This document shows, piece after piece, positions 1-64,000 of a stretch of 64,000 nt of DNA. The DNA lies in the NCBI GenBank assembly GCA_028821145.1, contig JAPPHC010000014.1:19842-83841 (forward strand), in the 5' to 3' direction. Position numbers and translations under genes: made by a program. Under the pieces are notes generated by a model, which was given only the letters and a program-made list of their open reading frames with translations, had not been told where the DNA came from and did not search any database. Source of the DNA: Gammaproteobacteria bacterium (GTDB lineage Bacteria > Pseudomonadota > Gammaproteobacteria > Steroidobacterales > Foliamicaceae). The stretch's first letter is position 1. Each line of letters begins with the position of its first letter.

Positions 1-1444
1 CACTCCCGCCGCGCCGCAGACCGCCGAAGGAGTAAAGCAGCATGGCGGTGGCAAGACGGGTGCCCGGCAGCTTGCCCGACTCTGTCGTCACCTCCCTCGC
101 GCGCCGTTCATCGATGCGGCGAGTTCGCGAGTTCGCACCCACGAAGTCATGCTCCAGACAGGCTTGGAAGTCCTCCCGCTGGCCCACTTCCTTGAAGAAT
201 GCAAGCCGGACATCGCTCTCGTGAATGGGTACGTCGCCCGGCCCGAGAAGAAGGCGTGACACGCCTGCCTGGTGTGCCGCGCGCAAACACGATGCAAGAA
301 AACGTAGCGCGCCGCGGGTGCGTTGAAAGTCCGGTATGGCCGCCCAGCGTTCGCGCATCACATCAATCAGGGCCGGATGAAAGGGATAGGACGCCTGAAT
401 CCGTTCGCGCAACGCCAGACCGTCTTCCTCCGCCCGCTGGCTCTCCGCATCGGTCTGGGCATGCGCACGGCGCATCTGCGTAAACACATGTCCGTAGGCC
501 TCCGCAGTAGCGGTCGCGGCATGAGTATCGGGCACACCGGCGAGCAGTCTTCGTTGGATAACGTTCAGGATTTCGTTTCCCTCGACAGGCTCGCGGCGCT
601 GGTCTTTGCGTGCCGCCAGATGCTCAACGGTTTGCAGGAGATTCGTGTATTCGAGAGATTCGCGCTTGCTCGATTGTAGCGAATAGACCAGCACGGCGTT
701 GTCCACACTCCCGACGGCCGCAGTCAATCGCTGGAGGAAGGACAGCGTTTCGTCGCGGAGCGTAGTCTGCTCGATTCGAATACCGCCGGCGCTGATAAGG
801 TATTGCAGCAGTTCATCAACCAAAATCAGGCTCGGTCCGCCCTTGAGCAACTCGATCAGTGCGTCCGCGCCAGGTGCGACCCGCGCCTCGTCCTGGGCGC
901 GCACCAGTTCGTAGCCTCCCCGACCGCCTAGCGACCACGCGATCCAACCCCAAACTGTCCTGGCGGAAGTATCGTCTCCCGGCATCGGTTTGCCGTTGGT
1001 AGGATCGAAAAACTGTCCATCCACCACTGCGACTCGCACACCTTCCGGTCGCGGGAGTCCGGTTGCTTCCGGCAGGGTGTCGAGCGCGGCGCGGGACCGC
1101 GCGGTATGAAGCAAAGCCGCCAGCGTGTGCGACTTACCCCCGCCGAACGGTGTCTGTAGTCGTAGTACACGGTTGCCGTCCGACCCGGACAAGCGACCCA
1201 GTACATCCTTGAGTAAAGATCGGAGACCGGTTGTCAAATAAGACGCGGCAAAGAAACTATCGGCGTTCCGATAAACAGCCGGTACGCGCCGCAACTCTGT
1301 GTCCGGTTGTCCCAGTTCTTTGCCGATCAGGTAATCGGACAAGGTGCCGAGATCGAGTGCGAAAATGTCCTCGGAAAAGTCGTCGGAAAGCACATCGGGA
1401 TGCAGCTCCACACACTGAAGCCAGGGCTGTGAATTGGGTTTCAT
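1..1444 (-). CDS. DUF499-family AAA ATPase (COG1483-like), partial: C-terminus beyond the left edge; not in the supplied ORF track
   Basis: Reverse translation from ATG at 1444-1442 stays open to base 1: MKPNSQPWLQCVELHPDVLSDDFSEDIFALDLGTLSDYLIGKELG...SFFAASYLTTGLRSLLKDVLGRLSGSDGNRVLRLQTPFGGGKSHTLAALLHTARSR...LILVDELLQYLISAGG. The Walker A 'TPFGGGKSHT' context is typical of DUF499. ATGA overlap with the upstream methyltransferase stop. Confidence 0.88.
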   Translation of the reverse strand, partial: MKPNSQPWLQCVELHPDVLSDDFSEDIFALDLGTLSDYLIGKELGQPDTELRRVPAVYRNADSFFAASYLTTGLRSLLKDVLGRLSGSDGNRVLRLQTPFGGGKSHTLAALLHTARSRAALDTLPEATGLPRPEGVRVAVVDGQFFDPTNGKPMPGDDTSARTVWGWIAWSLGGRGGYELVRAQDEARVAPGADALIELLKGGPSLILVDELLQYLISAGGIRIEQTTLRDETLSFLQRLTAAVGSVDNAVLVYSLQSSKRESLEYTNLLQTVEHLAARKDQRREPVEGNEILNVIQRRLLAGVPDTHAATATAEAYGHVFTQMRRAHAQTDAESQRAEEDGLALRERIQASYPFHPALIDVMRERWAAIPDFQRTRGALRFLASCLRAAHQAGVSRLLLGPGDVPIHESDVRLAFFKEVGQREDFQACLEHDFVGANSRTRRIDERRAREVTTESGKLPGTRLATAMLLYSFGGLRRGGS

Positions 1445-4242
1445 TGAAGTTCTTCTCCACCAAACAGGTCCCCGGTTCCGCCCACCAACGCTTCGATTTC
1501 CTGCGCATAGGCTGCTCCCTCGACCACGCTGCGCCAGTTGGCGTTCAATCGCTGCATCGCACCGAGCTCCGGCGTTGCGGTTCTCTCCGGCGCCTGCGAA
1601 CCGCCAAGAACCGGCGCGCAGAGCGCTTGCGTCACCAACCTGAGTTGTTCGGTGTTTGGCCGAGCCGACTTGAGATACGCCGGAAGGGCTCCAGGTTGCT
1701 CTTCCAGGAGATATAGCAGCCGGTGCAATACGTCGACCAGCGGTGCCGCCTTGCCGTTCTCTGCAAGACCGAGTTCTTCATGGTCGCCACGCTCAGCGAA
1801 ATTGCGTACTCGAAACTTGCCGCCGGACTTTTCAACGAGCTTTGGCGCGTTGCCCGTCAATCCATCCGGGCCGTCGATCTCAATGCCCTGCGGGTAACAG
1901 AAGACGTAGGCGTCACCGGCCTCTATAGAGGACTCGCGGTAGGTGAAACGCCAAAGGATGTAAAACCGGGAGATCGAGTCCACGCTGGCGACTGCCGAAC
2001 CTCGTAGCCCGAATATCTCGTCGAGCATCACGTCGAGCACCACGCCTTCGACTTCGCGCAGGTATCTTTCGGCGGATACCGGGTCGCCGTTGGCATATTC
2101 GACCCGGGAGAACTGGGTATAGGCGCGTAGTCCTGCGCCCACTGCCGCCATCAACAGGTCCGCGCCCCCGATTCCCTTTCCGCCATTCCACAGCGTCTTG
2201 ACCCGCTCACGCGCAATCCGCTGGAGTTGCGGCGCGACCTCCGTTTCGTATTGACCCGCGCCGGTCTGCTCGCGCCGGCGGGCAACGAAAAAAATGCTGT
2301 CGGAAAGTGCAGCGGCATCCATTGCGTTCGTCCGCCCGCGCGCCTCTGTCTGTACCGGCCATGCTTCAGTAACCGTCATGCCTGCCCCGACGAGCGCACG
2401 AATCAGAGTCGCCCAGCCCTCGGTTGTGCGATGAGCATAGACGCAGACCAATGGAGCCCCGGGCTTCAGCACCCGGCGCGCCTCAGCAAGCGAGTTGCGC
2501 ATCAGTCTCTCGTAGTGCGCCTTGGCCTTGTTGGCGTCACCACCGTGCTCACTCGGCTGAGCTACGGCTTCTCGCCGTTTCGGTGGCGTATCGAGTGCAA
2601 AGTGTTCCGGATACAGATCGCCGACGATCCGTTTAAGCCAGACGTAGAAGAATGCGGATAAATCCGCATAGAAGATGCTGCTGTAGTACGGAGGATCGGT
2701 AACGACGGCATCGAAAGTCTCGTCGTCGAAGTAGAGCTTTTCGGCATTCCCGCGCGTAACGACACACGGCTGTTTGATTTTGGCGAGTTCCCGGATGCAG
2801 AAGGCCTCACGGTCCAATGCATAAGACAGACAACCTTGTGTCCGTGCCAGTGGATTGATATCGGAGAAGTCGTAGATCATCTTCAGGGCTTGGCGGTCTC
2901 CAATTGCTCCCACCGTTCTCTGGAGATTCGGATACCAGCGTGAAAACTTGTTGAATGAGATCACAAAGCGACCGAACGCCATCGCGAAGAAGGTCTTCAG
3001 TGCCCGAGCGCGATCTTCCGGCATACCGTGGGCGATCATTTCGTCATGCGCGCGCCGAATCTGACCGATCAGCGTGAAAAGGACCAGAAGTTGCCGCGAT
3101 GTGAATAGCTCGCTGTGTTTTTCTACGCCATATGCGGGCAATTGATCTCGGAGCTTGCCCTGTAATTCCGCTTCGGGGCGCGTGAAGCCGAGTTCCTTCT
3201 CAAGCGCCGCCAAGCGTCGTTCGATAGCGTCGGAGTCGGGTCCCAATGCGGCATCCGGTGGAAGATACACCTTGGTCCGCTTTTTCCCCGCCGGCGTCTT
3301 AGGCGGCAAGGCGGCCACAATTGCAGCCAGCGAATCTTTCATCCTCCCGCTGACAGCCATCTCTTTGACGTAATCCGCGGGAGCGGGCGTGTTGCAGGCT
3401 ACGCAGACCGCTTGCCCTGAACCCGTTTGCCCGGTCTGCTGCGCAACCTCACTGGCCAACCTTCCGGAAACGATGTCCCAATACAAGTACTCCCCGTCCT
3501 CGACTCGTGGCACTGCGGCGATGGCGCCTCCTTTTTTCCGAAGCCACGACTGTCGAACCAGCGGTACTGGCGCGGCACAACCGGGGCGTCGACAGGGGAC
3601 CGTGCGCGCCCAGATATAGGCGACCGGGTCTGCTTGGTCTTCCGAAGTCGGATCCCCACTTCCGAAGAGGGCCGTCTGGCGCAAGACCTCCCTAGAGTGT
3701 GGAACATCAATGGCTGGATACAGATCACCAATTTCTTCGCGCATCCGGTCGACGATCAGAGCGCTCCAACGCTGAAAATCGTCCGCAAGGCCGGCGCCAA
3801 AGGACTGCGGGTAGACCAGCGTGCACAACTCGATCATGTGGGCGACAGGGTTGTAGTCCACCGCATGACTCTCGCACCCCAGGCGGGCGGCTTCGAGCGG
3901 AATCGCCCCGCCACCGGCGAATAGATCCAAGACCTTGGGCGTTCGACCTCCGTGTTGCTCCTTGATTGTCTGGCGCGCCTTCGCGACTGTGGCCGGGTCC
4001 GTCTTGTAGGCGGCCAGCTTAGCAACGAATGACGCTGCCTCCTCGCGTTCCGCGCTGGTGCGCGGGGCGGGCGCCAGCGCCGCGTAGATCGCCGCTCTAC
4101 ACGCAGTAATCGGACGCCGGGCCGGCCAGTAGTGCACCAATTCGACATAGCGGCGCGGGTGGAGCTTTTCCTTCGACGCGATGGCGTTCAGCACGTCCAA
4201 GGGAAGGTAGTCCTCTATCAGGCGACGATCAGTCTTGTTCAT
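1441..4242 (-). CDS. DUF1156-containing adenine-specific DNA methyltransferase (COG1743-like)
   Basis: From internal start MNKTDRRLIEDYLPLDVLNAIASKEKLHPRRYVELVHYWPARRP (DUF1156-like); motif I VLDLFAGGGAIPLEA; motif IV TDPPYYSSIFYADLS; Cys-rich Zn-ribbon-like segment CRRPGCAAP...CVACNTPAP. The ORF track start at 4380 is too long; ATG at 4242 gives an ATGA overlap with the UvrD stop. Confidence 0.92.
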   Translation of the reverse strand: MNKTDRRLIEDYLPLDVLNAIASKEKLHPRRYVELVHYWPARRPITACRAAIYAALAPAPRTSAEREEAASFVAKLAAYKTDPATVAKARQTIKEQHGGRTPKVLDLFAGGGAIPLEAARLGCESHAVDYNPVAHMIELCTLVYPQSFGAGLADDFQRWSALIVDRMREEIGDLYPAIDVPHSREVLRQTALFGSGDPTSEDQADPVAYIWARTVPCRRPGCAAPVPLVRQSWLRKKGGAIAAVPRVEDGEYLYWDIVSGRLASEVAQQTGQTGSGQAVCVACNTPAPADYVKEMAVSGRMKDSLAAIVAALPPKTPAGKKRTKVYLPPDAALGPDSDAIERRLAALEKELGFTRPEAELQGKLRDQLPAYGVEKHSELFTSRQLLVLFTLIGQIRRAHDEMIAHGMPEDRARALKTFFAMAFGRFVISFNKFSRWYPNLQRTVGAIGDRQALKMIYDFSDINPLARTQGCLSYALDREAFCIRELAKIKQPCVVTRGNAEKLYFDDETFDAVVTDPPYYSSIFYADLSAFFYVWLKRIVGDLYPEHFALDTPPKRREAVAQPSEHGGDANKAKAHYERLMRNSLAEARRVLKPGAPLVCVYAHRTTEGWATLIRALVGAGMTVTEAWPVQTEARGRTNAMDAAALSDSIFFVARRREQTGAGQYETEVAPQLQRIARERVKTLWNGGKGIGGADLLMAAVGAGLRAYTQFSRVEYANGDPVSAERYLREVEGVVLDVMLDEIFGLRGSAVASVDSISRFYILWRFTYRESSIEAGDAYVFCYPQGIEIDGPDGLTGNAPKLVEKSGGKFRVRNFAERGDHEELGLAENGKAAPLVDVLHRLLYLLEEQPGALPAYLKSARPNTEQLRLVTQALCAPVLGGSQAPERTATPELGAMQRLNANWRSVVEGAAYAQEIEALVGGTGDLFGGEELQ

Positions 4243-6170
4243 GCCAGACTCCGGCCCGGACCATCGGACAGCAGACCCATCTCCTCTAGAAACCGCGACG
4301 GCCGCTTTTTCCAACCTCTGTAGGTTTTTGCTCTTGACAGGATCAGGCATCGTTTCGCGCGGGTAATGGCGACAAAACAACCGCGGCGTTCTTCCTCAAG
4401 CGCTGCGCTGCTATTGTCATTCTTCACACTGTGCCAAGAAGGAAGCACTTCCTCCGCAAGGCCCATCAGATACACCCTATCGAACTCCAACCCCTTGGCA
4501 CCATGAATGGTGCCAAGGGAGACGGATCCTGGCTCAGGCACCGGCTGTTTGGAGCGCAATGCCATCTCTTGAAGGAACTGGTCGAGCGACACTGCGCCAT
4601 GGGCCTGACGTATTTCGCGCTCGATCCGGCGCCACGCACTCACGTCATCATTGAAATCGCCATCGGCGCCTTTGCTCTCGAAACATTCAATGACTGTCTT
4701 TACCGTGTCGGGCAGCCTTTTGTCCCCCGAAGCGAAGCGCGCGAGGGTGTCTACGGCCTTACTGGCCGGCTTGGGAGGCGATGCCTTCCGTACAGAATCA
4801 AACCAGACTGTCATCAGCGCCACCTGGCCGGCTTCCGAACGTACTTCCAAATCCTCGAAATCCAGAGCAGCGCCAGTAAAGCTCCGAAACGTTTCGATCA
4901 AGGTCACCATGTTGCGCCGATCAAGCGGTCGGTTGATTTGTTTCAGCCCCGCGACCAGCCAACGCATTTGCGGAGACGCGAAATCGTCTCTGCGTGCGAG
5001 GAGCGCGGTGGGCACATTCAGGCTTGCCAACTCATCCTGAACGGTTTCCAAAAGCGCTCGATTACGCGCCAGAATAGCGGTTTGACCCCGCTCCTCTGCA
5101 TCAAGGGCGGCAACTTCGGTCGCAATGCCCCTAGCCTCACCCGCATCGCTGGGGAACACCAAGCATCGGATTTCGGATTCGTTTGTCTCGGTCTCAGGAC
5201 GTGATTTGGCGGCCTCCGCCGACCGTTTTGACAAGTCACGCCGAACGTTGTAAACAACCAGCCGATTGGCGGCCTCAACAATGCCAGGTGGACAACGGAA
5301 ATTGTCCGTGAGTTGGACGACCTCGCACTCAAAGTCCTTCACCAAGCTGCCGATACGACGGACGTTGGCGCCGTTCCATTCGTATATCGTCTGATCGTCG
5401 TCAGCCACGGCGAATAGTTGGTGGAAGCTGTCGCCGGCCATCCGTCGGAGCAAATCGTACTGGGGGCCGTTCGTATCCTGAAACTCGTCAATCAGCCAGT
5501 ATCGATAGATCGTTCGAAAATGTTCGGCCAACTTCGGATAATTCAAAATTTGGTGGGCCAGAATAATCAACGAGTTAAAATCCAGCGCGTTAGATCGCTT
5601 TAGTTCCTCCTCGTAAAGCCGGTAGGCAAGAGCAATACGCTCGGAAGCTTCGCGCGAGGTATCGTGACGCATTAGATACCTATCCGCCTGCTCGGGGCTG
5701 ATCAGACGTGCCTTCAGTGCGTCGATGCGGGGTAAGAACCGTGTATCGTCATGCTCGAAACCATCAGACCCACGCTGCAATGCGTCTTTCAGCAATGCTT
5801 CTCGATCGGCGGTACGCGAGTAGATTTCGAAATTAGGCTTCATGCCGAGATGTACGCCGTGCTGGCGTAGTAAGCGAGCGCAGAATCCATGGAAAGTATT
5901 GATCTCGGCGCGTTCCTCGCTACCTGGAACAAGGGCGGCAATCCGGGATTTCATTTCATGCGCGGCCTTATTCGTGAAAGTCAGTGCGAGAATGCGGAAG
6001 CGTTCGTTAGGCGAAGCATCCAGCAATCGGGCGACTCGGCAGGTGAGCACGCGCGTCTTGCCGGAACCCGGTCCGGCGAGGACCAGCAGCGGCCCTTCGT
6101 CCCACTCAACAGCCTTGCGCTGGATGTCGGTCAGCTCACCTATCGTGTCTGCGAGTGTCCCGACGATCAT
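4239..6170 (-). CDS. UvrD/Rep-like SF1 helicase (Gabija GajB-like)
   Basis: Walker A LAGPGSGKTRVLTCRVARLL; LTFTNKAAHEMKSRI; IDEFQDTNGPQYDLLRR; DDDQTIYEWNGA; LTDNFRCP; IHGAKGLEFDRVYLMGL; VAITRAKRCLILS. Confidence 0.92.
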   Translation of the reverse strand: MIVGTLADTIGELTDIQRKAVEWDEGPLLVLAGPGSGKTRVLTCRVARLLDASPNERFRILALTFTNKAAHEMKSRIAALVPGSEERAEINTFHGFCARLLRQHGVHLGMKPNFEIYSRTADREALLKDALQRGSDGFEHDDTRFLPRIDALKARLISPEQADRYLMRHDTSREASERIALAYRLYEEELKRSNALDFNSLIILAHQILNYPKLAEHFRTIYRYWLIDEFQDTNGPQYDLLRRMAGDSFHQLFAVADDDQTIYEWNGANVRRIGSLVKDFECEVVQLTDNFRCPPGIVEAANRLVVYNVRRDLSKRSAEAAKSRPETETNESEIRCLVFPSDAGEARGIATEVAALDAEERGQTAILARNRALLETVQDELASLNVPTALLARRDDFASPQMRWLVAGLKQINRPLDRRNMVTLIETFRSFTGAALDFEDLEVRSEAGQVALMTVWFDSVRKASPPKPASKAVDTLARFASGDKRLPDTVKTVIECFESKGADGDFNDDVSAWRRIEREIRQAHGAVSLDQFLQEMALRSKQPVPEPGSVSLGTIHGAKGLEFDRVYLMGLAEEVLPSWHSVKNDNSSAALEEERRGCFVAITRAKRCLILSRAKTYRGWKKRPSRFLEEMGLLSDGPGRSLA

Positions 6171-8083
6171 GGCAGCCCCCTAAGTCGATCAATGGCGTCG
6201 CGGAAGGCCGTCGGCATTCGTGCCGCCAATTCAGAATCGCTTCGAACCCGGGCCGCCAGTACCGCCGCATAATCTGTCTTGCGTTTCCTCAATTTGCGCA
6301 CAAGATCTTCGTTATTGAGGCTCTCGGCGTTCTCGACGCCAATGACCTGAAGCGTTTCGCGCAGTTCTTGACCCAATCCGTCAGCGACGAGTTGCTGCTC
6401 CAGATCGCCGTTGGAGTGGTTACCGCAACGCATTTCAATCTCTGACGCGTCGAATCCCCGATTCTGTATGCGTTGATTAAACCGCCTTCCCTCCGCGTCG
6501 CCATCAAATACCGCAAGCCAAGGTATGTCCATTGCCCTTGCCAGAGCAGCAAAGGTGGCCGGGCTACCGTTATTCTGGGCGTCAATGACCGATACACCAT
6601 GCCGGTCAAGATCGTAGTTCAAGGCATACCCGATGGCATGCACCAGCAGATAGTCGGCCTGACCCTCGACGAGCAGCCATCGTTCCGCAAAGAAGACCTC
6701 CCCCCGCATGCGCCGTGCATAGGTTTCCAGCGCCTGCAGTTCGTCATCGGCTACATGCAGGGAAGATCGATCCCGCAAGTCGCGTAGCGATGGCTCAAGC
6801 TCAGCGCGACGCTCGTCCAAAGCGCAGCGAGTTAGCAGTTCGCGATACGCCGTGTCGTCGAGGACGCCGTGAACAGTGAGCAACTTCGCAACGGGTTCAT
6901 AGGACAGCAGCCCGGCTGTTTTTTCGACGACCGTTTCAAGCCCATCGAAATTCGGGATCGAGACGGAAAAACTCGCAGGTAGCGAGCGAACCTCCGTGCG
7001 GCCAGCGTTGAGACGCACCAGCCGCAGGTCGCGAAAGGGCACCTGCTGAACGAAATACGGGGAATGTGTGGTGACGATTTTCTGACCGGGTAATGCGTCG
7101 ATCTGGTGCCACAGCGTGCGAACGGCCTGCGGATGCAGATGCGTCTCAGGCTCCTCAAGCGCTAGCATAGGCTCGCTTCCCGCTTCGTACAACTCGCGCA
7201 GCAGATGGTCGACGAATGCTTGGAAAAGGAAAATGACCGCCAGGCTTTGCAAACCTTGGCCTTGTCGTCGTAGCGGAAGCCAAGGCAAGCCAGCCTCGTT
7301 GCGCAGGATAATCTCAGCTCTGGATAGCAGATCCCAGGTTTTAAGTGGCACCATCCTCAGGTCAAGTCCGCCTTCTTTATCCCGTGCCGCAACCCGTGTT
7401 GCGCCTGAAAGGGTATTGGCGATGTCCGCCAATCGCGGATCGGCTTTAAGGAGCCTGCGATTAAGTAGGTCGAGGACTCGCATCGCACGCGATTCGAGTT
7501 CTGGAGGGATGTTCAGATCCTTTAGGAGACGGTTCCAGAATTGGGATGATCGCGCGGAAAATTCGTCCTTCACGTCACGTAAAGCGTCAAGATAAAACAC
7601 CGGAATATATCGCCAGAAGCGTTCAAGATTGACTCGGCGCGCGCCGATGCCTACGAGCGGCTCACGGCCCACGTCCAGAAACTCCCAGCTCGGTTCAAAG
7701 CTGTCGGTGTCGGCATTCCATACGCATCGCGTTCTCAGGCGGACGGACCGAAGGCCAGTCACCAAGTCCAACTGCACGATGTCGCCGAGGTCTTCCACGA
7801 TAGCGTCGGGCCATTCGCGGGATTCCCGTTCTTCGGACCGGAGTTCGATCGTCACGCCGCTCGATGATTTGGGATCTTCCGCTTCATTCGACATGTGGAT
7901 GTCATATTCGCTAAAGCCGGTTCCGCGCTGGCCCCAACGTCGCGTGAGGGCGATTCTTATCGCGTCGAGAATGGCAGTCTTGCCCGAATTGTTCGGACCG
8001 ACGAGTACCGTGGTCTTGCCAAGATCCATGGCCAGATGCCGTATGGACCGGAAGTTCTCAATCTCGACACGAGTTATGCGCAT
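6167..8083 (-). CDS. OLD-family ATPase with C-terminal TOPRIM domain (Gabija GajA-like)
   Basis: N-terminal MRITRVEIENFRSIRHLAMDLGKTTVLVGPNNSGKTAILDAI; ALEEPETHLHPQAVRTLW; TTHSPYFVQQ; TOPRIM-like LLVEGQADYLLV ... LAVFDGDAEG. ATGA overlap with the downstream UvrD gene. Confidence 0.9.
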   Translation of the reverse strand: MRITRVEIENFRSIRHLAMDLGKTTVLVGPNNSGKTAILDAIRIALTRRWGQRGTGFSEYDIHMSNEAEDPKSSSGVTIELRSEERESREWPDAIVEDLGDIVQLDLVTGLRSVRLRTRCVWNADTDSFEPSWEFLDVGREPLVGIGARRVNLERFWRYIPVFYLDALRDVKDEFSARSSQFWNRLLKDLNIPPELESRAMRVLDLLNRRLLKADPRLADIANTLSGATRVAARDKEGGLDLRMVPLKTWDLLSRAEIILRNEAGLPWLPLRRQGQGLQSLAVIFLFQAFVDHLLRELYEAGSEPMLALEEPETHLHPQAVRTLWHQIDALPGQKIVTTHSPYFVQQVPFRDLRLVRLNAGRTEVRSLPASFSVSIPNFDGLETVVEKTAGLLSYEPVAKLLTVHGVLDDTAYRELLTRCALDERRAELEPSLRDLRDRSSLHVADDELQALETYARRMRGEVFFAERWLLVEGQADYLLVHAIGYALNYDLDRHGVSVIDAQNNGSPATFAALARAMDIPWLAVFDGDAEGRRFNQRIQNRGFDASEIEMRCGNHSNGDLEQQLVADGLGQELRETLQVIGVENAESLNNEDLVRKLRKRKTDYAAVLAARVRSDSELAARMPTAFRDAIDRLRGLP

Positions 8084-8126
8084 GTAGAAAACATCTCGTG
8101 AAGTGCGTGTGTGCTGGTCATTTTTT

Positions 8127-11663
<3,537 letters not shown>

Positions 11664-11766
11664 TCTCGCGATCACCGTTCTTTGAAGTGATTGCGGGGCC
11701 CGCAATGCGCATGATCTGATCGACCCTGTCGGTTCGCGGCGCGAAGGGGTTCATGAGACAACGCCG

Positions 11767-12789
11767 TCATGCCGCAGCTCCGTTGGCTCTCGCCTCGATC
11801 TCGGCGCACCGCTCCATCAGCGCATCGAATGGCTCATTCTCGTCGAGCAGCATGCCGTCGGCCTGCATTCTCGCGTAATCGTCCGCGAGCACCGCCTGCG
11901 CAGTCCCGGCGGGAATGAGCTGCAAGGCACCGGACACTGCCGCCTCATAGTCGATTCGCTGGCCGCTGGCATCGTTCTCGGAGAAGAACATGGCCTTGTG
12001 ACGGGCGACGGAGAGGGCGAGTTCACGGTCAGCGAGTGCGCTCGCGGCAATCCCAGCCTCGTCGAGCCGCGCGAGATCGTGCCAGTGCCGTGAAAGACGC
12101 TCGCCGCGCCGCCGTTCTTGGTGGCAATAGACGTGAATGGCGGTCGCCTTTTCCCAGAAAGTTCGCTCCGCTAGCATGACGGACGGGTGCGCCTCCGGAA
12201 AAACAAGATCGGACAGATGGGGCGCGGCGTCACACACGACTGGCATACTGGTATGCGGCTCGCCTGTCGAACGCGCGCCGAACTCCAACTTGACCTCTGG
12301 GCGCACGAAGTCCGTCTCCTCGAACAGTGGCTCGTAATCAATGAAGATTCGGTCTCCGTCCGCTCGAACCCGCGCAACGAAACCCGCACGAGCTAGCGCC
12401 TCCCGAACGATTGGCAAGGCTTCACCGCGGACCCATTCGACAAGTCGGGCGCGGATCGCGCGTGTCCAGCGCTTTTGTTGGCTGCGTGTGGGAGGTAGCG
12501 CTTCGTCGCCGGAGCCGGCCACAAGATCCGGTGCAAAAGCACGGATGTCGTAGGTAATGTCGACATCTTCGGAGAAGCGGCGGATTGCGCGCCAAACCTT
12601 GGACAGCGACGTGCCGCCCTTGAAGGTCAGATGTTCGGCAAACGGCGCGTCGAACAGCAGATTGAGCGCCGCCACGACCCAGATGTCCTTCTCCAGCAGA
12701 TGCGCTTTGTGAACGCTGGCGCGTTCCACGACCTCCAGAGCATCGCGACGTTCGGCGTTCGACAGATCCTGGTAGCGCGCTTCAGCCAT
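11767..12789 (-). CDS. abiEii: AbiEii/AbiGii-type nucleotidyltransferase toxin
   Basis: MAEARYQDLSNAERRDALEVVERASVHKAHLLEKDIWVVAALNLLFDAPFAEHLTFKGGTSLSKVWRAIRRFSEDVDITYDI: nucleotidyltransferase-like GGTSLSK..RRFSEDVDI. ATG at 12789 overlaps the upstream gene stop by 8 bp. Confidence 0.88.
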   Translation of the reverse strand: MAEARYQDLSNAERRDALEVVERASVHKAHLLEKDIWVVAALNLLFDAPFAEHLTFKGGTSLSKVWRAIRRFSEDVDITYDIRAFAPDLVAGSGDEALPPTRSQQKRWTRAIRARLVEWVRGEALPIVREALARAGFVARVRADGDRIFIDYEPLFEETDFVRPEVKLEFGARSTGEPHTSMPVVCDAAPHLSDLVFPEAHPSVMLAERTFWEKATAIHVYCHQERRRGERLSRHWHDLARLDEAGIAASALADRELALSVARHKAMFFSENDASGQRIDYEAAVSGALQLIPAGTAQAVLADDYARMQADGMLLDENEPFDALMERCAEIEARANGAAA

Positions 12790-13378
12790 GCGGCAGTCGC
12801 GCACTCACGGGTTCGGCCATCCAGTTCGGCATCAACGCCCGGGCAGTGGAGAGTTCGTTCAGCTCTTCAGCGGAGAGCGTCGGCAGAACCGCTTCCAGAC
12901 CATTTTCGACTTCTTCGGGACCAAGCCAGGCCAGAGCGCGGATGACATTCCCCGCCCTGCGGTGCGGTGCCGCCAGTTGCCAGCGCGGGGCGTGGCGCAG
13001 TTCGACCGTGTGTGCCCCGAAATGCAGCCGGCGGCTGGGGCCGGAAGTGAGATAGACCATCCGAACGGGATTCTGGGCGGTCAGTCCAAGGCGGTTGGCT
13101 GCGGACCCGCCGCAAGGAACGATCGTCTCGCCCCATAGCGCGGAAAGCGCGGCGAGCGCCTTGCCGATCCTAGGTCCGCGGACACCGAAACGGGTCTCGA
13201 CGGGGCGCATATACACCCCCTTGCAGATGCGCATGAGCTTGCCGGAACGAGCGAGGCGCGACAGCGCCTGGTCTATGGCCGCACGGTTTCCGAGGTGAAG
13301 CAGCGCACCGGGACACAGCGGCGTGGCCTCCGGGAGGCTTTCGGCATACTCCATGATGCGCTGTGGGAGGCTGCTCAT
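12782..13378 (-). CDS. abiEi: AbiEi-type antitoxin / DUF6088-like transcriptional regulator
   Basis: MSSLPQRIMEYAESLPEATPLCPGALLHLGNRAAIDQALSRLARSGKLMRICKGVYMRPVETRFGVRGP; N-terminal winged-helix and 'GVY' hallmark; directly upstream of, and overlapping, the AbiEii gene. Confidence 0.85.
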   Translation of the reverse strand: MSSLPQRIMEYAESLPEATPLCPGALLHLGNRAAIDQALSRLARSGKLMRICKGVYMRPVETRFGVRGPRIGKALAALSALWGETIVPCGGSAANRLGLTAQNPVRMVYLTSGPSRRLHFGAHTVELRHAPRWQLAAPHRRAGNVIRALAWLGPEEVENGLEAVLPTLSAEELNELSTARALMPNWMAEPVSARLPHG

Positions 13379-13387
13379 GGCCAGTTT

Positions 13388-13446
13388 CTCCTTTCGCGAT
13401 GTCAGAACAATGGGGGTCAGAATACCACTTTACAACGCGAAAGGAG
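13388..13446. promoter_or_regulatory. Perfect 11-bp inverted repeat upstream of abiEi (candidate autoregulatory operator)
   Basis: CTCCTTTCGCG (13388-13398) and CGCGAAAGGAG (13436-13446), perfect reverse complements 37 nt apart, immediately 5' of the abiEi ATG (13378). Confidence 0.6.
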
Positions 13447-13517
13447 CGCGTTTCCCGGGTTTCCCGGCCGAGCCAAGAGACTATGGACCGCGTTTGCCGC
13501 CCGGATCCCGTGTTTGG

Positions 13518-13919
13518 TCAAGAGCGCGGTTTCGGTTGTTTTGCGGCCTGATCGCGGATCGAAGCTTGGACTTCGCTAGCTGCTTTGGCGATTCTCTCAA
13601 GCTCTTCCTGCCTCCCGTCGCGGATCATTTCGTCGCGCCGGAGCGTCGCGAGCAGGTATACGCCGCGAAAAACTCGCTCGATTTGGCCGGCGAGGTCGGC
13701 GGGAAAAGGCTCGGAAACCGGAGCAAGCTTGCCGATGGAGAGTTCCACTGCGGCATGTCGCACAAACTCGGCGGGCGCCATTCGACGCGCCGCGGCTTCC
13801 TTTTCGATGCCTGCCCACTCGGAATCGGAGAATCGGACGGAGTGCGGCGCGCGCGGTACGGGCCGGTGTTCTGCGGATTTTTGGCCGGGTCCCGCCATGG
13901 CCGTGTCATTTTGGTTCAT
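13518..13919 (-). CDS. Small basic protein resembling MobC/TraJ-type relaxosome accessory proteins
   Basis: MNQNDTAMAGPGQKSAEHRPVPRAPHSVRFSDSEWAGIEKEAAARRMAPAEFVRHAAVELSIGKL: ribbon-helix-helix-like 'VRFSDSEWAGIEKEAAARRMAPAEFVRHAAV'. Start uncertain (ORF track opens at 13967). Confidence 0.5.
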   Translation of the reverse strand: MNQNDTAMAGPGQKSAEHRPVPRAPHSVRFSDSEWAGIEKEAAARRMAPAEFVRHAAVELSIGKLAPVSEPFPADLAGQIERVFRGVYLLATLRRDEMIRDGRQEELERIAKAASEVQASIRDQAAKQPKPRS

Positions 13920-14012
13920 TAATTGGTTTCCAAGTCGCCTTGATCGCAGGGTCGAGTGCCACGCCATCTACAGGGCCGAAAGCCGATTACTGTCGCCCCG
14001 GCGCTTGCTTTC

Positions 14013-14130
14013 GCGTATGCCCTCAGCATACGCATAGGATCGCCCCTTGACGGTGGCGTATGCTCTTCAGCATACGCCACTCCGCAAGCCCGCGGAATAC
14101 CGGAACATCCGGGCGTATGCTCCAGAGCAT
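14013..14130. repeat. Cluster of related palindromes with core GCGTATGC(T)/(A)GCATACGC (two perfect, one degenerate)
   Basis: GCGTATGC-CCTCA-GCATACGC (14013-14033); GTGGCGTATGCT-CTTC-AGCATACGCCAC (14053-14080, 12-bp perfect arms); GCGTATGCTC-CA-GAGCAT (14114-14130, degenerate). Confidence 0.85.
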
Positions 14131-14188
14131 CCACTCTTCCCGGCAAGAACCAGGCGCCTTATGTCGTTGAAAACACAAGAGAAGCAGG

Positions 14189-14204
14189 CCAGGCGCGCGC
14201 CTGG
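14189..14204. repeat. 16-bp perfect palindrome CCAGGCGCGCGCCTGG
   Basis: Sequence equals its own reverse complement; lies in the same largely non-coding interval as the palindrome cluster. Confidence 0.8.
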
Positions 14205-14619
14205 TGTTGAGGGCATCGGAGATGCGTGGGGTGTGTCGGTGCCACCGCTCCGCGGTCAAGATGGCTCTGGATTCGAAGAGAAGCGATGGAGAAAATCGCC
14301 GCCGGAGAACCCGGCGGGTAGCAGCCGCCGCGGCGATTGAGCGGGCGGCAGTTGCGGACATTGATGCGGACGGTGGTGCTCGGCGTGATGCGGAGACATC
14401 CGCGGAAGCGCCAGCACTTCGGTCCGCACTATTGCGGGCAGGTGTGCAAGACGTGCTGCGCACGGTTGCGGTCACAGTCCGGGACACTCGTGCGTGAATG
14501 AGTGTGCGAGCCGGTGCATGTCGCAGGGAGCAGCGGCGAAGCGCAGCGTGACTGCATCGACGGCGGCCGGAGTGAAGCGGGCCGCGCCGAAGTGACGCGG
14601 CCCGCTGTCGTGTTGCGGT

Positions 14620-15543
14620 TCACGCGGCCTTCATGACCGGTATGCCCATCGACGCGGCCTTGTCGACGAGGTTGCCGGTGATGCCGCTGCCGGGGAAGGC
14701 GATGACGCCTTTCGGTAGGAGGTTCAGCAGTTCGTCGTTGCGGCGGAACGGCGCGGCGCGTCCATGCCGCTGCCAGTCGGGCTTGCACACGATCTGATGC
14801 ACGCCGTTCTGTTCGGCCCACTGCGCGGCGAACCGTTCCACACCTGGGCCACCTCCATGCACGAGGACCATGTCGGCGTACTTGGCGCGGACCTTCTCCA
14901 GGCTGCGGTAGACGGCGTCCGGGTCGCTGACGTCCTTGCCTCCGGTGATGGCGACGAGTGTGCCGTCGGGCAGGTGTGCCTTGGTCTCGCGGTCCTTGCG
15001 CGCCCGGAGGAAGTCGCGGGCGTCGATCGCCGCGGAGGTCAGCTTGCGTGTCTGGCTGGCGTGGCTGCCGCTTCTCGGACGCCAAGTGTCGCCGGTGGCG
15101 GCGCGGTAGGCGTCGGCGGCGCTGTCGCGCAGTTGCTCGAAGGCGTCGCGCCGGTCGCCAAGGTTCCGCGCGCGGTCCGTAGTCAGTTCGAGTTCGCGCG
15201 CCTTGATCTCTGAGCCGTCCTGCGAGGATTGCAGTTCGCGCAGTTGCGGTGATAGGCGGTCCACGGCCCGGTCGAGTCTTCTCACCTGGGCGTGGAAGGC
15301 GTTGACGATGCCCCACAGCAGATGCTCGCGTTCGTCGGCGAGTTGGAAACCATCGGACGTTACATCCTCTGCAAGAGTGCGGAACGCTTCGCTGACGGCG
15401 GTGATCGCGCCGTCGCGGTCGAAAATCTCGCGAGGATCAAACTCCCCGCGTTCGGGAGTTGCGCCGTAGAGCGCGGCGTTCTCGCAGATCATGGCGGTCG
15501 TGGACTGTGACTGTTGAGTGTTAATGGTGTCGATATCGAACAT
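14620..15543 (-). CDS. SLOG-superfamily (DUF2493/YspA-like) domain protein, mobile-element type
   Basis: C-terminal domain VAITGGKDVSDPDAVYRSLEKVRAKYADMVLVHGGGPGVERFAAQWAEQNGVHQIVCKPDWQRHGRAAPFRRNDELLNLLPKGVIAFPGSGITGNLVDKAASMGIPVMKAA; helical N-terminus. Confidence 0.8.
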   Translation of the reverse strand: MFDIDTINTQQSQSTTAMICENAALYGATPERGEFDPREIFDRDGAITAVSEAFRTLAEDVTSDGFQLADEREHLLWGIVNAFHAQVRRLDRAVDRLSPQLRELQSSQDGSEIKARELELTTDRARNLGDRRDAFEQLRDSAADAYRAATGDTWRPRSGSHASQTRKLTSAAIDARDFLRARKDRETKAHLPDGTLVAITGGKDVSDPDAVYRSLEKVRAKYADMVLVHGGGPGVERFAAQWAEQNGVHQIVCKPDWQRHGRAAPFRRNDELLNLLPKGVIAFPGSGITGNLVDKAASMGIPVMKAA

Positions 15544-15849
15544 TGGGGTGTCTCCAGTTATGACGTTGGTAGTGAAGCCGGTGGGCTTTTATCGCCGGAA
15601 GCTCTGGCCGGCTTGTGCCTATTGGTTCACGCGCGCGCAGGGGTGTCACCGCGAAGCGGCCGCAACGAAGTGGAGGACCCCGCAGGGGTTGACGCCGTGA
15701 GCACGTGGGAAACGATGGGCACGAGACGGAAAGAGCTACTTATGGGGCTGGGCACACCCTCGTCTGCGCGATTACACCGGGCTGCCCTCTCACGCCAGCA
15801 CTCGGATGGTGCGCGGACCTGGGATGAAGGACTCGAGATCGGCTGCAAA

Positions 15850-15885
15850 CGAATAGGGCGAGTGCGGAAGCACTCGCCCTATTCG
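15850..15885 (-). terminator. Perfect 16-bp stem / GGAA tetraloop hairpin downstream of ssb (terminator or RNA-processing element)
   Basis: CGAATAGGGCGAGTGC-GGAA-GCACTCGCCCTATTCG; about 20 bp after the ssb stop (15906, - strand). No strong U-tract, so the terminator role is uncertain. Confidence 0.5.
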
Positions 15886-15905
15886 GGGACGGAAGAGGCG
15901 CAGAC

Positions 15906-16361
15906 TCAAAACGGGATCTGATCGCCCTGCCCTTCGGCCTGGGAGGCGTCCGCGGGCGTCGCCGAACCATTGGCCGGTTCGCCGGCTTCCGGTGCTGCGC
16001 CGTTGCCGTTCGGCCGGTCCAGGAACTGCACCCGCGAGCCGGGGGCCAGCAGGATCTCGGTCGAGAACCGGTCGGAGTCCTCGCCCTCCTTGCGCCAGCG
16101 CCGCGTTTGCAGCTTGCCCGCGACGTAGACCAGGCGGCCCTTCCGTGCGTTCTTGACCAGCATGTCGACCAGCCCGGGCTGGAACGTGACGGCCCGGTGC
16201 CACTCGGTCTTGTCGACGCGCTCGCCGCTCGTCTTGTCGATGTACGACTCGTCGGTGGCGATGCTCAGGTTGGCCACGCGGCCCCCCGAAGCCAGGTGGT
16301 TGACCGTGACGTCGGCGCCGAGGCGGCCGATGACTTCTGCCCTGTTCAATCCGAAACTCAT
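15906..16361 (-). CDS. ssb: Single-stranded DNA-binding protein
   Basis: MSFGLNRAEVIGRLGADVTVNHLASGGRVANLSIATDESYIDKTSGERVDKTEWHRAVTF...GRLVYVAGKLQTRRW; acidic C-terminal tip QGDQIPF. Confidence 0.93.
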   Translation of the reverse strand: MSFGLNRAEVIGRLGADVTVNHLASGGRVANLSIATDESYIDKTSGERVDKTEWHRAVTFQPGLVDMLVKNARKGRLVYVAGKLQTRRWRKEGEDSDRFSTEILLAPGSRVQFLDRPNGNGAAPEAGEPANGSATPADASQAEGQGDQIPF

Positions 16362-16439
16362 GTTCGTTCTCCTTCTGCTTGATGATGACGATGGGATGGC
16401 GAACGATCGGGAACCGGAATCTCTCCAGACCCCTTTCGT

Positions 16440-16616
16440 TCATCCTTCTCTGGCTTCCCTCCAACTCGGGCACTCGGCGACCTCGCGGTCGGGACAGCGC
16501 CGGGCCTGGTCGTCAGCGACCGTCTCCCGGACGGCGTCGGCGTCAATCCCGAGCTCGGAGAGCAAGTAATCAGTAGCTGCGGGGATCGGGTCGTAGTCGA
16601 TGTCGGATACGAACAT
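16440..16616 (-). CDS. 58-aa hypothetical protein (below the ORF-track length cutoff)
   Basis: MFVSDIDYDPIPAATDYLLSELGIDADAVRETVADDQARRCPDREVAECPSWREAREG*; same strand as, and between, the zinc-ribbon repeat gene and ssb. Confidence 0.45.
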   Translation of the reverse strand: MFVSDIDYDPIPAATDYLLSELGIDADAVRETVADDQARRCPDREVAECPSWREAREG

Positions 16617-16737
16617 GGCAATCTCCTTTGGTGATCGCGCCCGGGCCGGGGGAGCCGGTCTCCCTCTCCTCTCCCGGGCGTTCGCCCGGCGCGCGCTGCC
16701 CTCGAACTGAGGTAGCTCCCCGCCGAATGAGGAACGC

Positions 16738-17748
16738 TTACCCCCATCCCGCCAGCCGCGCCGTAACGGGCGCGTCGTTCAGGATCTCCACCTCGTCGAA
16801 CGACAGGCCGGCGAAGGCCAGTTCGGCGATGGCGTCGGCTTCGGTATCGAACGGGCCGTGCGTCTCGCCCGTGGCGAGTTCGATCACCGTGAAACTGGGA
16901 TCCCACACGGGGATGCCGCGGAAGAAGTCGGAGCGCTCGTACGATCGTCTTGCACACGCTTCACAACGTGACGCCCCGTGACTGGGTACGCCGCAGTCCG
17001 TACAACGGCCCGCTGCGCGCCGCTCCCAGTACCGTTGCCGGCTTCGCGCGTTCTTGCGCTCGGGCCGACCGCGCTCGGCCTCCAGGACGGCGCAAGGCGT
17101 ACACTGAGAACCGCGGTCGGTCGTCGGCCCCCCGCATCGGGTGCAAAGGCGGTTGGCCCTCCGGAAAGCGTATAGTTCGCGCTCCGCCGCCTGCCGGGTC
17201 TCCCGGCAGGGATCGCAGGTCGCGCCGCCTTCAACGGGAGGCCGGCGGCCGCACCGCACGCACGTCCCTCCGTCGAGGCGGGCCTGCCGCCGCCGGGCGC
17301 TGGCCGCCCTGCCGGCTTTGCGCCGGCCTTGCGGATTCCGGCCGCCATAGAGTTTGCCCTGGTTTCGGGCCCGCGCGTACCGGGCGCGCTCGGCGGCGCG
17401 GCGCTTCTCGCCGCATCCGGCGCAGAGCCGGCGGCCGGATTCCGGTGGATTGACGCCGCACTTGGTACAGGCCCCCCGCGCGATCCGCTCGGCGGTCCGC
17501 TGCCGGCTGCGCGCGCGTTCGCCGGCCCGATTACGACGGCGCTGGATGCCTGCTGTCTGCCGGCGGGCGTCGCGGTCGCGGTCCCAGGCCCGGCGTTTCT
17601 CGGCACAAACGCCGCACAAGGCGAGGCCGTTCTCGGGTGCTCGGGCTCCACACCGGGGGCAAAGGCCTGCCGCCCGGCGCTGTTCGGTCCGCTTGCGGAA
17701 GCGCTCGCGGTCCGCGGCGCGGCCCTGGTCAGGATCACGATAGGCCAT
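16738..17748 (-). CDS. Tandem zinc-ribbon (CxxC...CxxC) repeat protein with distinct C-terminal domain
   Basis: Five units: CPRCGARAPENGLALCGVC, CTKCGVNPPESGRRLCAGC, CVRCGRRPPVEGGATCDPC, CTRCGGPTTDRGSQCTPC, CTDCGVPSHGASRCEAC, with Arg-rich linkers. Start MAYRDPDQGRAADRERFRKR at 17748 (CTGGAG upstream) preferred over 17901. Confidence 0.7.
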   Translation of the reverse strand: MAYRDPDQGRAADRERFRKRTEQRRAAGLCPRCGARAPENGLALCGVCAEKRRAWDRDRDARRQTAGIQRRRNRAGERARSRQRTAERIARGACTKCGVNPPESGRRLCAGCGEKRRAAERARYARARNQGKLYGGRNPQGRRKAGRAASARRRQARLDGGTCVRCGRRPPVEGGATCDPCRETRQAAERELYAFRRANRLCTRCGGPTTDRGSQCTPCAVLEAERGRPERKNARSRQRYWERRAAGRCTDCGVPSHGASRCEACARRSYERSDFFRGIPVWDPSFTVIELATGETHGPFDTEADAIAELAFAGLSFDEVEILNDAPVTARLAGWG

Positions 17749-17836
17749 TGGCGGCTCCAGGTCGGCACAGGAAGAAGGACGCCCGTTCGGCGGCGGGCCG
17801 GCGGGACGTCCGCGGGAAGGCGTAGGTACGCGCCGG

Positions 17837-18163
17837 TCAGCCCTTCTGGCGGCGTTCGACGAAAAGTCCGAGGCTTCTCCAACCCCATTTCTGTACGCCA
17901 CAGTCGCGCTGCTTCAGCCCCGTCGCGATGATGATTTCGTCGCGCGCCGGGCGCAGCTGCTCGACCGCCTTCAGCGGCAGGATCCGGGCGCGCGCCTTGC
18001 GCCGGCCCTTGGGCCGATTGCCGTCGGCCTCAACGGAAACAATGTCCCCGCACGCGAGCGACCGGAAGGTCTCGACGACATAGCGCTCGTCATCGAGGCC
18101 GCCGCCGACGAAGTGGATGAGATAGGTGCGCGCGTCGCCGCGCGGTGCGAGTGCCGCCTGCAT
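17837..18163 (-). CDS. Hypothetical protein, 108 aa
   Basis: MQAALAPRGDARTYLIHFVGGGLDDERYVVETFRSLACGDIVSVEADGNRPKGRRKARARILPLKAVEQLRP...; co-oriented with the downstream zinc-ribbon repeat gene. Confidence 0.5.
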   Translation of the reverse strand: MQAALAPRGDARTYLIHFVGGGLDDERYVVETFRSLACGDIVSVEADGNRPKGRRKARARILPLKAVEQLRPARDEIIIATGLKQRDCGVQKWGWRSLGLFVERRQKG

Positions 18164-18411
18164 CGTGCCGAGCTCCTTGGTAAGGTGAATCAGGAACGGG
18201 CGGTAGCATTCCTCTACCGGAGCGCCGCCCGCCGCCCTGCTTCCGGCCGAAACTCTCCTCTATTCGGTGCGAGACGGCTCGGACGTAAAGCTAGGCAGGG
18301 AGTACGCGGGAAACGAACCGATCACTCGGTAGCTGTACCGTTCGCCCTAGCACGCAGGCTGCGGTTACGACAGGCCCCCCGTCGAAAAGAAGATCGTGCT
18401 ACAGGCGATAG

Positions 18412-19512
18412 CTAATACAGGGTTATAAGACGAAGGCAGCGTTCGGTTGGCTCATATTCCAGCGCGGCAAGCACTCTTTGCGGTGGTCCATTGTCAGTCG
18501 GGCGAATCTCCAGGATTATGTTGAACTTCGTGACGTTATGTTGGTCATCGTGCTCCATGTTGTAGATGTAATTGGACGAGATCCTTTCGACGATCATGTC
18601 TTGGAGCAGGGAGGCATCACCGTCAAGCAAGCCAATCCGTTTGAGTATTGCAGTCTTCTCGTCGGACAGATAGTGGAATTTTTTCGGCTCAACAAGGATA
18701 TGGAAATCTGTGATTGGCAGGGGATCGGAACTCACGGCATTGATCGAGAGCACCGTGTCAGATCCGAATCCTTGGATAACCGGCCGTTCGATCTTGTACG
18801 AGAGAAAAACCCCGAAGTACGTGTCATCCAGGCTACGGTACATGTAGCCGAAATCCTCGCACGGAAAATTACTCAAATTCACATCCTCACTGTTATCCTG
18901 GTCGCCTTCGTGCGCCATCAGGATGATGTTTTTGTATTTGAGGCAGACGTTTACCAGCATGGTGGAGAGACACCACTTAAAGTTCGATGCGAAGGTCGTA
19001 TCGGCCAGGCCGACGAAAGGCTCGAACGCGGCGAGACCGTCGCCGAGAGTGTTGATCATGTTATCGGTGAGATTGTTTACATAGACGATAAAGAACTGGT
19101 CGCTGGAATTCCATTGCACTGGCCTGATGAGTTCGACGCTCTCGAAGAAAGACCTGCGGAGCAAATCCTGCTGGTCAATGTCGCCGATGTAATCCCCCGC
19201 CAGAATGCTGTGATTGCTTTGCGGGCGAAGAAGAGGAATCAGGGCGCTATAGATCGGAATCGAGTATCGCGACTCGCGCATATTGAGCACGTCGAATACG
19301 AGCGCGACTTCGCGCCGCTTTCGGTTCGGCACCAGCGTGCTCTTTAAGTTTCCGTAACTGAGACCCTTGCTTTCCAGTATTTCTTCGGCTTGGGCCAGCA
19401 TTCCCTCGATTGCATCCCGCATTGGGGTCGGACCCATACAGAAACGATCACGTATGCTCTCAAGCGCTATGTGGTCTCGAGCGTTAAGCGTGTGGATTGT
19501 CTTCTTTGCCAT
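18412..19512 (-). CDS. Hypothetical protein of lower-GC accessory cassette (366 aa from MAKKTIHTLN; ORF track gives 403 aa from 19623)
   Basis: MAKKTIHTLNARDHIALESIRDRFCMGPTPMRDAIEGMLAQAEEILESKGLSYGNLKSTL...; long open frame with natural codon texture; no family recognised. Confidence 0.7.
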   Translation of the reverse strand: MAKKTIHTLNARDHIALESIRDRFCMGPTPMRDAIEGMLAQAEEILESKGLSYGNLKSTLVPNRKRREVALVFDVLNMRESRYSIPIYSALIPLLRPQSNHSILAGDYIGDIDQQDLLRRSFFESVELIRPVQWNSSDQFFIVYVNNLTDNMINTLGDGLAAFEPFVGLADTTFASNFKWCLSTMLVNVCLKYKNIILMAHEGDQDNSEDVNLSNFPCEDFGYMYRSLDDTYFGVFLSYKIERPVIQGFGSDTVLSINAVSSDPLPITDFHILVEPKKFHYLSDEKTAILKRIGLLDGDASLLQDMIVERISSNYIYNMEHDDQHNVTKFNIILEIRPTDNGPPQRVLAALEYEPTERCLRLITLY

Positions 19513-19647
19513 CAAATTTAGGTTCCACCCATCCCTGCTGAACTGACCGCTTTGGCTTGCGTTGACATCACCCCGGGCCAATCTGAGAAATGCCCAAAAT
19601 TGATCGCACCGTGCTGGATTCACGAATTCGGTAGATTGGCGAGTTGC

Positions 19648-20583
19648 TCAGATATTCTTCATATCATCCGGAAGGTTAATTCTTGAAGCAGCCTCAAGCA
19701 CGTCATTATCCAAGTCCAAATTCGATCTCTCGCGCTGCTGCCGCTTGTAAGAATCTATCTTTGCTGAGATCCTCAGCAGCACTCGCATCCAGTCTCCAGG
19801 ATCCAGCGCAGTTACTCTCGAGCAACCCCAGTAAGATGGATTCCAAGTTTCAGCGTATCGGATGATATCCATGGAGAGCACCAAATCATCGTTGAAGTGC
19901 AAATTGATCGTGCCGCTATAGTGAGAGGGCTTGTCATCGATACTATATCCAAGCCCTTTGTCCAGGTGCACAACTCGAAACCGCCACCCGTCAAAGGTAA
20001 ATTCGACGTTAGTCTCCTCGTATTGTTCCAAAGGGCCTGCTTTCTCTACGTCCACTTTGATTTCAGTCGCATCGAAGGCCAAGTTATTTTGGAGGTCAGA
20101 TTCTGTGATTCCAACTTCCCAATCCAATACTTCACACAGCAGGCTACGGCATAGCGCATGCGAGATTCCTCCTTCTTCGACGATTTGCATTGCCTTTTTC
20201 ATCTTTCGACGTGCACTTTCAAGCTCGGAGTCCCGTTTTCGGCGCGCGCTTTGAAGCTCGGTATCCGGTCCGGGCCGCTCTTCATTTTGAATTTGCTTTG
20301 AGTAACTCGCGAGGGCCGCCGACAGCCGATTTGCTGCTTCAGCAGTCGAGACTTTTTCGTCTTCCTGTAGCAAGTCCTCCTGAGGTAGCGCATGGCTGGA
20401 ATCATCTTCGCTGACAGCCGGAACTTTTCCATCTTCCGGCTGCAACGTCTCAGCGATCGAACTTGAAGACTGTAGTGGTCCTGGTTGTTCGGGCTTATCT
20501 TGCAGCTTTCGACTTACCTTGGAGGCTATGTATGCCTCAACAGCGGCTCGAAATGCTCGTCTGTAGCGCTGCCTGCTGGTCAT
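19648..20583 (-). CDS. Hypothetical protein, 311 aa, with charged coiled-coil-like middle
   Basis: MTSRQRYRRAFRAAVEAYIASKVSRKLQDKPEQPG...ELQSARRKRDSELESARRKMKKAMQIVEEGG...; same strand just upstream of 18412-19512; no family recognised. Confidence 0.7.
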   Translation of the reverse strand: MTSRQRYRRAFRAAVEAYIASKVSRKLQDKPEQPGPLQSSSSIAETLQPEDGKVPAVSEDDSSHALPQEDLLQEDEKVSTAEAANRLSAALASYSKQIQNEERPGPDTELQSARRKRDSELESARRKMKKAMQIVEEGGISHALCRSLLCEVLDWEVGITESDLQNNLAFDATEIKVDVEKAGPLEQYEETNVEFTFDGWRFRVVHLDKGLGYSIDDKPSHYSGTINLHFNDDLVLSMDIIRYAETWNPSYWGCSRVTALDPGDWMRVLLRISAKIDSYKRQQRERSNLDLDNDVLEAASRINLPDDMKNI

Positions 20584-20796
20584 TGCGTGGTTTTCCTTCT
20601 CGTAGAGCTTGCAGCTGCGCCGAATGGTAGCATTGCCGCGCTATCAGATAAGCGCCGGCGGGGAGCCATGGGAAATCTGGATCTGAAGACAGATAAGGGG
20701 CTGCATATATGATGAATTTCCCACATCCAGAGTGGCTCGGATCCAAAGGTACGGTCACAAGTTAAGTCAACTCCAAGGCAACATTAGAGCACAGGC

Positions 20797-22050
20797 ATGC
20801 TCACGATTACGCATCCCCAAATTGTCGCGCAGACTCGCGACATACCAATTGGATTGGTACCCTTTCGCAAAACAGAAACTAGCCATCTTGGCTTGATCCT
20901 CAAGTGCACAAAGGAGCAAATGCTTACAGCCAAGTTACGCGGGGGTTTCCGTTGCTACCTGGCGCCAATATCCGTATCGGGTTTTCAATCGCATAGCTTA
21001 ATTACTGCTTTCTTTGATGACTACGATGAGCCTCTGATAGTCAAGACAATTTTGGTTGATGACGAAGGCAGTCATGAATTTCTGGAAGTATTGTCCCAGG
21101 AAAGCTTTGACGTGCATTTCTTCGATGAGCACCATAGAGAATTGCTTGCATATCAAGCTCACAACTCTGAGGCGGAGAATTTCAAATCCCATCTCAAGAA
21201 AATAAAGCTAGGATCTCCCGAGAAGTTTCAAACAGATCCCCATTTCTTGGGCAGCATTGACGATGAAGTCACGCGGTGGTTTGGAGAACGAGGCGCGATA
21301 GACGATCAATCGGCTCTGACAATAGCTCTAGGCAAGCCACTCTTTCCTGAGGATATATTCATTGACGACGCTCGGCCAGAAGTGAATTCGTACCATGGCC
21401 GACTATCCAATATGCACGCCAGTCTGCTGCGCGAGGACGCTGGACATTTTGGGGAACTCGATATTGTGGGCGTACTCCTTAGGACGTTTGGTAGCGATGA
21501 GATTTTTCTAAACCCAGTTCGTCCAGACAATGGTAGGGAGTTTTCTGACGTACTTGTTGTCGCATCCAATAACGTCGTGATAATTCAAGCGAAAGACAGT
21601 CCAAATACCGAGCAAACACTTGCACGATCAATCGAACGGAAGAAATTAGTTGTTCGTTCGCACTTGAAGAAGGCTGCCAAACAATTGCGAGGTTCCATTT
21701 CTTATGCGAAATCGTGCAATGCTCTGAAGATTGCGACTGCTCAACGAGAATACGAAATTGACCTGACTAACCGCTCGGTATTTGGCCTCATAGTGACAAA
21801 GGAATTGTTCAGTGATGAGTATCCCGTCTACAGTTCCTTGTTGTTTGATCTATTCGATGACACTGAAGTTCCGTGTTTTGCCTTTGACTATCCAGAACTG
21901 AATATTTGGACGACTAACCTTCGAACGGAAAACGAATTTGTGAGTAGGCTTGCGCAACTTTTCAAGGCAGCTGTCAAGTACGGAGAATTTCCTCGTCTTC
22001 GTTTGTGGTTGACGAACCCTTCAATGCTTGGTGATAAATTCAAGCCCTAA
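20797..22050 (+). CDS. PD-(D/E)XK-like (NERD/Mrr-type fold) candidate nuclease
   Basis: GHFGELDIVGVLLRTFGSDEIFLNPVRPDNGREFSDVLVVASNNVVIIQAKDSPNTEQTLARSIERKKLVVRSHLKKAAKQLRGSI: E...D-V-V...(Q)AK spacing typical of PD-(D/E)XK cores. Confidence 0.6.
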   Translation: MLTITHPQIVAQTRDIPIGLVPFRKTETSHLGLILKCTKEQMLTAKLRGGFRCYLAPISVSGFQSHSLITAFFDDYDEPLIVKTILVDDEGSHEFLEVLSQESFDVHFFDEHHRELLAYQAHNSEAENFKSHLKKIKLGSPEKFQTDPHFLGSIDDEVTRWFGERGAIDDQSALTIALGKPLFPEDIFIDDARPEVNSYHGRLSNMHASLLREDAGHFGELDIVGVLLRTFGSDEIFLNPVRPDNGREFSDVLVVASNNVVIIQAKDSPNTEQTLARSIERKKLVVRSHLKKAAKQLRGSISYAKSCNALKIATAQREYEIDLTNRSVFGLIVTKELFSDEYPVYSSLLFDLFDDTEVPCFAFDYPELNIWTTNLRTENEFVSRLAQLFKAAVKYGEFPRLRLWLTNPSMLGDKFKP

Positions 22051-22360
22051 GTTTCGAATGGTTTGCATCCGCAGTAAAGAGGGACAACGGCGCGCGGAGC
22101 GAGCAAGCGTTAGCGGCCGTCACCCGACTGGGCCGAGACCGCCAAGCGAGTTCAGTTCACCGAAGGCGAACAGGACGCGGGCCGAACGCAACGCCCCTTG
22201 ACGGGCAGCAACAATTAGCTTCTCACGTTGGGGCTTGGGTGGTCGGCGGCTGGGGAAACAGAAAATGCCGTCGAATGCCAAGTAAAGTCGGCCGGACGCG
22301 GCCGGGCTACTCGCGTATGATCCGCTCCAAAATCCAGCCGACATTGTCGTCAATGCGGGA

Positions 22361-25300
22361 TTGCTCAAAGACTCCGCTCTCGACAGGCGGCTTTGGAGCA
22401 ATCACTTGGCAGAAGAACGCATAACCAGTCCCAAGGCGTCGGGTGGCGCCGGTGCCGTGTTCGAACAACATGTCGGTGCCTATTGGCTTGGGCATCTGGT
22501 CGCTGGCGCGATTCCGCCAATCTGGATCGACGCGACGGTCACGAAAGTCCATTTCCAAACGGAACATCTCGGTTGGTGCACAGACGACCTCCTCGTCGAG
22601 TGTTACGCGGGCAGTGGGCGTACCCGCCGATTGGCTTGCCACGTTCGTAGCAACGTCCGCGTAAGCACGTCGGACGAGCGATTCAAGACCGCGGTCGAGG
22701 ACTTCTGGAGCGACTACAACAGTCCAACACAGTTCTCGTCAACCGATGATCGACTCGTGCTAGTCATTCAGCGAGGCTCTGCAAACTTATTGGAGCACTT
22801 CGCTGGACTGTTGGATTGCGCACGCGTCGCTAGCAGCCACAGCGACTTCCGTCATCGCTTGGAAGAGGAGGGTTTCGTCTCGAATACCGTGCGCAAGTAC
22901 TGGAGCGCGGTCCTCACAATCATCCGCGAGTTGGAATCCGACGAGGAAGAAGATGCTCTCTCCGCTAGGGTCTGGCAATTCCTGCGCGTGGTTCATGTCT
23001 TGAGCCTGGACCTCGCCACGTCCACGCGGCAATGCGAGGCGCAGTTGAAGAGCATGCTCGGTCACTTCGCAGTAGGGGGTAGCCCACTTGAAGTCGCTCA
23101 GGCTAGTTGGGACGCGCTGCTTAGGATAGCCAGCGATTCGGCCCCCAAGGCCGCAAGTCTTGTCCGTGCCGATCTCCCGGTCTCTCTCCTCAACGACCTG
23201 AGCACATTCAGCGTGAAGGATCGGCAGCTCTTGGGAATGTTGGCAGAGCACTCCGACCCGGTGCTTCGCGGGGTCAGAACTGTGTTTGGAGAGGACTTCC
23301 ATCTCGACCGCGGACCTGTAGTGCAGGAGTTGATGAGGCAACTCGAAGCTTTCCAAGTGGTACTGGTCTCGGGGCCCGCCGGAAGCGGCAAATCGGCAAT
23401 CGCCAAAGGCGCCGTGGAATTCCTCTCAGCCGATCACTTCGTGTTCGCGTTTCGCGTCGAGGAGTTCGCGCGCGCGCACATCGATGCTGTGCTTCAGGCG
23501 GCGCAGATTCCATCTCAGGCGGTATCCGTGTTCGCGATGCTGGGTACACAGGACCAGATAGTGATACTTGTCGACGCCACCGAGCGGATACTGGAGCGGA
23601 GCACTCGCGACGCTTTCAGCGACCTCATCTCGCTCGCCGCCGACAACCCAGCGATCCGCGTGATCCTGACGTGTCGGGATTACTCCACTGAACTCGTAAG
23701 GAGCGCTTTGCTGCAAGGCAAGCCGATCAGTTCCACCGTGCTTAGCGTGCCTCCATTGACGGATTCGGAACTCGATGAAGTAGCTGGCACCTATCCAGCA
23801 TTGACGAATCCCCTGTCCAACACGGGGCTGCGGGAAGTGCTTCGGAATCCGTATTTCCTGGACAAGGCCCTCGAACTCTCCTGGTCGGCTGGGGAAGCGC
23901 CGCCGGAAACTGAACGAGAGTTCAGAGACCGGTTCTGGCGCGATGTGATTCGAGCGGATGCGACCGCGCCAGCTGGTATGCCCGCCCGGCGGGAGGCGAC
24001 GTTCATCGGGGTCGCTATCGCGCGAGCACAGGCGCTGTCCACCTTCGTTCGAAGCGCAGAACTGGACCAGGAGGGAGTTGAAGCCCTCAAGCGAGACTCT
24101 CTCCTCGCCTCCCCGGATCAACGACCGGGGCTCGTGTCGACACCTCACGACGTTCTCGAGGACTGGGCGATACTGCGGTGGCTCGACGCAAGGCTTGAAG
24201 CCGCGGAGGGCATGCTCGTTGGGATGGCATCGATCGGAGCGCACCCAGCGATTAGGCGTTCGTATCGGCGTTGGCTCGAGGAACTCCTACAACGGGACCC
24301 TGTAGCCGCGGAGCGGTTGTTCGACGACGCCTTTGCCGATGAGAGCGTGAGCGCGCAGTTCCGCGACGACACGATCACATCCCTGCTTGGGGCGGACAAA
24401 GCGCCGGCATTCTTGGAGTCGCGTGGCCCCCATCTAATGGCGAACAACGCAGCCTTGCTCAAACGTTTGATCCACCTGCTTCGCGTTGCCTGCGTCGGGA
24501 CGCCGAGTTGGTCCTCGGGCGACGCAGCGCTACCCCAGGTGTTTTCGGAGCCGATAGGGCCATCTTGGCCCGTTGTCCTCCGCCTTTTCCAAGAGAACAT
24601 CGAGGTGTTCTCGCCCACCGAACGTTTGTCACTGATTGGCCTGCTGGAGGACGCCACGCGGGGACTTTCTTGGTGGGTACCGACACTTGACGGGGCCGAG
24701 TTCGTGGCCGCTGCCGCGTACCGAATCCTCTCGGATCTCGACGACTACCGCGCGAAGGATTCGAGACGCCGAGTGCTCAAGGTGATCGCAAAGGTACCCA
24801 AAGCGGACTCCACAAGGTTCGAGATCGTGCTGCGGGGCACCGTCGAAGAGCATGGCCGGCTTGATGCGGTCGCCAAGGACTTCCGGCAGATGATCCTCTT
24901 CGGGATGGAGGGCATGCATGTCGCGCGGGACCTTCCCGATTTGTTGGTATCCGTCGCGAAGGATTCACTACTCGCGACGGCTCAAGATGCGAAGCCGTAC
25001 GAGTACTGGGACCTTGATATGGGCCCCCAGTTCGGTCTGAAGTCCCTGCTTGACGACCACTCAGTCCAGACGAGTGCAATTCACGGCCCGTGGCTGCATC
25101 TGCTCCGCTATCACCCGACTAAGGGCTTGGCATTTCTGAGAGATGTCTTCAACCACAGCGCGAACACCTATGCCGAGACTCGTGGTACGCATGCGCTTGA
25201 ACCGGCCGAGAAAATCCAGCTCACGTTTCCTGACGGGAAGGTGAAGACTCATTGGGGCAACCAGCGACTTTGGAACCTATACCGGGGAAGCTCGGTCGGC

Positions 25301-27493
25301 CCATACGTGCTCATTTCCATGCTGATGGCGCTCGAACGTTTCCTGTTGGATGTCGCGGATAGGCGTCCGGACGACCTTGATCGGCTCTTGACCAGCATCT
25401 TGATGTCGACGGACTCCGCGTCCTTAGCTGCGGTCGTTGCGAGCGCTGCCACCGCCCACCCTAGGATCGCCGGGGAGACGCTGCTTGCGCTACTCAGTGC
25501 ACCGGCTTACATCAAGTTTGACCAAGGCCGGCTGGTCGCAGAGAGCCACGCGATCGCCACGTCCAGAATGGCAGCTTCCGTGTTGTCTACCGCGGAGTCG
25601 GAAGTCTATGGCGAGGAAAGGGCGAAGGCAGATGCGTTAACGCATCGTGGCACGCACTTGGAAACGGCCATTTTGGAGTTGCAGTTCGGGCCGTTCGCGC
25701 CGAGAGTGGCGGCGGCACTGGATGCTTATAAACAGTCGCTACCCCCGGTGTCAGCACAGACCGAATCGGATCGTATGTGGCGGCTGGCGCTGCACCGAAT
25801 GGACTTGCGTGGAATGAAGCTGTCCGAGCCGGAGGAGGAGGTCTCCGACGACGATCAACCGTCGGAGAACCAACCGCCCGCGAAGAAGAAGCGTCGGCTG
25901 TTCTTTCGCCTTTTGCCGAAGAGGCTCGATCCCGACTTGGCGCCGATCGTTGAGCAGAATGAAATCGAGCATGCGCGGGTGGGCGCTCAGCTCGAGGTAT
26001 TGATGTGGGGCATACGTGTCTGGGAGAGAGACTACGGCAGCCACGACCCGTCGTGTTGGCGCGAAATGCTGTCGAGGGCGCGAACGACGAGCGACTTTGA
26101 AACCGCCACCGAACTGGGTACGGAAAATGCGCCGGGCGCGGTAGCTGCGGTATGTATTCGCGATCATTGGACGGAGATGAGTGCCTCGGAGCAATCGTGG
26201 TGTGCCGAGAGGGCGTGTTCGGAGGTCCTTCGTACCGCGGACAACTGGAGCAGTCTTGAGCGGGTGCAGAGGAATGCGATGGCGGCCGACCGTCACGGCG
26301 CGGCCGCGGTCGTAGCTTTGGTGCGGGGAACTCGGTCGGAGAGTCTGACGACCTTGGCTCGACAAGCCTTCGTCAGCGCAGTCACGCACCCGGTCGACGA
26401 GGTGAGGGCGTACGCCTTGAACGCGATTGATGAAGGATTCTGGGAAAGCCACCCGAACGTCGCGATGCGGTGCGTCCATGCGCTCGCCACCGAAGCAATC
26501 GAGATTCGCGAAGTGTTTGCAGCATTGGCCCGGAAACGAGAGCAGGCGCACGCTGTCGACGAAGTAGCCGCGGAAGTTGCAAACAGTGTGCGTTCTCGGT
26601 TTTGGGAGACGGATGGAATACGCGACGATGTTCTTCCTAAGCTGCATCCACCGGACCGATTCGTGTCCAAGGCCATCACGTACACTCTCACGGTCCTTGG
26701 TAGAGCCCCAAATAATCCTCATGCGGTCGCTGCATTCGTCGACGCATGTCAGTTCGTAGTGGACGGCTGGGATGCCCGCTACGAAGACAGGATGGACTAC
26801 GGCAGCATCGAAACTCAACTTGAGACGCTTCGCTTGGTCGAGCAATTCTGCATGCGGGCCAGTGATGAAGATGCTTCACAGGTGCTGGCCGCCATGCTCA
26901 AAGCAGTAGACCGTCACCCGGATGAGGTTTATTGGTTTGTTCAAGGATTGACGCAGATCGAGGATGTGGAGCCGAACACAAGGCACTACTGGCACCTATG
27001 GCAGCTGTTCGCGGATCAGGTCAAGAAGGCAAAGTGGATTGGTCAAGTGGAACGCACGCACCACCCAGCTCGCGGGCTTTTGGCTGCGATCTTTCTGACG
27101 CTGTTCTGGAAAGACAATGTACGGCATTGGCGCAGTCTTGAGGGCTACTCCGACCGAGTCCATGCACTGTTTGATGCGCTTCCCTTTAGCGGTATCGTGC
27201 TCGACTGCTATCTAGCCTTTCTATATCACATCGGGGAGCGGTCGCTTCCGAAAGCCTTTGTGCGTGTCGCCAATTGGCTGCGTCGAGGCGAGGTGCAACT
27301 CTTGTTCGAGAGTGCAGAATCCATGTTCCTTCTTGAAGTTCTCCTCCAACGGCATGTGTACGGAAGACCTGCGGAACTGAAGGCTCACGCACGAAAGCGA
27401 GAGGCAGTCTTGTTCCTTTTGGACGTGCTCGTTGAAGGAGGCTCCTCGGCCGCTTTTCGTATGAGGGATGATTTCGTCACTCCTGCGGCTTAG
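22361..27493 (+). CDS. Very large STAND-type P-loop NTPase with N-terminal Cap4-like (PD-(D/E)XK-derived) region; Avs-like defence protein
   Basis: 1710 aa. N-terminus GGAGAVFEQHVGAYWLGHLVAGAIPPIWIDATVTKVHFQTEHLGWCTDDLLVE; central P-loop VLVSGPAGSGKSAIAKGAVEFL; QIVILVDATERIL; AIRVILTCRDYSTELV (STAND sensor-like); about 1000-aa helical C-terminal region. Confidence 0.75.
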   Translation: MLKDSALDRRLWSNHLAEERITSPKASGGAGAVFEQHVGAYWLGHLVAGAIPPIWIDATVTKVHFQTEHLGWCTDDLLVECYAGSGRTRRLACHVRSNVRVSTSDERFKTAVEDFWSDYNSPTQFSSTDDRLVLVIQRGSANLLEHFAGLLDCARVASSHSDFRHRLEEEGFVSNTVRKYWSAVLTIIRELESDEEEDALSARVWQFLRVVHVLSLDLATSTRQCEAQLKSMLGHFAVGGSPLEVAQASWDALLRIASDSAPKAASLVRADLPVSLLNDLSTFSVKDRQLLGMLAEHSDPVLRGVRTVFGEDFHLDRGPVVQELMRQLEAFQVVLVSGPAGSGKSAIAKGAVEFLSADHFVFAFRVEEFARAHIDAVLQAAQIPSQAVSVFAMLGTQDQIVILVDATERILERSTRDAFSDLISLAADNPAIRVILTCRDYSTELVRSALLQGKPISSTVLSVPPLTDSELDEVAGTYPALTNPLSNTGLREVLRNPYFLDKALELSWSAGEAPPETEREFRDRFWRDVIRADATAPAGMPARREATFIGVAIARAQALSTFVRSAELDQEGVEALKRDSLLASPDQRPGLVSTPHDVLEDWAILRWLDARLEAAEGMLVGMASIGAHPAIRRSYRRWLEELLQRDPVAAERLFDDAFADESVSAQFRDDTITSLLGADKAPAFLESRGPHLMANNAALLKRLIHLLRVACVGTPSWSSGDAALPQVFSEPIGPSWPVVLRLFQENIEVFSPTERLSLIGLLEDATRGLSWWVPTLDGAEFVAAAAYRILSDLDDYRAKDSRRRVLKVIAKVPKADSTRFEIVLRGTVEEHGRLDAVAKDFRQMILFGMEGMHVARDLPDLLVSVAKDSLLATAQDAKPYEYWDLDMGPQFGLKSLLDDHSVQTSAIHGPWLHLLRYHPTKGLAFLRDVFNHSANTYAETRGTHALEPAEKIQLTFPDGKVKTHWGNQRLWNLYRGSSVGPYVLISMLMALERFLLDVADRRPDDLDRLLTSILMSTDSASLAAVVASAATAHPRIAGETLLALLSAPAYIKFDQGRLVAESHAIATSRMAASVLSTAESEVYGEERAKADALTHRGTHLETAILELQFGPFAPRVAAALDAYKQSLPPVSAQTESDRMWRLALHRMDLRGMKLSEPEEEVSDDDQPSENQPPAKKKRRLFFRLLPKRLDPDLAPIVEQNEIEHARVGAQLEVLMWGIRVWERDYGSHDPSCWREMLSRARTTSDFETATELGTENAPGAVAAVCIRDHWTEMSASEQSWCAERACSEVLRTADNWSSLERVQRNAMAADRHGAAAVVALVRGTRSESLTTLARQAFVSAVTHPVDEVRAYALNAIDEGFWESHPNVAMRCVHALATEAIEIREVFAALARKREQAHAVDEVAAEVANSVRSRFWETDGIRDDVLPKLHPPDRFVSKAITYTLTVLGRAPNNPHAVAAFVDACQFVVDGWDARYEDRMDYGSIETQLETLRLVEQFCMRASDEDASQVLAAMLKAVDRHPDEVYWFVQGLTQIEDVEPNTRHYWHLWQLFADQVKKAKWIGQVERTHHPARGLLAAIFLTLFWKDNVRHWRSLEGYSDRVHALFDALPFSGIVLDCYLAFLYHIGERSLPKAFVRVANWLRRGEVQLLFESAESMFLLEVLLQRHVYGRPAELKAHARKREAVLFLLDVLVEGGSSAAFRMRDDFVTPAA

Positions 27494-27875
27494 CCAGTTT
27501 CAATAGAACCAGTCCACGCTCGCGCGTCAACGGGCGACGTGTGTTGTTGTTGGACCAACGACCGATGCATCCAGAGGTTCGGCCGAGTGTTCAGCCGGTG
27601 CAGGCTACGCAGTCGGCCCAGTGTTGCTTAAGCTGGGGTCGCCGGCGGAGTTGTGCTCGCGGCTGCCCCGCGCGACGGCTCACTTCATATTCGCAGATTT
27701 TGAGTATCAACCCGGCGCCGCTGGTCGCCTCGCACCTCTGGTGTCCTAGTCCTTCCCCCGCCCTCCCTGGTGCTCTGTTCGGCGCACGAGAAGTAAAATC
27801 GACTTGGGTTCGGTCTTAACGCCCTGAGGATACGAATCTGTACAAACTCAATAGGTGACAGGGTTGGAAGATTGG

Positions 27876-28667
27876 ATGGCGGAACGCCCAAAAAGCGTTG
27901 ATGAGTACAAGCGATGGCTCCGAGATGAGCACAACGCGACATTGAAACGCGCGGAATCTCACTATGACTCGGTAGTTCGCAAGATACACGCTGATGTGCT
28001 GGCTTCGGATGCTTGGACAGCACTGAACGACAATCTGGTGACGATGAATCAAAGATATTTGGTAAAGACTGGCTACCCACTCTTCGTCACTCAGAATGGG
28101 CTTCGACTATATAGGAAGTCGTTTGATTCTTTTCTCGTTAAGACGTTTAGAAAGAATGTCCTAAATAACGCCGAGTGGCCAGACCCGCCGCCAAACGGGT
28201 GGCTGCTTCCGGAAAATTGGTTCACGAGAATAAACGACATTGTTAGAACATTGCTAGTCGTCAAGTATCTGGATGGTGTAACTTTTGCGGCTGCCGAGAT
28301 TGTCCAACTATTTGAGTCGAACCAGAGGGATTGCGAAGCCCATTTCGAAGCTCGTACTGAGGGATACTACGCTGCTCACCTGTATGCGTCTTTTCCGGTA
28401 ACTATTCCGCGAGTCGATTGGGATACGCAGGGCGTTATCGTACCGCTAGAACTTCAGATTACGACCCAAGTCCAAGAAGTTATCCGCCGACTACTTCATG
28501 CATACTACGAAGAACGCAGGGTCACCATTACATCCGAGGAATCAGAATCATGGCAGTGGGACTATAAAAGTCCTGAATTCTCGGCAAACTACCTTGGCCA
28601 TGTGCTCCACTACGTGGAGGGGATGATTGTCGAGATCAGAGATAGACAGGAGCCGCAGATACGATGA
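27876..28667 (+). CDS. RelA/SpoT (alarmone synthetase-like) domain protein, toxSAS-like candidate
   Basis: RLYRKSFDSFLVKTFRKN fits RxKSxxSxxxKxxRk; DIVRTLLVVKYLDGV; FEARTEGYYAAHLYASFPV; VPLELQITTQVQEVIRRLLHAYYEERR fits the RelA/SpoT GYxxxH...ELQIxT...H.xYE pattern. GTG at 27855 also possible; ATG at 27876 is preceded by GGAAG. Confidence 0.8.
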   Translation: MAERPKSVDEYKRWLRDEHNATLKRAESHYDSVVRKIHADVLASDAWTALNDNLVTMNQRYLVKTGYPLFVTQNGLRLYRKSFDSFLVKTFRKNVLNNAEWPDPPPNGWLLPENWFTRINDIVRTLLVVKYLDGVTFAAAEIVQLFESNQRDCEAHFEARTEGYYAAHLYASFPVTIPRVDWDTQGVIVPLELQITTQVQEVIRRLLHAYYEERRVTITSEESESWQWDYKSPEFSANYLGHVLHYVEGMIVEIRDRQEPQIR

Positions 28668-29113
28668 AAAGCGAATGGAGAGACTATCTAGTATCGCTGG
28701 GTTTCGCCGACCCGCTTCTGGAACGCGCCGAAGAGGTTGTCCACTTCTTTACGGATATTGTGCGGATCAAGCCTACACGCCTCTTCGTGAGCGAGTACAG
28801 AGACAATGACGGACCCGTATTCAATTCGCTTTGGCTCTTTAGCGAAGATCTAATTTGCGAGGCAAAGGATTTTTTCCAACAAGACCGATTCGACTGCATT
28901 CCACTTCGTAACAGTATGACTGGATGGGAGATAGTCGCTAGAAACTTTGATTGGATTTCAGCCAATGAAAGCTCCCGTGTTACTTTAACCATTACTTTCA
29001 AACACGAGGTGTACGGCATACTGCAGGCCTCCGGTCAGAACTGTTTGGCACTGGTTGAGCTATTAAGGTCCTACATAGTTCCAAACCTACCCCCGCAAGA
29101 AGTACGGAGCTGA
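28664..29113 (+). CDS. 149-aa partner of the RelA/SpoT-domain gene (candidate antitoxin/immunity or sensor)
   Basis: MKSEWRDYLVSLGFADPLLERAEEVVHFFTDIVRIKPTRLFVSEYRDNDGPVFNSLWLFSEDL...; ATGA overlap (28664-28667) with the preceding stop. Confidence 0.7.
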   Translation: MKSEWRDYLVSLGFADPLLERAEEVVHFFTDIVRIKPTRLFVSEYRDNDGPVFNSLWLFSEDLICEAKDFFQQDRFDCIPLRNSMTGWEIVARNFDWISANESSRVTLTITFKHEVYGILQASGQNCLALVELLRSYIVPNLPPQEVRS

Positions 29114-29396
29114 ACGGTTTCTCTATTTGACCGAGATAGACGTGGCAATTTGGGCCGCTGTGGGTAAGAATGTGGGGAAAGCTCACTGGCGAGAAAATAA
29201 AACATTTTGAAAACAGTGTGTCACACGTATGGTTCTGAGTTGGCCCGGGCCTCAATCGCGGTTCGCCGGTGGATTTGGTCGAGATGGAGCAGTTGACGCT
29301 TGGCGGACATTCCGCCGAGCATCTCAGTAGATTCGGCAACACGGTCTCAAGGATTGGCGTACGTGGCAACACCAGCCAGCTTTTCCGGAGTGTCGG

Positions 29397-30650
29397 ATGA
29401 GAGGCAAGGTCCACTCCGGTCACAACCTGCATGATCGGTTTAAGGACCTTCTAAGTAACGCGCATTCTGTCGATATTGCCACGGCCTGGGCCTCTCCGGG
29501 CAAGCACATGAAAGTACTGGAAGACGCCGCGAACCGGGGCGTGAAGATCCGGGCCATTGTCGGAATATGGGGTAAGGCGACGCATCCCGATGCCTTGGAG
29601 AAGTTGAACAGTATTACCGCTGGAGACCTCAGGATCATCCTTGGAGGAGACCGTCTCTTTCACCCCAAGCTATACCTGTTCACATGGCAAGGGGGCGGGA
29701 TCGTGAAGCGTCAAGCGTGGATCGGAAGCGCCAACTTTACGAAGGCGGGATTCGGTAGTCACCCCGGCGCGAACGAAGAGATTGTCCTGGAGGTGGGACC
29801 GGGTGAGCGGGCCGATGCACTAGCCGATTGGTTCCAAGAGCGCTGGGATCGCTGCCACATGGATTTCCTCGTCTCTGAAGAAATCCGTCGGTATACGGAA
29901 GACTATAGGCGGAGCCCGCCTCACCGACATGTCCGGGAGATCACGTCGGGGTGGGTACCCGACCCGAGAGATCTTCTCGGCGATGATTCACACCCACTGC
30001 TTTCTCTAGATTCTCTAGAGGGATACTTGGAAGTCCTGAAAGAATGTGAGGAGCATTTGAGAGTCAGAGGACGGGGATGGGAGATCCTCGACCCGGAAGG
30101 TAGGAGCTATGTGAGAGCGATCTCTGAACGCCGCAAGCTGCTACTGGGCGCGGAGCGTTGGACGCAGCTAGATGCCGAATCCCAGAAACAATTAAAAGGC
30201 AGCTACCGCCGCAAGGATCTTGAGTGGTGGGGGCTGACTGGACGCATAGTTCGAAAAAGCTGGCCGGCCATGCGCCAAAACGAGAGGAAGATCAGAGCCA
30301 ATCTAAACACTGTCAGGCAAGCTCAGGATCGCGAATTCCCGGACATCGCCGTTGATGCAATGCGGGAACTGATGGACATCGACGGCATAGGATACGGAAC
30401 CGCGACACTGTTGCTGACGCTGGCGCGACCGGACCGGTTGCTGTCGCTCAATACGCGATCCCAAAAAGGGTATGGAGCGCTATCGCGTATGAGACCATGG
30501 ACGCTCAGGGAACCCGAAAACTATCGCGAGTTGCTTCGATGGCTCTATCGCCAGCGTTGGTATAAAGACGGACCGCCGACGAACAAAGGCTTGGATCCGA
30601 TCTGGGAATTCCGCGCCGCCCTTGTTGATCCGTTCGTGTACGAACCGTAA
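29397..30650 (+). CDS. Phospholipase D-like (HKD) nuclease-family protein with C-terminal helix-hairpin-helix-like region
   Basis: FHPKLYLFTWQGGGIVKRQAWIGSANFTKAGFG (HxK...GSxNFT); C-terminal AMRELMDIDGIGYGTATLLLTLARPDRLLSLNTRSQKGYGALSRM. Confidence 0.8.
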   Translation: MRGKVHSGHNLHDRFKDLLSNAHSVDIATAWASPGKHMKVLEDAANRGVKIRAIVGIWGKATHPDALEKLNSITAGDLRIILGGDRLFHPKLYLFTWQGGGIVKRQAWIGSANFTKAGFGSHPGANEEIVLEVGPGERADALADWFQERWDRCHMDFLVSEEIRRYTEDYRRSPPHRHVREITSGWVPDPRDLLGDDSHPLLSLDSLEGYLEVLKECEEHLRVRGRGWEILDPEGRSYVRAISERRKLLLGAERWTQLDAESQKQLKGSYRRKDLEWWGLTGRIVRKSWPAMRQNERKIRANLNTVRQAQDREFPDIAVDAMRELMDIDGIGYGTATLLLTLARPDRLLSLNTRSQKGYGALSRMRPWTLREPENYRELLRWLYRQRWYKDGPPTNKGLDPIWEFRAALVDPFVYEP

Positions 30651-30737
30651 TAGAGTCTCGGTCGGGCGCTTACGACACCGCTAGGATCTAGAATCGGGCT
30701 CAAAATGCCTATGGGGGACACCACCTGCTTGAACGAC

Positions 30738-31280
30738 ATGCCGTTCTACTACTTCGCCTATGGCTCGAACATGCTGACTGAACGGCTAAAAGCTGATTAT
30801 CGATGTCCTGGTGCGAGGGTCTGCGGATACGCTTTTGCCGAAGGCACGATTATCGAATTCAGCAAGCGGAGTGTGGACGGATCTGGAAAAGCGACGCTGG
30901 TCACAGCAGCCGGTCAGCGAACTCCCGGGGTGCTGTTCAAGATTCCGGAAGCAGAAAGCAGAGCCCTCGACCGTGCCGAAGGAGCCAGAAATGGCTACCA
31001 ACGCTGCGGTGCATTCCCGGTCCATCGATCCGGCAGCGCCGCGATCGTTCAGGCGGTGACCTACATTGCCAAGTCGCCCGAGGCGAATCTCAAACCGTAT
31101 GACTGGTATCTCGCTATCATAATCGCAGGTGCCCAACAGCACGGCCTTGGCGTCGACTATATTGCGAAATTGCAGCGTGTTCCTTATAAGCAGGACTATG
31201 ATCACACCCGCAAGGACAAGGCGATAGCGACCATCAAAGCGGCGGGATACGATTACGAGGAGGTTCTCGGTTCAGCCTGA
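30738..31280 (+). CDS. Gamma-glutamylcyclotransferase-like protein
   Basis: MPFYYFAYGSNMLTERLKADYRCPGARVCGYAFAEGTIIEFSKRSVDGSGKATLVTAAGQRTPGVLFKIPEAESRALDRAEG...: YFAYGSNM and GVLF typical of the GGCT fold. ORF track starts at 30705; MPFYYFAYGSN start preferred. Confidence 0.8.
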   Translation: MPFYYFAYGSNMLTERLKADYRCPGARVCGYAFAEGTIIEFSKRSVDGSGKATLVTAAGQRTPGVLFKIPEAESRALDRAEGARNGYQRCGAFPVHRSGSAAIVQAVTYIAKSPEANLKPYDWYLAIIIAGAQQHGLGVDYIAKLQRVPYKQDYDHTRKDKAIATIKAAGYDYEEVLGSA

Positions 31281-31346
31281 AGGCACCTACTTCCTGCCTA
31301 TCGCTTAGCCAAGGGTTAGATCACCACTGCGAAGGAACAATACCGT

Positions 31347-32600
31347 TTAGCGGCGCAGCGCAACCACTTGGGCGCCATCACCCGTCAGATACGCTGCCCA
31401 GGCATCCATGAGGCACCGCCGGCGCTCGAACAGATCGGAGCGGAAATAGGCTCCCTCCACACCCCCTACGGTATGCGCAAGCGCTGCTTCCGCCACTTCG
31501 CGTGCCTTGCCGGTGTCGGCGCACCAGTCGCGGAAGCTTGACCGAAAGCCGTGCACGGTCGCACGTTCTGCCAAACCCGTGTCGCGGAGCACCTTGGTGA
31601 GCGTCATGTCGGATAGCTCGCGCCCTTGCCGTATGGGAGACGGAAAGATCAGTGCGCTGCCATCGTTGAGCGCCCGGGCGTGGTCCAGCACTTCCAGCGC
31701 AGGCGCGCTCAAGGGGACGCGGTGTTCGACGCCCGCCTTCATACGCTCGCCGGGGATCTTCCACACGTCACTCTGGATCTCCGCCCATGTCGAGCCGCGG
31801 ACCTCGCCGGAGCGGGCGGCCGTGAATATCAGGAACGTTAGCGCCAGCTTAGCTACCGGTGAGGCTCCAGAGGTCTGTACGATTTCCAGCGCTTCGGGGA
31901 TCTCTGCATAAGGCAATGCCCTGAAATGCGCCTTCACGGCTGGCATGCGCGGTAAAGCACCATCGATTGCTTCTCCCGCCGCGTTGAATTGCACAAATCC
32001 GTGCGCCTGGCACCATTTGAGCGTCGCCCGAATATTCTGGCGCACTTTTCGTCCGGTCTCCGGTTTCGTGGTCCAGATGGGCGTCAGCACCGCCAATACA
32101 TGTTCCCGCCCTATCTGATCCACGGGAATTGCGCCTAACCGTGCCATTGCATGACGTTCCAATTTCTGCATCCAGTTGACCGCCACCTTCTCGCTGCGCC
32201 AGCGCGGACGTAGGGCCTCGAATGTGCGCTGGGCGGCCTCGCGAAACGTCGGAACCTTTGGTTGACGCTTGACCGCCAACGGATCGCCCCCGCGCCGTGC
32301 CATTCTGCGATTCGCATACGCAGCATCGCGGGCTTCTGCCAGCGTTACCCAGGAACATCCGCCCAGTCCGATGTCACGGCGTTTACCGTGAATGGTCAAT
32401 CGCTGAACCCACTGCTTGGACCCGCCGGGCGCGACTCTTAAGTACAGCGTATTGCCGTCGCCGTACAGGCCCGGTTGGTTGATTGCCCGGACTTTTTTGA
32501 CCGTCAGTTTTCCTTGCCCCACAAAATATTTCACGCGCTTATCACCCTTTTTATCCAACGCACGGACGCGAAGTGTAGCGTACGGCTGCGCGGGGTGCAA
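31347..32600 (-). CDS. P4-type tyrosine recombinase / integrase (N-terminal DUF4102-like arm-binding domain)
   Basis: KYFVGQGKLTVKKVRAINQPGLYGDGNTLYLRVAPGGSKQWVQRLTIHGKRRDIGLG; catalytic RSGEVRGSTWAEI, HGFRSSFRDWCADTG, ALAHTVGGVEGAYFRSDLFERRR; adjacent to a tRNA gene. Confidence 0.93.
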   Translation of the reverse strand: MHPAQPYATLRVRALDKKGDKRVKYFVGQGKLTVKKVRAINQPGLYGDGNTLYLRVAPGGSKQWVQRLTIHGKRRDIGLGGCSWVTLAEARDAAYANRRMARRGGDPLAVKRQPKVPTFREAAQRTFEALRPRWRSEKVAVNWMQKLERHAMARLGAIPVDQIGREHVLAVLTPIWTTKPETGRKVRQNIRATLKWCQAHGFVQFNAAGEAIDGALPRMPAVKAHFRALPYAEIPEALEIVQTSGASPVAKLALTFLIFTAARSGEVRGSTWAEIQSDVWKIPGERMKAGVEHRVPLSAPALEVLDHARALNDGSALIFPSPIRQGRELSDMTLTKVLRDTGLAERATVHGFRSSFRDWCADTGKAREVAEAALAHTVGGVEGAYFRSDLFERRRCLMDAWAAYLTGDGAQVVALRR

Positions 32601-32688
32601 GTACGGATATCACCGTAAAGCTATTGTTTTATATCGTATTTCTGTCGTCTTGTGGCGTCGTATGGCAGTTAGAGCGAAATGTGGAAGA

Positions 32689-32765
32689 GCGCCCCGACCA
32701 GGATTCGAACCTGGGACCTTCCGCTTAGGAGGCGGACGCTCTATCCAGCTGAGCTACCAGGGCGC
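32689..32765 (-). tRNA. tRNA-Arg (anticodon CCU)
   Basis: GCGCCCTGGTAGCTCAGCTGGATAGAGCGTCCGCCTCCTAAGCGGAAGGTCCCAGGTTCGAATCCTGGTCGGGGCGC folds as a cloverleaf: acceptor GCGCCCT/GGGGCGC, anticodon stem TCCGC/GCGGA with loop CTCCTAA, T-loop GTTCGAATC. 3' CCA not encoded. Confidence 0.95.
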
Positions 32766-32848
32766 GGCGGCGTCCAGCATAAGCCAGCGGGCCGCTACGC
32801 GCAAAATTGCGTAGCGGCCCGTTGGAGAAGTCTGCCCGGAAAGGCTGC

Positions 32849-35365
32849 CTAGAACGTATAGCTGGCGCGCACCCCGAATTCACGCGGGTCGGGGTAGTAG
32901 AGCGTCAGCGCATTCGGGAACAGCAGCGTGAAGAAGAAACGTCCGGGAGGCGGCACCCGGGGAGGCGGAACAAATCCGGACACGATGCCGATGCCGCCAA
33001 AGTCGGGCGCCGAAACCCCGCTCCGCATGGTGTCGTCGTCGAACAGGTTCTCGACATACGCCATGACCGTCCACGAATCCCGCGACAGACCTACCCGAAA
33101 GTCCGCCAACATGTAGCTCTCGAACTCCACCATGTTCCACTCGTCCATCCAGCGGGAACCCTGGTACTGGACATCGAAATCAATCATCAGTTCCGCGCCG
33201 TTGGCCAGCCCCGAGCGCCAGGACAGACCGGCGAACAATTGATGCTGCGGAACGTCCTCAATCTCGTTTCCGGTCAGGTCCACAAGACAGGTGGTGGTGC
33301 CGCCCAGCGTCGTCAACTCGCAGCCCCCGCCGCGCACCGCATCGTTGATGGAACTGCTCAACTTGTTGTATTCGCTGTACTCGGCCGAAAGCAGCGTATA
33401 GCCCCATTTCATTGTGAGGTTGTCGGTGAGCACCGCCGAAACGTCAACTTCCAACCCCTTGATCAGGGCCGCCGAAGCGTTTTCCGGGCGGGTCGCCAAG
33501 TTTCCGCTCGCCGTCTGATACTGGGTAGTCAGTTGCTTATCGGTGAAATCCTGGTAGAAGACCGCCCCGTTGAATCGCAGGCTATCGTCCATCCAGCTTG
33601 TCTTCCAACCGAACTCGAAGACCGTCATTTCTTCCGCCTCGAAACGCAGCACGTCCGGATTGAACCCTTCAGGTCCCACCAATGTGCTGATGCCGGCGGG
33701 CTTTATGGCGCGCGAGACGGAGCCGTAGTAGGTCTGTTCCTCCGAGGGCCGGTAGCGCACGATCACCTTGGGCGCCAGGTAGCTGTCGTCTTCCTCGGCT
33801 GAAATTGAATGGGCTTCCGGCGGGAACTGTGTAAACGGACCGAAGGCGTTTCCGATCAGGGTGCCCCCGGACGGTCCACTCATGTCCAGGTCCTCGGTCA
33901 CGTAGCGAGCCTCAAGGCCGATGTCCCAGGCTTCCGAGAATTGCCAGTCCACCAGGCCGTAAGCGGAAGTGTGGGCAACGTCCCGGTTCCAGGGAAGGAC
34001 ATGCCTGGGCACTTCGCTGCCGATCCGCGCCACCCAGTAGCCGCAGTCGATTCGCAGGCGGAAATTCGGAACCCCCATCGAGAAGAACGGCGGCAGGAAG
34101 CCGTAGTTGATGCAGGTCGTGCCGTACTCGTCGTGCTGGTATTCCTCAGTCCAGTACAACCCTCCCAGGACCCAGGAAAAAGGCCCTTCGCCTGTGGACG
34201 TGAGCCGGAATTCCTGGCTGAAAAGATCGTTTTCGGTCACAAAGTTCACCTCGCCGGAGATGCTGATGCCGAATGGTCGAACCGGCGCGGAAATATCGCC
34301 TATCCGCTGAGAGTCGTGGAATTGATGGGCATCAACGGAACCGACGTGGGTAATGGACGTCAGCATTGCGCCGGCAAAGTCGAACTCGGCGCGCAGCTGC
34401 CCGCGCAATACCTCGCGCGTCGTGCCCTGAAATTCCTCGCCAGTGCGGGGGTCGGGGCTGAGCGTTATGGGCGCGGCGTCAATGCCGGGAACGGTCCCGA
34501 ACGGCTGATCGACCGAGGTTGCGTCCGGGTGCCAGATTACTCCCAGGCCAGCGGCCGGCGTGGGGATTGGGACACGAATGTCGGAGGCCGCAGCCGCCCC
34601 GGGAGCGAACTCGTCGTCGGTGTATTCGAAACGCGCCGTGAATCGTGCGCGCTCCCCGACATCAAGCGCTGCCGTCAGCGTAAAGCCCACACCCTCCTGG
34701 CCGCCGACATCTCCACCGGTCACGGTGTTCTTGTAATAGCCGTCCTCGTTCCAGGCCGCGAAGTTGAACCCGACGAAGAAGTTCTCGCTCAGGGGGCCGC
34801 TGGCTGATCCCATGATCTCCTTCTTGCCTTCGGCGGAAACGTCAACGGAAAGCTGCCCGCGGCGGTCCGCTCCGGGTCGTCGGGTCACGTAGTGGATCGC
34901 GCCGCCGAAAGCGCTGCGTCCGTAAAGCGCGGACTGCGGTCCGCGGACCACTTCGATGCGTTCGATATCGATAAGGCGTGGATTGATGGTGAGCGAACTG
35001 CCGGAAGTCCGTACTCCCTCGCTGGAAATATCCACGTCGTCCAGCAGCACGGCCACGTTCGGACGTCCCCGTGTGGGCGACAAGCCGCGCATCACGACGC
35101 GGGTGTCCTGCGGTGAGAACCCCTTGTCGAAGATGATCCCGGCCGATTGGCGGGCGATGTCTTCGATACTGTCGATGCCCTGGACCATCAGGTCTTCCTG
35201 GCTGAAGGTGGTGATGCTGATCGGCACCTCCTGCAGCGATTCCTCGCGCTTTCGCGCCACCACCACGATTTCCTCAAGCTCCTGCGCATAGACAGGAATC
35301 GTGAGGCTTGCGGCGCAAACCGCCGGAATCATCAAGCGCCAGAGCGCCTTGCCGCGTGCTTCCAT
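32849..35365 (-). CDS. TonB-dependent outer-membrane receptor
   Basis: Signal peptide-like N-terminus, LEEIVVVARKREESLQEVPISITTFSQEDL, plug region VVMRGLSPTRGRPNVAVLLDDVDI...IEVVRGPQSALYGRSAFGGAIHYVTRRPG, C-terminal ...REFGVRASYTF. Confidence 0.93.
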   Translation of the reverse strand: MEARGKALWRLMIPAVCAASLTIPVYAQELEEIVVVARKREESLQEVPISITTFSQEDLMVQGIDSIEDIARQSAGIIFDKGFSPQDTRVVMRGLSPTRGRPNVAVLLDDVDISSEGVRTSGSSLTINPRLIDIERIEVVRGPQSALYGRSAFGGAIHYVTRRPGADRRGQLSVDVSAEGKKEIMGSASGPLSENFFVGFNFAAWNEDGYYKNTVTGGDVGGQEGVGFTLTAALDVGERARFTARFEYTDDEFAPGAAAASDIRVPIPTPAAGLGVIWHPDATSVDQPFGTVPGIDAAPITLSPDPRTGEEFQGTTREVLRGQLRAEFDFAGAMLTSITHVGSVDAHQFHDSQRIGDISAPVRPFGISISGEVNFVTENDLFSQEFRLTSTGEGPFSWVLGGLYWTEEYQHDEYGTTCINYGFLPPFFSMGVPNFRLRIDCGYWVARIGSEVPRHVLPWNRDVAHTSAYGLVDWQFSEAWDIGLEARYVTEDLDMSGPSGGTLIGNAFGPFTQFPPEAHSISAEEDDSYLAPKVIVRYRPSEEQTYYGSVSRAIKPAGISTLVGPEGFNPDVLRFEAEEMTVFEFGWKTSWMDDSLRFNGAVFYQDFTDKQLTTQYQTASGNLATRPENASAALIKGLEVDVSAVLTDNLTMKWGYTLLSAEYSEYNKLSSSINDAVRGGGCELTTLGGTTTCLVDLTGNEIEDVPQHQLFAGLSWRSGLANGAELMIDFDVQYQGSRWMDEWNMVEFESYMLADFRVGLSRDSWTVMAYVENLFDDDTMRSGVSAPDFGGIGIVSGFVPPPRVPPPGRFFFTLLFPNALTLYYPDPREFGVRASYTF

Positions 35366-35451
35366 TTGCTTTCCTCCCAAGCAACGTAGGATTTCGCAAC
35401 GGATTCTGCCACAACTGCCCCAAGCGGCGCTTTCGTATAATTGCCGGCGCT

Positions 35452-37719
35452 TTGAAGGGTTCCCGCATACCCGGTTTCTACCGTCTTACGCCGCGCGAGC
35501 GGGTGCAGACCGCGCTCGAGCACGGCCTTTTGAGCGAGGCGGACTTCAAGGACCTTGCCCGGGGCCGCGCCAGCCTGGACGCGGCGCGCGCCGACCGGAT
35601 GATCGAGAACGTGATCGGCGTGCTGGGACTGCCGGTGGGCCTGGGACTCAACTTCCTGATCAACGGGCGCGACTATGTGGCCCCCATGGCGGTGGAGGAA
35701 CCCTCGGTCGTCGCCGCCCTGAGTTCAGCCGCCAAGCTCGTTCGCGAGGCGGGCGGCTTTACCGCCGAGGCCGACGATCCGGTGCTGATCGGGCAGATCC
35801 AGGTGCTCAACGTGCCCGATCCGGCCCACGCGGCGGCCGACCTGCTGTCGCGCCGCGAGGAGATCATCCGCCTTGCCAACAGCATCCACCCGCGCATGGT
35901 GGCGCGAGGCGGCGGCGTGGTCGATGTCGAAGTGCACCGGCGCCCGATGCCCGGCGGCGAAGGTGAAATGCTGGTCCTGCACCTGCTGGTCGATACCCGC
36001 GATGCGATGGGCGCGAACCTGGTCAACAGCATGTGCGAGGGCGTGTCGGCGCTGGTCGAAAGCATGAGCGGCGGCCAGGTCTTCATGCGCATCCTCTCGA
36101 ACCTCAGCGATCGTGCGCTGGCCCGGGCGGAGGTCGTGATTCCGGCGGAACTCCTGGGCGGCAAGGGCCAGAGCGGCGAGGACGTGCGCGACGGCATCGC
36201 GATGGCGGCCGAACTGGCCGCGGTCGATCCCTACCGCGCGGCTACGCACAACAAGGGCATCATGAACGGCGTCGATGCGGTGGCGCTGGCCACCGGCAAC
36301 GACTGGCGGGCCATCGAGGCCGGCGCTCACGCCTGGGCGGCCCGGCACGGCCAGTACACGGCGCTGTCGAAGTGGTGGCGCAGCGAGGAAGGAGCGCTGT
36401 GCGGGCGGCTGGAGATGCCGATCAAGGTGGGGACGGTCGGGGGTTCGCTGGAGGCCAACCCGGCCACCCAGCTGTTCCTGCGGATGATGCGCGTGGATTC
36501 TGCGCAGGAGCTCGCGCAGGTCATGGCGGCGGTCGGCCTGGCGCAGAACTTCTCGGCGCTCAGGGCGCTGGTCACCGAGGGCATACAGGCCGGCCACATG
36601 ACCCTGCACGCACGCACCGTGGTCAAGGCCGCCGGCACGCCGCCGGAACTGTTCGACCAGGTGCTGGAGCGGCTGATCGGCGAAGGAGACGTCAAGGTCT
36701 GGCGCGCGCGGGAGGTCCTGGGCGAACTGGAAAGAAAGCGGGACATGCCGGCGCTGGACGAAGCGGCAATGGCCCGCCTGGGCGTGGCCGCGGGCAAACT
36801 GATCCTGCTGGGCGAACATGCCGCCGTGTTCGGGCAGCCGGCGCTGGCCTGCCCCGTGCCCCTCAACGTGCGCGCCCAGATCAGCGACAGCGAGGAAGGC
36901 ATTCAGTTGGCGATCCCGGGCTGGGGGCTCGAGTACCGCCTGTCCCATTCGCGCCGGCGCCGCCCCTGGGAACGCTCAGCGCTGAAGATGCTCGAGGAAC
37001 TGGGGCTGGCCGGCAAGTCGATGCGCATTTCCGTCTTCTCCGACCTGCCCCGCGGCGTCGGCCTGGGGTCGTCCGCGGCAATGGCCGTCGCCATCATCCG
37101 GGCCCTGAACAAGCGCTTCGACCTGAATCTCAGCGTCGAGAGGATCAACGAGATCGCCTGGGCCTGCGAACAGTTTGCGCACGGCCGCGCGAGCGGCGTG
37201 GACAATGCCGTGTCCGCATATGCAACCACCCTGCTCTACCGCAAGAACACGCCGCCGGAAATACACCCGGTCACCGCGGGCGCCGACACGTACTTCGTGA
37301 TCGGAATCAGCAGCGAGGAAAGCCTCACGGCCGTAACGGTCGAAAACGTCAGGACGGCGCGCGACCGCAACCCGAACACTTATGATCGCATTTTCGCCGA
37401 GATCGGCGAACTCGTGGTCGAGGCCCGACAGTGCCTCGAAGGCGGGAAGCTCGAAGAACTGGGCGACCTCATGAACATCAACCACGGCCTGCTCAACGGC
37501 CTGCAGCTCGCCACTCCGGAACTGGAACAGTTGATCGACGCCGCGCGCATGGGCGGCGCCCTGGGGGCCAAGCTGACCGGCGGCGGCGGCGGCGGGGCCA
37601 TGCTTGCGCTGTGCGCCGAAAGCTGCGATACGGTCAAGGAATCGATCGAAAAGACCGGCGCAAGGACCATCGCGCTGAAGCTTCCCGCCGGCGGAGGAGA
37701 GGTGGAACTGATCCAGTGA
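35452..37719 (+). CDS. Fusion protein: class II (degradative-type) HMG-CoA reductase + mevalonate kinase (GHMP)
   Basis: HMGR part: ENVIGVLGLPVGLGLNFLINGRDYVAPMAVEEPSVVAALSSAAKLV, DAMGANLVNSMCEG, THNKGIMNGVDAVALATGNDWRAIEAGAHA. MVK part: AAGKLILLGEHAAVFGQPALA, SDLPRGVGLGSSAAMAVAIIRAL, GGALGAKLTGGGGGGAMLAL. One uninterrupted frame. ORF track start at 35308; TTG at 35452 suggested from where homology begins. Confidence 0.9.
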   Translation: MKGSRIPGFYRLTPRERVQTALEHGLLSEADFKDLARGRASLDAARADRMIENVIGVLGLPVGLGLNFLINGRDYVAPMAVEEPSVVAALSSAAKLVREAGGFTAEADDPVLIGQIQVLNVPDPAHAAADLLSRREEIIRLANSIHPRMVARGGGVVDVEVHRRPMPGGEGEMLVLHLLVDTRDAMGANLVNSMCEGVSALVESMSGGQVFMRILSNLSDRALARAEVVIPAELLGGKGQSGEDVRDGIAMAAELAAVDPYRAATHNKGIMNGVDAVALATGNDWRAIEAGAHAWAARHGQYTALSKWWRSEEGALCGRLEMPIKVGTVGGSLEANPATQLFLRMMRVDSAQELAQVMAAVGLAQNFSALRALVTEGIQAGHMTLHARTVVKAAGTPPELFDQVLERLIGEGDVKVWRAREVLGELERKRDMPALDEAAMARLGVAAGKLILLGEHAAVFGQPALACPVPLNVRAQISDSEEGIQLAIPGWGLEYRLSHSRRRRPWERSALKMLEELGLAGKSMRISVFSDLPRGVGLGSSAAMAVAIIRALNKRFDLNLSVERINEIAWACEQFAHGRASGVDNAVSAYATTLLYRKNTPPEIHPVTAGADTYFVIGISSEESLTAVTVENVRTARDRNPNTYDRIFAEIGELVVEARQCLEGGKLEELGDLMNINHGLLNGLQLATPELEQLIDAARMGGALGAKLTGGGGGGAMLALCAESCDTVKESIEKTGARTIALKLPAGGGEVELIQ

Positions 37720-38237
37720 GTGCGCCGGTCAACCTGGTGCTGGTGGATGCCGAAGATCGCGAAATCGGCGTGGCGGAGAAATTCCGATGCCACGAGGGCG
37801 ATGGCCTTCTGCACCGCGCCTTTTCGGTATTCGTCTACGGACCGGACGGACGGGTCCTGCTCCAGCAGCGAAGCGCCGCCAAGCCGCTGTGGCCGATGTA
37901 CTGGTCGAATGCCTGTTGCGGTCATCCGTTGCCGGGCGAGGACGTTCCCGCCGCGGCCGAGCGCCGCACCCACGAGGAACTGGGCATCTCCTTAAAGGCC
38001 CGGTTCCTTTACAAATTCATCTACCAGGCCCGCTACTCCGCCGGCTACTCGGAACACGAGCTATGCCACGTGTTCGAAAGCGACTACGACGGTAAACTGG
38101 CGCCCGACCCCGCCGAAATCGCCGCCTGGCGCTGGATCGCGCCGGACGAACTGACTCAGGAGATCGAACGCCACCCCGAGCGCTTCAGCCCCTGGATGAA
38201 GCTCGAATGGGCTGAAATCCTCCGCTACTCGGAGTGA
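37716..38237 (+). CDS. idi: Isopentenyl-diphosphate delta-isomerase, type I (Nudix fold)
   Basis: GTG start overlaps the HMGR-MVK stop (GTGA): SAPVNLVLVDAEDREIGVAEKFRCHEGDGLLHRAFSVFVYGPDGRVLLQQRSAAKPLWPMYWSNACCGHPLPGEDVPAAAERRTHEELGI...YSEHELCHVFESDYDG. Confidence 0.9.
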   Translation: MSAPVNLVLVDAEDREIGVAEKFRCHEGDGLLHRAFSVFVYGPDGRVLLQQRSAAKPLWPMYWSNACCGHPLPGEDVPAAAERRTHEELGISLKARFLYKFIYQARYSAGYSEHELCHVFESDYDGKLAPDPAEIAAWRWIAPDELTQEIERHPERFSPWMKLEWAEILRYSE

Positions 38238-39610
38238 ATGCCGCCCCTGGTCAGCGTGACCGGGTTCAGGATGGCCTTCAGCTGCTCTTCGGACAGATCG
38301 GTTTCCTCGACCGCCACTTCCAGGATCGGCCGCCCTTCCGCATAGGCCCGCTTGGCGATTGCCGCGGCCTTGTCGTAGCCGATCACGGGGTTCAGCGCCG
38401 TCACCAGGACCGGGTTGCGTTCCAGCAGTTCCGTCAGGCGCTCCCGGTTGACCGTCAGGCCGGCGATCGCCTTGTCGGCCAGCATCCGGCAGGCCGCCGA
38501 AAGAATCTGGATGCTCTCGAGCGCGTTGCGCGCGATCATCGGCAGCATCACGTTCAACTGGAAGTTGCCCGACTGGGCGCCAACGGTTATCGCCGCGTCG
38601 TTGCCGATCACCTGGGCCGCCACCTGCATGGCGGCTTCGCTGGCGACCGGATTGACCTTGCCCGGCATGATGCTGGAGCCCGGCTGCAGCGCCGGCAGCG
38701 TGACCTCGCCCAGTCCGCCCAGCGGCCCGGAGTTCATCAGGCGCAGGTCGTTGGCAATCTTCATCAGCGCCACAGCAGCCACCTTGAGCTGTCCGGACAG
38801 CTCCACCATCGTCTCCTGTCCGGACAGCGCCGCAAACCGGTTGCCGGCCGGCGTCAGGTCCAGGCCGGTCTTTTCGCTGATCCAGCGGCAGGCCAGTCCC
38901 GACATCACCGGGTGGGCGTTGATTCCCGTACCGACCGCGGTTCCGCCCAGCGCCAGCTTGTTCAGCCATAAATTGAGCACCTGCTCAAGCCGGGTCCGGC
39001 AGTCGCGCAATTGCGCCGCCCAGCCGCCGAATTCCTGGCTGAGCGCGACGGGCATCGCGTCCATCAGGTGCGTGCGGCCAGTCTTGACCACGTCCTCGAA
39101 TTCCGCGGCGCGCTTCTCGATCGTGCCGGCGAGGTGATCCAGCGCCGGCAGCAACCGTTCGTTTACCTCCAGGGCCGCGGAAAGATGCAGCGCGGACGGA
39201 ATGACGTCGTTGCTGCTCTGCCCCATGTTGACGTGATCGTTGGGATGCACCTTGACCTCTTTGGAACTGGCGGCGTTGGCGATCACCTCGTTCACGTTCA
39301 TGTTGCTGCTGGTGCCCGATCCGGTCTGAAACACGTCCACGGGGAAGTGCTCGTCATGGATGCTGTGGGCAACGTGTTCGGCTGCCCTCATGATGGCGTT
39401 GGCCCGGGCCGAGTCCAGCAGGCCCAGGGTGCGATTGGCCGAAGCGCACGCACCCTTGATCAGGCCGAGGGCGCGAATGAACGCGCGCGGCATCCTCTTG
39501 CCGCTGATCTGGAAATTCTCCACGGCACGCTGGGTGCTGGCTCCCCAAAGCGCGTCGGACGGGACCTTGAGCGCTCCCATGCTGTCGCTTTCGGTTCTGA
39601 ATTTTGGCAC
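38225..39610 (-). CDS. fumC: Fumarate hydratase class II
   Basis: MPKFRTESDSMGALKVPSDALWGASTQRAVENFQISGKRMP...; TGSGTSSNMNVNEVIA; signature GSSIMPGKVNP. Confidence 0.95.
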   Translation of the reverse strand: MPKFRTESDSMGALKVPSDALWGASTQRAVENFQISGKRMPRAFIRALGLIKGACASANRTLGLLDSARANAIMRAAEHVAHSIHDEHFPVDVFQTGSGTSSNMNVNEVIANAASSKEVKVHPNDHVNMGQSSNDVIPSALHLSAALEVNERLLPALDHLAGTIEKRAAEFEDVVKTGRTHLMDAMPVALSQEFGGWAAQLRDCRTRLEQVLNLWLNKLALGGTAVGTGINAHPVMSGLACRWISEKTGLDLTPAGNRFAALSGQETMVELSGQLKVAAVALMKIANDLRLMNSGPLGGLGEVTLPALQPGSSIMPGKVNPVASEAAMQVAAQVIGNDAAITVGAQSGNFQLNVMLPMIARNALESIQILSAACRMLADKAIAGLTVNRERLTELLERNPVLVTALNPVIGYDKAAAIAKRAYAEGRPILEVAVEETDLSEEQLKAILNPVTLTRGGIHSE

Positions 39611-39664
39611 GAACTACCCCTGTTGCAGTATGATGCGCGCCTCGGAGTATAGCCGCCCCTCCCC

Positions 39665-41041
39665 ATGTCCCGGTATTCGAGCCCAGCGAATTCCTTATCC
39701 GCTCTAGGGCCGCTGGACGGGCGCTATGCGGAAGCCGTCCGGCCGCTGGCCGAACTGTTCTCCGAGCAGGGGCTGATCCGGCAGCGGCTGAAGGTGGAAA
39801 TCGCCTGGCTGCGGGCGCTTTGCGCCGAAGAGGCATTCGGGCCTGCCGCTCCGCTCGGTGCCGACGAACTGGCCTATCTGGACGCGCTGGAGCGCGACCT
39901 GGGTGTGCAGGCGGCCGAGCGCGTTAAGAAACTGGAGCAGCAGACCCGCCACGACGTCAAGGCGGTCGAGCTTTACCTGGCCGAACGGCTGCGCGAGCAC
40001 GATTCGCTCGCCGGCCGTATACCTCTTCTGCATTTCGCGTGCACCAGTTGGGACATCAACAGCAGCGCCTACGGCATCATGCTGGCCAGGGCCCGGTCCG
40101 TAGTCCTGACGCCCGTGCTGGAAGCGCTGATCGGGCAGCTTCGATGCATGGCCCGCGAGCACGCCGGCCTGCCCATGCTGGCCCGCACGCACGGCCAGCC
40201 GGCCAGCCCCACGACGCTGGGCAAGGAACTGGCCGTGTTCGTCCACCGGTTGCAGCGCCAGCTTGCCGTCTTCGCCGAAGTCCCGGCAATGGCCAAGTGC
40301 AGCGGCGCCACCGGCAACTACAACGCCCATTACGCCGCCTGTCCCGAGGTGGACTGGCCGGACTTCAGCCGGCGCTTTCTTTCCGGGTTGGGCCTGGAGC
40401 AGAACCCGGTCACGACCCAGATCGAGCCATACGACTGGGTGGCCGAGTATTGCGACGCCCTCGCGCGCATCAACCGCATTCTGATCGACCTGAGCCGGGA
40501 CACGTGGACCTACATTTCGATGGGCTACTTCCGCCAAAAGGCGGTGCGGGGCGAGACGGGGTCGTCCACCATGCCGCACAAGGTCAACCCCATCAACCTC
40601 GAAAACGCCGAAGGCAACCTGGGGCTGTCGAACGCGCTGCTGGGACACTTTTCGGAAAAGCTCCCCGTGTCGCGCCTGCAGCGGGACCTCAGCGATTCCA
40701 CGGTCCTGCGCAACCTGGGCGTCGCATTGGGGCATGCGCTCGTGGCCTGGACGGAAGTGCAGAAAGGTCTGGACAAACTCTCGCCCGACGAGTCAAGAAT
40801 GGGCGAGGACCTCGACTCCGCCTGGGAAACGCTGGCCGAGGCGGTGCAGACGGTGATGCGCGCTCATGGCTGTGAGGACGCCTACGAACAACTTAAGATT
40901 TTATCACGTAATCAGATGGTTACGAGAGATTCCTTACATTCATTCTTGAATAAGGCCGAGCTGCCTGACGAAGCGCGCGAGGTGCTGCTCGCCCTGACTC
41001 CCGCGACTTACACGGGCATCGCGAAGAAACTGGCGGAGTGA
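39665..41041 (+). CDS. purB: Adenylosuccinate lyase
   Basis: SLSALGPLDGRYAEAVRPLAELFSEQGLIRQRLKVEIAWL; signature GSSTMPHKVNPINLENAEGNL. Confidence 0.95.
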   Translation: MSRYSSPANSLSALGPLDGRYAEAVRPLAELFSEQGLIRQRLKVEIAWLRALCAEEAFGPAAPLGADELAYLDALERDLGVQAAERVKKLEQQTRHDVKAVELYLAERLREHDSLAGRIPLLHFACTSWDINSSAYGIMLARARSVVLTPVLEALIGQLRCMAREHAGLPMLARTHGQPASPTTLGKELAVFVHRLQRQLAVFAEVPAMAKCSGATGNYNAHYAACPEVDWPDFSRRFLSGLGLEQNPVTTQIEPYDWVAEYCDALARINRILIDLSRDTWTYISMGYFRQKAVRGETGSSTMPHKVNPINLENAEGNLGLSNALLGHFSEKLPVSRLQRDLSDSTVLRNLGVALGHALVAWTEVQKGLDKLSPDESRMGEDLDSAWETLAEAVQTVMRAHGCEDAYEQLKILSRNQMVTRDSLHSFLNKAELPDEAREVLLALTPATYTGIAKKLAE

Positions 41042-41050
41042 GGTTTTCCC

Positions 41051-42136
41051 GTGGCGGGCACCGTCATGGTGGCGATTTCCGGCGGAGTGGATTCCGCGGT
41101 GGCCGCGTTGCGCCTGATCGACGCGGGCCACCGGGTGGAAGCCCTGCACATGACCAACTGGGACGAGCCCGACGGTTGCTGCCCTGCCGCCGAGGACCTT
41201 GAGGCCGCGGCGGGCGTGGCCGGCGAACTCGGCATCCCGCTTCACCACCTGAATTTCTCCGACGAGTACCGGCGGGAAGTCTTCGAGGAGATGCTGCTGG
41301 AGTGCCGGGCGGGGCGCACGCCCAACCCCGACGTCGGCTGCAACAGGCGCATCAAGTTCGGCGCCTGCCTGAACCAGGCGCGCAGGCTGGGCGCCGAACG
41401 GCTGGCCACGGGCCATCACGCGCGGCTCGAGCACTCGGTATCCGACACGCGGCTGTTGCGAGGAAGAGACCGCAACAAGGACCAGACGTATTTCCTGCAC
41501 GCGGTTGATGGACGCGCGCTTGGCGATTGTCTTTTCCCGGTGGGCGAACTGGACAAGGAAGAAGTGCGTGACATTGCGCATCGGCGCGGGCTGCCGAACT
41601 ACGCGCGCCCCGACAGCACCGGCATCTGCTTCGTGGGGGAGCGGCCCTTTCCGGATTTCATTTCGAAGCACCTTGCAATGCAACCGGGGCCAATCGTCAC
41701 GCTTTCCGGCAAGCATGTGGGCGAACACCGGGGACTGGCGGCCTATACGATCGGCCAGCGACGGGGACTTGGACTGGGAGGGATGAAAGGCTGTGGCCCG
41801 GAACCCTGGCACGTGTTGCGCAAGGACCTGAGCGCCAATGCTCTGGTTGTGGCCCAGGGGCACGACCACCCGCTGCTGTTCAGCCGCATGATCACGGTGG
41901 GTAAGCTGAAGTGGGTACGCGGCGCGCCAGCTGGACTCCCAGGAGGCATGCGATTGAGCGCCAAGACCCGTTACCGCCAGGAAGACGCCGACTGCGAGGC
42001 GCGACTGCTCGGTCCCGACCGCTGCCTGGTGCGCTTCGACAAACCCCAATGGGCAGTGACGCCGGGCCAGTACCTGGTCTTCTACGCCGGCGAGGAATGC
42101 CTGGGCGGCGGCGTAATCGAACGCGCCGAAGCCTGA
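41051..42136 (+). CDS. mnmA: tRNA-specific 2-thiouridylase MnmA
   Basis: VMVAISGGVDSAVAALRL; GRTPNPDVGCNRRIKFG; ATGHHARLE; RDRNKDQTYFL; RPDSTGICFVGERPF; YTIGQRRGLGLGG. Confidence 0.95.
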   Translation: MAGTVMVAISGGVDSAVAALRLIDAGHRVEALHMTNWDEPDGCCPAAEDLEAAAGVAGELGIPLHHLNFSDEYRREVFEEMLLECRAGRTPNPDVGCNRRIKFGACLNQARRLGAERLATGHHARLEHSVSDTRLLRGRDRNKDQTYFLHAVDGRALGDCLFPVGELDKEEVRDIAHRRGLPNYARPDSTGICFVGERPFPDFISKHLAMQPGPIVTLSGKHVGEHRGLAAYTIGQRRGLGLGGMKGCGPEPWHVLRKDLSANALVVAQGHDHPLLFSRMITVGKLKWVRGAPAGLPGGMRLSAKTRYRQEDADCEARLLGPDRCLVRFDKPQWAVTPGQYLVFYAGEECLGGGVIERAEA

Positions 42137-42173
42137 CCCGGGGGCGAAGGTTGTCGCTGTTAGCATTGGCCGC

Positions 42174-42872
42174 ATGTGGGGTCAGTGGCCGCAACAACAT
42201 CCGATAAGCGCGCTCTTCGGCGTATTGATTGCGCTCACTCTCGTGCTTTCGCCCGCTGGCGCCGCGGCAAACGAGGAGGCAATCGTGAACGCGGAAATCA
42301 ACCCCCTGGCCGAACTGGGCCGGGAACGCCGCCGCCAGGTCCAGGTCCGTCAGTCTCTGAAAGGCGCACTGGAGCAGGCCGAACCGGGAGACGACACTCT
42401 CGCCGCCCTGCTGGAAGCCTGCGCCGACTACCTGGTCAACTCCATGGGCCGGCTCGACCTGACTGACATGAACATCCACGACCTGCTGAAGGAGCGCGTC
42501 CCGCAAGACAACGCCGAGGTGCATGAAGCATTGCATACGCTCTCAAACCGGCAAGCAACGGCGCGGGCGGAGACCGCCGCGCTCGAAGAGGCGCTGGAGA
42601 CGTACCGCCGGGGCGGCCGCGCCGATTTCGCTGCCTTCGACCGCGCGCTAAGGCACTACCATGCCGTCGTTTCGGAATTGATGACGCCGCGCAAGAACCC
42701 TTTCAGCCCTTACACCGACAAATTATTCACCTTCGAGGACTGGATAAATATCGCCGCAGCCAGCACCGAAACCGTTGCCGCCGAAGACCGTCTGTTCGAT
42801 AGGATAACCGCCGCGGCGCCCGACGATCTCAAGCCCGATTCATTCTCCGGCACGCACGGAATGCGGCCCTGA
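42174..42872 (+). CDS. Hypothetical exported protein
   Basis: N-terminal signal-like segment ISALFGVLIALTLVLSPAGAAA followed by a helical charged protein; same strand just after mnmA. Confidence 0.6.
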   Translation: MWGQWPQQHPISALFGVLIALTLVLSPAGAAANEEAIVNAEINPLAELGRERRRQVQVRQSLKGALEQAEPGDDTLAALLEACADYLVNSMGRLDLTDMNIHDLLKERVPQDNAEVHEALHTLSNRQATARAETAALEEALETYRRGGRADFAAFDRALRHYHAVVSELMTPRKNPFSPYTDKLFTFEDWINIAAASTETVAAEDRLFDRITAAAPDDLKPDSFSGTHGMRP

Positions 42873-42899
42873 CGGGTCCGCACCCCCGCCCGGCCGCCG

Positions 42900-44279
42900 T
42901 CAGTCGGTCTGAGCCTGAATGCGGACCAGTTCGCGCCGGAAGCAGCGCAACGTAACGGGCGCGAGCGCCAGCACCACCGAACCGTAAATGACCGGCACCG
43001 CAGAAAACGCGAGTGCCAGGCTGTTGGCGCCCGTCACGCCGGGCAGGATGGATTCGAGTACCCCATCGAGGACCTCAAAGCCGGTCCCGCCATTGAACCA
43101 GTCGGACAGCCATCCAACGGTGGACGGCCCGAGCGTCAGCCCGGTAATGCTGATCGCCATGTAATAGACGGCGCTGATCTGTCCCCGGAATTGCGGCGGC
43201 GTGATCATCAACAGCGCCGTCAACCCGGTGGAGGTGGTCGTGGCGATGCCCACCAGGCTGATGCCCAGGGCGACGAACGCCGATACCGCGCCGGGCATCA
43301 GCCCGATGAATATGGTCGTCGGCGCGAACAGGAACATGCCCGCAACGGCGATCAGCAGGGGAGCGTTGTCCCTTCCCCGACGCACCAGGTAATCCGACAG
43401 GGCCCCCGCCGCAAAAACCGTGGCGGGCGCGCAGAGGAGAGTGACGACGGCCTTGATCTGCGCGAATTCCGGTATTTCCATTCCCCAGGTGCGCAAGAAC
43501 ATCGAAGGCAACCAGAAATGCGTGTAGGCAATCGTGGTCATCAGGCAGAACGGCAGCACGAAGGTCAGGTACGTTTTCCAGTTCGAGAAAAGATGGCGGA
43601 ACATGTGCCACGGCGCGCTGGAGGCTCCCTGCTTCAGGTCCCGGCGCACGGGCTCTTTCACGGTCAGCATGGCCAGCGACAGCAGCAGGCCGGGAAGTCC
43701 CACAATGATGAACACCGCCTGCCAGGGCCGGATGGCGCCGACCAGCGGCCAGTTCAGAATTTCCACGCCACGCAATGCGGCCAGCAACGCGCCGATCCCG
43801 AAATAGGCAGTAGCGGTGCCGAGCGAAAGAGCCATGGAATAGACTGCGATCGCCTTGCCGCGCTTCTCCTTGGGGAAGCTGTCGGCGATCATCGACATGG
43901 CGCAGGGACTCAAGGCCGCCTCGCCCACGCCGACGCTCATGCGCAGCAGGAACAACTGCAAATAGTTGCTCGCCAGCCCGCACAAGGCGGTCGCGGCCGA
44001 CCACAGCGCGATTGCGCAACTGACGATGCTCGTACGCCGCGTACGGTCCGCCAGCCACCCCAGAGGCAGCCCCATCGTGGCGTAAAAAATGCCGAAAGCC
44101 AGACCCATTAACAGACCCATCTGGCCATCGCTCAATCCCAGGTCTGCCTTCATCGGCTCGACCAGCAAACCGATTACCGTGCGGTCGATGTAGGAAATGA
44201 AGTAGGACAGCGTAAGCAGCACCACCATGTACCAGGCGACTCCGGGTCGCGGATAGCGAGCGGCGATTGCGGTATTCAT
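42900..44279 (-). CDS. MFS transporter
   Basis: MNTAIAARYPRPGVAWYMVVLLTLSYFISYIDRTVIGLLVEPMKADLGLSDGQMGLLMGLAFGIFYATMGLPLGWLADRTRRT; overlaps the upstream gene stop (TGATG). Confidence 0.9.
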   Translation of the reverse strand: MNTAIAARYPRPGVAWYMVVLLTLSYFISYIDRTVIGLLVEPMKADLGLSDGQMGLLMGLAFGIFYATMGLPLGWLADRTRRTSIVSCAIALWSAATALCGLASNYLQLFLLRMSVGVGEAALSPCAMSMIADSFPKEKRGKAIAVYSMALSLGTATAYFGIGALLAALRGVEILNWPLVGAIRPWQAVFIIVGLPGLLLSLAMLTVKEPVRRDLKQGASSAPWHMFRHLFSNWKTYLTFVLPFCLMTTIAYTHFWLPSMFLRTWGMEIPEFAQIKAVVTLLCAPATVFAAGALSDYLVRRGRDNAPLLIAVAGMFLFAPTTIFIGLMPGAVSAFVALGISLVGIATTTSTGLTALLMITPPQFRGQISAVYYMAISITGLTLGPSTVGWLSDWFNGGTGFEVLDGVLESILPGVTGANSLALAFSAVPVIYGSVVLALAPVTLRCFRRELVRIQAQTD

Positions 44280-45313
44280 CAGTGTCTTTTCTCCGGTTCT
44301 CCCCGCACGCTGCAGCATTGCACGCCTACGTTGCGCCCATCGTACAGCCTCGCCAGGGCATCGGGCATATTCTCGAAGCCCTCCACGACGTCCTGGACGG
44401 GTTTGAGCTTACCCGCCTTGATCCACGCCGCCAATCCGTCGAAGGCGTCCTGAAAGCGGTCCTGGTAGTTGTAGACGAAGAAGCCTGTCATGCTGCCGTT
44501 CACCGAACGCAGGTTCAGGTAGTTCGACAACGCGAATCGCTCCTCCCTCAGGTATTCGGAAATCGAACCGCACAGCACGATGCGCGCGCCGAGCGCCAGG
44601 TTGTCGAGGCAGGCCGCCAGCAAGTCGCCGCCCACGTTGTCGAAGTAGAGGTCCATCCCGTCCGGGCAGAGCTCCGCGACGCGCGCGCAGGCGTCCTCGT
44701 TCTTGTAGTCGATGGCTTGCTCGCAGCCCAGCTCCCGGATGAAGCGGCATTTCTCCGGACCCCCGGCAATTCCGATCACGCGGCAGCCATGGATCTTCAG
44801 CATCTGCACCACGATCGACCCTACCCCGCCCGCGGCGCCGGACACGACCGCCAGGTCGCCGGACCTGGGCCGTCCGCAGTCCAGCAGCCCCCAGTAGGCG
44901 CTGACCCCGGTCATCCCGAGTACGCCGGCGCCCAGCGAAAACGGCAGGCCGTAGTCCCTGCACTTGAAGAACCGCTCGCGCGGCGTCGCGGCCGTAACCT
45001 TCCACGTCTGCCAGCCAAGCTGTCCCTGAACGATGTCCCCGGGCTGGTAGTCCGGGTGGTTGGACTCCACCACTTCGCCCACTCCGCGCCCGTGGATCAC
45101 GTCGCCAATGTCCAGCGGCGTCTCCCCGGAAGGGTTCAGCCCCTGCATGTACATCCGCATCACGGGCGCCAGTCCCAGGTAGCGCGTCTTCACCAGCATT
45201 TCGCCGGGCCCTGGCGAAGGGATCGGCCGTTCGGCCAGCTCAAAGTCGCTCGGGCGCACGTTGCCTTCCGGCCGCGCCGCAATGCGCCATTGCAGGTTGA
45301 CGTCCTCTCGCAA
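44279..45313 (-). CDS. NADP-dependent medium-chain oxidoreductase (CurA / LTB4 12-hydroxydehydrogenase-like)
   Basis: EGNVRPSDFELAERPIPSPGPGEMLVKTRYLGLAPVMRMYM; VVSGAAGGVGSIVVQMLKIHGCRVIGIAGGPEKCRFIRELG; DLYFDNVGGDLLAACLDNL. Confidence 0.92.
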   Translation of the reverse strand: MREDVNLQWRIAARPEGNVRPSDFELAERPIPSPGPGEMLVKTRYLGLAPVMRMYMQGLNPSGETPLDIGDVIHGRGVGEVVESNHPDYQPGDIVQGQLGWQTWKVTAATPRERFFKCRDYGLPFSLGAGVLGMTGVSAYWGLLDCGRPRSGDLAVVSGAAGGVGSIVVQMLKIHGCRVIGIAGGPEKCRFIRELGCEQAIDYKNEDACARVAELCPDGMDLYFDNVGGDLLAACLDNLALGARIVLCGSISEYLREERFALSNYLNLRSVNGSMTGFFVYNYQDRFQDAFDGLAAWIKAGKLKPVQDVVEGFENMPDALARLYDGRNVGVQCCSVRGEPEKRH

Positions 45314-45358
45314 AGTGCCGCGCCCTCCTTCCCGGCGGCCACTATACTGGATCGGGCG

Positions 45359-45892
45359 CTATTGGTCCTGCTCGATCATTTCGTAGATCTCGACCATTTG
45401 GCCGGTGGGAGCGCGCAGCAGGATAGTCATCGAGCGGCCCGTGCGCGACGGTCCGTAGGGCTTGACGATATCGACGCCATGCTCGACGGCGCGGTCGTAG
45501 ACGTCGCGAATATTCTTGCCCATGTGCACCAGTACTACGCCGCCATAGGCCGTCCCTTCATCGGGAAGATCAAGCTCGGGAAAATCCGGGGTGTCCTCCA
45601 CCATCAACAGGCCGATCATGGCCCCGTCTTTGGACGTGAAGATCGTGAAGTAAGTGGTCGAATCTTCGTTCCAACCCAGCGCATGGGCAAAGCCCGTGCG
45701 CGGCTCCGGATCGCCGGCGTAGTCGAAGCCCATAACGTCCCTCCAGAACGTGATGGACGGCTCGAGGTCGGCCCGGCGGGCGAGCAACGCGGTGCGTATG
45801 AAGGTGGCGTAGCCCGGCTCGGGTTCGTGGCTGTCCGCCTGGGCGCCGGCGAACATTGCAACGCCGGCAAGCAATACAAGAAATCTGCGCAT
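45359..45892 (-). CDS. Exported VOC (glyoxalase-like) family protein
   Basis: Signal-like MRRFLVLLAGVAMFAGAQA; PSITFWRDVMGFDYAGDPEPRT...; LRAPTGQMVEIYEMIEQDQ. Confidence 0.8.
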   Translation of the reverse strand: MRRFLVLLAGVAMFAGAQADSHEPEPGYATFIRTALLARRADLEPSITFWRDVMGFDYAGDPEPRTGFAHALGWNEDSTTYFTIFTSKDGAMIGLLMVEDTPDFPELDLPDEGTAYGGVVLVHMGKNIRDVYDRAVEHGVDIVKPYGPSRTGRSMTILLRAPTGQMVEIYEMIEQDQ

Positions 45893-46004
45893 GGGTGTGC
45901 TCCCTGTCTTGGTATCGGCGACAGTATAGGCGGGCTGTTCCGGCGCGTGTACCTCACCAAAAATTCCGCGCTAAACTAATCGCATTGCCAATCGAGGGGC
46001 GAAA

Positions 46005-47087
46005 ATGATCCCGATCAGTCAGAGACATCGCGCCGGCCTTCAGTTCCTGGGGTCGCTGCAGCATTATTCGTCCAGCCACATTCGCGACGTCGCGCGGGAG
46101 CAGTTCGCCGCCAGCAAGAAGGGGCAGGAACTTCTTGAGGCCGAGGTCGCGCCGGAGCCCCGCGCCCAGCTGAGACGTGCGCGGGAAGCGCGCAAGGCGG
46201 CGCTGGAATGTCCGGCTTACCAGCACGAGAGGCTGTACCAGCGCTACGTGGCCGAAGAGAATTTCGTGCGGGCGATTCCGGCCGTGGAGGAAAAGCGCGA
46301 AGAGTGCATTGCAGTCCTGAGCCGCGAGCCCGAGTACCGGGGCGGTTCGCTGGAACTCGACGACAGCGTTCCGATTCCGAAGTACTACGAAGGCGTGGAG
46401 TGGCACCTGGAACCAGGAGGCTGGGACGGCTACGACCTGGCCACACCGATGTTCATGGCCGGCGTGGCCCCGTACGTGTTTTCCCGCGGCGGCTATGCGG
46501 CCGTGGAAGTGGACCAGGACATCCGCCGGCAGCGCGTGGACGTGGTGAGCCTGCTGCCGAAAGACCACTACGACCGCATCTACGAGCCGGGATGCGGGGG
46601 CCTGGGAGCGCTGGCGGCCTGCAGCCAGGTGTATCCCGACGCCGAACTGACCGGCAGCGACATCTCCACGGCGTTGCTCAAAGGCGGGCACAAGGCTGCG
46701 CGCAACATGGGCATACCGATCCACCTGAAGCAGCGCGACGCGCGGGATACGGGCGAGCCGGACGAGTCCTACGACGCCGTGCTGATGTACGCCCTCCTGC
46801 ACGAAATGCCGGTGAAGGTGAGCATCGACACCATTCGGGAAGCCTTCAGGATCCTCAAGCCCGGCGGTGACATCGTGATCAACGACCCGCCGCCGTTCAG
46901 CCGCGTGGATGCGTTCCAGGCCGCGATCCTGGACTGGGAAAGTGAGTATCGCGGGGAACCCTTCTTCAGCGCGGCCTGCTCGATGGACTGGGCAACGGTG
47001 CTCGAAGAAGTCGGCTTCAAGGTGCTCGAGGCGCGCGCCCTGGATTCGCGAGGCTACCCCTGGGTAAACGTCGCGACCAAGCCTTGA
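46005..47087 (+). CDS. Class I SAM-dependent methyltransferase
   Basis: YDRIYEPGCGGLGALAACSQVYPDAELTGSDISTALLKGGHKAARNMG; DAVLMYALLHEMPVK; REAFRILKPGGDIVINDPPPF. Confidence 0.88.
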   Translation: MIPISQRHRAGLQFLGSLQHYSSSHIRDVAREQFAASKKGQELLEAEVAPEPRAQLRRAREARKAALECPAYQHERLYQRYVAEENFVRAIPAVEEKREECIAVLSREPEYRGGSLELDDSVPIPKYYEGVEWHLEPGGWDGYDLATPMFMAGVAPYVFSRGGYAAVEVDQDIRRQRVDVVSLLPKDHYDRIYEPGCGGLGALAACSQVYPDAELTGSDISTALLKGGHKAARNMGIPIHLKQRDARDTGEPDESYDAVLMYALLHEMPVKVSIDTIREAFRILKPGGDIVINDPPPFSRVDAFQAAILDWESEYRGEPFFSAACSMDWATVLEEVGFKVLEARALDSRGYPWVNVATKP

Positions 47088-47090
47088 GAG

Positions 47091-47387
47091 GTGACTAAAC
47101 CGCCGACACGCCCGCTTACCGGCGACGAGAGTCTGGATCGCCTGCTGCGCATGAACACAGAGCTCCTGTCGGAGCTCTGGATCCTGCGCGACCGGGTGAT
47201 GGTCCTTGAGCAAATCCTCGAGGAGAAGGGACTGCTGGATGCCAGGGCGATCGACGACTACGCGCCTTCACCGGAGTTCGGCGAACTCCTGCAGGACGAG
47301 CGCGACCGGCTGGTGCGGCGCGTGGCCGGCGCGCCCTGGACCGAGGAATTCACCTGGCAGTCACTCGTCGAGCGCGGCGGGCGGTAG
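47091..47387 (+). CDS. Small hypothetical protein, 98 aa
   Basis: GTG start 4 bp after the methyltransferase stop; MTKPPTRPLTGDESLDRLLRMNTELLSELWILRDRVMVLEQILEEKGLLD; heptad-like helix; overlaps the RND gene end convergently. Confidence 0.6.
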   Translation: MTKPPTRPLTGDESLDRLLRMNTELLSELWILRDRVMVLEQILEEKGLLDARAIDDYAPSPEFGELLQDERDRLVRRVAGAPWTEEFTWQSLVERGGR

Positions 47388-50300
47388 TTTCCGTCCGACC
47401 CAGGCGAAATACACCGCCGGAATCACCAGCAGTGTAAGCACCGTCGTCGAGACCATCCCGCCCAGCATGGGCAGCGCGATACGGCGCATCACGTCCGCCC
47501 CCAGACCGCTGGTCAGAAAGATCGGCGAAAGCCCCGCCAGCACCGTGATCACGGTCATCAGGATCGGCCGCAGGCGCAACGCGGAGCCGACGCTGATCGA
47601 AAGCGCCAGTTCCTCCAGGTTTGCGGGCCTGTCTTCGCGCACGTGGTTGTCGATGTACATGACCATGACGACCGCGGTCTCGGCCGCCACTCCTCCAAGC
47701 GCGATAAATCCGACCGCCACCGCCACGGACAGGTTGTAGCCGGCCATCCATACGGCCCAAAGGCCGCCGATCAGGGCGAACGGGAGCGACAGCATGATCA
47801 TGGCGGTGCGATCGAGGCGACCGAAGTGCAGCATGAGCAGCAGGAAGATCAGCCCGATCGCCGAGGGTATGGCGATATTGAGCCGCTCGCCCGCCGCCTG
47901 GATCTGCTCGTACTGCCCCGACCACTCGATCGCGTAGCCCGGCGGCAGACTCACCGAGCGATCCACAAGGTTCCGGGCCTCGGCCACGTAGCCGCCCAGG
48001 TCGCGTCCCTCGATGTCCACGAACACCCAGCCGGTGAGGCGCGCGTTCTCCGAACGAATCATCGGCGGCCCTTCGGTGAAGGTCACACGGGCCAGTTCGG
48101 CGAGCGGTATGTGCGCCCCGGTGGGCGTCGGAACCAGGATGTTCTCGAGATCGGCGCTGGTCTCGCGAAACGGCCGGTCGTAGCGCAGCATGATGTCGTA
48201 GCGTTCTCGTCCTTCGACGCTCTCCGCCAGTTTCATGCCCCCCAGCGCGGTCTGGATCACCGACTGGAATACGCCCATGTCGATATTGCGCCGCGCGAGT
48301 TCGGAGCGGTCCGGCAGGATTTCGAGGTAGTTGCCGCCCAGAACGCGGTCCGCCAGCGCCGTGCGCGTGCCGGGTACCGTGCCGACCACCGATTCCACTT
48401 CGCGGGCGAGACGCTCGAGTTCGCCCAGGTCGTCTCCGGTGATCTTCACGCCCACCGGCGTGCGCACGCCCGTGGAGACCATGTCCATGCGGATATTGAT
48501 CGGGTAGCCCCAGGAATTGACCAGGCCCGGCATCTGCAGGCGGCTGTTCAGGTCTTCGACGAGCCCCTCGGGAGTCATTCCTTCCCGCCATTCGGACTGC
48601 GGTTTCAAGCGGATCCAGGACTCGATCATCGTCAGCGGCGCCGGGTCGGTCGCGGTGTCCGCCCGGCCGGCCTTGCCGAACACGCTTTCGACCTCCGGCG
48701 CCGCGGCGATCACCCGGTTTGTCTGACCCAGCACTTCGCGAATCTTCGTTGACGACACGCCGGGCAGCGTGGTGGGCATGTAGAGCAGCTCGCCTTCGTA
48801 CAGGGGCGGCATGAACTCCGACCCCAGGCGCGACAGCGGCACAACGGAACTGGCAATCAGAACGGCCGCGGCGGCCACGGTGATCCACTTGAAGCGCAGG
48901 GTCATGCGCAGGCAGGGTGCGTACAGCCGGGCCGCGAATTCGCTGACGGGATTGCGGACTCGTATTCGCCCGCGCAGCAGGAGAACGATAAGCACCGGCA
49001 CCAGCGTTACCGACAGCGCTGCGGCGAACGCCATCGCGTAGGTCTTGGTGAAGGCCAGCGGCGCGAACAGGCGGTAGCTCTCGCCGGTCAGGGCAAACAC
49101 CGGAAGAAAGGAAACGGTAATGATGAGCAGGGAGAAGAAAATCCCCGGGCCCACTTCCTGTGCTGCCCGGATCACGGCACGCCGCCGTGCGCCGCGTCCC
49201 GAACCGGGGCGGATCTCCGAGATCCTGCGATTGGCGTTCTCCACCATGACGATGGAGGCGTCGACCATGGTCCCGATGGCGATCGCAATGCCTCCCAGCG
49301 ACATGATGTTGGCGGTGATGCCCTGGGTGGACATGATCACGAACGCTCCCAGCACTCCAAGCGGCAGCGTGATCAACGCCACGAATGCCGATCGGATGTG
49401 CAGCAGAAAGACGACGATCACCAGCGCGACGGCGATGCCCTCCTCGATCAGCTTGCGCACCAGGTAGGACACCGCCCCTTCGATGAGGGGGGCGCGGTCG
49501 TAGGTCGTAACGATGCGAACGCCGTCGGGCAAACCGCGTTCCAGTTCGGCCAGCTTGGCCTTTACCCGGCCGATGACTTCCAGCGCATTCTCGCCGTCGC
49601 GCATGACCACGATGCCGGCGATCGTTTCACCGGCGCCGTTCAGCTCCACGATGCCGCGGCGCAGGGCAGGCCCTTCCACGATCCGGGAAACGTCGGCCAG
49701 CGTGACCGGCGTGCCGTCCTGTGCGTACACCACCAACTGTTCCAGGTCCAGCCGGTCCTCCACATAGCCGGAGGAACGGATGACGAACTCGCTTTCGCCC
49801 TGCTCCAGAACCCGGCCACCGACTTCGCTGGACGCTGCCTGCACGGCCTCGGAGATGCGCCGGATGGAAACGTCGTATGCGCGCAGTTTGTTGGGATCGA
49901 TCAGCACCTGGTATTCGCGCACGAATCCGCCCACAGAGGCCACTTCCGCCACTCCGTCGACGCCCGCCAGTTCGAGCTTGAGGAACCAGTCCTGCAGCGA
50001 GCGCAACTGGGCCAGATCCGTGCGGCCGGTCTCGTCCACAAGCGCATACTGGTAAATCCAGCCCACGCCCGTGGCGTCCGGTCCGATCTGCGGCCGGGCG
50101 CCCGGCGGCAGTTCCGTGCTGAGGCGCGACAGCGCCTCGACGATGCGCGAGCGCGCCCAGTACAGGTCCACGTCGTCTTCGAAAATCACGTAGACGAAGC
50201 TGGTGCCGAACATGGACGAGCCCCGCACGTCCTTGGTCCTGGGCAAGCCCAGCATGTTCGCCGACAGCGGGTAGGTCACCAGGTCCTCCACGATCTGCGG

Positions 50301-50522
50301 GGACTGGCCCGGGAACTCCGTTCGAATGATGACCTGGGTGTCGGTGAGGTCCGGTATGGCGTCCAGCGGCGTCCGCTCGAGAGAAAGCCAGCCCGCCAGC
50401 GCAAGTCCTGCGGCCAGCGTCAGCACGATGACGGGATTGCCCGCCGACCAGGCGATCAGCCGGGCAATGGCCGAGTCCGACGGGTCCCGGCCGGCCAGTT
50501 CGTTTACGGGGAGATCCGCCAT
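47361..50522 (-). CDS. Heavy-metal efflux RND transporter (CusA/CzcA family)
   Basis: 1053 aa: SLERTPLDAIPDLTDTQVIIRTEFPGQSPQIVEDLVTYPLSANMLGLPRTKDVRGSSMFGTSFVYVIFEDDVDLYWARSRI; LGGIAIAIGTMVDASIVMVENA; C-terminal TM bundle. Confidence 0.94.
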   Translation of the reverse strand: MADLPVNELAGRDPSDSAIARLIAWSAGNPVIVLTLAAGLALAGWLSLERTPLDAIPDLTDTQVIIRTEFPGQSPQIVEDLVTYPLSANMLGLPRTKDVRGSSMFGTSFVYVIFEDDVDLYWARSRIVEALSRLSTELPPGARPQIGPDATGVGWIYQYALVDETGRTDLAQLRSLQDWFLKLELAGVDGVAEVASVGGFVREYQVLIDPNKLRAYDVSIRRISEAVQAASSEVGGRVLEQGESEFVIRSSGYVEDRLDLEQLVVYAQDGTPVTLADVSRIVEGPALRRGIVELNGAGETIAGIVVMRDGENALEVIGRVKAKLAELERGLPDGVRIVTTYDRAPLIEGAVSYLVRKLIEEGIAVALVIVVFLLHIRSAFVALITLPLGVLGAFVIMSTQGITANIMSLGGIAIAIGTMVDASIVMVENANRRISEIRPGSGRGARRRAVIRAAQEVGPGIFFSLLIITVSFLPVFALTGESYRLFAPLAFTKTYAMAFAAALSVTLVPVLIVLLLRGRIRVRNPVSEFAARLYAPCLRMTLRFKWITVAAAAVLIASSVVPLSRLGSEFMPPLYEGELLYMPTTLPGVSSTKIREVLGQTNRVIAAAPEVESVFGKAGRADTATDPAPLTMIESWIRLKPQSEWREGMTPEGLVEDLNSRLQMPGLVNSWGYPINIRMDMVSTGVRTPVGVKITGDDLGELERLAREVESVVGTVPGTRTALADRVLGGNYLEILPDRSELARRNIDMGVFQSVIQTALGGMKLAESVEGRERYDIMLRYDRPFRETSADLENILVPTPTGAHIPLAELARVTFTEGPPMIRSENARLTGWVFVDIEGRDLGGYVAEARNLVDRSVSLPPGYAIEWSGQYEQIQAAGERLNIAIPSAIGLIFLLLMLHFGRLDRTAMIMLSLPFALIGGLWAVWMAGYNLSVAVAVGFIALGGVAAETAVVMVMYIDNHVREDRPANLEELALSISVGSALRLRPILMTVITVLAGLSPIFLTSGLGADVMRRIALPMLGGMVSTTVLTLLVIPAVYFAWVGRKLPPAALDE

Positions 50523-50526
50523 GCCG

Positions 50527-51795
50527 CTAGTGGCGGTGCCCGCCGCGAGCGTCGTCCGGCTGTGAATCGAGCTTCGCCAGTCCCTCGCGCAGATTGGCCT
50601 CGGAATCCAGCATGAACTGCCCGCTCACGACCACCCTTTCACCCGCGTTCAGGCCCGCGAGGATTTCTGTGCGCCCACCCCCCGCCGCGCCGGTTTCCAC
50701 CCGCCGGCCGGCAAACCGGCCGGCGCCCAGTGCGACGATCACGTGTTAGCCCCGGCTGTCGCGAAGCAGAGCCTCGGTCGGCACGGAAAGACGAGATACT
50801 CCCGCGCCCAGGCTGAATTGAATGTCCGCATAAGCGCCCGGGCGCAATGCTCCGGATGCGTTGTCCACCTCGATGCGAACGTCCGCGGTTCGCGTCCTGG
50901 GGTCGATCGTGGGATAGATGTAATCCACGGTCCCCTGCTCCGCCGCTTCCGGCGCGCTGGGAAAATCAAGCGAAACGGTCTGGCCGGCCGCAACCAGGGC
51001 CAGGTCGGCTTCCGGAATGGAGGCGATGACCCAGACTCCGGCGTACGACTGCAGCCGCATGATCGGAGTTCCCGGCTTGACGTAGTCGCCGTCCCGCACC
51101 GCAAGGTCGGCAACTGTCCCGGCGGCTTCCGCGTAGACGGGCAGGCGCTCGATCACCTCGCGGCTCTCGACCAGTTGATCGATTGCGGCAGCCTGCATGC
51201 CGTCGGAAATCAGCCGCTGCCGTCCGGAATCGATGCGCGTTCCGCGGCCCGCTTCAAGGGCTGCAAGAAAGTCCTTCTGCGCGGCGATCAAGGCGGGACT
51301 GTAAACGCGGTACAGGAGCTCGCCGCGTGCGACGTCGTCACCCTGGGCGCGCACGGCAAGGTCCTCGATCCAGCCTTCCAGCCGGGCAACCGAAACCGAC
51401 TCCAGCCGTTCGTTGCTGACCACGTTGCCGAAGGCCCGCACCGACTGATCGAGGTAGGCAGTCTCTACCGGGGCCGTGCGCACCCCCATGGTCTGGATCA
51501 TCTCCGGGGACACCTGAACTATCGGTCCAGGGCCCGAACCGGATTGCGGCTCTATCGAGACCGCGACCAGGTCCATGCCGCAAATGGGACAGGTGTGATC
51601 GGGATCGCCGGAAACGACGTGCGGGTGCATCGGGCAGGCGTATATCGGCTCCGCTGCGGCCGGCATCGGAGACGCGGCCGGCTCCGGAGACGCGCCCTGG
51701 AGCGCTTCGGCGCCGGGCCCGTTTCCTCCGCAGGCGTTGATTGCCAGCAGCGTCAACAGCGCAAGAGCGCCGCACAAGACTGTGGATTTGTTCAT
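50527..51795 (-). pseudogene. RND periplasmic adaptor (CusB/HlyD family) interrupted by one in-frame TAA at 50746-50748
   Basis: ORF 50746-51795 (Cys signal, metal-binding IYACPMHPHVVSGDPDHTCPICGMDL, VSPEMIQTMGVRTAPVE) ends ...PTEALLRDSRG-TAA; the same frame continues HVIVALGAGRFAGRRVETGAAGGGRTEILAGLNAGERVVVSGQFMLDSEANLREGLAKL to 50527, the expected CusB C-terminus. Confidence 0.8.
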
Positions 51796-53024
51796 GGTGT
51801 CACCATCATGGAATTGAGTCGTGCCACGGCGCTGTCCCGCCGGGCCTGTTCACGGGCGATCCGGGCCAGCAGGACCAGCTCGGCCAGTTCGCCGTCGATG
51901 ATCGGGGAATAGTCGCCCGTTCCCGATTCGTACCTCGTGCGCTGCGCCGCCACCTGTTCGCGAATGGCCGGGACCTTGGCGTTCAGTGCGCCCATGGCAG
52001 CCTCGGCGGCGCGGCGTGTCGCATCCAGGGCCGAATACCGTGCGGCGGCCCCTCTCGCGGCGGCCGTTCGGCGGCTTACGGCGCTCTCCCGCTGTGCCCT
52101 GGCCGCGCGCAGGGCGGGCGCCTGAGAGCGGTTGCCCCAAATTGGAACGCTGAAGGTCACGGCCGCCGATACCCAGTCATCGCCGGGGAAGCGCACGTCC
52201 GTGCCGCCGGAATCGCGTTGCTGCCAGGTCAGCTGCACGCCCCAGTCCGGCTTCCAGGCCGCCTGCGCCCGCTCGACGCCGGCTTCGGCTACGGCAACTT
52301 CTGCCCCGGCCAACCGAACCGCATGAAAGGCATCAGGATTTCCCGACCAGATCGTCGGTTCAATCGGCGGCAGGGGGACGGTGCCGACTCTGCCGACCAG
52401 GTCCGCAAGACGCGCGTCGACATCGGCATCCTCCGCCTGAAGATCGGCCAGCGAACGGGCGACTTCCGCCCGCTGCAGGTCGATCTCGGCCAGTCGGAAA
52501 AGCACGGGACGGCCCGCGGCAATCTCACCCTGAACGATCTGTTCCAGTTCTGTGTACAGCGAATCCTGGCGGTGCAGCAGCGCCAGCTCTTCTGCGATCC
52601 GTCGCCTGTCGAGAAGGGCGACCAGCAACTCCGAACGCATGTGCGCAAACTGCATGGCCTCCAGGGCCTCGTTGCGTACGGCGCCTCGCCTCGCCTGTGC
52701 CGAACGGGCTGCGCGCGCACTGCGATTGGGTATCTGCTGGCTTACGCCCAGCGCCTTGTTGGTGGGCAGGTAGGTGCGAAACGAAGGATCCGACAGGGGA
52801 AAGTTGTTGATTCCCACCGACACTACGGGATCGGGCCAGGCCACGGCAGCAAGCGCGTCCTCGCGATAGGCGCTGGACTCGAGGCGCAGGGCCTCAAGCG
52901 CGGGGTGTTCCTTCAGGCGCGCCTCAAGCTCGGGGAAACTCTGCCCGAGAACGGGCGGGGCGCCCAGCACGAGACCGAGCGAGCACGCAAGCAACGAAAA
53001 CGGATTTTGACTTTTTTCAGCCAT
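51792..53024 (-). CDS. TolC-family outer-membrane efflux protein (CusC/CzcC-like)
   Basis: MAEKSQNPFSLLACSLGLVLGAPPVLGQSFPELEARLKEHPALEALRLESSAYREDALAAVAWPDPVVSVGINNFPL; 4-bp overlap with the adaptor start. Confidence 0.9.
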   Translation of the reverse strand: MAEKSQNPFSLLACSLGLVLGAPPVLGQSFPELEARLKEHPALEALRLESSAYREDALAAVAWPDPVVSVGINNFPLSDPSFRTYLPTNKALGVSQQIPNRSARAARSAQARRGAVRNEALEAMQFAHMRSELLVALLDRRRIAEELALLHRQDSLYTELEQIVQGEIAAGRPVLFRLAEIDLQRAEVARSLADLQAEDADVDARLADLVGRVGTVPLPPIEPTIWSGNPDAFHAVRLAGAEVAVAEAGVERAQAAWKPDWGVQLTWQQRDSGGTDVRFPGDDWVSAAVTFSVPIWGNRSQAPALRAARAQRESAVSRRTAAARGAAARYSALDATRRAAEAAMGALNAKVPAIREQVAAQRTRYESGTGDYSPIIDGELAELVLLARIAREQARRDSAVARLNSMMVTP

Positions 53025-53103
53025 CTTGATCTCCCCTTGAGGGAAATGAGCGGGTACGGAAGCGCACCGGGCATCCGCCCGGTGCGAGCATTGCGCTCAA
53101 TGG

Positions 53104-53505
53104 CTAGATCAGCAGGCGTTGCTTCAGAAGTACGGGTGTTTGAGCAACCCGTGGGGGCGCGGGAGGCGGTCCGATATTTCGAACCGTTTGCGGGCGAACG
53201 GAGACGGGTGCGTGGCCCGCAATCGCCGACGCCGGATTGAATTCCGGCGGATGACTGGATGCAATGGCCTTGAAGGCCGGGGACGCCGGTGCCGGCTCGT
53301 AGTCGTCGCAATCGGCACACTGCGGGAATTCGCCGTGCTGCGATTCGCGATGCCTGTTCTCAGGGGATTCGGAACATAAGGGATCCCCGGCAACCGTTCC
53401 CCTTGCATGGGCCAGCAGGTCCTCCAGGCAATGGCAGGCCAGCGCCGGCTGCATCACCAGTACGGCGCCGACCAGGGCAAGCGATATGCGTCGGAGGGCC
53501 TTCAT
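53104..53505 (-). CDS. Small exported Cys/His-containing protein associated with the RND operon
   Basis: MKALRRISLALVGAVLVMQPALACHCLEDLLAHARG...CSESPENRHRESQHGEFPQCADCDDYE; signal peptide; co-oriented upstream of the TolC-like gene. Confidence 0.65.
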   Translation of the reverse strand: MKALRRISLALVGAVLVMQPALACHCLEDLLAHARGTVAGDPLCSESPENRHRESQHGEFPQCADCDDYEPAPASPAFKAIASSHPPEFNPASAIAGHAPVSVRPQTVRNIGPPPAPPRVAQTPVLLKQRLLI

Positions 53506-53568
53506 CTGCGCACCGATTATACGCTTTCCGGGCGAAGTCCCTGAGCTGCAAGGCGTTTTTGGCCCGAT

Positions 53569-54822
53569 TCAGGTCCCCTTCGGTTTGCCCTTGCCGCGGG
53601 GCAGCAGCAACAGCAGCGCCGGTCCGAGCACCAGCAGCGCCATCGCCGGCAGCAGCACCAGAAGATACGAACCCTGACGGTCGAAGGTGAGCCCGAATAT
53701 CACGGGGCTGGTCGCGGTTATGAAAGCCTGGCAGATCATGATCAGCGAGTACACGCGCCCGTAGGATGCAAGGTCGAATTCGCGCGCAATCATGTACGGC
53801 AAGGCGGCGAATTTCGCGCCCGCGGCCAGGCCCACGCAAGCCGCCGCGCCCATCACCGTCCACACGGGAAGTTCCGGCAGGGCCAGCAATCCGCAGGCAG
53901 CCGCCCCGACGGCCAGTGCCACAAAAGCCAGGCCCGGCGCCCACACGTAATCGATCAGATATCCGCCGCCCACTCTTCCCACCATGATGAACAGACCGAT
54001 CAGGCTGAACAGCGCCGCCGCCTGCCGCCCCGAATAACCGGCGTCCTCGAGGATGGGAACAAAACTGGAAATCATCCCCGAGAGGCCGAACGTCGCCGCG
54101 CAGAATGCGATTGCCATGATCCAGAAGGTTCGGGACCGAACCGCCAGCCGGAATCCCGAGTCGGGCCCGGCCTGACCCGGCCGGGCAGGCGCCTCGTTCT
54201 CCTTCGGCGGGGGTTCGGCCGCCTTGCGCGGAGCATCCTTCAAACCCAGGATCAGGACAGGAACCCCCACCAGGAGAATGAGCGCGGAGACTCCGTAAAA
54301 GCCGGCGCGCCAGTTGAAGTAATCCATCAGGGTGGCGACATAGGGTGGCAAGAATAGTGCCGCCAGTCCGCTGCCCGAAAGCAGAATGCCGAAGGCCAGG
54401 CCGCGCTTGCGCTCGAACCATCCGGCCACATACCGCGTCAGCGCGATCGAGGAGGCGCCCATGCCAAGGACGGTTGCGATCGACCAGGATGCGTAGAAGC
54501 GCGGCAGCCAGTCGCTGCTCGTGCCGATGAGCGCCATGCCCAGGCCATAGCCCACCGTGCCCCAGATCACCAGGGGCCGGGCGCCGTAGCGATCGCAAAG
54601 CCAGCCGACGAGCGGCGCCAGGCTCGCAGCGGTCATCGTGGATACCGTAAAGCTCAGGGCCACCTCGGCGCGCGACCAGCCGAAGGCTTCCCCCAGGGGG
54701 ATGGTAAGAACGCCCAAAAGGTAAACCGGCACGGTGCCGAAACTGAACACCTTGCCGACCAGGGCCGCGCCCAGCGGCCGCCAGCCGCGGCGAAACTCGC
54801 TCCAGGGACTGTCAGGGCTCAT
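53569..54822 (-). CDS. MFS transporter (paralog 1)
   Basis: MSPDSPWSEFRRGWRPLGAALVGKVFSFGTVPVYLLGVLTIPLGEAFGWSRAEVALSFTVSTMTAASLAPLVGWLCDRYGARPLV. Confidence 0.9.
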   Translation of the reverse strand: MSPDSPWSEFRRGWRPLGAALVGKVFSFGTVPVYLLGVLTIPLGEAFGWSRAEVALSFTVSTMTAASLAPLVGWLCDRYGARPLVIWGTVGYGLGMALIGTSSDWLPRFYASWSIATVLGMGASSIALTRYVAGWFERKRGLAFGILLSGSGLAALFLPPYVATLMDYFNWRAGFYGVSALILLVGVPVLILGLKDAPRKAAEPPPKENEAPARPGQAGPDSGFRLAVRSRTFWIMAIAFCAATFGLSGMISSFVPILEDAGYSGRQAAALFSLIGLFIMVGRVGGGYLIDYVWAPGLAFVALAVGAAACGLLALPELPVWTVMGAAACVGLAAGAKFAALPYMIAREFDLASYGRVYSLIMICQAFITATSPVIFGLTFDRQGSYLLVLLPAMALLVLGPALLLLLPRGKGKPKGT

Positions 54823-54874
54823 CGGGGCGACATAAGCGGTTGGGAGCCTTCGCCGTGCAGGTTCCTGTCTTGGG

Positions 54875-56167
54875 TCAGTGCCCCGCTACGGGACCGCGGC
54901 CTTTCTTCAGGAAAAGAAGCAATGCGGGGCCCAGCACCAGCAGCACCCCGGACAGCAATAGCAGAGAGCGATAGCTGCCGGTCTGATCGAAGGCGTAACC
55001 GAAGATCGGGGGGCTGATGGCGGTGATGACCGCCACGCCCACGACCAGCAGCGAATAGACCCGGCCGTAGGACTCAAGACCGAACTCGCGGGCAGCCAGA
55101 TAGGAAAGGGCGTCCCACTCCGCGCCGGCCGCCAGGCCCAGGCAGAACGCGGCGACAACCACAAGCCAAACCGGAAGCGCCGGCAGAATCAGCAGGCCGC
55201 AGGTGATGGCGCCGAAGGCCAGCGCCACGAAGGTCAGCCCCGGGGCCCAGAGCTTGTCCAGCAGGTAGCCCACGCCCAGCCTTCCCACCATCACGAACAG
55301 ACCGATCAGGCCGGTCAGCGCACCGGCCTGTCCGGCGCCGTAGCCGACGTCCCTGAGGATCGGATTGAAGCTGGAAATCAGTCCGGCAATGCCGAATGTG
55401 GCGGCGCAGAATGCGATCGACATCAGCCAGAAGGCCCGGCTCTCGAAGGCCAGGCGAAAGCCGCTGGGGCGCTGGACGGGCACGCCTCCGCCGGAGGCGT
55501 TGTCACCCCCGGAAGTGTTGGCGGGCGCCGTCTTTTTCGGGGCGTCCTTCATTCCCGCCACAACGACCGGAACGCCGATCAGCAGGATCGCCGCCGACAA
55601 ACCCAGGTAGCCCGCCCGCCAATCGAAGTTCTCGATCAGGTAGGCCACGAACGGCGGAGCGGTAAATGCGGTAAGGCCGCTGCCCATCAGCATGATGCCG
55701 AGCGCCAGGCCGCGCTTGCTCTCGAACCAGCCCGCCACGAACCGGGTCAGCGCGATCGCCGATGCGCCCACGCCGAGCATCGTCGCCAACGACCACGATG
55801 CGTAGTAGCGCAGCAGCCAGTCGCTGCTGGTCGCGATGATCGCCATGCCCAGGCCGTAGCCCACCGTGCCCGCAATCACCAATGGACGCGAACCGAAGCG
55901 GTCGCAAAGCCAGCCGACCAGCGGCGACAGGCTGGCCGAGGTGAAGGTGGCGACCGTGAAACTGAACGTCACTTCGGCCCGCGACCAGCCGAAGGCCTCG
56001 CCCAGCGGGACCGTGAAGACGCCCACCACGTAGATCGGAATGGTGCCGAAGCTGAAGGCCTTGCCGATGACGGCGGAAGCCAGCGGCTTCCATCCAACGC
56101 GGAACTCATTCCAGGGACTGACCGAATTCATTGGCGCAACATACGCCCTTCCCATCACCAAAAGCAA
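54875..56167 (-). CDS. MFS transporter (paralog 2)
   Basis: MNSVSPWNEFRVGWKPLASAVIGKAFSFGTIPIYVVGVFTVPLGEAFGWSRAEVTFSFTVATFTSASLSPLVGWLCDRFGSRPLV; aligns end-to-end with paralog 1. Confidence 0.9.
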   Translation of the reverse strand: MLLVMGRAYVAPMNSVSPWNEFRVGWKPLASAVIGKAFSFGTIPIYVVGVFTVPLGEAFGWSRAEVTFSFTVATFTSASLSPLVGWLCDRFGSRPLVIAGTVGYGLGMAIIATSSDWLLRYYASWSLATMLGVGASAIALTRFVAGWFESKRGLALGIMLMGSGLTAFTAPPFVAYLIENFDWRAGYLGLSAAILLIGVPVVVAGMKDAPKKTAPANTSGGDNASGGGVPVQRPSGFRLAFESRAFWLMSIAFCAATFGIAGLISSFNPILRDVGYGAGQAGALTGLIGLFVMVGRLGVGYLLDKLWAPGLTFVALAFGAITCGLLILPALPVWLVVVAAFCLGLAAGAEWDALSYLAAREFGLESYGRVYSLLVVGVAVITAISPPIFGYAFDQTGSYRSLLLLSGVLLVLGPALLLFLKKGRGPVAGH

Positions 56168-56295
56168 GCGAAGGCGATTGCCGCCGGCCGCCGGTAACGG
56201 GACCGGCCCTCTGCCGGAGACGCCCTCCGTCCCAGGCTCGGTCGCCCGTAGAATAGCGCCCTCACGCTCCGTCGTTTTCCGGACCGAACCCCGCC

Positions 56296-57672
56296 TTGAA
56301 CCAGACCACCGCTTCAGCCGCGCCTTCCGTGCCGTTCCATCAACGTCTGACCTGGGGCATGGGTTCGCTGGGCACGATCACCTACCTGAACGTGTTCACG
56401 GCGCTGGCCATGTATTACCTGACCCTGGTCCTGAAGGTGGACCCGGCGCTGGCCGGCACCATGATCACTGCCGCACGCCTGGTGGACGCCTTCAGCGACC
56501 CGCTCATGGGCTGGGTGACGGACCACACCCGCAGCCGCTGGGGCCGGCGCCGCCCGTACCTGCTCCTGGGCGCCGTGATTTGCGCCGCGTCGCTGCCGGC
56601 CGTGTTTTCCATTCACGGCATGTCCGACGCGGTACCGCCCTCTTCCGTTCTGGTCATGGCGGTGCTGATCGCCTATTCGCTCGGATTCACGATCTTCAAC
56701 GTGCCGTATCTCACGATTCCCGTGGAGATGACCACCGACCGGATGCAGCGCCTGAGCCTGATGAGCTATCGCTCCGTGTGCATGATGATTGGCGCGGCGC
56801 TGGGCGCCTCCATCGCCCCCGCCATGCTCGAGTTCCTGGGCGGCGACACCGACGCCGCGGCCTATCAGACCATGGGGCTCATCATCGGCGCCGTGGTGCT
56901 TGCCGCGATGCTCACCGCGTTTTTCGGCACCCACCGCGCCTGGTCCGCCCCGGTTACCGAGCAGCCCAAGCTGTCCATATGGAAACAGGCCGACACGCTG
57001 CTTCAGAACCGGCCCTTCCTGCTTCTCATCGGGGCCAAGTGCACGCAGTTCGTAGCCCTGGCCGTCACCGGCGGGACCGTAGTCTTCCTGTTCACCGTGG
57101 TGCTCAAGCAGCCCCTGACGCTGCTGCCCTACCTCGCCATTTCCACCAGCCTCACCCTCGTCGTGGCAATTCCGTTCTGGAAGAAGTGCGGCGAACACAT
57201 CACCAAGCGCCGCGGCGTGCTGATCGGCGCCGGCGCGGAAGTGTTCGTAAGCTTCAGCTGGCTCCTGGTCAACGAAGACTGGAGCCGGGAGGCCATGATC
57301 CTGTTCCTCGTGGCCCGCGGCATCTTCTCGGGCTTCTTTGCCGGGGCAATCCTTCTGTATTCGCAAGCCATGTGGCTGGACACCATCGACTACGACCAGC
57401 AGCGCACCGGGCTGCGCCGGGAAGGCCTCTATACGTCGGTCTATGTGTTCGTCGAGAGGCTCGGCTATTCGACCGGGCCGCTGCTGCTGGGCCTCATTCT
57501 CAAGGCCTCCGGTTTCGACTCCCAGGTCGCGCCGGAAGAACAGCCGGCCAGCGCGGCGGCGGCTATCCTGTTCTGCATGGTAGCGATTCCGGCGCTGGCG
57601 CAAGTGTGCATGATGCTGTTCGTCTGGCTCTACAGATTGCCTGAAACCATCAAAGGAATTTCAAGGATATAA
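56296..57672 (+). CDS. GPH-type MFS transporter (glycoside-pentoside-hexuronide:cation symporter family)
   Basis: TTG start; LTWGMGSLGTITYLNVFTALAMYYLTLVLKVDPALAGTMITAARLVDAFSDPLMGWVTDHTRSRWGRRRPYLLLGAV. Confidence 0.9.
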   Translation: MNQTTASAAPSVPFHQRLTWGMGSLGTITYLNVFTALAMYYLTLVLKVDPALAGTMITAARLVDAFSDPLMGWVTDHTRSRWGRRRPYLLLGAVICAASLPAVFSIHGMSDAVPPSSVLVMAVLIAYSLGFTIFNVPYLTIPVEMTTDRMQRLSLMSYRSVCMMIGAALGASIAPAMLEFLGGDTDAAAYQTMGLIIGAVVLAAMLTAFFGTHRAWSAPVTEQPKLSIWKQADTLLQNRPFLLLIGAKCTQFVALAVTGGTVVFLFTVVLKQPLTLLPYLAISTSLTLVVAIPFWKKCGEHITKRRGVLIGAGAEVFVSFSWLLVNEDWSREAMILFLVARGIFSGFFAGAILLYSQAMWLDTIDYDQQRTGLRREGLYTSVYVFVERLGYSTGPLLLGLILKASGFDSQVAPEEQPASAAAAILFCMVAIPALAQVCMMLFVWLYRLPETIKGISRI

Positions 57673-60276
57673 ATGACTGGCCTGAACCCCGCATATCTTG
57701 AAGTCAACGGTCGCCGTTACCGCTATAACGACATTACCGCGCTGGGTGCGGATGAAGTGGCGAAGCTGCCCTACTGCCGCAAGATTCTGCTGGAGAACCT
57801 GCTTCGCAACGCGGACCCGGACGCTGCCGGCGCCGGCCTGCTCGCGGCCCTGCGCGGCGACAGCGAACTGGAGTTCCGTCCCGCCCGCGTGATCCTGCAG
57901 GACTTTACCGGCGTGCCGGCGGTGGTGGACCTGGCCGCGATGCGCGACGCCATGCGGGCGCTGGGAGGAGATCCGGAGGCGATCAATCCCCTGGCGCCGG
58001 CTGAGCTGGTCGTGGACCACTCGGTCCAGGTCGATCACTACGCCAGCCCCGATGCGCTGGCCCGCAACAACGAACTGGAGTTCGAACGCAATCGCGAGCG
58101 CTATGCCTTCCTGCACTGGGGCCAGCAGGCCTTCCGCGAACTGAAGGTCGTCCCGCCCAACACCGGCATCGTCCACCAGGTCAACCTGGAACGGCTGGCG
58201 CGAGTGGTTTTCAGGGCCGAACAGGACGGAGAAACACAGGTTTACCCGGATACGCTCGTGGGGACGGACTCCCACACGACCATGGTCAACGGACTCGGCG
58301 TATTGGGCTGGGGCGTTGGAGGAATCGAGGCCGAGGCGGCGCTGCTCGGCCAGCCCATCACCATGCTTCCCCCGCCGGTATTGGGCGTGCGCCTGCACGG
58401 CAGCCTGCGCCCCGCCGCCACGGCCACGGACCTGGTGCTGACGGTAACCGAGGCGCTTCGCGAGAAGGGTGTGGTGGGTTGGTTCGTGGAATTCTTCGGC
58501 GAGGGCCTGAACGGTCTTCCCCTGGCGGATCGAGCGACATTGGCCAACATGTCCCCGGAATTCGGAAGTACTTGTGCCATTTTTCCTATAGATGGCGAAA
58601 CAATACGCTATCTTGAGCTGACCGGACGCGACCGGCAGCAGGTCGCATTGGTGGAAGCCTACGCCCGGGCGCAGGGCCTGTGGCGCGACAGCGGCAGCCC
58701 CGAACCGGAGTTCGACGACACGCTGGACATCGACCTGGATGCCGTCGTTCCATCCATCGCCGGCCCCCGGCGTCCACAGGACCGGATTCCGATCACGCAG
58801 AGCAAGCGGGCTTTCGCTTCGGCGCTGAAGGAGCGCGGCGCAGCTGCCGTTCCGTTCTCGGGAGACAAGCCCGGAGACGGCGCGGTGCTGATCGCGGCGA
58901 TAACCAGCTGCACCAACACTTCGAACCCCACGGTGATGATGGCCGCGGGAATGCTGGCGCGGGCCGCTCGCGAGCGCGGGCTGCGTCCGCCCGACTGGGT
59001 CAAGACCAGCCTGGCCCCCGGCTCCAGGGTGGTCACCCGTTACCTGGAATCCGCCGGTCTTCTGGACGACCTGTCGGCGCTCGGATTCGAGATCGTCGGA
59101 TACGGATGCACAACCTGCATCGGCAATTCGGGCCCCTTGCGCGAGGACATCGCCCGCCATGTCGAGGAGTCCGGACTGGGCGGCTGCGGCGTGCTGTCGG
59201 GCAACCGCAACTTCGAGGGTCGAATTCATCCTCAGGTGTACTTCAACTACCTGGCCTCCCCTCCCCTGGTCGTGGCATGGGCGCTCGCCGGGCGCATGGA
59301 CGTGGACATCGAGAACGACCCGCTGGGCCAGGACTCGGAGGGTCAGCCTGTCTTTCTGCGCGATATCTGGCCGGACGCCACCGACGTGCAGGCGGAAGTG
59401 GCGCGGCACGTGCGCGCGGCGCAGTTCGAGGAGGGTTATGCCGGAGTTTTCGACGGCGACGAACGCTGGAACGCGCTGGACAGTCCGGCCAGCAGCCGGT
59501 ATCCCTGGGACGAGGACTCGACCTACGTTCGCCGCCCGCCGTTCTTCGACGGCATGTCGGGCGAGCCCGAAGAACCGCGGGGCGTGACCGCCGCCCGGGT
59601 CCTGGCGCTGCTCGGCGACTCGGTCACCACCGACCATATTTCGCCTGCCGGGGCGATCCCGGCCCGTTCTCCCGCCGGCCAGTGGCTGACCGAACAGGGC
59701 GTGGCGCCGCGCGATTTCAACTCGTACGGCTCTCGGCGAGGCAACCACGAGGTCATGCTGCGCGGCACATTTGCGAACATCCGGCTGCGCAACCGCCTGG
59801 CGGGCGGCGTGGACGGCGGCTGGACCCGGCTGCAGCCCGACGGCGGGGTGATGAGCATCTACGACGCCGCCACGCGCTACCGCGAGGAGCAAACGCCGCT
59901 GGTGGTGCTGGCCGGCAAGGAATACGGTTCGGGCTCCTCGCGCGACTGGGCGGCCAAGGGCACGGCGCTGCTGGGCGTGCGCGCGGTGATCGCGACCAGC
60001 TTCGAGCGGATCCACCGCTCCAACCTGGTGGGCATGGGCGTGCATCCGCTCGAGTTCCCCGAGGGAACGGATGCCGCAAGCCTGGAACTGGACGGCAGCG
60101 AGACCTACGACATCTCCGCGCCGAACGGAGCGCACGTGACGGTGCGCGCCACCCGCACCGACGGCTCCACGGTCGAGTTCGCGGCGCGCTCGCGAATCGA
60201 CACGCCCAAGGAGCACGAATATTTTCGGCATGGAGGCATCCTTCCCTACGTGTTGCGCCGCCTGGCGGCAAGCTGA
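57673..60276 (+). CDS. acnA: Aconitate hydratase
   Basis: [123 protein letters not shown]. Confidence 0.96.
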
Positions 60277-60305
60277 CTCAGCGAACAACGCATGAGTGGC
60301 GAGTG

Positions 60306-61208
60306 ATGGCCACGGCAAAGTCAGTCCCGCCAATACTTGCGGTGCGTGAGCTGGTCAAGGACTACGGACCGGTTCACGCGGTCCGCGGCATTTCCTTCGA
60401 CGTGCCGCGCAACTGCTGTTTCGGCCTGCTCGGGCCGAACGGCGCCGGCAAGACCACCACGGTGGAGATCATCGAAGGAGTAACGCCCGCCACGTCCGGC
60501 GAGGTGCTGTACGAGGGCCGGAAAGCCGGGGCGCAGTTTCGCCAGGACTCCGGCGTGCAGTTCCAGACGGCCGCGCTTCAGGACTTCATCACCGTGCGCG
60601 AAACGCTGGAAATGTTCCACCGCCTCTACCGGCGCCGCGCCGACATCGACCAGGTGATCGCCGACTGCGCGCTGGAAAAGCTCCAGAAGCGCGACAACCG
60701 CAAGCTGTCGGGCGGGCAGCGCCAGCGCCTGCTGCTGGCGATTGCATTGGTAAACGACCCGAAGATTCTGTTCCTGGACGAGCCGACCACCGGAATGGAC
60801 CCTCAGGCGCGGCGCAACTTCTGGGAACTGGTGGAGCGGATCCGCGCCCGCAACAAGACCATCGTGCTGACTACGCACTACATGGAAGAAGCGCAGGCGC
60901 TGTGCGACGAGATCGTGATCATGAACGAGGGCGTGATCGTCACCCAGGGCGCCCCGGACACGCTCCTGAAGGCGCACTACAAGGAAATCATCCTGGAACT
61001 GCCCGAAGCCGACCTCGCGGAGCTGCCGGCGGAGTTTCCCTTCAGCACCTACCGGCGCAACGGGCTGGTGGAAATACACACCGATGACGCCAACGAAGCT
61101 ATCACCCGCTTAAGCCGCGCCGGAGCGCCGCTCGGCCGCCTGAACATTCGTCCCTTCCGCCTGGAGGACCTGTTCCTGGACCTCACGGGCAAGGAGCTCA
61201 GATCATGA
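60306..61208 (+). CDS. ABC transporter ATP-binding protein
   Basis: MATAKSVPPILAVRELVKDYGPVHAVRGISFDVPRNCCFGLLGPNGAGKTTTVEIIEG; LSGGQRQRLLLAIALVNDPKILFLDEPTTGMDPQARR. In-frame ATG at 60306; the track's 842-aa ORF is over-extended. Confidence 0.93.
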   Translation: MATAKSVPPILAVRELVKDYGPVHAVRGISFDVPRNCCFGLLGPNGAGKTTTVEIIEGVTPATSGEVLYEGRKAGAQFRQDSGVQFQTAALQDFITVRETLEMFHRLYRRRADIDQVIADCALEKLQKRDNRKLSGGQRQRLLLAIALVNDPKILFLDEPTTGMDPQARRNFWELVERIRARNKTIVLTTHYMEEAQALCDEIVIMNEGVIVTQGAPDTLLKAHYKEIILELPEADLAELPAEFPFSTYRRNGLVEIHTDDANEAITRLSRAGAPLGRLNIRPFRLEDLFLDLTGKELRS

Positions 61209-62218
61209 TCCAACGAATACTCGCAATACTTCACGCGCGCAACCTCGAGTTCCTGCGCGACAAGGCCACGCTCGGCTGGAACGTGGCGATGCCGCTGCTG
61301 CTGGTGGCCGGCATGGCCGCGATCTTCTCCGGCGGCGACCGCGCCTCCTACAAGGTGGCGCTGGTGCAGGCCGAACAGGAGATCAACACGGCCGCGCACC
61401 CCTACCTGGAGACCCGCTATTTCGACTTCATCGCCATGGACCAGGAGGAAGCGATCCAGCAGGTCGCCAACCACCAGCTCGATCTGGCGATCAACCTGAA
61501 CTCCGGAACCTACTGGATCAACCCGGAATCGCCGGGCGGATACTTTGCCGAGCGCCTGCTTGAGGCCTCGTCGGAGGAAGGCGCGTGGCTGCGGCAGCCG
61601 GCCAGCGGCGATCCCATCACCTACGTGGACTGGCTGATTCCGGGCATCCTCGGCATGAACATCATGTTCAGCTGCCTGTTCGGCGTCGGCTACGTCGTTG
61701 TGCGCTATCGCAAGAACGGCTTTTTGAAGCGCCTGAAGGCCACCCCGCTGCGGCCGGTGGAGTTCATGTCCGCGCAGATCCTTTCGCGCCTGCTGCTGGC
61801 AATCTTCGTCACGCTGCTGCTCTACGGCGCGACCCGGCTGCTGCTGGACATCCGCATGGAGGGCAGCGGGCTGGCGCTGTTCCTGGTCGCGGTGCTCGCA
61901 TCGATCAGCCTGGTCGCGATCGGCCTGGCCATGGCGGCGCGCGTGACCAGCGAGGAACTGGCGGGCGGACTGCTGAACCTGGTGACCTGGCCGATGATGC
62001 TGCTTTCCGGCGTCTGGTTCTCGCTGGCGGGCGCGCCGCAGTGGGTGCAGCAACTATCGAACATATTCCCGCTGACTCACGCGCTCACGGCTGCGCGCGA
62101 CATTATGCTCTACGGCGCGGGATTTGCCGATGTGCTGCCGCAACTGCTGATCCTGGCGGGCATAACGGCGGCCTTCCTTACGCTGGGTGCGGCCCTGTTC
62201 CGCTGGCGCGGAGCGTGA
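61205..62218 (+). CDS. ABC-2-type transporter permease
   Basis: ATGA overlap with the ATPase gene; VDWLIPGILGMNIMFSCLFGVGYVVVRYRKNGFLKRLKATPLRPVEFMSAQILSRLLLAIFVT; C-terminal TM segments. Confidence 0.9.
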   Translation: MIQRILAILHARNLEFLRDKATLGWNVAMPLLLVAGMAAIFSGGDRASYKVALVQAEQEINTAAHPYLETRYFDFIAMDQEEAIQQVANHQLDLAINLNSGTYWINPESPGGYFAERLLEASSEEGAWLRQPASGDPITYVDWLIPGILGMNIMFSCLFGVGYVVVRYRKNGFLKRLKATPLRPVEFMSAQILSRLLLAIFVTLLLYGATRLLLDIRMEGSGLALFLVAVLASISLVAIGLAMAARVTSEELAGGLLNLVTWPMMLLSGVWFSLAGAPQWVQQLSNIFPLTHALTAARDIMLYGAGFADVLPQLLILAGITAAFLTLGAALFRWRGA

Positions 62219-63039
62219 ATGGGTTGATCGATATCGGCGCGAACCTCGCCGACGCGTCGTTCGATCCGGATCGGGATGAAGTAATCAAACGCGCCGAGGC
62301 CGCAGGCGTTCGGCACATGATCATCACCGGCGCCGGGCTCGGCGAATCCGAACAGGCGTTGGAGCTCGCGAGCGGGAGACCGAAGACCTTCCGCTGCACG
62401 GCAGGCATACACCCGCACCTGGCCACGCAATGGACGGATGCGCCGCAAGAAGCGCGCGAACGGCTCGGCCATGTGCTGGAAAGTGATCTGGCGGTGGCGG
62501 CCGGCGAGTGCGGACTGGACTACTTCCGAAACCTGTCGCCGCCGGAGGCGCAGCGCGCGGCGTTCGCGGGTCAGCTCGAACTGGCGGCCGAAAGGGGCAA
62601 GCCGGTTTTTCTCCACCAGCGCGACGCCCACGATGACTTTCTCGCCATCCTGAAGGAGCACGAAGCAGGCAGGCTCGGCGGCGTGGCCCATTGCTTTACC
62701 GGCGGACCGGCGGAAGCGGAAAGCTACCTTGAACTGGGGCTGTACATCGGCATTACCGGCTGGGTCCTGGACGAGCGGCGGAATCACGACCTGCTCAAGG
62801 CGATTCCGCTGGTTCCGCTCGACCGCGTGCTGCTGGAAACCGACAGTCCCTACCTGCTGCCGCGGCATCCGGACGTCAAGCCGCGCAAGAGACGCCGCAA
62901 CGAACCGGAGTTTCTCCCCTGCGTCGCCCGATCCCTGGCCCATAAAATGCGCGTGGACCCCGAAGAACTCGCCGCCGCCGCGCACGAGAACACGCAAAGA
63001 CTATTCGGCTGGCCCGAACCGGAGGATGCCCATGAGTGA
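62215..63039 (+). CDS. TatD-family metal-dependent hydrolase
   Basis: GTG start at 62215 (GTGA overlap): NGLIDIGANLADASFDPDRDEVIKRAEAAGVRHMIITG; TAGIHPHLA; AAGECGLDYFRNLSPPEAQRAAFAGQLELA; GVAHCFTGG; LLETDSPYLLPR. Confidence 0.92.
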   Translation: MNGLIDIGANLADASFDPDRDEVIKRAEAAGVRHMIITGAGLGESEQALELASGRPKTFRCTAGIHPHLATQWTDAPQEARERLGHVLESDLAVAAGECGLDYFRNLSPPEAQRAAFAGQLELAAERGKPVFLHQRDAHDDFLAILKEHEAGRLGGVAHCFTGGPAEAESYLELGLYIGITGWVLDERRNHDLLKAIPLVPLDRVLLETDSPYLLPRHPDVKPRKRRRNEPEFLPCVARSLAHKMRVDPEELAAAAHENTQRLFGWPEPEDAHE

Positions 63040-63664
63040 AGAACTGGTCTTTTACACGAACCCCATGTCGCGCGGACAGATCGCGCGCTGGATGCTGGAG
63101 GAAGTCGGCGCCGAATACCGCACCGAGGTGCTGCAATACGGCCCCGAAATGAAATCGGAAGACTTTCTGGCCGTCAATCCGATGGGCAAGGTGCCGACGA
63201 TCCGGCATGGCGGCGTCGTGGTTACGGAGGCCGCCGCGATCTGCGCCTACCTGGCCGACGCGTTTCCCGAAGCCGGGCTGGCGCCCCCGCCCGGGAAGCG
63301 CGGGGCCTACTACCGGTGGATGTTCTTCGCCGCCGGGCCGCTTGAAGCGGCAACCATCAACCGCGCGCTCAAATTCGAAGTCCCTCCGGAACGCGAGTCC
63401 ATGATCGGTTACGGAACCCTCGAGGCGGTCCTGAATACGCTCGAAGCCGCCGTCAGCGCAGGCGAATTCGTTGCAGGCACGAACTTCAGCGCGGCCGACG
63501 TCTACGTAGGCTCGCACATTTTCTGGGGCCTCCAATTCAAGTCAATCGAGATGCGACCGGCCTTCGTGGACTACTGGTCGCGCCTGGAGAACCGCCCGGC
63601 CCGGCTGCGCGCCGCGTCACTCGACGAAGCGCTGATGCCGAAGACTAGCCCAGGAACGGAGTAA
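63032..63664 (+). CDS. Glutathione S-transferase family protein
   Basis: MSEELVFYTNPMSRGQIARWMLEEVGAEYRTEVLQYGPEMKSEDFLAVNPMGKVPTIRHGGVVVTEAAAICAYLADAFPE. Confidence 0.92.
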   Translation: MSEELVFYTNPMSRGQIARWMLEEVGAEYRTEVLQYGPEMKSEDFLAVNPMGKVPTIRHGGVVVTEAAAICAYLADAFPEAGLAPPPGKRGAYYRWMFFAAGPLEAATINRALKFEVPPERESMIGYGTLEAVLNTLEAAVSAGEFVAGTNFSAADVYVGSHIFWGLQFKSIEMRPAFVDYWSRLENRPARLRAASLDEALMPKTSPGTE

Positions 63665-64000
63665 GCGCGGCAAGGTCGGGAGGGATTTCCTCGTGGCTGG
63701 AATGCCGCGAAAGCAGTTCCTCGAGTTGCGGAGGCGGCGCCACCGTAGTCCCGATCAGCGGTTCGACCACTGTTTCGAACTTGGCCGGGTGGGCCGTGGC
63801 GGCGATGACCCAGTCGCCGGCGGGCGCGCAGGATTCGGCGAGCAGCCCGCGGCAGGCGTCCACGCCGGCGGCGGTGTGAGGGCATAGCACCGCACCGGAA
63901 TCCGAGTATTCCCGGCGGATCCGACGACGAATCCGCTCATCGTCGACGCTCGCGGCGCTGACGGCGGCCCGTATCCGGTCGACGTCGCCGGCGAAATGGT
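63645..64000 (-). CDS. thrC: Threonine synthase-like PLP enzyme, C-terminal fragment (gene continues past the right edge)
   Basis: Open minus-strand frame to the edge: HFAGDVDRIRAAVSAASVDDERIRRRIRREYSDSGAVLCPHTAAGVDACRGLLAESCAPAGDWVIAATAHPAKFETVVEPLIG; matches the thrC C-terminal 'xPHTAxG...ATAHPAKF' pattern. Confidence 0.7.
   Translation of the reverse strand, partial: HFAGDVDRIRAAVSAASVDDERIRRRIRREYSDSGAVLCPHTAAGVDACRGLLAESCAPAGDWVIAATAHPAKFETVVEPLIGTTVAPPPQLEELLSRHSSHEEIPPDLAALTPFLG

What the first reader, a model, noticed from the sequence alone, without database searches (positions are those of the whole stretch)
1..11705. Five-gene operon embedding a Gabija-like pair (OLD-TOPRIM + UvrD) in a DUF499 / DUF1156-methyltransferase / SNF2-DUF3883 system
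Seen: SNF2-DUF3883 -> OLD/TOPRIM -> UvrD -> DUF1156 MTase -> DUF499 ATPase on one strand. Three consecutive junctions are ATGA start-stop overlaps (6167-6170, 4239-4242, 1441-1444), so the last four genes look translationally coupled. Known: OLD-like GajA plus UvrD-like GajB form Gabija; DUF499 + DUF1156 pairs and SNF2/DUF3883 helicases recur in methylation-based defence loci related in logic to BREX/DISARM. Inference: this may be a composite system in which a Gabija-type nuclease/helicase acts as effector for a DUF1156 methylation module, rather than two systems that happen to be adjacent. This is my leading candidate for an undescribed or under-described system.
Basis: partly seen in the sequence, partly recalled or inferred. 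Interest (0 to 1): 0.85.

Follow-up and report, generated by a model that had tools for sequence, protein, structure and literature searches.

The report
Gabija cassette nested in Hma operon
A known three-gene bacterial anti-virus system (Hma) carries a second known two-gene anti-virus system (Gabija) slotted between its genes on one mobile DNA island; nesting of this kind is already described, and the sequence evidence favours an exchangeable passenger over one new fused machine.

Summary
Five intact genes run on one strand with three real ATGA junctions. The three "unknown" genes are the known Hma system (HmaA SNF2-DUF3883 helicase, HmaB DUF1156 methylase, HmaC DUF499 ATPase; also called Type-1 BREX-related). 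OLD-TOPRIM plus UvrD is a full-length Gabija pair by PADLOC models. The interpretation as one undescribed composite is not supported. The same Gabija subfamily occurs without Hma in five unrelated loci, and Hma occurs without Gabija. Trees reject a single nested clade for GajA (AU p=0.019) and GajB (p=0.0002), although the three nested HmaA proteins form one clade. In 12 other Hma loci the HmaA-HmaB junction holds Septu, an OLD-ATPase plus DUF3226 module, HEPN-type, NYN-like or NADAR genes, an unknown gene, or nothing. It is therefore an interchangeable cargo slot. Published work already describes defence genes embedded in Hma ("Hma-embedded candidates", Septu in Hma) and OLD-TOPRIM nucleases embedded in DUF499 loci. 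What is added: a complete five-gene nested case in two genomes plus a partial third from another phylum, and its vehicle, a 37.5-kb tRNA-Arg island with an empty site in a relative. Most likely function: two co-transcribed, largely independent layers, with Gabija as backup nuclease. This is inferred.

The parts
8127..11663 (-). HmaA: SNF2 helicase with C-terminal DUF3883/NOV_C (PD-(D/E)XK-type motif GFD...IEVKG intact); ORF open to TTG 11705
   Evidence: PADLOC HmaA 609 bits; Pfam; motifs conserved in homologues
6167..8083 (-). GajA: OLD-family ATPase with TOPRIM nuclease; Walker A GPNNSGKT, TOPRIM VEGQAD and DGD present
   Evidence: PADLOC GajA PDLC00062 819 bits over 637 aa; Pfam OLD-like_TOPRIM
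4239..6170 (-). GajB: UvrD/PcrA-like SF1 helicase, 643 aa; starts in ATGA overlap with GajA
   Evidence: PADLOC GajB PDLC00114 726 bits
1441..4242 (-). HmaB: DUF1156 adenine-type DNA methyltransferase (DPPY motif); starts in ATGA overlap with GajB
   Evidence: PADLOC HmaB 355 bits; Pfam DUF1156; junction repeated in L007
1..1444 (-). HmaC: DUF499 AAA+ ATPase, first 481 of 967 aa inside the window; ends at contig 18382 (1.46 kb left of base 1)
   Evidence: HmaC 318 bits for the whole protein
31347..32534 (-). Tyrosine integrase of the island that carries the operon
   Evidence: Pfam Arm-DNA-bind_3 + Phage_integrase
32687..32704 (.). Right attachment repeat GAGCGCCCCGACCAGGAT at the 3' end of tRNA-Arg(CCT) 32689-32763; identical copy at contig 15041-15058 (about 4.8 kb left of base 1)
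   Evidence: empty site in L025

Best explanation
This is an Hma system (Type-1 BREX-related, DUF499-centred) whose HmaA-HmaB cargo slot holds a Gabija cassette, all on a 37.5-kb island integrated at tRNA-Arg. Shown: gene content, order, ATGA coupling, recurrence, separability of the modules, the slot's variable content, and the mobile vehicle. Inferred: one transcript expresses both layers. HmaB methylates host DNA; HmaC (BrxC-like ATPase) and HmaA (SNF2 helicase with a DUF3883 nuclease-like end) attack DNA lacking the mark. GajAB acts largely on its own as a second nuclease layer against linear phage DNA, above all phages that evade the first layer or shield their DNA ends from RecBCD. Nesting gives joint expression and joint transfer; it is not an obligate complex.
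For: PADLOC assigns all five proteins to Hma and Gabija. Same five-gene order in L007 and HmaA-GajA-GajB in L006. Same Gabija subfamily without Hma in L004, L005, L008, L011 and L015. Hma without Gabija in L017 and in 11 other loci. Nested GajA and GajB are not one clade (AU p 0.019 and 0.000166), while the three nested HmaA are (100/100). The slot holds Septu in L063, PDC-S06 + PDC-M38 in L066, HEC-08/DUF3644 in L065, DUF4145 in L062, NADAR in L075 and NYN-like in L057/L058. Purifying selection on nested GajA/GajB: dN/dS point estimates 0.06-0.21, with dS near or past saturation. Published class: PMC8565338, PMC12839542, PMC12255303, PMC12988326. Gabija trigger: PMC12407980 (preprint).
Against: The nested arrangement has been kept across two phyla (Pseudomonadota, Acidobacteriota) with a conserved GajB-HmaB ATGA overlap, which could mean selection for coordinated dosage or interaction. 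All three members of this HmaA clade carry Gabija, so no Gabija-free close relative was seen. Only three nested loci are known here, two of them in fragmentary MAGs. No expression or phage data exist.
Confidence: 0.72

Rival explanations
1. True composite: GajAB is the dedicated effector (or amplifier) of the Hma methylation module, for instance fed by DNA ends that HmaA makes on unmethylated phage DNA.
For: Conserved five-gene order and conserved GajB-HmaB ATGA overlap in the window and L007, with HmaA-GajA-GajB also in L006; all three members of the HmaA clade carry Gabija; Gabija acts on linear DNA that lacks RecBCD (PMC12407980), which restriction could supply.
Against: Same Gabija subfamily stands alone in five loci; nested copies are not one lineage; the slot takes unrelated modules; HmaA has its own intact DUF3883 nuclease-like motif, so no effector is missing.
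Confidence: 0.15
2. Chance insertion of Gabija into one Hma operon, without consequence.
For: Gabija is common and mobile; defence genes cluster on islands; the operon lies on a tRNA island with AbiE and Avs4-like genes.
Against: The same junction is used in L007 and L006 in other taxa, with coupled reading frames kept intact, and other defence modules use the same junction elsewhere.
Confidence: 0.1
3. A wholly new defence system rather than Hma plus Gabija.
For: Scores to NCBIfam equivalogs are below cut-off and HmaB/HmaC scores to PADLOC are moderate (355 and 318 bits).
Against: All Hma and Gabija components are present, in known order, with near full-length profile matches.
Confidence: 0.03

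Closest known systems
Hma (helicase-methylase-ATPase; PADLOC, PMC8565338) = Type-1 BREX-related system (PMC12839542)
   Same: Three core genes HmaA, HmaB, HmaC in order, SNF2-DUF3883 helicase, DUF1156 adenine methylase, DUF499 ATPase
   Different: Two Gabija genes lie between HmaA and HmaB; no N-terminal HEPN on HmaC
Gabija (GajA OLD-TOPRIM + GajB UvrD)
   Same: Gene pair, order, coupling, full-length PADLOC profiles, catalytic motifs
   Different: A subfamily distant from the solved GajAB: GajB is 643 aa and nearer PcrA/UvrD (E 5.6e-72) than solved GajB (1.1e-15); closest solved GajA relative is an OLD-family endonuclease, 6p74
Hma-embedded candidates and Septu in Hma (Payne et al. preprint 10.1101/2024.01.29.577857, read only through PMC12988326, PMC12255303, PMC10855318)
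   Same: A second defence module between Hma genes; the slot content seen here (HEC-08, Septu) matches that class
   Different: The cargo here is Gabija; whether that exact cargo is listed could not be checked
OLD-TOPRIM backup effectors in BREX/BR loci (PMC12839542)
   Same: OLD-TOPRIM nuclease inside DUF499 core loci, proposed as backup effector
   Different: The main text does not mention UvrD as part of the embedded unit; supplements not readable here

Membership tests
Hma / Type-1 BR | HmaA SNF2 helicase, with C-terminal nuclease domain in most members | tested here: met
   609 bits to PDLC00659; NOV_C/DUF3883 with GFD...IEVKG
Hma / Type-1 BR | HmaB DUF1156 adenine methyltransferase | tested here: met
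   355 bits; DUF1156 above cut-off; DPPY motif
Hma / Type-1 BR | HmaC DUF499 ATPase | tested here: met
   318 bits to HmaC, DUF499 above cut-off; Walker A/B conserved
Hma / Type-1 BR | DNA methylation and phage protection | not testable with these tools
   needs methylome and plaque assays
Gabija | GajA: OLD ATPase fused to TOPRIM nuclease | tested here: met
   819 bits full length; TOPRIM Pfam above cut-off; VEGQAD and DGD conserved in the near relatives
Gabija | GajB: UvrD-like helicase encoded next to GajA | tested here: met
   726 bits full length, ATGA junction
Gabija | GajA-GajB complex, nucleotide-sensing nicking activity | not testable with these tools
   AlphaFold models were of low confidence
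Type-2 BR / DMS | Stand-alone DUF3780 gene and PLD (HKD) domain at helicase N-terminus | tested here: not met
   no such match in the operon proteins
BREX | PglZ | tested here: not met
   no PglZ among the operon and neighbouring proteins scanned
DISARM | DrmA/B/C with a DrmD helicase | tested here: not met
   HmaA reaches 340 bits against a DrmD cut-off of 610; no DrmB or DrmC among the proteins scanned
One obligate composite system | components always occur together and share one history | tested here: not met
   both halves found alone; nested GajA/GajB monophyly rejected

The most novel reading that the evidence does not exclude
In this HmaA lineage Gabija is functionally wired to Hma: DNA ends made by Hma on unmethylated phage DNA, or a failed or blocked Hma complex, trigger GajAB, so that the five genes form a two-stage restriction machine.
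Probability: 0.13. Interest if true: 0.65.

Novelty: new member of a known kind. Interest (0 to 1): 0.33.

Why it matters
It is a clean natural case for asking why defence systems nest inside one another. The host, the cargo, free-standing relatives of the cargo, Gabija-free Hma relatives and the mobile island are all identified, so additive versus synergistic action can be tested directly. The HmaA-HmaB junction as a general cargo slot also helps to find unknown defence genes by their position.

Tried and rejected
Scans for GajA in viral contigs gave nothing, and for HmaA three loci, of which only L017 was informative. Plasmids gave one Gabija pair (L015, two records) and only distant HmaA pieces. 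AlphaFold models of GajA and GajB from six-row alignments had mean pLDDT 49 and 60 and were not used for fold searches. The key preprint on Hma-embedded candidates is not held, nor is the Halomonas Snf2-nuclease paper PMC11232893. Considered and rejected: BREX, DISARM and Type-2 BR membership (missing PglZ, DrmABC, DUF3780/HKD); AbiE as a sixth part of the system (adjacent, 103 bp from the likely HmaA start, but not adjacent to HmaA in L006 or L007); ATGA overlaps as evidence for a composite (the GajA-GajB one is intrinsic to Gabija).
Full report
Observation. The window is contig C67 bases 19842-83841 of a 2.2-Mb, 66% complete MAG. Five minus-strand genes run from 11.7 kb to past base 1. PADLOC profiles name them HmaA (609 bits), GajA (819), GajB (726), HmaB (355) and HmaC (264 for the part in the window, 318 for the whole protein). 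HmaC, cut by the window edge, is intact in the contig: 967 aa, ending at contig 18382. The ATGA overlaps at 6167-6170, 4239-4242 and 1441-1444 are real. HmaA probably starts at ATG 11663 rather than TTG 11705, because homologues align from there.

Are the proteins likely active? Walker A, DEAH and motif VI of HmaA, its C-terminal GFD...IEVKG motif (PD-(D/E)XK type, DUF3883/NOV_C), the Walker and TOPRIM residues of GajA, the helicase motifs of GajB, and the Walker boxes of HmaC are conserved among the near relatives (the two most distant Gabija relatives, L011 and L015, vary at a few positions). The DPPY motif of HmaB is present. Pairwise dN/dS between nested loci is 0.06-0.21 for HmaA, GajA, GajB and HmaC, so all four are under purifying selection; dS is near or beyond saturation, so these are rough.

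What is it? Helicase + DUF1156 methylase + DUF499 ATPase is the Hma system, described from its frequent proximity to Septu type I (PMC8565338), and reclassified as the Type-1 BREX-related system, the simplest of the DUF499-centred systems, found in 2446 taxa (PMC12839542). That paper also reports OLD-ABC-linked nucleases, most prominently TOPRIM-linked ones, across BREX and BR loci in at least 1242 taxa and proposes them as backup effectors. A published class, Hma-embedded candidates, rests on the preprint 10.1101/2024.01.29.577857, which I could read only through citing papers (PMC12988326, PMC12255303 with "Septu in Hma systems", PMC10855318).

Is the nesting recurrent? A scan of 84,980 species genomes for close GajA relatives gave five loci. 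L007 (Gammaproteobacteria MAG) has the same five genes in the same order with the same GajB-HmaB ATGA; its HmaB has a frame break. L006 (Vicinamibacteria MAG, Acidobacteriota) has HmaA-GajA-GajB; after GajB only the first few codons resemble the HmaB start before the sequence diverges. L004, L005 and L008 have GajAB without Hma. A Methylocystis plasmid (L015) and genome G194 (L011) also have GajAB alone.

Do the modules share a history? The three nested HmaA proteins form a 100/100 clade at 81-85% identity. Nested GajA and GajB do not form a clade: the window's GajA groups with stand-alone L004 and L005 (96/96), and holding the nested copies together is rejected for GajA (AU p=0.019) and GajB (p=0.000166). 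The cassette has moved between nested and free states, or been replaced in place. HmaB diverges most (43-45% to L007 against 81% for HmaA and 74% for HmaC), as expected if methylation specificity is the fast-changing part. That last point is inference.

Is the junction special? I searched 398 Pseudomonadota genomes for HmaB; 18 had a match. I fetched the surroundings and, with L017, had 12 loci holding both HmaA and HmaB, none chosen for GajA. None holds Gabija at the junction. It holds Septu PtuA/PtuB (L063), PDC-S06 plus PDC-M38AB, an OLD-type ATPase with a DUF3226 partner (L066), HEC-08/DUF3644 (L065), DUF4145 (L062), NADAR (L075), a NYN-like gene judged by eye (L057, L058), an unassigned gene (L017, L070), or nothing recognisable (L059, L064, L073). 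These loci are not fully independent, since two genera recur. The HmaA-HmaB junction is a cargo slot.

Vehicle. An 18-bp repeat, GAGCGCCCCGACCAGGAT, lies at the 3' end of tRNA-Arg(CCT) (window 32687-32704) and at contig 15041-15058, with a tyrosine integrase at 31347-32534. In same-genus genome G403 (L025) the left flank up to the repeat joins directly to the right flank: an empty site. L021 and L022 also have the tRNA close to the left-flank gene. None of the 8 other same-genus genomes has this GajA. The island of about 37.5 kb also carries AbiEi/AbiEii, an Avs4-like gene and a DUF3644 gene.

How it most likely works. One transcript expresses both modules (inferred from 43-bp or shorter gaps, overlaps, and no internal promoter- or terminator-like site above chance). 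Hma restricts DNA lacking its own methyl mark (inferred from family). Gabija acts on linear DNA that RecBCD cannot occupy, a state caused by phage end-binding proteins (PMC12407980, preprint). Such proteins would also be expected to blunt the clearance of restricted DNA, so the layers would cover each other's gaps. Obligate coupling is not needed to explain any observation here and is contradicted by separability; it stays possible for this lineage (13%).

Verdict. The composite interpretation is not supported beyond recurrent nesting. Novelty is low to moderate: a new member of a known kind.

Noticed in passing
11767-13378 (minus): AbiEi (12782-13378) and AbiEii (11767-12804) pair directly upstream of HmaA on the same strand; not adjacent to HmaA in L006 or L007.
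   Followed up: partly
22457-27493 (plus): 1678-aa STAND NTPase matching Avs4 over residues 258-1673 (426-450 bits, far below the NCBIfam cut-off of 1500): a divergent Avs4-like gene.
   Followed up: partly
L002:16356-18401 (contig, left of the window): Just after HmaC: a Schlafen AlbA_2 / HATPase_c_4 gene broken into different frames, then an intact DUF3644 (HEPN-type, PDC-S19) gene.
   Followed up: partly
contig 15041-52545 (window about -4800 to 32704): A 37.5-kb integrative island at tRNA-Arg(CCT) with 18-bp att repeats and an empty site in same-genus genome G403 (L025).
   Followed up: yes
29397-30650 (plus): PLD-family nuclease resembling the NgoFVII restriction endonuclease N-terminal domain, near two unassigned genes (27855-28667, 28664-29113).
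   Followed up: partly
13518-16361 (minus): NikA-like mobilisation protein (weak), a YAcAr/SLOG protein and a single-strand-binding-protein-like gene: traces of a conjugative or mobilisable element.
   Followed up: partly
L007:13725-16650: HmaB of the second complete locus has a frame break between query residues about 283 and 315; real or an assembly error is unknown.
   Followed up: partly
L006:13884-14320: After GajB a GTGA overlap and about five codons match the HmaB start of L007, then homology ends: HmaB lost or misassembled.
   Followed up: partly
L063, L069, L058, L071, L072: A second cargo position appears to exist between HmaB and HmaC (HEC-02-type ATPase in L063, a similar ATPase in L069 judged by eye, PIN-like gene in L058, unassigned genes in L071/L072).
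   Followed up: no
L007:19746-20711: ThsB-like TIR gene (388 bits) follows HmaC in the second nested locus.
   Followed up: no
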